A program made the position numbers and the translations under genes. Below the pieces are notes generated by a model. The model was not told where the DNA came from, made no database searches, and saw only the letters and a list, made by a program, of their open reading frames with translations. Source: Cephalothrix simula (Eukaryota > Nemertea > Palaeonemertea > Archinemertea > Cephalotrichidae). From it: DNA of 26,187 nt. Below, one piece after another: positions 1-26,187 of the stretch. The stretch is taken from contig JAXIUW010144447.1 of assembly GCA_035591015.1 (NCBI GenBank), positions 1 to 26,187 on the forward strand. The letters are read 5' to 3'. Position 1 is the first letter of the stretch. Every line of letters begins with the position of its first letter.

Positions 1-135
1 CCATGTAAGTAAGCAAGGCGATGCGCCAAAGTAGCTAGTGTTAGGAGCTCTGCCCCTAACAACCCCGGCAGAGGGCAATGCCCTCTGCACACCCGGACTT
101 GGCCGAAGGCTAACGCCTTCGGCCAAAAGGGTTTG
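1..135 (+). repeat. Multi-hairpin intergenic element, partial copy at window edge
   Basis: This is a host-side copy of the element family found five times inside the prophage further right (15.57-24.82 kb). Two perfect stems are visible: 68-76 pairs with 80-88 (9 bp, loop AAT), and 101-110 pairs with 115-124 (10 bp, loop TAAC). A weaker stem lies near 44-57. Its left end (CCATGTAAGTAAGCAAGG) is, apart from one base, the reverse complement of the right end of the prophage copy at 24.78 kb. This fits a terminal inverted repeat. Only the left module is present; the sequence after about 130 no longer matches the family. It could instead be a static structured repeat of the REP/BIME kind. Confidence 0.75.
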
Positions 136-360
136 GTGTTATATAACTTCAATTAATTAAACATTGCCTATACTTAGACCGAAAGAAGTTTTAGGAGGTT
201 ACTGTTGTTCAAAAGTGTTTTGTAGTATGGCCTTGTAACCAAGAGCAGTCTACAAACCATGATATTCTCTGAACAAATTTGTTGTATCTCAATCCCGTAG
301 CGTCTAAGAAGCGAAAGCACCACTTTGTGCCTCGTTATAAGCCAACAAACTTTAGCTTTA

Positions 361-745
361 CTCATTGGATTAAGCCGAGAGTGCTAGTTGCTATAAACAA
401 CCTAACAAACTTAACACCTTACCTATTGGATTGCTCTGGGAGCGAAGCTCCCATAAAAAAGATTACTGGGATTGTTAAGAGCATTAGCTCTTGACCCCAG
501 ACAAAATAGGAAAAATGACCATGCTGAATGACGCCCCTAAAAATAAAGCCATCTTTTGACTATATCTAAAGGCATAGAATAAGCACCGTTGCTAGGGGTG
601 TGGGGGACTAGTCCCCCTCACGAAGGCTCACTGCCGATGCTGAGGAGTTTCTTTAATTTTGAGGAGGCTGCTTCGGTAAGACAGGCAAGATTTACCCATC
701 TCGGAAGAGTTTCTATTCGTGATTAGAACCTCGGCCAAACAAGGG
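361..745 (+). repeat. Long direct repeat, copy 1
   Basis: This sequence recurs at 939-1358 with an offset of 578 bp at the left end and 613 bp at the right end. Most positions match. The main difference is about 36 bp present in copy 2 and missing here, between the GGGGTGTGGGG and AGGGGGACTAGTCC motifs. It includes hairpins such as GGGAGCGAAGCTCCC (437-451) and the block ATTGTTAAGAGCATTAGCTC (471-490). That last block resembles the right-hand module of the prophage hairpin elements, so both repeat families share building blocks. Confidence 0.85.
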
Positions 746-1530
746 ATAAATTCCCCGCCTTGCAATGGCGTTACCCAGATACACCGCCCAACAAGATGAA
801 CAAGAATCGCCTGCCTTCCAACAAGGCTTTCTATTCGGGATTACTGCTTCGGCCAAACAAGGGCAAACCTCCCGAAAGTTTTTTATTTTGGATTACTGCC
901 CCGACTCTCTTTACCCCATCTAAAAACTTTAGCCCCTCCTCATTGGATTAAGCCGAGAGTGCTAGTTACCAAAAACAATCTAAAAAACTTAACACTTTAC
1001 CTATTGGATCGCTCTGGGAGCGAAGCTCCCATAAAAAAGATTGCTGGGATTGTTAAGAGCATTAGCTCTTAACCCCAGACAAAATAGGAAAAATGACCAT
1101 GCTGAATGACGCCCCTAAAAATAAAGCCATCTTTTGACTATACTTAACGCCGAGATTAAGCACCGTTGCTAGGGGTGTGGGGAGCGCAGTAGCTCCCCAC
1201 TTGGGGGAGGGTGAGGGGGACTAGTCCCCCTCACGAAGCCTCACTGCCGATGCTGATGAGTTTCTTTAATTTTGAGGAGGCGGCCTCGGCAAAACAAGCA
1301 AGATTTACCCATCTCGGAAGAGTTTCTATTCGTGATTAGAACCTCGGCAAAACAAGAGCCTCTCCCACTCGGCAAGGGGCTTTGCCTAGATACACCACCT
1401 CAGCGTGACGAACAAGACCGCCCACCTTCCGACAGGGCATTCTATTTGGGATTACTGCCTCGGTAGAAGGAATGAGAGCCATCCACCCGATAAGGGCTTT
1501 TATCTAAACTTTTGCCTCCAACCCATCCAT
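700..1530 (+). repeat. Short irregular repeat units (cctcgg / ttctattcgggattactg family)
   Basis: Variants of TTCTATTYGGGATTACTG followed by CYTCGG recur near 709, 829, 880, 1323 and 1439, with a more diverged one near 1497. Units are about 60-120 bp long and irregularly spaced. In one frame they translate into recurring FYxGLLPR-like strings, but the frame is broken between units and has no convincing start or ribosome binding site. I therefore treat them as DNA repeats rather than a gene. An inverted cluster lies at about 9980-10130. Confidence 0.6.
939..1358 (+). repeat. Long direct repeat, copy 2
   Basis: This is the second, slightly longer copy of 361-745. It retains a segment that can form a GGGGAGC...GCTCCCC hairpin (near 1179-1198), which copy 1 lacks. 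The right half of this copy (about 1177-1255) is also found inverted at about 10130-10205, beyond the patatin gene. That makes at least three dispersed copies of this module in the window. Confidence 0.85.
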
Positions 1531-1597
1531 AAACCCTATCTTTGTGAGAATTACCTGATAATGCTGAGTTGTATAATCATGCCTTAACCTTAACAGA

Positions 1598-1927
1598 CTA
1601 TGATAGTTGCTTAAAACCACGGCGCTCAATAAATTCTTCCCAGTTTATATTGGGTTTAAGATGGGCGTAAAGTAGCTTAAGGGCGGTGGTGATGATTGGC
1701 TCTGGATACTGTTTGATGGCATAGCCTGATAGTTCATCGCCAAGCAGCGGACGCACAACTTCAGCATAGGCAAAATCTGCGGTTGAGTGCTGGGCTAGGT
1801 GGCTAAGTTCTTGGGTGAGTTTATCGAATTGTTCATCACTGATAATTGCTTCACCTAGCCGATAATAGATAAAGCTATGCACCAAGAATTGTTGGCTAAG
1901 TTGGTTAAGGCGTGCTGTGGTGTTCAT
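1598..1927 (-). CDS. Small LigA-related protein (domain Ia-like), last gene of the heme operon
   Basis: This is a 109-residue protein. Residues of about 8-42 read HSFIYYRLGEAIISDEQFDKL in character (histidine, double tyrosine, then an ISDEQFD turn). That resembles the N-terminal Ia helical domain of NAD-dependent DNA ligase, where a similar Y-Y...D-x-x-Y/F-D pattern binds the nicotinamide part of NAD. No adenylation lysine motif, OB fold, zinc finger or BRCT domain follows, so it cannot be a ligase by itself. Stand-alone proteins of this type are known mostly as 'DNA ligase LigA-related' proteins of phages and bacteria, with unknown role. Its ATG overlaps the hemD stop (ATGA, 4 nt), so it is probably translationally coupled to hemD. 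The family resemblance is from pattern recognition; its function here is unknown. Confidence 0.7.
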   Translation of the reverse strand: MNTTARLNQLSQQFLVHSFIYYRLGEAIISDEQFDKLTQELSHLAQHSTADFAYAEVVRPLLGDELSGYAIKQYPEPIITTALKLLYAHLKPNINWEEFIERRGFKQLS

Positions 1928-2703
1928 GGCTTATCCTTCCAAGCGCAAATATTTTTAACAAGACTATGCATGGTACCCTTAGCGATTAAACTAACTTTGA
2001 GGCCGACTTTGGCAGCCTCATCAGCGGTTACCGGACCAAGGCAGGCTACATTGGGTTGATTAAGAGCTGAGCTATCTATGCTATAAGCGTTCAGGCCGTT
2101 CATAAAGTGCTTAATGGCTAACGGACTTGTAAAGATGCACCAGTCTAATTTTTTGTTATTAAATAGGCCGGCCAGTTTATCAAATTCTGCTTTATGTGGA
2201 ACATTACGATAGGCGGTGATCACTTCTACAGCAAAACCCGCTGCGGTTAGTTTTTCGGGAATAGTATCAGATGCTAACGCTGCTCTTAGTAGCCAAACTT
2301 TACCAACTGTCCCATTGTTGTGCTCAAAGTAATCTAGCCAGCTGTTGACTAATCCCTGCGCATGAGGTTCTGCGGCAATAATCTGTGGTTCTACGCCATA
2401 CTGACGCAGTGTAGCAGCCGTGGCCATACCGATTACTGCCCATTGCCCGGTTAATGCTTCGGGTTGGCAGCGTTGCAGTAAAAAGTTAATGCTGGTTACG
2501 CTGGTGATGATTGTCCAATCGTGCGGTTTTAAGCTATTTAGATAATTATCAATGCCGTCCCAGCTTGACGGAGCTACAAAATCAAGCAAAGGAAAGGCGA
2601 ACACCTCTGCGCCTTGTTCTTCTAGCAGAGTGGTTAGCGACTGCTGATAGGGCAGCGGCCGTGTATTTAATATTTTAGCCCCGGCCAGAGGTTTGCTATT
2701 CAT
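1924..2703 (-). CDS. hemD: Uroporphyrinogen-III synthase
   Basis: A 259-residue enzyme that would cyclise hydroxymethylbilane to uroporphyrinogen III, inverting ring D, in the cytoplasm. Typical two-lobe family features are visible: an N-terminal LNTRPLPYQQSLTTLLE segment, a TSVTSINFLL segment near residue 87, an FTSPLAIKHFM segment near residue 190, and CLGPVTADEAAKVGL near residue 225. The length is normal for the family, which has few invariant residues, so the call rests on overall pattern and on the neighbouring hemA. The ATG overlaps the hemA stop by one base (TGATG), and its own stop overlaps the next start. hemC, the usual partner supplying the substrate, is not in the window and must lie elsewhere if the pathway is complete. 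Confidence 0.9.
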   Translation of the reverse strand: MNSKPLAGAKILNTRPLPYQQSLTTLLEEQGAEVFAFPLLDFVAPSSWDGIDNYLNSLKPHDWTIITSVTSINFLLQRCQPEALTGQWAVIGMATAATLRQYGVEPQIIAAEPHAQGLVNSWLDYFEHNNGTVGKVWLLRAALASDTIPEKLTAAGFAVEVITAYRNVPHKAEFDKLAGLFNNKKLDWCIFTSPLAIKHFMNGLNAYSIDSSALNQPNVACLGPVTADEAAKVGLKVSLIAKGTMHSLVKNICAWKDKP

Positions 2704-4016
2704 CAGTGCTTGGCTGGCTGCGGAAATAAGATCAGCTCAGCTGATCCATCATCAAGATCAAATAATTCTTGTAGTAATTCTGTATACAAAAAGCGTTCAT
2801 CGGCAGCCATTTGCTTGGTATTAATGCTGGGCGCATGTAGAATTTTCTTTAGAACAGAGCCTAGTAAGTCTTCAACTATGCTCCGCTGAGCGGGCGTAAG
2901 TTGGGCTAGGCTGGCTTGACGCAGTCTAAGCTCGTCCTGTGCGATGCCTTCTAGTTTAGAGCGCAAAGATTTAATTACGCCGGCAACATCAGTTTGACGC
3001 AGGTGTAGTTTATAATTGGCCACGCCTTGCTCTATGATGCTTAGAGCTTGGTGGAGACAATGTCGGCGACGCTCCATGTTTTTGTCGGCGACCTCTTGCA
3101 AGGCATCTATGCCATAGTAATAAACATCGCCAAGCTCGTTGATGGCGGGGTCAATATTGCGAGGAACGGCGATATCAATATAAAGCTGAGGATTACCATT
3201 ACGCCGCTGAATGGCTTGCTGAGCTTGTTGAACACCAATCAAGTAGTCATCGGTGGTAGCTGAGGTGATTATTATGTCGCAACTAGGCAATATGCTTTGC
3301 AATTCAGATAGAGAGTACGCCTTAGCATTAAACTTTAGGGCTAAACTAGAGGCATTGGCAAGGGTACGATTGATGATGCAGATTCTTTCAACACCGTTTT
3401 TAATCAGCTGTTTAAGGGCTAGTTCAGCAATTTCGCCAGCACCCACTATCAAAACGCTACGTTGCTTAATATCGGCATAAATTGATCGCGCCAAGTTGAC
3501 CCCCATTTGGCCCACTGATAAGGGATGCTTGGCTATTTGAGTATCACTACGCACTCGCTTGGCCGTGCGTAGTAGGTGCGGAAAGAGTCCTAGAAAATGC
3601 TTTTTAACTAGTCCTCGTTCTTGAGCAAGCCTAAAACTTTGCTTAACCTGACCTAATATCTGCGCTTCGCCAATAACCATCGACTCTAATGACGCCGTAA
3701 CCCTGAACAGATGCGCCAAGGCATCATCTCCAGACTGATACAGCGGTTCAATTTCTAAACCCAGCCGATAATCCTCTGCAGAGCTTAACGCATTGCTCTG
3801 GGCTGCGTGTTGATTAATGCAGGCCTGAACAAGCTCTTGAGGCTGAAGTCTACCGCAATAATATAGCTCTACCCTATTACAGGTAGAGAGCAATACGGCC
3901 TCATCAATAGCATGCTTACTAAGCAGATCTTCTAGCACAGGGTAAGATACTAGCTGTGCAAACCGTTCACGCAGTGCCACGCCATGATTTTTGTAATTAA
4001 CGCTAACTAATTGCAT
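2703..4016 (-). CDS. hemA: Glutamyl-tRNA reductase
   Basis: A 437-residue NADPH-dependent reductase that converts glutamyl-tRNA(Glu) to glutamate-1-semialdehyde, the first committed step of C5-pathway tetrapyrrole synthesis. The catalytic cysteine is in STCNRVE (Cys46). The signature region SLESMVIGEAQILGQV follows at about 109-124. The nucleotide-binding loop reads VGAGEIAE with IINRT downstream, and a C-terminal helical dimerisation region completes the usual architecture and length. The gene starts 39 nt after the clpB stop and is fused by a 1-nt overlap to hemD, so clpB, hemA and hemD may share a transcript. No strong Shine-Dalgarno sequence precedes its ATG. In E. coli hemA is instead followed by prfA; here it is coupled to hemD. 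Confidence 0.96.
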   Translation of the reverse strand: MQLVSVNYKNHGVALRERFAQLVSYPVLEDLLSKHAIDEAVLLSTCNRVELYYCGRLQPQELVQACINQHAAQSNALSSAEDYRLGLEIEPLYQSGDDALAHLFRVTASLESMVIGEAQILGQVKQSFRLAQERGLVKKHFLGLFPHLLRTAKRVRSDTQIAKHPLSVGQMGVNLARSIYADIKQRSVLIVGAGEIAELALKQLIKNGVERICIINRTLANASSLALKFNAKAYSLSELQSILPSCDIIITSATTDDYLIGVQQAQQAIQRRNGNPQLYIDIAVPRNIDPAINELGDVYYYGIDALQEVADKNMERRRHCLHQALSIIEQGVANYKLHLRQTDVAGVIKSLRSKLEGIAQDELRLRQASLAQLTPAQRSIVEDLLGSVLKKILHAPSINTKQMAADERFLYTELLQELFDLDDGSAELILFPQPAKH

Positions 4017-4055
4017 AAGTCATTGTTCGTCATCAATAGAAGTTATAGCACAAAT

Positions 4056-6614
4056 CTAAGCCTCTGCCTTAGCTTTGAAGATAAACTGGCCATCATCTGC
4101 AACATCAACTATAACCTCAGACTTTAACTGCTCTTTAAGTATCAAGTAGCTGATTTTAGTTTCAATTTGTTTGCGAATTATTCTGTTCAGCGGTCGGGCA
4201 CCGTAGGTTATGTCATAACCCAATTCAGCTAGGCGTTCAATAGCTTTGGCAGTGCAGCGAAGTTTTATTGATTGATTAGCCAGTCGTTTAGCCAGATCAT
4301 TCAGCCTTAGTTTGACGATGCCTCTAATCTCGTCCATACCCAGTGCCTTAAAGGTGATTATGTCGTCAATACGATTAATAAACTCAGGCTTAAAGGTTTT
4401 CTTGAGCTCGTTGTCAATGGCTAATTTAAGTTCTTCACTGGGGGCTGTGTTGCGGGCTATTATTTCGCCGCCAAGGTTAGAAGTCATAAAGATGACCGTG
4501 TTCTTAAAGTCAACCTTGCGCCCCTGTGAGTCGGTTAGATGGCCCTCATCTAGTAGCGGTAGCAGTAAATTGAACACATCATTATGCGCCTTTTCTATTT
4601 CATCAAACAAAATAACGCTATATGGCCGGCGGCGTACGGCTTCGGTAAGTTGTCCGCCTTCCTCATAACCCACATAGCCCGGCGGAGCACCAATTAGTCG
4701 TGCTACCGAATGGCGTTCCATATATTCAGACATATCAATGCGAGTGAGGGCGTTTTCGTCATCAAATAAGAATTCGGCTACAGAGCGTGTCATCTCAGTT
4801 TTGCCAACCCCAGTCGGACCGAGCAGCAAAAAACTTCCCAAGGGGCGATTAGGATTTTGAATGCCGGCCTGCGAACGAATAATGGCTTCAGCTACGGCCT
4901 CTACTGCTTCCTCTTGGCCGATAACTCGTTTGCGTAATGATGCCTCTAACTCCATAAAGCGTTTTAGCTCGTCTTTATCAAGCTTGGCCAGCGGTATGCC
5001 CGTTGATTGTGATATGATGCGTGCAATATCTTCACGGCTAACTTCTTCGGTGAGCAGTGTTTCATCGCCAGCATTGTCTAGCTCTTTAAGCTGCTGTTCT
5101 AGCTCAATTAGGCGACCATATTTAAGCTCGGCCACCCGTGATAAGTCATATTCACGCTCAGCAACTTCCATATCGTGTTTAACTTCACCAATTTGGCGTT
5201 TTATTTCACGTTTAGAATCAATGTTGCCCTTTTCTTTATCCCAGCGGCGTTGCAGGGCTGAGGCCTCGGCCTTTAATTCTCCCAGTGCGGCCTCTAAGTC
5301 AGTCAAACGGCTTTGGTTTTGAGCATCTTCATCTTTAAGAATAGATTCACGCTCAATCTCTAGCTGCATGATGCGCCGTGACAGGGCATCTAATTCTTGA
5401 GGCATAGAATCGCTTTCTACACGGAGCTGTGCGGCGGCTTCATCAATCAAGTCAATGGCCTTGTCGGGCAAAAATCTATCGGTGATGTATCGCTCTGAAA
5501 GCTGGGCTGCGGCGACTAAGGCTTCATCTTTAATACGCACACCATGATGCACCTCATAACGATCTTTTAATCCACGCAGAATAGAGATGCAATCATCTAC
5601 CGTAGGCTCTTGCACAATTATTTGCTGGAAGCGACGCTCTAAGGCCTGATCTTTCTCAAAGTGCTTACGATATTCATCAAGAGTGGTAGCCCCGATGCAG
5701 CTTAGTTCGCCACGTGCCAACATGGGCTTCATCAGATTGCTGGCATCCATAGAACCTTCGGCTTTACCGGCACCGACTACGGTATGGATTTCATCAATAA
5801 ATAAAATGACCTGCCCGGCCTGAGACTTAACCTCGGTCATTACCCCTTTCAAGCGTTCTTCAAAGGCTCCCCGATAGGTGGTTCCGGCCATTAGTGCGCC
5901 CATATCTAGCTCTATAACCCGCTTATTACGCAAACTTTCTGGAATATCGCCCCGAACAATACGATTGGCCAAACCCTCAACAATGGCGGTTTTGCCCACT
6001 CCGGGCTCGCCGATAAGCACCGGATTATTCTTAGTGCGCCGTGATAAAATCTGAATAATGCGCCTGATTTCTGCATCACGACCAATAACCGGATCAAGTT
6101 TGCCATCTTCGGCAAGTTTGGTGATGTCGCGCCCAAACTTATTGAGGGCATCTAGGCTATCTTCGCCAGAGGCCGTGGTTATGGTGCGTCCTTTGCGCCA
6201 CGCCAGTAATGCCTCTTTAAGTCCGCTTTGAGTTGCACCATGCTTTTGTAGCAATTCAGTGGTTTTGTCTGGCGGATTAAGCTCAAGCATTGACACCAAA
6301 AGATGCTCTGAACTGATGAAGCCATCATCCATTTCACCAGCCCGCTGATCAGCTATGGCTAAGAGCTGATTAAGGCTGGGCGTGGCCTGCAGCTTATCAA
6401 TGCTCATATTGCCCAAAGTGGGCAACTTATCAAGCTCGGTTGCAATATCGTCAACAAGAGCGGTGGTCGGCTGAGGCAATAGACCCAGTAATGAAGCCTC
6501 GCTAGCAATAACCGACAATAAATGCAGTGGCTCAATTTGACTATTGTGCTTCACTAGCCCTAGCTGATGGGCATCCTGAAAGATTTTTGCGGCCTTATCG
6601 GTTAGTTTACGCAT
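4056..6614 (-). CDS. clpB: ClpB disaggregase (Hsp100 AAA+ ATPase)
   Basis: An 852-residue cytoplasmic AAA+ unfoldase that, with DnaK, extracts polypeptides from aggregates. In order it has a ClpN repeat domain (1-145), AAA-1 with Walker A GEPGVGKT (202-209) and a Walker B-like LFIDEIHT, the long coiled-coil middle domain (about 400-525, rich in Glu/Arg/Lys) that separates ClpB from ClpA/ClpC, and AAA-2 with Walker A GPTGVGKT (about 600) and [11 protein letters not shown]-terminal D2-small domain ends the protein. Length is as expected. There is no IGF/L ClpP-binding loop in the usual form, consistent with ClpB. The ATG is preceded by GGGAGG at 6621-6626. It is first in the run clpB > hemA > hemD. 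I saw no clear heat-shock promoter or CIRCE operator. Confidence 0.97.
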
Positions 6615-6633
6615 CAGTAACCTCCCTATGCTT

Positions 6634-6639
6634 ATTATA
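6634..6639 (-). promoter_or_regulatory. Possible -10 box (TATAAT) upstream of clpB
   Basis: A perfect TATAAT lies on the minus strand 20 nt before the clpB ATG, just upstream of the GGGAGG ribosome binding site. Transcription from it would give a leader of only about 13 nt. No TTGACA-like -35 hexamer is visible at 16-18 nt, and nothing resembles a sigma-32 -35 box. The surroundings are AT-rich, so a chance match is quite possible. Confidence 0.25.
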
Positions 6640-6900
6640 GATGCTTACTAATTATTAATAGTGTTTATTAGATAGTACTTCCTAACTACAGATTGTTACT
6701 ACGGAATAGTTTTTTGAATAACTTGAATGGCTTTTCAATAATTTTTTTAACTATCATCAGTTTAACCATTTCTAGATAATCTCTACATGCTCAATATGCC
6801 CCACTGGCTCTACATACTAAACTCTACAGGCTAAAGTATTGAATGGGGTGTTTGGGGCAGAGTTTCAGGCAAGTCTTAAAGCCAGCCCTTTGGTGGAGTA

Positions 6901-7018
6901 GTTTAACCGAATAGCTTGACTGAACAATTTGGTTGAACACTTTAACTGAATAATCTGGATAAATAACTTGATCTCAATAATTTGTCTAAAAAACTTCCCT
7001 AAATAATTTAATTGATTG
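6901..7018. repeat. Degenerate 13-bp tandem array between the polyprenyl synthase gene and clpB
   Basis: Nine consecutive units can be read: GTTTAACCGAATA, GCTTGACTGAACA, ATTTGGTTGAACA, CTTTAACTGAATA, ATCTGGATAAATA, a 14-nt unit ACTTGATCTCAATA, ATTTGTCTAAAAA, ACTTCCCTAAATA and ATTTAATTGATTG. The rough consensus is NYTTRNYTGAATA. Similar but more broken phrases (TTTTTTGAATAACTTGAATGG) occur at about 6710-6730. The array lies in a 437-bp gene-free gap, downstream of the polyprenyl synthase gene and upstream of clpB, both on the minus strand. The periodicity is seen directly; any role (protein binding, decayed repeat) is unknown. Confidence 0.65.
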
Positions 7019-7051
7019 CGCAAACCAACATTATAAGAATATATCAAGAAT

Positions 7052-8038
7052 CTAGTGCGTGCGTTGATTAAAGATATAGGTTAGCTCTTTGAGCATATTT
7101 ATATATTTATTATTCGGCAAGTCGCCGGGCAAGCTATTCAGCAGTTCACGAGCCAGTGCTGTTTTTTGATCAGCCTCACTAACTACATGTTGGTAAACAG
7201 CATACTTTTGCATATAATCATTAACCTCGGCCACAGCAGCATCGGTAATCTCATCTTGAGTAATTATAGCATCAATGCGCTTGCGCTCAGTAGAGTTAGC
7301 CACGCTCATCAAATGAATAAGAGGCAAAGTTATTTTTCGTTCACGTAAATCTGCGCCAATTGGGCGAGTTTGGTCTGGCGTGGGCTTATAATCTAGTGCA
7401 TCATCAACCAGTTGAAAAGCCAAGCCCATATTATTGCCATAGGCATACAAGGCATCCTGAGCTGCCACCGGCGCACCGCCTAAAATAGCTCCGAGCTTAG
7501 TTGAGGCCGCAAATAGGCTGGCCGTTTTATTCTCAATTATGCTGTAATATTGCTCAACCGATGTATCAGCATAACTGTACTCAAGCTGCAAAACCTCACC
7601 AGTAGATAGCTTCACCAAGGCTTCAGAAACCGTAGGCATTATATCTTGTCGGCCGATAGAGCTAAACACGCTGACCGCAAAGGCAAATAAGTAGTCGCCA
7701 ACCAGCACGCTAGAGCGATTGCCCCAAATCACCCTAGCAGCGGCTTGACTACGGCGAATATTGCTCTCATCAACTACATCATCGTGCAACAAACTGGCTG
7801 TATGTAAGTACTCAATAGCCAAGCCCGCCTGATGCGCCGCAGGCTCAGTATAGCCAAAAGCTCGTGCCGATATTAGCAACGATAAAGGTCTGATACGCTT
7901 GCCCTTCAGCTTCAGGATATGATCAGAAACGGAATTAATTAAGCTGACTTCACTGCGATATTGAGACAGCAGCAGCTCTTCAATTTTAGCTATGTCATCT
8001 GAAAAATGTGCGTAGATACGCTTAAGGATTGGTTCCAC
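7052..8038 (-). CDS. ispB: Long-chain trans-polyprenyl diphosphate synthase (octaprenyl/heptaprenyl type)
   Basis: A 328-residue prenyl elongase that adds isopentenyl diphosphate units to an allylic primer, making the side chain for ubiquinone or menaquinone. Signature motifs are present: GKRIRP (46-51), the first aspartate-rich motif DDVVD in LLHDDVVDESNIRR (86-90), GDYLFA (114-119) and the second aspartate-rich motif DDALD in QLVDDALDY (212-216). The residues before the first DDxxD lack bulky aromatics close by (A81, S82), as in long-chain enzymes, but chain length cannot be fixed from sequence. The start is a GTG immediately after an in-frame TAA, with no in-frame ATG nearby and no clear Shine-Dalgarno. 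Expression may therefore be weak or leader-dependent. It is separated from clpB by 437 bp. The symbol is by family. Confidence 0.9.
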   Translation of the reverse strand: MEPILKRIYAHFSDDIAKIEELLLSQYRSEVSLINSVSDHILKLKGKRIRPLSLLISARAFGYTEPAAHQAGLAIEYLHTASLLHDDVVDESNIRRSQAAARVIWGNRSSVLVGDYLFAFAVSVFSSIGRQDIMPTVSEALVKLSTGEVLQLEYSYADTSVEQYYSIIENKTASLFAASTKLGAILGGAPVAAQDALYAYGNNMGLAFQLVDDALDYKPTPDQTRPIGADLRERKITLPLIHLMSVANSTERKRIDAIITQDEITDAAVAEVNDYMQKYAVYQHVVSEADQKTALARELLNSLPGDLPNNKYINMLKELTYIFNQRTH

Positions 8039-8116
8039 TTATTTTAATCAACTGTATATGTTACCATTCATCAGGCTAGTGTAGCACACCAACCAAAAAG
8101 CTAACCATTTTTGGGC

Positions 8117-8584
8117 ATGTTCAAGTTTTTTCTAATAGCCATGTTACTCGGTAGCAGTCAGCTGTTGGCACAGGTAGAGCGTCATTTACCGCACGACTTT
8201 AACGAAAGCCTTTACCCACCGCTACACGTTGAAATATTAGACTCTGCGCTTGATGTAATAGGCAACGCACTGATTTATCCTAATTTTATAGAAATAGAAA
8301 ATGAGGGCGGTCTGCAAGTGGGTCGCATTGGAGTAGTCTATCAGCATGGGCGCATCAAATTGTATTTGGTCAGCAGTGATCAAAAACGGACTATGGTTGG
8401 CACGGGCTATAATTATCGCCTATACAACGATGCTGGTACTTTGGTTGGCTACTACCATTGGACAGCCATCTGGAGCCATGTTTATGACCTAGAAATGCGA
8501 CTGCTCGGCAAGGCGCAGTGCATCGCCTATCAGGGAGTATGCGCAGCCGGAATTGCTGGCTATCTGTTAAGTCTATATAATTAA
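8117..8584 (+). CDS. Exported protein of unknown function
   Basis: I do not recognise this family. With the ATG at 8117 the protein has 155 residues. A TTG two codons upstream is the only earlier start, and no clear Shine-Dalgarno supports either. It begins with a typical Sec signal: FKF, then a hydrophobic LIAMLLGSSQLL stretch and a probable cleavage after LAQ near residue 19, giving a mature start at VERH. The mature part is mostly predicted beta, with repeated short strand-turn phrases ending in glycine (GNALIYP, GRIGVVY, GTGYNYRL, GTLVGYYHW, LLGKAQC). This suggests a small beta-meander fold of repeated 20-25 residue hairpins. Two cysteines near the end (QCIAYQGVC) could form a periplasmic disulfide. 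The C-terminus, GIAGYLLSLYN, is hydrophobic. It is divergent from the polyprenyl synthase gene and 69 nt upstream of the patatin gene. Confidence 0.75.
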   Translation: MFKFFLIAMLLGSSQLLAQVERHLPHDFNESLYPPLHVEILDSALDVIGNALIYPNFIEIENEGGLQVGRIGVVYQHGRIKLYLVSSDQKRTMVGTGYNYRLYNDAGTLVGYYHWTAIWSHVYDLEMRLLGKAQCIAYQGVCAAGIAGYLLSLYN

Positions 8585-8653
8585 AGATGCATACTCTTGG
8601 ACCGCATGTTCAAGACGTAGTCCTAAACTTATTAACTTACGAATTATCTATAC

Positions 8654-9874
8654 ATGCCGCCAAGCAGAGGCTCTCGCACTGAAAACAGGTATGGCTTGGT
8701 ATTGTCTGGCGGTGGCGCGCGAGGTGCCTACGAGGCCGGAGTTATCTACTATGCTCTGACCAAGCTGTCACCCAGCTTACGTAAAAATCCAGTCTTCAGC
8801 GTGTTTTGCGGCACTAGTGTTGGCTCAATAAATGCGGCCTTCTTAGCTTCTACGGCTCGTGATCCGCTGTTTCAGGGCGCACAATTAAAGCGTCTTTGGG
8901 AAGATATTCAAGATAATCACATCTACCATGCAGACTTTGACGCTTTGCTAGGACTAATAATCCAATGCCTACTGATGTTTGAAGGCCGTTGGAGTAAGTC
9001 TGGAAACTATTTTAATGGCATCCTAGACACCACGCCCTTTGTAGGCTATCTGCGCAGAGTTATTAACTGGAGTGAGCTACATCGCAACCTTAATCAAGGC
9101 TTGATTGATGCAATTAGCGTCAATACTACGCATATTAAAAGCGGCGGTATGGTAGTTTTTTGTCAGACTAAGCCCAATCTTAGCCTCCGTCCCACAGATT
9201 ACGCTCTAGTGCCCTGCCAGCTACAACCACGGCACGTATTGGCCTCAGCAGCGATTCCGTTGGTGTTTCCGCAGATTAAAATCAATAAACGCTACTATGG
9301 TGATGGTAGCCTAGTTCAATCATCACCAATCAGCCCAGCCATTAGCCTCGGTGCTAATCGGTTGCTGATCATTTCACCCAAAAGACCACAAAAAATAGTT
9401 GACCACACACAGCCACCGCAAATTGCTGAACAGCCTCCAGTTACTGGTGAAATGCTGGGCTTAACCTTAGACACCATATTTAGAGAACGCCTCACTGAAG
9501 ACGTTAAACAAATGCAACGCTTCAACCGTATACTAGACAAAAAACCTGCCTTACAAAGCATCCTTGACCTATTAGGATTATCAGACACCCAGCAGAACAG
9601 TGAGCTACAAACCATAACTCCTCTAGTCATCACACCCAGCGCAGACATAGGTTTAATCGCCGCACAAAACTTTTGGCGATTAATCAAAACCAGTCGCTCT
9701 TTGTCGCCAATGCAACGCCTTTTTTCACGCCTCATAGAAAACGAACCCGACCAATCTAATGACCTTCTCAGCTATTTGATGTTTGATAGCCATTTTCTGC
9801 GTGAAGTTGTGCAGTTAGGGTATGACGATGCCAAACGCCATCATGATCAGCTTGAAGATTTTTTTAGTGCTTGA
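8654..9874 (+). CDS. Patatin-like phospholipase family protein
   Basis: A 406-residue lipid acyl hydrolase with the patatin catalytic dyad. The oxyanion loop GGGARGAYE is at 19-27, the nucleophile elbow GTSVG at 53-57 (Ser55), and the catalytic aspartate in YGDGSLVQ (Asp217). The typical SAAIPLVFPQI segment before the aspartate is also present. There is no signal peptide and no beta-barrel or POTRA domain, so a cytoplasmic or membrane-peripheral enzyme is more likely than an autotransporter (PlpD type). The C-terminal 160 residues are helical and not recognised; they include ATPQ-free, Gln/Leu-rich stretches of unknown role. The ATG at 8654 has only a weak ribosome binding site. The substrate is unknown; phospholipids are the usual target of the family. 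Confidence 0.92.
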   Translation: MPPSRGSRTENRYGLVLSGGGARGAYEAGVIYYALTKLSPSLRKNPVFSVFCGTSVGSINAAFLASTARDPLFQGAQLKRLWEDIQDNHIYHADFDALLGLIIQCLLMFEGRWSKSGNYFNGILDTTPFVGYLRRVINWSELHRNLNQGLIDAISVNTTHIKSGGMVVFCQTKPNLSLRPTDYALVPCQLQPRHVLASAAIPLVFPQIKINKRYYGDGSLVQSSPISPAISLGANRLLIISPKRPQKIVDHTQPPQIAEQPPVTGEMLGLTLDTIFRERLTEDVKQMQRFNRILDKKPALQSILDLLGLSDTQQNSELQTITPLVITPSADIGLIAAQNFWRLIKTSRSLSPMQRLFSRLIENEPDQSNDLLSYLMFDSHFLREVVQLGYDDAKRHHDQLEDFFSA

Positions 9875-9953
9875 GAGCTACCAAATCGGGTGGTAGTCGC
9901 CGTAAAAGGGGATTGGGGGCCACGCCTTGCCCTCAGATAAAAATCGTTTGAAC

Positions 9954-9972
9954 GAGAGAGAGAGAGAGAGAG
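9954..9972. repeat. GA dinucleotide microsatellite
   Basis: A run of about 9.5 perfect GA units lies 80 nt downstream of the patatin stop codon. It is inside the gene-free gap 9875-10478, not in a gene or an obvious promoter spacer, so phase variation of a product is not indicated. Confidence 0.9.
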
Positions 9973-9979
9973 GGACTCT

Positions 9980-10205
9980 TGTTTGACTGGGGCAGTGAGC
10001 CTCGGTGAAGTCCTTTCGGAAGGATGGCTCTTGCCTGACCGAGGCAATAAACCCAAATAAAGCACTTTCCGAGGAATGATTCTTATTTTGTCTCGCCGAA
10101 GCAGCCTCCTTGCAGTAAAAAAACTCACTGTCATCGGCAGTGAGGCCTCGTGAGGGGGACTAGGCCCCCGCACCCTCCCCCAAGTGGGGAGCTACTGCGC
10201 TCCCC
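9980..10205 (-). repeat. Inverted copy of the left-end host repeat family
   Basis: Read on the minus strand, 10132-10205 matches the GGGAGCGCAGTAGCTCCCCA ... CACTGCCGATG module at about 1178-1255. The adjoining 9980-10130 carries the CCTCGG-flanked short units seen at 700-1530. The order of modules is the same as at the left end but inverted. The remaining part of the gap (10206-10478) shows no gene or structure that I can name. Confidence 0.75.
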
Positions 10206-10478
10206 TGTAAGTGTTCAACCATTATGGCAATTTTGTTCACTAGTTTGGCAATAGCTGTCTGCGTAACTTTTCTTACAGCAGAAACTGTACTGAAACCCGC
10301 CTAAAACTTAGTTGCAAAGCCACTTCAATGGCGTTTAATGCTGAGTATGAGAAAAACTCTCGCAGCTTATACTTTCTAGGGTTGAATAACGACATAGGTA
10401 AGTTGATAGGCCTCTATTGCTTTTTCTAGCTAGCCAAGCTATGTTTTAGACGTCAAAACATATCTATTGGAGTTCATC

Positions 10479-11075
10479 ATGAAATATCTAGCCATCCTAG
10501 TTGTTTTAGTGCTTACCTCATTACCCATCTGGGGTAGTGAAATAGATAGACTACTAAATCTAGCCAGCCGAGGACATGTAGAATCTCAATTTGAATTGGG
10601 CGAGATTTACCGTACTGGAAATGGTGTTGCCCAAGATTATCTAATCGCCGTAAAGTGGTACATTCGTGCTGCTAAAAAAGGTCACCACACCGCCTCAAAT
10701 TATCTACAACAGTGGTACGACAGTGGGGTAGACGCCTACAACGAAGGTGATGATGCGACTGCTCTGCAGCGAATGTTGCTTTTAGCCAAAAATGGTGCGA
10801 CTGATGCCCAGTTTTATGTGGGCATGATATACCACACGACTTTCAGTATAGGCAAACCCTATGATGCCTCAAATTATCAGGAAGCTGTGAAGTGGTACAC
10901 TCTTGCCGGTAATAACGGTCATCGTCAAGCGCAAAACAATCTAGGCATGTTCTATAGGCTGGGAATGACAGGTGTAGAAAAAGACCCAGTGGCCGCTATA
11001 AAGTGGTATCGCATGGCAGCGAAACAGGGTGATGAAGAAGCCCAATATTATTTAAGAGTGCTGACTGGACAATAA
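10479..11075 (+). CDS. Exported Sel1-repeat protein
   Basis: A 198-residue protein from the ATG at 10479, chosen because TTGGAG lies about 6-7 nt before it. A TTG four codons upstream is an alternative. A Sec signal peptide covers about 1-20 (KYLAILVVLVLTSLPIWGS), with cleavage likely before EIDRLL. The mature part consists of Sel1-type (TPR-like) repeats: GHVESQFELGEIYRTGNGV-A with AVKWYIRAAKKGH; a diverged middle repeat (GATDAQFYVGMIY...EAVKWYTLAGNNGH); and RQAQNNLGMFYRLG...AIKWYRMAAKQGDEEAQYYL. Such repeats form alpha-solenoids that mediate protein contacts in the periplasm or at the cell surface; the partner is unknown. It is the last host gene before the prophage. Its stop codon is only 46 nt from the prophage methylase stop. 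Confidence 0.9.
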   Translation: MKYLAILVVLVLTSLPIWGSEIDRLLNLASRGHVESQFELGEIYRTGNGVAQDYLIAVKWYIRAAKKGHHTASNYLQQWYDSGVDAYNEGDDATALQRMLLLAKNGATDAQFYVGMIYHTTFSIGKPYDASNYQEAVKWYTLAGNNGHRQAQNNLGMFYRLGMTGVEKDPVAAIKWYRMAAKQGDEEAQYYLRVLTGQ

Positions 11076-11121
11076 GCCCATCCTTGCAAATTGGCTGGTG
11101 ACACAAACAATTAAATAATCA

Positions 11122-11931
11122 CTATTTAGCTTCTTTTTCTAGCTCAACATTAGCTACCAACAATTCACCAGCCCGCTTTGGTTTGCCACTACTAACAGTG
11201 TAGTTGGTTTGAACTGATTTTTTATAGAAGGCATGGAAGCACTTATGTACTTCGGGTTTGTCGTTAATACTCATTAAGAACTTGCCCTTAATACCCGCTA
11301 ACTGTTCGGCTAGCCTTGCGTAATCATCACGGCGGAATAAAGTTTTGCCATAATAACCTTCAGTATTGTAATAGGGTGGGTCAAGATAGAACAGCGTGCC
11401 ATCTTTATCGTAACGTTTAATAAACTCAGCATAATCCAAGCATTCAATAACTACGCTACTAAGGCGTTCGTGAACGTCTTCAAGCATAGTCGCTAACTTA
11501 AGGATGTTAAACCGAGCACTGCCTGATGCATCAACACCAAAAACACGACCGACCACCTTACCGCCAAAGGTAGTGCGTTGCAGATAAAGAAAGCGTGCGG
11601 CACGCTCTAAGTCGGTTAGTGTACTAGGTTCCATCTTGCACAAACGCTCAAACTCAGAACGGCTGGTGATTTGAAACTTTAGCGTATCCATAAACTGCGG
11701 ATAATGCCGCTGTAGAATACGGAACAAGGTAATTACATCCTTAGAGAGGTCGTTGATAACTTCTGCCTTCGGAATGCGCTCACGCCTAAAGAAGACCCCA
11801 CCCATACCCATGAATGGCTCGGCATAGGTAGTGTGCGGAAGGCTGTCAATAATAGCGATAACATCTTTCGCAAGAAGTTTTTTACCGCCCACATAGGGTG
11901 CTACGGGTTTAACTGCGGTTATGGTCTGCAT
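11122..11931 (-). CDS. DNA adenine methylase, D12 class
   Basis: A 269-residue N6-adenine methyltransferase of the Dam/D12 class. Near the N-terminus is PYVGGKK (12-18). The AdoMet-binding motif I reads AEPFMGMGGVFF (37-48) and the catalytic motif IV is DPPYY (184-188). The central target-recognition part contains TTFGGKVVGRVFGV. The DppY motif implies adenine methylation, perhaps of GATC as in Dam, but the target site cannot be read from sequence. It starts 2 nt after the fibre-assembly stop and is the last gene before the host, at the position where Mu carries its DNA-modification genes. A likely role is protecting phage DNA from restriction or altering host regulation (inference). Confidence 0.92.
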   Translation of the reverse strand: MQTITAVKPVAPYVGGKKLLAKDVIAIIDSLPHTTYAEPFMGMGGVFFRRERIPKAEVINDLSKDVITLFRILQRHYPQFMDTLKFQITSRSEFERLCKMEPSTLTDLERAARFLYLQRTTFGGKVVGRVFGVDASGSARFNILKLATMLEDVHERLSSVVIECLDYAEFIKRYDKDGTLFYLDPPYYNTEGYYGKTLFRRDDYARLAEQLAGIKGKFLMSINDKPEVHKCFHAFYKKSVQTNYTVSSGKPKRAGELLVANVELEKEAK

Positions 11932-11933
11932 GG

Positions 11934-12650
11934 CTAATCTATTTTCAACTTGGTGAATTCTTGCTCAGCCGTGGCTGAGGCTTGTTTAACTGCGGCGATG
12001 GTTTGAGCCTCCTTTAGAGCCTTATGGGCGGTTCTACGAATAGCTTCAATCTTAGCGGCTGCGCTATCCCAGCTGGCGGCGGCTTTCATAATGCTCTCAG
12101 AAGCCTGTTGCATAGTTAGTTCCATGGCCTCAGCTTCAGCAGCCACTAGCGGATAGTCAGCTTCTTTATTGCTAGGGAAGCTCGCCTTTTTGAAGGCTTG
12201 AGCTTGGCTCTTTTTTTCAATGTAGGTTAAGGCTTGGCCGGTGCCATGGGTCAAGAACTCTTGGCGAGTTCGTTCAGCTAGACTATTAACCATGCTCAAA
12301 TGCCCTGCTTTGGCTTGGGCAAGGTTTATTACAAAGGCATTCTTTTTTGCGTTCCATTCTTCATAGGCTTGAGGAGGGGTAGAGCTACTGGCCTTAGGTA
12401 TGCTTTCATCAAGTGTTTCAATGGTTTTCTTTTCACCATCGGGCAGCCAGTATTCTGTGTTGCGGTTGTCTGTAACCAATGTCCAAGCACCATCCTTCCA
12501 AATTGTAGCCTTGCCCGGCTCGGCTTGGGGCGGGGCTTGGTTTGTAGCATGGGCTGGGATGAGGAATACACCGGGTTCAAGTGGGCTTTCTTGAGCGAGT
12601 TCAGTGCCTCGGTATTCGCCGGTTTGATGGTGGTAGTGGTAGATGTTCAT
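11934..12650 (-). CDS. Phage tail fibre assembly-like protein
   Basis: A 238-residue protein directly downstream of the tail fibre gene (17-nt gap), as expected for a fibre chaperone (gpU/Tfa type). The N-terminal half has the usual small-strand layout: YHYHHQTGEYRG, a proline-rich loop (PPQAEPGKATIW), then DGAWTLVTDNRNTEYWLPDG. The C-terminal half is a long alanine/glutamate/lysine-rich helical segment, probably coiled coil (about 105-235). The N-terminal layout resembles the Tfa / DUF4376-like group, whereas the long helical tail does not let me name a subfamily. It may either help fold the fibre or stay on it. The Shine-Dalgarno is weak (AAGATAGCGACC before ATG). Confidence 0.6.
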   Translation of the reverse strand: MNIYHYHHQTGEYRGTELAQESPLEPGVFLIPAHATNQAPPQAEPGKATIWKDGAWTLVTDNRNTEYWLPDGEKKTIETLDESIPKASSSTPPQAYEEWNAKKNAFVINLAQAKAGHLSMVNSLAERTRQEFLTHGTGQALTYIEKKSQAQAFKKASFPSNKEADYPLVAAEAEAMELTMQQASESIMKAAASWDSAAAKIEAIRRTAHKALKEAQTIAAVKQASATAEQEFTKLKID

Positions 12651-12667
12651 GGTCGCTATCTTAGTTA

Positions 12668-13489
12668 TTAGTATTTAATGCAGGGCAAAAGGGTAATATT
12701 CTTGGGGCGGGTTTCAGAAGCAGTATTTGCGCTCTTAGTCCACGACGTTCGCCCTACATCTGGCGTCGAGTCTTGACCACGGAGGATGTACTGATTAAAA
12801 TCAGTTTTGCCCCAATCTGCTCGCACTAGATGATTGTATGCGTTTATCACAGGTGCGTCTTGAAAGGCGTGATAATGAGAACTATGTGCGATGTAGTGAT
12901 AGTGATCATCCAGCGCATCACTTTGATAAGCCCCAAACCTACCGGCATAGAAGGTATTTTCGCCATAGCCACGGATAAATCTTTCTCGCAGCTCTGGCAA
13001 TCTAAACTTGTTATTGTTAGAAGCGTTACCAAAGGCATTACCAATCACCGCATACAAAGCACTGTAGGCCGACTTACTAATATCGGCACCATTGCAATAT
13101 AAAAAACCCTGTGGAGCGTCTTTCTTGGCAAACCAAAAAATTGAACCAGTGGGCACACCGCCCCGCTCAGGTGCAAGCAGGCCAGAGGTTATCTTGCTGG
13201 CATCTATGTTTTGCTTTAACTTTCCAGAGCTGTCTAACCCAGCATAGCCTTGGGGCTGGTTCTTCTCTGTTCGCACTTGTAGAAAAGTTTTAAGAGCCTT
13301 CAGCACTTGCAATTCTCTATGTTCACTACCCGATGTTGTAGGGTTAATGTTGGCCTCATCAAGCAGGCTCATCAAAGCATCTTGCACATCATTCAGCCAA
13401 TCAGCGGTAATCTGAGTGCCTTGATTGCCGGCTGGGTGTCGCTCTGTAAACCGGCCATCTTGATTGTTTTGGCCATTAATCCATTGCAT
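12668..13489 (-). CDS. Tail fibre with phage collar domain
   Basis: A 273-residue probable receptor-binding fibre. Residues of about 118-185 form a phage tail-collar domain: PTGSIFWFAKKDAPQGFLYC, NGADISKSAYSALYAVIGNAFG and FRLPELRERFIRGYG. The part before it (1-110) has a DWLNDVQDALMSLL segment and a GYAGLDSSGKLKQNIDAS stretch that are often found in Mu/P2-like fibres. The C-terminal 80 residues are rich in His, Tyr and Asn and end NITLLPCIKY, a common tail-fibre terminus. The ATG is preceded by GGAGGT that overlaps the stop codon of the upstream gene. It is short for a host-range fibre, so the phage may have short fibres or spikes. Confidence 0.85.
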   Translation of the reverse strand: MQWINGQNNQDGRFTERHPAGNQGTQITADWLNDVQDALMSLLDEANINPTTSGSEHRELQVLKALKTFLQVRTEKNQPQGYAGLDSSGKLKQNIDASKITSGLLAPERGGVPTGSIFWFAKKDAPQGFLYCNGADISKSAYSALYAVIGNAFGNASNNNKFRLPELRERFIRGYGENTFYAGRFGAYQSDALDDHYHYIAHSSHYHAFQDAPVINAYNHLVRADWGKTDFNQYILRGQDSTPDVGRTSWTKSANTASETRPKNITLLPCIKY

Positions 13490-13492
13490 GGC

Positions 13493-14080
13493 TTACCTCC
13501 TATATTCGTAGATTATGGCCACATTGGCCTGAATGCGCCGGCGCAAGTCGTCTTCAAAAGCAATTGTGTCGGGGTTTGCCGCTCGCAATAATTGTCCGGC
13601 TTTAGCCTGTGAGGCTCTAGCAAAGCTGTTTTGACTATTTGCAATTAACAACCCCAACCAATAGCCGTCGCCACTATTCCATTGACGTTTGGCTAAGAAC
13701 CAATCGTGCTGTTGTAGCCTAAGCTCTAGCCCGTATAACCTAGCAATTGCCTTGATGTCTGCCGCTGAGTTACGATTACCAAGGCCAATTTTAATGGTCA
13801 GCCAAGTACGGCGAAAGGCCTCAGTCCGCCCGCTGTGGTCAACATTAAACACCTGCTCCCAGCGTTCTAGCAGCCCACTTAGAGTTGCATAGCTGGGAGA
13901 AGCCTCATTAGCGGTGGTGGTAATGCTTTTATCCAAGTCAGCTAAAGGGCTAGCTAAGGCATTAAGCAATTTTCTAAGATTAGAGCTTGGCTCATGCGTA
14001 AAGGCTCTGCCCCTCGGTAATAAAGCCGCAAGAGCTTTGCCGTAGTCTTCTGCTGAGCGTGGTGTTAAGAGTTTGGCCAT
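13493..14080 (-). CDS. Baseplate protein, Mu gp48 / YmfQ (DUF2313) family
   Basis: A 195-residue protein with the family opening: LLTPRSAEDYGKALAALLPRGRAFT followed by a LADLDKSI helix and a TLSGLLERWEQVF segment. In Mu and P2 the equivalent proteins (gp48; gpI) sit at the baseplate and link wedge proteins to the tail fibres. The C-terminus contains ARLYGLELRLQ and a short IQANVAIIYEYRR tail. It overlaps the baseplate J gene by 16 nt and has a strong GGAGGT site four nt before its ATG. Its position between J and the fibre agrees with the assignment. Confidence 0.9.
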   Translation of the reverse strand: MAKLLTPRSAEDYGKALAALLPRGRAFTHEPSSNLRKLLNALASPLADLDKSITTTANEASPSYATLSGLLERWEQVFNVDHSGRTEAFRRTWLTIKIGLGNRNSAADIKAIARLYGLELRLQQHDWFLAKRQWNSGDGYWLGLLIANSQNSFARASQAKAGQLLRAANPDTIAFEDDLRRRIQANVAIIYEYRR

Positions 14081-15201
14081 AGTACCTCCACGCTAGCAAT
14101 AGCCTCATCAAAACCTATGATAGGTGCGCCCTCAGGAATAATACTGCCGATGCTGCTCTTAACCCTTAACACCTCAGCAGTAAATGCATGGCTTTCTTCA
14201 CCCGTAGCCGTAGCAATAGCCTCAGCAATCCGGCTATGCGCCATAACTGTCTGCGGAGCAATCTCTACCCGTACTAGTTCATCTAAGGCCGCCTCTACCG
14301 CCTTGCGCACGGCTAAAGTGTCTGGATTGATGCGGGTTATGTTGACTCGCAAAATTAAGCCCTGCAATTGACGAACTACAACAGTGGCACCAACTGGTGC
14401 CTGCGCTTGCAAACTATTTTCTACCTTGCGTAACTTAGTTAACGGCAACAGAATTAACTGATTGCGTGGTTCGGCCACATGCAGCCAAACCTGCCCCGGT
14501 GCAACATGATAAAAGCCTTTACCGGGTAGTTTCTCATAGCGTTCTCCCGCTGCATAAACCCATGCTCGCAAGCCCAATTTGGTGGCTGCATCCAAATAAT
14601 CTTGCTTAGAGCCTATTCCCGGTGGTGCGGTAATGCGCTCCATCAGTCGCAAACGCAATTCTGCGTCAGTTTCGCTGCCGGCTCCATCACTAATTGCTGT
14701 ACTAACCTTAGCTTCAGACACTACGCCGGGCAATGCCCCAACTATCGCTAGGCTAGCACCACGAGAAAGATTACCGCCCTCGCCGCTGTCTTTGGCTTCA
14801 ACTTCAACCTGAGTGGTGAACGCTTGATTATCTTTAAGCAGGCTAACTGTGGCTAAACTCTGATAGCGAGTGCCATCAATCCTCTTCCATTCAGTGCCTT
14901 TGGGTACAACCGTTGCGCTGGCACCAACAACCGTAATCATGCCCCTAGCCTTAACAGGTTCACGGCGTCTTAGTGCCCACAACGCTGCCCAACGCTCTAG
15001 GTACTCACCCTGAGCCGTGTCTGGAAAAAGCTGGCCGTGCATCCAACTCAAATAGCCATAAAGGCTATGGCATAAGCCCGCAAACACCTGCACCAACACA
15101 CCCAACACTGAATAGTGCGGAGCAGGGTCGGCCTCGGGCAAGCTCAAGCGTAGCTGAGCATTAATCTGCTGCTGTAACTCCTCTAAAGTCGGACGCTTCA
15201 T
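14065..15201 (-). CDS. Baseplate J-like protein (Mu gp47)
   Basis: A 378-residue wedge component of the contractile-tail baseplate. The N-terminus (PTLEELQQQINAQL, HYSVLGVLVQVFAGLCHSLYGYLSWM, GEYLERWAALWALRR) is the typical J-family start. The middle carries the SGEGGNLSRGASL segment and SETDAELRLRLMERI near residue 180, followed by a beta-rich part and a C-terminal IAEAIATATGEES stretch. Length is usual for Mu gp47. Its ATG overlaps the gp46 stop (ATGA), and its own 3' end overlaps the gp48-like gene by 16 nt. This is the tightest translational coupling of the operon. Confidence 0.95.
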   Translation of the reverse strand: MKRPTLEELQQQINAQLRLSLPEADPAPHYSVLGVLVQVFAGLCHSLYGYLSWMHGQLFPDTAQGEYLERWAALWALRRREPVKARGMITVVGASATVVPKGTEWKRIDGTRYQSLATVSLLKDNQAFTTQVEVEAKDSGEGGNLSRGASLAIVGALPGVVSEAKVSTAISDGAGSETDAELRLRLMERITAPPGIGSKQDYLDAATKLGLRAWVYAAGERYEKLPGKGFYHVAPGQVWLHVAEPRNQLILLPLTKLRKVENSLQAQAPVGATVVVRQLQGLILRVNITRINPDTLAVRKAVEAALDELVRVEIAPQTVMAHSRIAEAIATATGEESHAFTAEVLRVKSSIGSIIPEGAPIIGFDEAIASVEVLWPNS

Positions 15202-15542
15202 ACTTCTAAATTAAACTGCTGTTCATTACTGCCAATCGTAATAGTGGCTTTCAGAGCATTTTTGCCAATACGCTCTACCTCAACTATTAGCTCTCTATCT
15301 AGCCAACCCAAGGCCTCAACTATAAATGCCTTAGCCCTCTGGCGTGTATGCTGATTCAACGGTTCACCCTCTAACTTATACAAGCGACTGCCTAGCTTTG
15401 GGTCTGCCCACCACTGCCCTTGATTGGTAAATAAGCCCACAATTACCGCTGTCGGCAAACGATTACCCAACACTAAATCGCCACCCTCAATAACTAAATC
15501 TGCTACTGAATTATTCCACCGCAACACTATGTCTTTACTCAT
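15198..15542 (-). CDS. Baseplate wedge protein, Mu gp46 family (gp25/gpW-like)
   Basis: A 114-residue protein. Family marks are DLVIEGGDLVLGNRLPTAVIVGLFT at the start, WWADPKLGSRLYKL in the middle and the AKAFIVEALGWL helix followed by a VEVERIGKNALKATI strand. Members form part of the baseplate wedge next to gp47. An AAGGA site lies about 7 nt before the ATG. The gene is preceded by hairpin element P1, and its stop overlaps the start of gp47. It is shorter than Mu gp46, mainly at the C-terminus. Confidence 0.9.
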   Translation of the reverse strand: MSKDIVLRWNNSVADLVIEGGDLVLGNRLPTAVIVGLFTNQGQWWADPKLGSRLYKLEGEPLNQHTRQRAKAFIVEALGWLDRELIVEVERIGKNALKATITIGSNEQQFNLEV

Positions 15543-15567
15543 ATAATCCTTTTAGATTTGAGGGTCT

Positions 15568-15970
15568 TTGCCCCAGCAAGGCCATGCGCCAAAACATTTA
15601 GTGTCAGGGGTTCCACCCCAGCAAGATGATATAGAATCATCTTGCACCCATGTAAGTAAGCAATGCCATGCGCCAAAACATCTAGTGTCAGGGGTTCCAC
15701 CCCTAACAACCCCGACAGAGGGCAATGCCCTCTGTACTCCCGGACTTAGCCAAAGGCTCACGCCTTCGGCCAAAAGTTTTGTTCCATCACAAGCCCCTTG
15801 CCCGCAGGTATAACCTGCGGGCAGTCATGGGGTGCAGGGGTTAAAACCCCTGCTGGGATTGTTAAGGGCAACGCCCTTAACCCTGCCAACCCCTATAGCA
15901 ACCTTGCTTAGTATAACCCAGCAGGGCAATTCTCTATTGCCCTGCTGGGCAAAGCCCTTAACCAACTAAC
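15568..15970 (+). repeat. Prophage multi-hairpin element P1
   Basis: This element fills the gap between the small ORF (stop at 15988) and gp46 (start 15542). Perfect stems: 15621-15630 with 15636-15645; 15800-15809 with 15813-15822; 15834-15842 with 15845-15853; 15861-15869 with 15873-15881; and a 14-bp stem 15917-15930 with 15936-15949. Its left part carries a repeated segment: the phrase CATGCGCCAAAACAT..AGTG occurs at about 15584 and again at about 15669. The second copy starts after a GCAAGATGAT hairpin. This is the longest and most complete copy of the family, and the only one in which both outer ends seem present. It could be a MITE, a structured RNA leader or both. Confidence 0.85.
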
Positions 15971-15987
15971 TTCTAAAGCATGCCTAT

Positions 15988-16167
15988 TCATGAGATTATG
16001 CCTTTGTGTGTTCCAGCCGATGAGCCACTAGGGATAATAGTTGTACTTTCGGCACTGGTAATAGCCTTTTGAATAGCTTTCGCCAGCAGTTTAGCGGCTT
16101 CGTCTCTGCTTTTAGCTTGTTGGGCGTTTATAATGTCTTGTTTTATAGTTTCTAAATTAGTGGCCAT
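15988..16167 (-). CDS. Small phage protein of 59 residues
   Basis: An open frame of 59 codons plus stop. Its ATG lies 2 nt after the gp45 stop codon, matching the tight packing of the operon. The predicted protein is mainly one long amphipathic helix (about 4-38, Lys/Ala/Glu-rich) followed by a short STTIIPSGSSAGTHKG tail. The helix plus Ser/Gly-Thr tail recalls small accessory proteins that often follow the baseplate spike in Mu-like phages, but I cannot name the family. P1 begins 18 nt past its stop. Confidence 0.6.
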   Translation of the reverse strand: MATNLETIKQDIINAQQAKSRDEAAKLLAKAIQKAITSAESTTIIPSGSSAGTHKGIIS

Positions 16168-16169
16168 AG

Positions 16170-16655
16170 CTAGCTGGTTTTGTGGTTTTCTGAGAGTATC
16201 TCGGCTAATTTCTGTTTAAGTTGATTAAGTGCCATGGCTGCGTCTTCAGCTAGCACCTTACCCATAGTGGTTGGGGCTTGAGCAATCTTAATTGCCTCGT
16301 CAATAATCTGTTCCAGAAGGTTTTTTAGTTGATTGCCCAGCACCTGAGGCTCAGTGGCATCGGGCTTACCTATATGAACTTCCTTGCCCTTTAGCCAAAC
16401 TTGTGCGCCTTTATGGTTATACAAAGCTACATCGCCTTCGTTAAGGTTTTGGGGGCGATGCTCTGGCGCATCAATGGCTATGCAAAGGCGGTCATCCAGC
16501 ACAACGCCTTCACTTTTTGTTGGCGGGCGGCTGTATAATCCATAGTTTTGCAATCGGGTTACTTGGTAAATATAGCCATCAGCCGCTTCAACCTGAACCG
16601 TTTGCAGAGGCGTACTCTCATCGGTGATGTGCAGGGTTATCTCTGTTATCTTCAT
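16170..16655 (-). CDS. Baseplate assembly/central spike protein, Mu gp45 family
   Basis: A 161-residue protein. The core QNYGLYSRPPTKSEGVVL (about 36-53) followed by IAIDAPEHRPQNLNEGDVALYNHKGAQVWLKGKEVHIG is characteristic of the Mu gp45 / gpV spike family. Its N-terminal OB fold caps the hub and its C-terminus forms the membrane-piercing spike. The last 60 residues are helical (EDAAMALNQLKQKLAEIL) rather than beta, so the pointed spike tip is not evident and may be supplied by another protein, perhaps the small ORF that follows. Start overlaps the hub-gene stop (ATGA, 4 nt). Confidence 0.85.
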   Translation of the reverse strand: MKITEITLHITDESTPLQTVQVEAADGYIYQVTRLQNYGLYSRPPTKSEGVVLDDRLCIAIDAPEHRPQNLNEGDVALYNHKGAQVWLKGKEVHIGKPDATEPQVLGNQLKNLLEQIIDEAIKIAQAPTTMGKVLAEDAAMALNQLKQKLAEILSENHKTS

Positions 16656-17698
16656 GCGGTTTTGCGTCCAAATATATTAGTTTGCTCAGGCTCTATCTCC
16701 GGCAAGGCAACTTGCCACACTTCTGGCGGATTGCAGCGCAATTCTGTGCGCAGTCCCTGCTCATCTAAAGTTTGGCTAACCTCGCTAATCAGTAGCACGC
16801 TGTTTAGCCCTAATGACGGCGAGTGCACCTCTACCAGCTGTTGCGGTGCCCATAAACCGTCTAAATGTTGCCACCCTTTAACGCTAAGCATAGCTACTTG
16901 GCCGTTGGCACGGGCTACGTTGCATTCCCACTGCACCCGTTGTTTAAGCTCTGCTGTTGAAGACTGTGGCAGACTAACGTACCAACGCTTATTAACTTGC
17001 TCTACGTCTTTATCAAAAACTACTGCGGCCTTGGGTGCGGTTTTGTTGCCAAAAATATGCTCACCCTCGGCAAAGGCAAAGGCATGGTAAGAATGAAACC
17101 GTTCTAAAACACTGCTGCGGTAATTAATAGCCAGCAGATTTTCACCCTCAACCAAAGCCGTACCTACAGACTTAGCTGATAGCTTGGGTTGAGTTAGGCT
17201 AATATGGCCTAGCCCATCATGTACGGGTATGCGGTCACGCTCACGGCAGGCACGTTGTAAGGCTGCAAAAGGTGTTTCTTCACGACCAAATGTGAACTGA
17301 CTGAAGGGTTGGCTGGCATCGCCAACTACCAAACTACTTAGCCCGAAGGGCTGGCAAATTTCTTCAGCTAGCTCTGCTAGCAGTATGTTCTTGCGCTGAG
17401 CCGCACCACGGGGCAATTGGCTTTCTAACAACGGTGCAGCTACATCACGCCCACGAATCATTAGCAGTTGTTCAGTGGCTGTTATGTTAACCTCTACTTC
17501 ATCTATATAGCCGTTAATTAGCATGGCATCATTAAACCAAATCTCGACTGGCTGACTAGCCTTAATCAAGGGTATTTCTGGCTGATGCGGCATCGTTAAT
17601 TCAAAGGCAGAGCATAGCTGGTCTAAGCTGCGCTCTATAAGCACTTTAGTCCATCGCCCATAGGCATAATCTTTGGTTCTTAACTCAATCTGCATCAT
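16652..17698 (-). CDS. Baseplate hub protein, Mu gpP (gp44) family
   Basis: A 348-residue hub of the baseplate, equivalent to Mu gpP / P2 gpD, which docks the central spike to the tail tube. Typical features: the early YGRWTKVLIERSLDQLCSAFELTM segment, INGYIDEVEVNITATEQLLMIRGRD (about 60-84), CQPFGLSSLVVGD and the ETPFAALQRACRERDRIP helix. It starts with two adjacent ATGs (17698 and 17695); AGGA abuts the first, so the second, MQIEL, gives slightly better spacing and may be the true start. P2 lies immediately upstream, ending about 40 nt before the ATG. Confidence 0.9.
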   Translation of the reverse strand: MMQIELRTKDYAYGRWTKVLIERSLDQLCSAFELTMPHQPEIPLIKASQPVEIWFNDAMLINGYIDEVEVNITATEQLLMIRGRDVAAPLLESQLPRGAAQRKNILLAELAEEICQPFGLSSLVVGDASQPFSQFTFGREETPFAALQRACRERDRIPVHDGLGHISLTQPKLSAKSVGTALVEGENLLAINYRSSVLERFHSYHAFAFAEGEHIFGNKTAPKAAVVFDKDVEQVNKRWYVSLPQSSTAELKQRVQWECNVARANGQVAMLSVKGWQHLDGLWAPQQLVEVHSPSLGLNSVLLISEVSQTLDEQGLRTELRCNPPEVWQVALPEIEPEQTNIFGRKTA

Positions 17699-17743
17699 TC
17701 CTAAGTATTTCTATGTTAGAGTGTTTTATCTCTAACAGTTTTG

Positions 17744-17960
17744 TTTGCAGGGGCTTCGCCCCCGCACCCCCAGCAGAGGGCACAGCCCTCTGCACACCCA
17801 AACTTGGCCAAAGTCAAGCCTTCGGCCAAAAATTTTGTTCTATCACAAGCCCCTTGCCCGCAGGTATAACCTGCGGGCAGTCATGGGGTGCAGGGGTTAA
17901 AACCCCTGCTGATATTGTTAAGGGCAACGCCCTTAACCAACTAAACTCCAAAGCAACCTT
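17744..17960 (+). repeat. Prophage multi-hairpin element P2
   Basis: This element lies between the gpN gene (stop at 17966) and the gpP hub gene. It shows stems built from GCAGGGGC/GCCCCCGC, GCAGAGGGC/GCCCTCTGC (loop ACA), CCCGCAGGT/ACCTGCGGG, GCAGGGGTT/AACCCCTGC and TTAAGGGC/GCCCTTAA. It lacks the left end found in P1 and stops at AAGCAACCTT, five nt before the gpN stop codon. One stem has TGATATTG where other copies have TGGGATTG just outside it. Orientation is the same as P1. Confidence 0.85.
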
Positions 17961-17965
17961 ATTAA

Positions 17966-19078
17966 TCATCGTTCTAGTATGTACAGGGGTTGTTCAACAA
18001 ACAGAGGGTGTGGCACTCCGTTACCGCTTAATATTTCTGCATCACGGCTAGCTTGCCCATAAAGATCATGCGCTAAAACTACTGCTGGTAAGGCTTGTTG
18101 AGGTTGATAGAGGCTCGTACCCGGCAAACCTTGGGCACGTTCGTTAAGAGCCACATAAACTGCGGTTTGTAACCTGTAGATGTGTTGCTGTAGTATGTCA
18201 GAAGCCTCTTCAGACAGCGCATTAAATTGGCTGTGCAACCCGGCTTTAACCTCTGCCACAGCTGCCTGCGAAGCATAGGGTGCTTCTACAGCTACCACTG
18301 CGGCCTTGTTTAACGCTCCGCGGCGCAATAAATTGCCTAGGGCTTGGTTGTTGGCAAGGTTTCGGCTAAAGCCCTTATCTGGTGGAGGCATAACATCAGG
18401 CTTTTGCATAATAACCTTGTACAGCTCTAGCGCACGCAGGGGTTCTTTAACCATGGTGCTAATGCGGTTCAAACTGCCAACAATAGAGGCTGCTAAATTA
18501 GCTGGCATCCGAATTAATTTGGCAATGGGGCTAGTGATGCGTCCGATTTGACGCTCTACATCAGCTAAAACTTCATCTATGGCGGTCTCTATAACATCAA
18601 TCATGGCCGCTAAATCGTCAAATCCACCTATAAAATCCTCAAGTAGGCTCTGTTCCATAGCCAAGGCGGCATCTTTAACGGCTTGATTAGGCAATCCACG
18701 GCGTGCTTCAGGCAGGCTTTTGGCTGGCCGAAAACTTACTTGAAAGGTGGCCATGCCCAGTTGTTCGGCATCTTCTCTAAGTGTCCAACTATCTACATGG
18801 GCATTAAAGGGCGTCATCAAGGGCAAAATCAATTCTGCCGCACCAAAGGCATCTAGTGCTTGGCGCAAACTATCACTTTGAATAAGGTAGTCATCACCCA
18901 AAACTAAGCACTCTACACGACCGCTCCAAGCCTTTCTGCCAAGGTCATCTATGGCGTAATCATCATGCAGAGGGTACTCATAAACGGCCAAGCGTCGCCC
19001 GCCGCTAATTGAGTTGCCCCTTACAAAAAAAGGCACACCCCTAAAGGATGCTGGTTGTAATTCGTCTTTCCAGCTCAT
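17966..19078 (-). CDS. Tail/DNA circularization protein N (Mu gpN) family
   Basis: A 370-residue protein with the DNA_circ_N opening: SWKDELQPASFRGVPFFVRG, GRRLAVYEYPLHDDYAIDDLGR and LGDDYLIQSDSLRQALDAFG, all near the N-terminus. Mu gpN is needed for tail assembly and forms part of the baseplate ring next to the hub; the circularization name comes from older work in other phages. The C-terminal half is helical and less conserved. Its ATG overlaps the tape-measure stop by 4 nt. P2 begins immediately after its stop. Confidence 0.92.
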   Translation of the reverse strand: MSWKDELQPASFRGVPFFVRGNSISGGRRLAVYEYPLHDDYAIDDLGRKAWSGRVECLVLGDDYLIQSDSLRQALDAFGAAELILPLMTPFNAHVDSWTLREDAEQLGMATFQVSFRPAKSLPEARRGLPNQAVKDAALAMEQSLLEDFIGGFDDLAAMIDVIETAIDEVLADVERQIGRITSPIAKLIRMPANLAASIVGSLNRISTMVKEPLRALELYKVIMQKPDVMPPPDKGFSRNLANNQALGNLLRRGALNKAAVVAVEAPYASQAAVAEVKAGLHSQFNALSEEASDILQQHIYRLQTAVYVALNERAQGLPGTSLYQPQQALPAVVLAHDLYGQASRDAEILSGNGVPHPLFVEQPLYILER

Positions 19079-20667
19079 TGCGCTCCCGTTTGCAGCAATC
19101 CTCTGTTAACGTTAATCTTCGCTCCGCTTGCGCTGGCGGCTTTAGCCTGTGCGCCTTCGGGCAGGTTTTCAAAAGTGATAGTGATATTGCTCTGCGAGTT
19201 AAGTGCTTTTAGCAATGGATTATTTAGGTGCTGATTGATAAACTCGCCCTGCTCTTCTAGTCTTTTCTGTTTTGCTTCTACTCGCTGTTGCCGCTGTGCT
19301 TCTGTTTCAGGCTCGGTGTAGTCAAATGCCGTAGCTGCACTCCCTCCACCTACTAGCAGTGCCCCGGCTAAGCCCAAAAGTGTTGCTGCGGTATATCCCA
19401 CGTTAACTCCGGGTATGAACAATGGTGCTGCAGCGGCTAATACCCCGCCTACAGTTGCTCCACCTAAACCTCTGGTAATAGCGTTCTCGGCATTTTCATC
19501 ACTTTGTCGGCTAACAACCTGAGCTATTTCTTGCAATGGTGGTACTACTTTAGCCTCTAACGCATTAGTCATCTTATCGGTGGCACTTTCTACTTGCGAC
19601 AGTGCTGTGGCGGCTATAGTCGCTGAATCCTGTTTTAAGGTTTCGCCATCACCTTCCACCGCCATAAATGGGGCGTATACATCTACAGAATCAGGGTCTT
19701 TACCCTCTTGCTTGGCCTTCTGCCGTTTACCGGTGGCGTAATTGATTGCCCGAATGGCCTCGGCACCAAAAATCTGGCTTAGCACTTCGGTCATAGGTGC
19801 TGGGGCTTCATCGGCGGCTTTGATGATTTCTTGCAGAAGGTCTGGCACTGCACGCAACGTTTCGCCATCTTGCTCATAAACATTAATGCCAGCCTGCTTG
19901 AGCATCTCTAGTTTCTTGGCGTCGCTGAGCGTGGCAAAAATATTCTCAAGGGCTGTGGTCGCTTGCTCGGCACTACCCGCACCCATTCGAGCAATTTGCG
20001 CCAAAGCTCCTAGCTCTCGCACTGCCTCTAGCCCACTACGACCCGTAGCTGCATAGGCTGGCAACAGCCGACCACCTAAGCGAGCAAACTGTTGCATGGT
20101 AAAGGCTCCAGCCTTGCCTTGCTTGGTTAGCATGTCTAGCGCAGGCAAAATATCTGTAATGCCCATTTTTTGAAACTCGGCTACGATACCGCCAATATCA
20201 AAGCCCGTCGCTCCAGTCGCTGAAATCGTCATACCAATCGCCTCAAGATTATTTTTGGCAAACTCTAAATCACCGGTGCGCTCAACAATTTCTTCTACAG
20301 CAGAGACCATTTGCTCACTATCAACCTTAATATGCCCCATCTCGGCAGTCTCTTTAATTTGTTCATACAATGCGCCAATCTCTGCGCTAGAGGCCTCGGC
20401 CGCTACGCCCAAATAGGCTAAGCGTCGTTCTATATTCATAGCACCCTTAATCATCTGCGCAGCACCATAAGCACCAAGCATGCCCGCTCCAGCGGCTCCT
20501 AACCTAACTGCTGCTGACTTACCCCAAGTCTTACCCAATGAGGCCAACGAAGTTTTTAGCCTTTTCCCTTGCTCATTAAGACTGCCCATCTGCCTACGCA
20601 CCTTATCTAAGGTGTTTGAGGCACGGTCACGGGCAGTTAGCTCTAAACCAGCTTTAAGTGTAGTCAT
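19075..20667 (-). CDS. Tail tape measure protein
   Basis: A 530-residue tape measure protein, which sets tail length and fills the tube lumen. It opens with the TP901-like LKAGLELTARDRASNTLDKVRRQMGSL. This is followed by a conserved helical core (MIKGAMNIERRLAYLGVAAEAS, then GFDIGGIVAEFQKMG and LRAVPDLLQEIIKA near residue 270), a Gly/Ala-rich hydrophobic stretch (about 400-445, two transmembrane-like segments) and a charged end. Using the usual rule of about 0.15 nm per residue, the tail would be near 80 nm (inference). GAGG lies upstream of the ATG, and element P3 starts about 16 nt before it. Its 3' end overlaps gpN. Confidence 0.93.
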   Translation of the reverse strand: MTTLKAGLELTARDRASNTLDKVRRQMGSLNEQGKRLKTSLASLGKTWGKSAAVRLGAAGAGMLGAYGAAQMIKGAMNIERRLAYLGVAAEASSAEIGALYEQIKETAEMGHIKVDSEQMVSAVEEIVERTGDLEFAKNNLEAIGMTISATGATGFDIGGIVAEFQKMGITDILPALDMLTKQGKAGAFTMQQFARLGGRLLPAYAATGRSGLEAVRELGALAQIARMGAGSAEQATTALENIFATLSDAKKLEMLKQAGINVYEQDGETLRAVPDLLQEIIKAADEAPAPMTEVLSQIFGAEAIRAINYATGKRQKAKQEGKDPDSVDVYAPFMAVEGDGETLKQDSATIAATALSQVESATDKMTNALEAKVVPPLQEIAQVVSRQSDENAENAITRGLGGATVGGVLAAAAPLFIPGVNVGYTAATLLGLAGALLVGGGSAATAFDYTEPETEAQRQQRVEAKQKRLEEQGEFINQHLNNPLLKALNSQSNITITFENLPEGAQAKAASASGAKINVNRGLLQTGAQ

Positions 20668-20683
20668 CTTATTAACCTCGCTC

Positions 20684-21003
20684 CAAAATACTTAGTGTTA
20701 GGGGCAATGCCCCAGCAAGATGATAGATAATCATCTTGCCCGGTTGCGAAAGCAAGACAATGCTTCAAAATACTTAGTGTTAGGGGCTCTGCCCCTAACG
20801 ACCCCGACAGAGGGCAATGCCCTCTGTACTCCCGGACTTGGCCAAAGGCAAAGCCTTTGGCCAAAAGGCATAGATAAATTAAACCCAAAGAGCGCACCAG
20901 CCCACAGGGCTGCATGCGCTGGCCGTAGGCCATCTTGGGGTTGCAAGGGGATTGTATCCCCTTGCTGGGATTGTTAAGGGCAACGCCCTTAACATAAAGC
21001 AAC
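20684..21003 (+). repeat. Prophage multi-hairpin element P3
   Basis: This element lies between the gp41 frameshift extension (stop 21004-21006) and the tape measure gene. It carries the same nested start as P1: CAAAATACTTAGTGT occurs at about 20685 and again at about 20766, with a GCAAGATGAT hairpin between. The left terminal sequence CGGTTGCGAAAGCAAG at 20739 is the exact reverse complement of the right terminal sequence of P4 at 21565. Its right module differs from P1, P2 and P4: it has AGCGCACCAGCCCACAGGGC and GCAAGGGGAT..ATCCCCTTGC instead of the CCCGCAGGT stem. P5 shares this variant. Confidence 0.85.
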
Positions 21004-21117
21004 CTAATCTGTCCAAAAGCGCAGTTCATCGGCGGTTAGTTTTGTTAACTCTTGCAGTGATGAGCCTCTTAGCAGACTCAATCGTTTTGGCCAGTCTGTT
21101 GGCCATTTTGAAAAAAA
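21004..21117 (-). CDS. GpE-like frameshift extension of gp41 (35 codons)
   Basis: In the -1 frame relative to gp41, an open stretch runs from the slippery site to a TAG at 21004-21006. It encodes a short WPTDWPKRLSLLRGSSLQEL-type segment ending TADELRFWTD. The tryptophan/proline start and the acidic ELxxW end look like the GpE / tail-chaperone C-terminal segment of P2- and Mu-like phages. It has no start codon or ribosome binding site of its own. The predicted shifted product has about 115 residues (80 from gp41 plus 35). Frameshifted chaperones load the tape measure for tube assembly; the tape measure gene follows. Confidence 0.7.
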   Translation of the reverse strand, partial: FFSKWPTDWPKRLSLLRGSSLQELTKLTADELRFWTD

Positions 21118-21350
21118 GGGTCTTGCGTAATGCTTTCAAAGTCTTTCATATCAAGCCGCTCTACATCTGCGGGTAACAGGCCACTTTGCCGTGAAAAAAT
21201 CAGCAGTGTTTCTTCGCTAGGGCTAACTTTGGCTAGAGAGGCGGCCTTGAGGTCGCCCACGGTGCTGCGACGCATAGAGATAGTCTCAAGCCACTGGCCA
21301 TCGGTGCTTTCAAACGGAAACTGCAACTTGAATGTTTTTCTGCTATCCAT
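21078..21350 (-). CDS. Phage tail assembly chaperone, Mu gp41 family
   Basis: A 90-residue protein located between tail tube and tape measure, the conserved place of the tail chaperone pair. It has the family pattern: a short strand region (RKTFKLQFPFE), TVGDLKAA, a helix with LLIFSRQSGLLPADVERLDMKDFESI and a DPFFQNG end. A T-TTT-TTT heptamer lies ten codons before the stop and gives a -1 shift to a GpE-like tail. The ATG has only a weak upstream purine run (GAAAG). P4 lies just upstream. Confidence 0.85.
   Translation of the reverse strand: MDSRKTFKLQFPFESTDGQWLETISMRRSTVGDLKAASLAKVSPSEETLLIFSRQSGLLPADVERLDMKDFESITQDPFFQNGQQTGQND
21111..21117 (-). promoter_or_regulatory. Probable -1 programmed frameshift site (T TTT TTT)
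   Basis: Seven consecutive T on the coding strand lie in the register X-XXY-YYZ relative to gp41 (CC[T] [TTT] [TTT] CAA). Slippage by one base moves ribosomes to the frame of the GpE-like extension. Such sites are the rule in the tail-chaperone pairs of long-tailed phages; the heptamer and the extension are both directly visible. Confidence 0.7.
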
Positions 21351-21386
21351 AATCTATTGCTTTCAGTTAAACTTTTTTGTGCCAAA

Positions 21387-21622
21387 GCTCCCTGCACCCA
21401 CTGACTTGACCAAAGGCTTAGCCTTTGGTCAAAAGTTTTGTTCTATCGCAAGCCCCTTGCCCGCAGGTATAACCTGCGGGCAGTCATGGGGTGCAGGGGC
21501 TAAAGCCCCTGCTGGGGTCGTTAGGGGCAAAGCCCCTGACATTGCTAAACCCCAAGAGCAATCTTGCTTTCGCAACCGAGCGGAGCAATTCTCTATTGCC
21601 CTGCTGGGCAACGCCCTTAATG
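21387..21622 (+). repeat. Prophage multi-hairpin element P4 (left-truncated)
   Basis: This element lies between the tail tube gene (stop 21630) and gp41. It starts abruptly at GCTCCCTGCACCCACTGACT, the right arm of a stem whose left arm is present in P5 but absent here, so its left end is truncated. Further right are stems CCAAAGGC/GCCTTTGG, CCCGCAGGT/ACCTGCGGG, GCAGGGGCT/AGCCCCTGC, then TTAGGGGC/GCCCCTGA and an outer ATTGCCCTG-type arm. The right end CTTGCTTTCGCAACCG pairs with the left end of P3. Same orientation as the other copies. Confidence 0.85.
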
Positions 21623-21629
21623 CTAAATA

Positions 21630-21986
21630 TCACAGTTCTTCAGCGGGCGTTGATTGAAACTTCAAAGATACCTTGCCGCCTTCTCCAGCATTCACTTTGG
21701 GCGGTTCAGTGAGCCAAGCGTTTTTCATAATCCATATTTTGCCGATGTCGGTTTCAAACTGAATGGTTACGGCTGAGGCTTGGCGCAAGGCTTCTAACTC
21801 GGTTTGGTGGCTAACTGAAATCTCGCATTCTAGCTCTGATTCCTTAGGTTTTTCGGCGTAGCCAAGCACTTTGTTAGAGCCTATAATCGTCTCACGTTCA
21901 ACGCCACCCAGTAGCAAAGAGGCTCCAGAGTTAGTAGCTAAAATGGTTCCATCAACGCTGATGGTGGCTTTTCCTAATAGTTGCAT
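21630..21986 (-). CDS. Phage tail tube protein (Mu gpM family)
   Basis: A 118-residue tail tube subunit. The predicted beta-rich fold and the typical start (GKATISVDGTILATNSGASLLLGG) followed by GYAEKPKESELECEISV (about 42-58) and a TIQFETDIGKIWIMKNAW strand pair support the call. The C-terminus NAGEGGKVSLKFQSTPAEEL matches the family. A strong GGAGG site lies about 8 nt before the ATG, fitting a high-level structural protein. It follows the sheath by 12 nt. P4 begins a few nt after its stop. Confidence 0.9.
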   Translation of the reverse strand: MQLLGKATISVDGTILATNSGASLLLGGVERETIIGSNKVLGYAEKPKESELECEISVSHQTELEALRQASAVTIQFETDIGKIWIMKNAWLTEPPKVNAGEGGKVSLKFQSTPAEEL

Positions 21987-21998
21987 GTTACTACCTCC

Positions 21999-23129
21999 TT
22001 ACAGTCTAAATTGAACTTGCGCTGCCAATACTCTAAAGCCGTTGATTATATCTGGCGGAATAACAGCATTTATTCTAGATGGATTATTCTGATCACGCTC
22101 AACCAGTAGGTCTTGCTTAAATTGGTCTAGGTTTTCAACTAATCCTTGCTCTTCCCATTCTCTAGCAAGGGCTAAAAACTCACCTCGCAAAATATTCGGG
22201 GTTACTATAGCCTGCCCCGGAGCAATGGTTGTTCCGCTAGCCGCCAGCTTATGCCGTGGAAACTTTTGCAGTACTCGTGCTCTTAACGAAAAACGCAAAT
22301 ACGCCAAGGTGCGCATGGTGGTTAGGTCTTGATAGCTGGCATCAGGTAAACCCTGCGGGTTGGTTGTGTATGTAGTCACTAAGCGTTCAATGCGGGCTGT
22401 GCCACCGGCATCTACGGTGTAGGTGCTGATGCCCTTCTGTAAGAGCCGATTGCGCTCATCACGGCTAACCCCAAAACCTTCTTGGGGCGGGTTCACGCCG
22501 ATTAAGGCTAGTGTTTGGCGTGGGCGTGCTGGGTCGGCTTGTCTAGCATCTACTCCAGCTACTGCTGCAGCCCAAAGCTCTGGATTATCATTGGTTAAGC
22601 CAGCACCAATTATGGTTAAGTGCGGGCTGTTGATGCCCTCTATAGCCTTGGTCATCTCGGTAATAGTGCCTTTTACAGCGCAAAAGGCGTGGCCTTCATT
22701 TTGGTCTAGTGGTCCCCAACGCTTATCAAGCTCGGTTAAAATCGGCTTCAAAAAGGCTTGATTAGTCGTCGGCAAAACAATGGTATTAAACTGCTCAGAG
22801 GCCATAGACTTAACTATTCCCTCGGCCAGTTTTTTAAGAGCATCACTAGTGCCGCTAAGGCTAGCTATAGCCAGCCCCCACACCTCAAGCCCGCCGCCTA
22901 AGGCTGTGTGCATTTCTGCAAGCTGACTATCTGCGCCAAAGGCTTGGGTTGCTTGCTTAATGTTTGGCAAATAGGTTAGCTCATTTTCTTTGGCTGTGCC
23001 GCCTGTCTTGGTGCCAACAAGCAGCACTCTATGGCGTTGATTGGCCGTTCCTGCACGAGAATTATCAAACTCTACAAACACGCCGGGTGTACTGAGGTTG
23101 ATGGGAATACTATTAAAACTTATCGCCAT
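21999..23129 (-). CDS. Contractile tail sheath protein (Mu gpL family)
   Basis: A 376-residue sheath subunit. The opening SFNSIPINLSTPGVFVEFDNSRAG, a VLLVGTKTGGTA segment and the later WRAG-free PDASYQDLTTMRTLAYLRFSLRAR helix in the C-terminal domain are characteristic, as is the VERDQNNPSRINAVIPPDIINGF end. It is shorter than Mu gpL (about 495 residues) and nearer P2 gpFI in length, so an extra surface domain is missing. It starts 2 nt after the gp37 stop. The gp38-like small gene that sits between gp37 and the sheath in Mu is absent. Confidence 0.95.
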   Translation of the reverse strand: MAISFNSIPINLSTPGVFVEFDNSRAGTANQRHRVLLVGTKTGGTAKENELTYLPNIKQATQAFGADSQLAEMHTALGGGLEVWGLAIASLSGTSDALKKLAEGIVKSMASEQFNTIVLPTTNQAFLKPILTELDKRWGPLDQNEGHAFCAVKGTITEMTKAIEGINSPHLTIIGAGLTNDNPELWAAAVAGVDARQADPARPRQTLALIGVNPPQEGFGVSRDERNRLLQKGISTYTVDAGGTARIERLVTTYTTNPQGLPDASYQDLTTMRTLAYLRFSLRARVLQKFPRHKLAASGTTIAPGQAIVTPNILRGEFLALAREWEEQGLVENLDQFKQDLLVERDQNNPSRINAVIPPDIINGFRVLAAQVQFRL

Positions 23130-23131
23130 AA

Positions 23132-23632
23132 TTAGTTCTGGTTAAGGTTAATTGAAACTTCGGTTTGCATTTGTGTAGGGTTAACAACGTTAATATTTTT
23201 TAGCTCTTTTAAGTCAGTTTCAGGGCTAATTTTAGCCGCCTGCGCAAAGGTTACCGCCCACAAGGCTACGCCTTTGCCCTTTAAGTCTGATGTATGAAGG
23301 TTCTCAGCTCGTAAATCTTGAGGCGGTAAGGCCGCATAGTCCCAGCGGTTATCCGTAGCGCATAAAAACACCGCTGCCGCTAACTGTTGTGCTTCTTCAT
23401 CACGCTTAGCTCCTGACCCTATGCAGAAGATTGCCCATTTGGCCAATACTTCGGTCATCGCAATTTGCGTTGGCTCTAACCCCAAGCAACTAACCAACAC
23501 CGTGCCAGACTGAGTGCTGATGGTTTTGATGTCTTGGGCGCTAAATCGTCCACTATAGCCTCGGCACTTTTTAATTGGTTTTAGCTTGCCAAGCACTTGC
23601 TCAATGTTTTTTTGCCAATTAACTAAGCTCAT
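23132..23632 (-). CDS. Mu gp37-like tail terminator family protein
   Basis: With the ATG at 23632 the protein has 166 residues. This start is preferred to the TTG seven codons upstream because it gives an ATGA overlap with the gpG-like stop. It begins SLVNWQKNIEQVLGKLK and contains a RGYSGRFSAQDIKTIS turn and a VLVSCLGLEP strand, then AKWAIFCIGSGAKRDEEAQQLAAAVF. This layout resembles the Mu gp37 (DUF1834) group placed between head-connector genes and the sheath, with a tail-terminator role proposed for that position. The motif support is moderate; position is the stronger argument. Confidence 0.7.
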   Translation of the reverse strand: MSLVNWQKNIEQVLGKLKPIKKCRGYSGRFSAQDIKTISTQSGTVLVSCLGLEPTQIAMTEVLAKWAIFCIGSGAKRDEEAQQLAAAVFLCATDNRWDYAALPPQDLRAENLHTSDLKGKGVALWAVTFAQAAKISPETDLKELKNINVVNPTQMQTEVSINLNQN

Positions 23633-24081
23633 CTCAGCCCCTTCTCTAGCCAATCCTTAACCACCGCAGCAATATCACTAGAATTAGCAGCCGATAAACC
23701 CAAATATGGTCTAGCTGGAATAGACATGCCCACCTCATCTCCACCAAACTGATGAATAGCCGCATAAATTAAATTACTACCCACTTCCACTTTATCGCCT
23801 TGAACCTTATAGTGAATTGAATCCAGCAGATCACCTTCGCCCTCAAGCAAACTATGTCCGCTCTGCCTAGTCTGTGCGTAGTTATCAGACCACTCATCCC
23901 AAGCCCTGCCATCTGGGCTTTCCTTTTCTTCTATAATGCGCCGCCTAGTCTGGCTCTCCACCTTACTGCCAATCTTATCTAGCAGTGTGTTCAAATTGCG
24001 CATCTTCTGAAGACTCTTTTTCAAATCTTTTTCTAAGGCCAAGGCCTCGTTAAGATTAATGCTCATCGCTACGCCAGCCAT
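23629..24081 (-). CDS. Virion morphogenesis protein, gpG-like
   Basis: Starting at the ATG at 24081 (preceded by AGAGGA, and 2 nt after the gp36 stop), the protein has 150 residues; an earlier in-frame ATG would overlap gp36. The sequence LLDKIGSKVESQTRRRIIEEKESPDGRAWDEWS and the later DLLDSIHYKV, AIHQFGG and IPARPYLGLS motifs are typical of the phage virion-morphogenesis (Mu gpG / tail completion) family, which acts at the head-tail junction. In Mu, gpG is encoded before the protease; here the gene lies between gp36 and gp37. Confidence 0.88.
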   Translation of the reverse strand: MAGVAMSINLNEALALEKDLKKSLQKMRNLNTLLDKIGSKVESQTRRRIIEEKESPDGRAWDEWSDNYAQTRQSGHSLLEGEGDLLDSIHYKVQGDKVEVGSNLIYAAIHQFGGDEVGMSIPARPYLGLSAANSSDIAAVVKDWLEKGLR

Positions 24082-24082
24082 A

Positions 24083-24445
24083 CTAAAATCCTCTGCGTGG
24101 TTGTGATTGAAAATAAACCTTGCCATGGCTAGGCTGGCTACCAATAGTCGTTTTGCCGTTCATAGCCTCACGCAGCCACGCCCGAGCATCCTTAGCACGC
24201 TGGGCTAACTCATCGGTCAATGCCTCATGCCCCTGCGCCAAGCGATAACAAGCCAAGTCAACGCAAAAGCCCTTAACCACTGGCGGCCTAGTAGCTCCCT
24301 TAGGCAAATAACTGTCAATCTCAGCCGTGGCATGCTCTAAAGCAGCCTTAATGGCCGCAGAAGCCTCGGCCTTGTTCTCAGATACTAAGCCAGCCAAAAA
24401 CTCCGCACCGTATATCGTCTCTATGTCTAACCTAGTTGCGTACAT
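24083..24445 (-). CDS. Mu gp36-like head-tail connector protein (DUF1320)
   Basis: A 120-residue protein with the DUF1320 pattern: ATRLDIETIYG at the start, ALEHATAEIDSYLPKG (about 35-50) and VDLACYRLAQGHEALTDELAQRAKDARAWLREAMNGK. Its position after the major capsid gene matches Mu gp36, a probable head completion or connector protein. AAGGAG lies 7-8 nt before the ATG, just downstream of element P5. Confidence 0.9.
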   Translation of the reverse strand: MYATRLDIETIYGAEFLAGLVSENKAEASAAIKAALEHATAEIDSYLPKGATRPPVVKGFCVDLACYRLAQGHEALTDELAQRAKDARAWLREAMNGKTTIGSQPSHGKVYFQSQPRRGF

Positions 24446-24462
24446 GCTCTATGCTCCTTATA

Positions 24463-24820
24463 TTGGGGGCGTCGCCCCCAATGCCCCCGTCTGTATACTT
24501 GAGAGGCCTTTGCTCGGCCGTGAAAGCAAGGCTATCGCCAAAACACTTGGTGTCAGGGGCTCTGCCCCTAACGACCCCGGCAGGGAGCAATGCTCCCTGC
24601 ACCCACTGACTTGACCAAAGGCTTTGCCTTTGGTTAAAAGGGGCTTAAGTTCACTAATAGCGCACCAGCCCACAGGGCTGCATGCGCTGGCCGTTAGGCC
24701 ATCCCGGGGTGCAGGGGCTAAAGCCCCTGCTGGGATTGTTAAGGGCAAAGCCCTTAACCTAAAACATTCCATACTTAACCTTGCTTACTTGCATGGGTGC
24801 AAGGCAATTCTCTATAGCCT
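24463..24820 (+). repeat. Prophage multi-hairpin element P5
   Basis: This element fills the gap between gp36 and the major capsid gene. A perfect TTGGGGGCG/CGCCCCCAA stem opens it (24463-24481). Next come GGGGC/GCCCC, CAGGGAGC/GCTCCCTG, CCAAAGGC/GCCTTTGG, the AGCGCACCAGCCCACAGGGC variant module also found in P3, GCAGGGGCT/AGCCCCTGC and TTAAGGGC/GCCCTTAA. The right end (CCTTGCTTACTTGCATGG) reverse-complements the left end of the host copy at 1-18 except one base. The element runs into the capsid stop codon (24819-24821). Confidence 0.85.
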
Positions 24821-25694
24821 ATATCCACGGTACTATGGCTAGTTCTACGGCGTCTTTATTCACATTGGTTGACCCATCTTGCAGGCGTTCGGCCTTAATC
24901 ACTTCTAGTGCTGCACCTCTAAGGCTGGGGCCAACCACTAATAGCGACGGCCTAATGCCTAGTGGGTTGCCTTCATCATTTTTAAGGCTCAGCATGCTTT
25001 CCATGGCCTTATTAAAATTATCTTTATTAAGCGTGGCCTTGCTAGCATATGCCTGCTGCCAAAATCCATAGCCTACGTTGCATCTGGCGTCTACGCCGTA
25101 ACGATATTCAGCACGCATAAACACGCTCTCGTTTTCACCTGTGGTTACTTTTTCTAGTGCGTATTCTTTGCGTTTCTGAAAGATAATTGGCTTCAAAGCT
25201 CGGGTTGTATCAAGTAAAAACCACGGCGCACCCTTACCATCTTGCCTATTTGAGGCTATGTCTCCCCCAACTGGGTGATTGTTGGCAAAGTACGCCTTGC
25301 CGTCGTAGCACTTTTTCTTATAGCCATCTTTAAGCAGGTTAAAAATCAGCTCATCAGGGTGCCGTTTGGCAGCGTGCCCCATCTCTTTGAATAGTGGACC
25401 GTAAACGCCATAGCTATCATCTTCAATGTTGTCTTTACTGACTGCAATTGTTGATTCGTACTTCTTATTCAAAATGCTGTAGTTATGGGCTGAAAGCTCT
25501 TTTAGGTGGCGGTCTCCCACCCACTCACGCAGATTTGGAAACTGCCCTAGCCAAGTGTATTGCTCTTGAGCCGTTTTAGATTTAACTTGGGTGGCAATTT
25601 TCTCCCAGTACGTTTCGGTAGATTGAAAGCCCTTTTGAAAGGCTTTTTGAAAGCCTGTGTATAAGGCACTCATAGTTTGCGGATTTATAATCAT
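24819..25694 (-). CDS. Major capsid protein (Mu gpT family)
   Basis: A 291-residue major head subunit, HK97-fold family of Mu gpT. It opens NPQTMSALYTGFQKAFQKGF, followed by KIATQVKSKTAQEQYTWLGQFPNLREWVGDR and the conserved YSILNKKYESTIAVSKDNIEDDSYGVY, then KCYDGKAYFANNHPVGG and the C-terminal IRPSLLVVGPSLRGAALEVIKAE. It is slightly shorter than Mu gpT (305) and ends ELAIVPWI at a TAG where element P5 begins, so the last residues could have been altered by that insertion. AAAGG lies about 8 nt upstream of the ATG. It follows the cement gene by 14 nt. Confidence 0.95.
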   Translation of the reverse strand: MIINPQTMSALYTGFQKAFQKGFQSTETYWEKIATQVKSKTAQEQYTWLGQFPNLREWVGDRHLKELSAHNYSILNKKYESTIAVSKDNIEDDSYGVYGPLFKEMGHAAKRHPDELIFNLLKDGYKKKCYDGKAYFANNHPVGGDIASNRQDGKGAPWFLLDTTRALKPIIFQKRKEYALEKVTTGENESVFMRAEYRYGVDARCNVGYGFWQQAYASKATLNKDNFNKAMESMLSLKNDEGNPLGIRPSLLVVGPSLRGAALEVIKAERLQDGSTNVNKDAVELAIVPWI

Positions 25695-25708
25695 AATCTT
25701 TGCCTTTG

Positions 25709-26116
25709 TTAAGCGTTAAAAGTTATCCATGCACCGCCATCATCAATGGCGAACACCTTGCCAGCTATTGATGCGCCGGCTTTGGTTTTGGTGACTGTTT
25801 GGTCATCTAGTGCGTAGCAGTCTTTACCAACTTCAGCCTGATTAACTGCATCAGCTCCCGAGGCGTTATTAAACAAAAAAGCACCATCGCTTCTAACAGC
25901 AATAGTCTGCTCTCCATCTACAGCCCCGCCCATCGCCTGACCTTGGGCACAGCCAACAATGGTTAAGCCTTCTTTTTTTGTAGCCGGCACGGCTAGGCCT
26001 TTGTCATTCAAAGCCACTAATGCACCTTGGTAGATTTTTGCATCTTTGGCCACAGGCAAGTTACGGCTAGAAGCCTCACGGCGGGTGGCAGGTCGTGATT
26101 GAGTAAGTGCGCTCAT
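25709..26116 (-). CDS. Capsid cement/decoration protein (DUF2190-like)
   Basis: A 135-residue protein between the protease/scaffold gene and the major capsid gene. It has an extended N-terminus and then a beta-rich domain: KIYQGALVALNDKGLAVPA, VGCAQGQ, GEQTIAVRSDGAFLFNN and EVGKDCYALDDQTVTKTK, ending AGKVFAIDDGGAWITF. This layout is common in Mu-like phages at this locus, where the protein probably decorates or glues capsid subunits. Its ATG overlaps the preceding stop by one base (TAATG). Confidence 0.8.
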   Translation of the reverse strand: MSALTQSRPATRREASSRNLPVAKDAKIYQGALVALNDKGLAVPATKKEGLTIVGCAQGQAMGGAVDGEQTIAVRSDGAFLFNNASGADAVNQAEVGKDCYALDDQTVTKTKAGASIAGKVFAIDDGGAWITFNA

Positions 26117-26187
26117 TAGTTATCCTTTGGTTGAGGGTTTTGGCCAACGCCCAGCATTTCAAAAACTTCTTTTTGCTGTGGACTAAC
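26116..26187 (-). CDS. C-terminal end of Mu gpI-like protease/scaffold protein (cut by window edge)
   Basis: Twenty-three codons plus a TAA are visible, with the gene continuing past the right edge. The peptide reads SPQQKEVFEMLGVGQNPQP in outline, like the end of Mu-type protease/scaffold proteins, which usually finish with an xPEQxxVxxxLGV helix. The stop overlaps the cement ATG. The assignment rests on this short tail and on position. Confidence 0.6.
   Translation of the reverse strand, partial: VSPQQKEVFEMLGVGQNPQPKDN

Follow-up and report, generated by a model that had tools for sequence, protein, structure and literature searches.

A BIME-like repeat family at five junctions of a Mu-like prophage late operon

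Extragenic palindromic repeats have usually been described from chromosomes. In REPINs, which are mobilised by RAYT enzymes, an inverted pair of palindromic arms surrounds a core. REP/BIME repeats and GTAG/CGTC palindrome dimers are dispersed and extragenic, form pairs of opposite orientation, are often heterodimers with variable spacers, and prefer tandem and convergent gene pairs and the 3' ends of genes (PMC3733652). Neisserial intergenic mosaic elements (NIME) are repeat mosaics whose arrays span hundreds of bases and which consist of 20-bp dRS3 repeats and RS units of 30-160 bp (PMC3898611). The family reported here is of host type and has colonised a phage structural operon, a situation that is not described in the papers listed by searches of an open-access library on REP/BIME, on palindromic and prophage repeats and on phage late-gene terminators.

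The window, i.e. the whole analysed stretch of 26,187 nucleotides, contains a prophage late operon. A PHROGs profile scan placed 16 of 18 proteins in head, connector or tail families, the other two being a methyltransferase and the product of 16170-16655, which has a weak match of unknown function. Where late genes adjoin without an element they overlap or are spaced by 2-17 nt; one element-free junction measures 38 nt with the shorter called start of N and becomes an overlap with the longer ATG start. Gaps of 445, 267, 336, 279 and 373 nt (P1 to P5, Table 1) are all filled by hairpin sequence of one family, and the other late junctions carry none, so that the original prediction of a single family at five junctions is borne out. 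Its wider wording, that the family occupies every sizeable gap, is true as counted but largely circular, because the elements themselves make the gaps. Comparison with relatives shows little or no gap at the junctions of P1, P2 and P4: in the compared relatives, all of about 51% identity or less, the gap at 45-46, N-P and M-41 is absent or nearly so, with the exception of 142 nt at N-P in B23. It is from these relatives that insertion is deduced. P3 follows the stop codon of a frame that gp41 would enter by frameshifting at a seven-T run, as we infer from the sequence, and is not situated immediately behind gp41 itself.

Table 1. Positions of the repeat elements and of the genes next to them in the window.
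Feature	Position	Strand	Description
Chromosomal-type copy	1..200	+	At the end of the contig and not part of the prophage; L unit 1-129, with half of the chromosomal central module (L side) at 130-200
P1	15543..15987	.	Small ORF/gp46 junction; extra left half-unit; L unit 15648-15776 (+), core 15777-15835 overlapping R unit 15796-15919 (-)
P2	17699..17965	.	N/P junction; L unit 17707-17832 (+), core 17833-17891, R unit 17852-17974 (-; model match 9 nt into N)
P3	20668..21003	.	Junction of gp41 frameshift frame (stop 21004-21006) and tape measure gene; L unit 20740-20867 (+), core 20868-20938, R unit 20917-21032 (-; model match extends beyond stop)
P4	21351..21629	.	M/gp41 junction; truncated L unit 21342-21435 (+; match 9 nt into gp41), core 21436-21494, R unit 21455-21579 (-)
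P5	24446..24818	.	T/gp36-like junction; L unit 24514-24640 (+), core 24641-24712, R unit 24686-24796 (-)
Major head protein gene T	24819..25694	-	phrog_371, E 2.1e-119; upstream of P5
Tail tube gene M	21630..21986	-	phrog_185; upstream of P4
gp41-like tail gene	21078..21350	-	phrog_166; frameshift at seven-T run would extend it to stop 21004-21006
gp36-like gene	24083-24445		Adjoins P5
N	17966-19078		Adjoins P2
P	16652-17698		Adjoins P2
Small ORF	15988-16167		Adjoins P1; gp46 on the other side of P1

The five elements are related to each other, with pairwise same-strand alignment scores of 111-320 between different elements, where sets of 30 mononucleotide shuffles peaked at 32-53; for P3 and P4, the opposite-strand alignment scores higher (135) than the same-strand one (111). 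Each consists of two inverted units (-> <-), three-hairpin units in the covariance model, with arms of about 120 nt that comprise two to three hairpins. Covariance model R1, trained on 15 units exclusively from other contigs, has 16 matches in the window and recovers one plus-strand and one minus-strand unit in all five elements. Class profiles likewise built from other contigs only (14 L and 19 R units) resolve the arms as L-> <-R in five out of five cases, i.e. as polar heterodimers, the right arm of P4 being assigned to R only marginally (50 versus 46 bits). A homodimer reading, with like arms and no polarity, was dropped, as both a tree and the class profiles split L from R. The statement that all copies read left to right thus holds for polarity, but since every element is made of two opposite-strand units, it describes merely which arm stands on the left. 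Similarly, a distance of no more than about 20 nt from the preceding stop codon is seen for P3, P4 and P5 and not for P1 and P2 (the first stem of at least 6 bp begins 38, 28, 9, 18 and 15 nt past the stop in P1 to P5), and the supposedly intact next ribosome binding site is represented by a clear Shine-Dalgarno-like sequence at P1, P3 and P5, is doubtful at P2 and not evident at P4. A scan of the window against Rfam 15 yielded no match above the gathering score.

The earlier interpretation is supported in part. In kind, the likeness to REP/BIME repeats that had been pointed out holds: the copies are intergenic, belong to one family and have a single polarity in the prophage. In comparison with REP/BIME, many dispersed extragenic copies and inverted pairs (five of five in the prophage) are shared features, whereas arms of about 120 nt with several hairpins differ from a single palindrome of 20-40 nt (PMC3733652). 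Neither tag of REP/BIME is conserved, GTAG and CGTC each occurring in 1 of 14 L units and 0 of 19 R units, and a Y1 transposase match is missing from the assembly. Compared with what is described for REPINs, the inverted palindromic arms around a core agree, while the arms are far longer, some with sub-repeats at 84-nt spacing, and a RAYT-type match is likewise absent from the assembly. With NIME, the family has intergenic mosaics of repeats in common, a likeness of described architecture, while the dRS3 and RS building blocks of NIME are a difference.

The hairpin family is not phage-specific. A DNA search of the assembly returned 133 matching places on 17 contigs including this one, a lower bound, as 40 of 56 candidates were scored, with some places counted on both strands. 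In the loci fetched from other contigs, 75 further non-overlapping units were found, none with its midpoint in a predicted gene, and the overall count of midpoints inside predicted genes (0 of 86) agrees with the expectation that insertions in coding DNA are absent. Units on other contigs sit mostly behind stop codons; at 39 of 45 gene edges, and at 29 of 34 of those formed by stop codons, the outermost unit faces the gap. Among gaps of at least 150 nt, units are present in 6 of 11 between convergent, 5 of 23 between tandem and 1 of 18 between divergent genes, in loci that were picked because they had family matches. Neighbouring genes are cellular, e.g. those for HisG, a class II tRNA synthetase and Cpn10. 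Searches with glutamyl-tRNA reductase and ClpB gave, among the 120 matches listed for either protein, identities of no more than 41% and 59%, respectively, to entries from mixed groups. By comparison, R1 had no match in 12 related phage or prophage loci, the exact d-hairpin pattern was not found in viral_contigs nor the element in plasmids, and a phage database search with the element gave one match with 13% query coverage (E 9e-3). A mobilising enzyme of the Y1/RAYT type (PF01797) has no match in the assembly, which may be incomplete, while 5 of 14 controls match and PF05201 was found in the assembly by the same kind of search. Integron integrase (TIGR02249) and PF00589 also gave no match in the assembly. 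Palindromic sites behind several genes in a single orientation might bring attC sites or gene-cassette borders of an integron to mind, yet with both integrase searches empty, the genes forming a phage structural operon and other copies lying beside the cellular genes just named, this interpretation is barely conceivable.

The copies in the prophage are compact and lack the chromosomal central module. With as many as three mismatches allowed, this module is present at 21 places of the assembly, none of them in C121, and its profile matches other loci and window positions 130-200 but none of the five prophage elements. The compact form could have arrived with the prophage from another host lineage. 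P1, P2 and P4 share one 59-nt core (57-58 of 59 positions identical), and P3 and P5 have a second core in common. Searching the assembly at up to three mismatches returned three and two matches for the two cores, all inside the prophage, and the loci fetched from other contigs gave no match. The five elements therefore probably go back to one or two founders. P1 and P4 are 85-95% alike again far to the right of the core, so the copied tract was not simply the core. Five independent insertions of a host element, oriented by chance or by an insertion polarity, would suit the wide dispersal of the family, but are highly improbable given cores that are shared three and two ways and were not found elsewhere in the assembly, and given the mixed polarity on other contigs.

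These findings weaken the argument that uniform orientation implies selection. Elements with private cores in common are not independent, and the uniformity thereby loses most of its weight; even for five independent cases, the chance of one polarity is p = 0.0625. Polarity is, moreover, mixed on other contigs, where the ten inward L/R pairs split into 4 and 6. The 43 adjacent unit pairs on those contigs comprise 14 -> <-, 5 <- -> and 24 same-strand pairs.

We consider it probable that P1 to P5 represent a compact BIME-like host repeat that spread within the prophage operon, with predicted effects on the mRNA. The repeat would be an inverted heterodimer (L -> ... <- R) around a core, mosaic and dispersed in the host genome, of which the late operon would have acquired one or two. 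Because the private cores are shared, copies may then have spread from junction to junction with polarity and core retained, be it that elements recombined or underwent gene conversion with one another or that some mobilising activity was at work. Copies would survive only between genes, as those interrupting a structural gene would be eliminated. We infer this route, as well as every effect on the mRNA. As the family appears to have diversified into private prophage forms, spread between known positions is traceable inside one operon.

In late mRNA, each element is predicted to fold as a very stable array of hairpins shortly behind a stop codon. The mRNA strand of the elements folds with z from -6.6 to -9.7 and the opposite strand about equally strongly (z -7.3 to -11.9), so that stability says nothing about the strand. 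Intercistronic REP of the malE-malF type stabilise the upstream transcript and reduce the downstream one. By analogy, 3' exonucleases would be slowed and expression upstream and downstream partly uncoupled, and the elements may thus incidentally act as mRNA punctuation. Termination or attenuation of late transcription is very unlikely. Between 11000 and 26187, a scan found 32 terminator-like sites versus 17.5 expected, and a putative terminator is annotated after the capsid gene of SfV, but four of the 32 sites lie inside elements, three of these on the plus strand and hence against the genes. An intrinsic terminator (GC-rich stem and U-tract on the transcribed strand) was not found in the elements save for the one minus-strand site, 20869-20853, which has a short stem. 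Strong termination at all five elements would, moreover, silence the distal baseplate genes of the operon.

Selection for punctuation, in which hairpins domesticated from a host repeat would adjust the relative amounts of capsid, tube, tape measure and baseplate products through protection of upstream mRNA ends and less read-through, is unlikely. It is consistent with the strong folding of the mRNA strand, with elements behind capsid and tube genes, with units behind stops on other contigs also and with unit stems that stay paired despite changes: pairing-preserving double changes amount to 23 cells versus 8.2 in shuffles, whereas one covariation measure has the opposite sign, with 8 further pair types versus 10.3 in shuffles. 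Palindromes may, however, also be kept perfect through template switching, the family is present behind ordinary host genes as well, the private cores point to recent copying, and relatives, B23 at N-P excepted, manage with no gap or almost none at three of the junctions. Support from relatives for the suggested punctuation is confined to the capsid junction and was not found at the other four. At the capsid junction, an unrelated stem of at least 9 bp is present in 6 of 10 relatives versus 0-3% of control windows from the same loci. The six phage loci (Mu, B23, SfV, YPCBV-1, Pmp9 and IMG/VR L056) have one or two hairpins within 52-80 nt behind the major head gene, in the position of P5, which differs in its 373 nt and eight stems and in being accompanied by elements at four further junctions. 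These hairpins suggest that P5 may be under selection and not simply carried along. In the explanation that we favour, too, P5 would take the place of the single hairpin kept by the six relatives. That the phage lineage domesticated the host repeat as punctuation, the compact private form replacing the ancestral single hairpin after the capsid gene and being copied, with core and polarity unchanged, to four more junctions where it tunes late stoichiometry, is unlikely. As unrelated hairpins recur after the capsid gene among Mu-like phages, the setting of the capsid-to-tail ratio by intercistronic hairpins is directly testable in laboratory phage Mu.

Five junctions in the late operon of the Mu-like prophage are filled by members of one hairpin family (P1-P5, see table) and the remaining late junctions are tight, just as the original prediction had it. 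Pairwise alignment scores among the five elements range from 111 to 320, compared with shuffle maxima of 32-53. The window spans all of contig C121 (26,187 bp). Between 11122 and 26116, 18 proteins were scanned, of which 16 have hits to phage head, connector or tail families; the others are a DNA methyltransferase and a protein with just a weak match, function unknown. The genes are arranged as in Mu and its relatives. Judged by genes for glutamyl-tRNA reductase and ClpB, the window left of about 11.1 kb appears to be host DNA, and an additional family copy lies outside the prophage, at window positions 1-200.

Gaps, genes and repeats in the window
Feature	Position	Length (nt)	Remark
P1, between a small ORF and gp46	15543-15987	445	filled by hairpin family
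P2, N-P junction	17699-17965	267	filled by hairpin family
P3, before tape measure gene	20668-21003	336	filled by hairpin family
P4, M-41 junction	21351-21629	279	filled by hairpin family
P5, behind capsid gene T	24446-24818	373	filled by hairpin family
Apparent frameshift extension of gp41	21004-21125		ends with TAG 21004-21006
DNA methyltransferase gene	11122-11931		left end of prophage; phrog_56
Second repeat family, long copies	361-569, 939-1147	209	95%
Second repeat family, short copies	596-743, 1209-1356	148	94%
Second repeat family, inverted copy	10116-10205		91%

Each of P1-P5 is an inverted pair of units, i.e. multi-hairpin arms of about 120 nt, because a covariance model built from 15 units of other contigs matches a plus-strand unit and then a minus-strand unit in every one of them. 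Together with a copy at 1-129 these are the 11 units counted among 16 matches in the window, the other five being weak, overlapping or located within another repeat. P5 can be aligned with its reverse complement almost from end to end, and the inverted-pair build allows for the better opposite-strand alignment of P3 and P4 (135 vs 111). A tree of the 11 window units and 36 others suggests two classes, L and R. Profiles derived from 14 L and 19 R units, all from other contigs and with three unclear units (loci L050 and L051) dropped from training, assign all five left arms to L and all five right arms to R, the right arm of P4 only marginally (50 vs 46 bits). The single polarity noted earlier is therefore real by these profiles, despite the near-symmetric dimer build. 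Some arms contain sub-repeats spaced by 84 nt. Pairing in the L-unit stems is retained through changes (5 double-change pairs vs 2.9 in shuffles, 23 double-change cells vs 8.2), further pair types being fewer than shuffled (8 vs 10.3); as the copies are related, this covariation is suggestive and not proof.

In inward pairs on other contigs the arms flank a central module, whose R-side hairpin is present at 21 places in the assembly and at none in the prophage contig, at up to three mismatches in both cases. Profiles of both module halves match in other loci, the L-side half also at window positions 130-200, and neither matches in P1-P5. The cores of P1, P2 and P4 are 59 nt long with 57-58 of 59 identities, P3 and P5 share another core (58 of 64 aligned positions identical), and the two core hairpins, searched across the entire assembly with up to three mismatches allowed, turn up three and two times, always within this prophage. 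By sequence, P1-P5 thus present themselves as a private compact form of the family and, since the cores are shared within the prophage and found only there, most likely as derived from one or two founders by copying or recombination. Around the core, from -40 to +80, P1 and P2 share 90-100% ungapped identity, which drops to 15-55% in the remaining 20-nt blocks, with a contribution from indels; with the same proviso, P1 and P4 resemble each other again, at 85-95%, from +120 to +160. Unlike the cores, the arms often have their nearest match in the tree on other contigs. With one or two founders, the uniform orientation would follow from descent, and selection is not required to explain it. Ten inward L/R pairs on other contigs (weaker arm at least 38 bits; outward pairs and the L/L pair of L035 omitted) have L as the left arm in four and R in six; an eleventh, in L029 with a 30-bit L arm, would give five and six. 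In pairs with the end of an upstream gene on just one side, the arm closer to the stop is L in three cases (L041 2420-2824, L044, L050 8791-9101) and R in a further two (L049, L052), the ambiguous L039 being excluded; in the prophage it is R in five of five.

At three of the junctions, Mu-like relatives mostly have little or no gap. The M-41 junction measures 0-9 nt in Mu, B23, SfV, YPCBV-1 and Pmp9, gp45 and gp46 overlap or abut in Mu, B23, SfV and YPCBV-1, and N and P overlap in Mu, SfV and YPCBV-1, B23 being the exception with 142 nt. In a Stenotrophomonas relative (L031) both N-P and gp45-gp46 overlap. With these junctions mostly overlapping or near 0 nt, most of the gap at P1, P2 and P4 is, on this comparison, created by the elements. 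The repeat itself was found in none of 12 relatives. Before the tape measure gene, 107-144 nt follow annotated gp41 in Mu, B23, SfV and Pmp9, a gap that probably includes a frameshift extension; in our prophage gp41 appears to be extended via a frameshift where seven T follow one another (mRNA sense). The capsid junction was examined in 10 of the 12 relatives (no capsid gene was found in L031 and L054) and spans 23 nt in L057 but 52-138 nt in the other nine, with borders in L056 and L057 taken from our own ORF list. A perfect stem of at least 9 bp is present there in six of the ten (Mu, B23, SfV, YPCBV-1, Pmp9, L056) vs 0-3% of control windows taken from within the respective locus. It was not found in JBD24, JBD25, L057 and ZX4290, the last of which folds a 10-bp stem excluded by the loop limit for its longer loop. 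In five of these relatives, ten other gaps of 40 nt or more fold with z from -3.7 to +1.0, most strongly L-M of YPCBV-1 and N-P of B23, so hairpins are not limited to the capsid junction. In the six relatives with a perfect stem in the short gap after the major head gene (loci L053, L055, L056, L058, L059 and L062), this stem is unrelated to the repeat and 9-12 bp long; such an arrangement may be common to phages in general.

In the assembly (8.6 Mb, 580 contigs) a DNA search yields at least 133 matching places on 17 contigs including that of the prophage, several at contig ends; this is a lower bound with 40 of 56 candidates scored, and some places are both strands of one hairpin. Many contigs end in or near copies (C1, C19, C20, C47, C121, C175, C302, C326, C549, C563 and others); the repeat therefore probably interrupts the assembly, with a true copy number above the one counted. 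The comparison spans one assembly, with own-genome counts as lower bounds and near relatives of host or prophage absent. On loci fetched from other contigs, selected for carrying the repeat and with genes called by our own simple codon-usage script, none of 75 non-overlapping units has its midpoint within a predicted gene. At 39 of 45 edges the outermost unit is directed into the gap (29 of 34 beside a stop codon, 10 of 11 beside a start), and adjacent units are arranged -> <- (14), -> -> (10), <- <- (14) or <- -> (5). Among gaps of at least 150 nt, units of at least 40 bits occupy 6 of 11 convergent, 5 of 23 tandem and 1 of 18 divergent ones, all biased upwards as loci were picked for hits (Fisher, same loci: convergent vs divergent p 0.006; convergent plus tandem vs divergent p 0.039). 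Contig C98, fetched entirely, has units in three of four such gaps, and dense occupation is hence not peculiar to the prophage. Nine of ten neighbouring proteins scanned match Pfam families of ordinary cellular types; the neighbours include HisG, PRA-CH, aminoacyl-tRNA synthetases and Cpn10.

The layout resembles that of REP/BIME dimers, which are reported to be extragenic, between tandem and convergent genes, near 3' ends and often heterodimeric (PMC3733652). The family differs from REP in its long, multi-hairpin arms. Given these arms, the lack of a conserved GTAG or CGTC tag in the units and the failure to find a Y1 transposase in the assembly by a method with positive control, we do not file it as a REP family. 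No Rfam family matches the window.

In late mRNA the elements lie 9-38 nt behind a stop codon (P3 9 nt, P5 15 nt). The mRNA strand folds with z of -6.6 to -9.7 (60 shuffles) and -0.45 to -0.51 kcal/mol per nt vs -0.29 for 45 windows from other parts of the prophage region, but the opposite strand folds about equally (z -7.3 to -11.9) and stability is thus not evidence for strand choice. The transcribed strand bears next to no terminator signature, with one short-stem site across the five elements. The intercistronic REP elements of malE-malF offer one comparison case for an effect on mRNA. Another is a report that ribosomes can stall at REPs no more than 15 nt from a stop codon (PMC12306157), a range in which P3 and P5 would lie. 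By analogy with both, the elements would be expected to protect the upstream part of the mRNA and lower downstream expression. Spread would need no function, as a recombining or mobile repeat would survive only between genes.

A second repeat family occupies 361-1470 and recurs inverted further right (table), and by eye a similar piece lies inside the L034 element. The assembly has no match to Phage_integrase (PF00589), with 14 of 14 control genomes positive, which is unusual should a complete bacterial chromosome be present. Host glutamyl-tRNA reductase and ClpB (2703-6614) reach at most 41% and 59% identity, respectively, each among 120 matches listed, which suggests a deep or fast-evolving host lineage.
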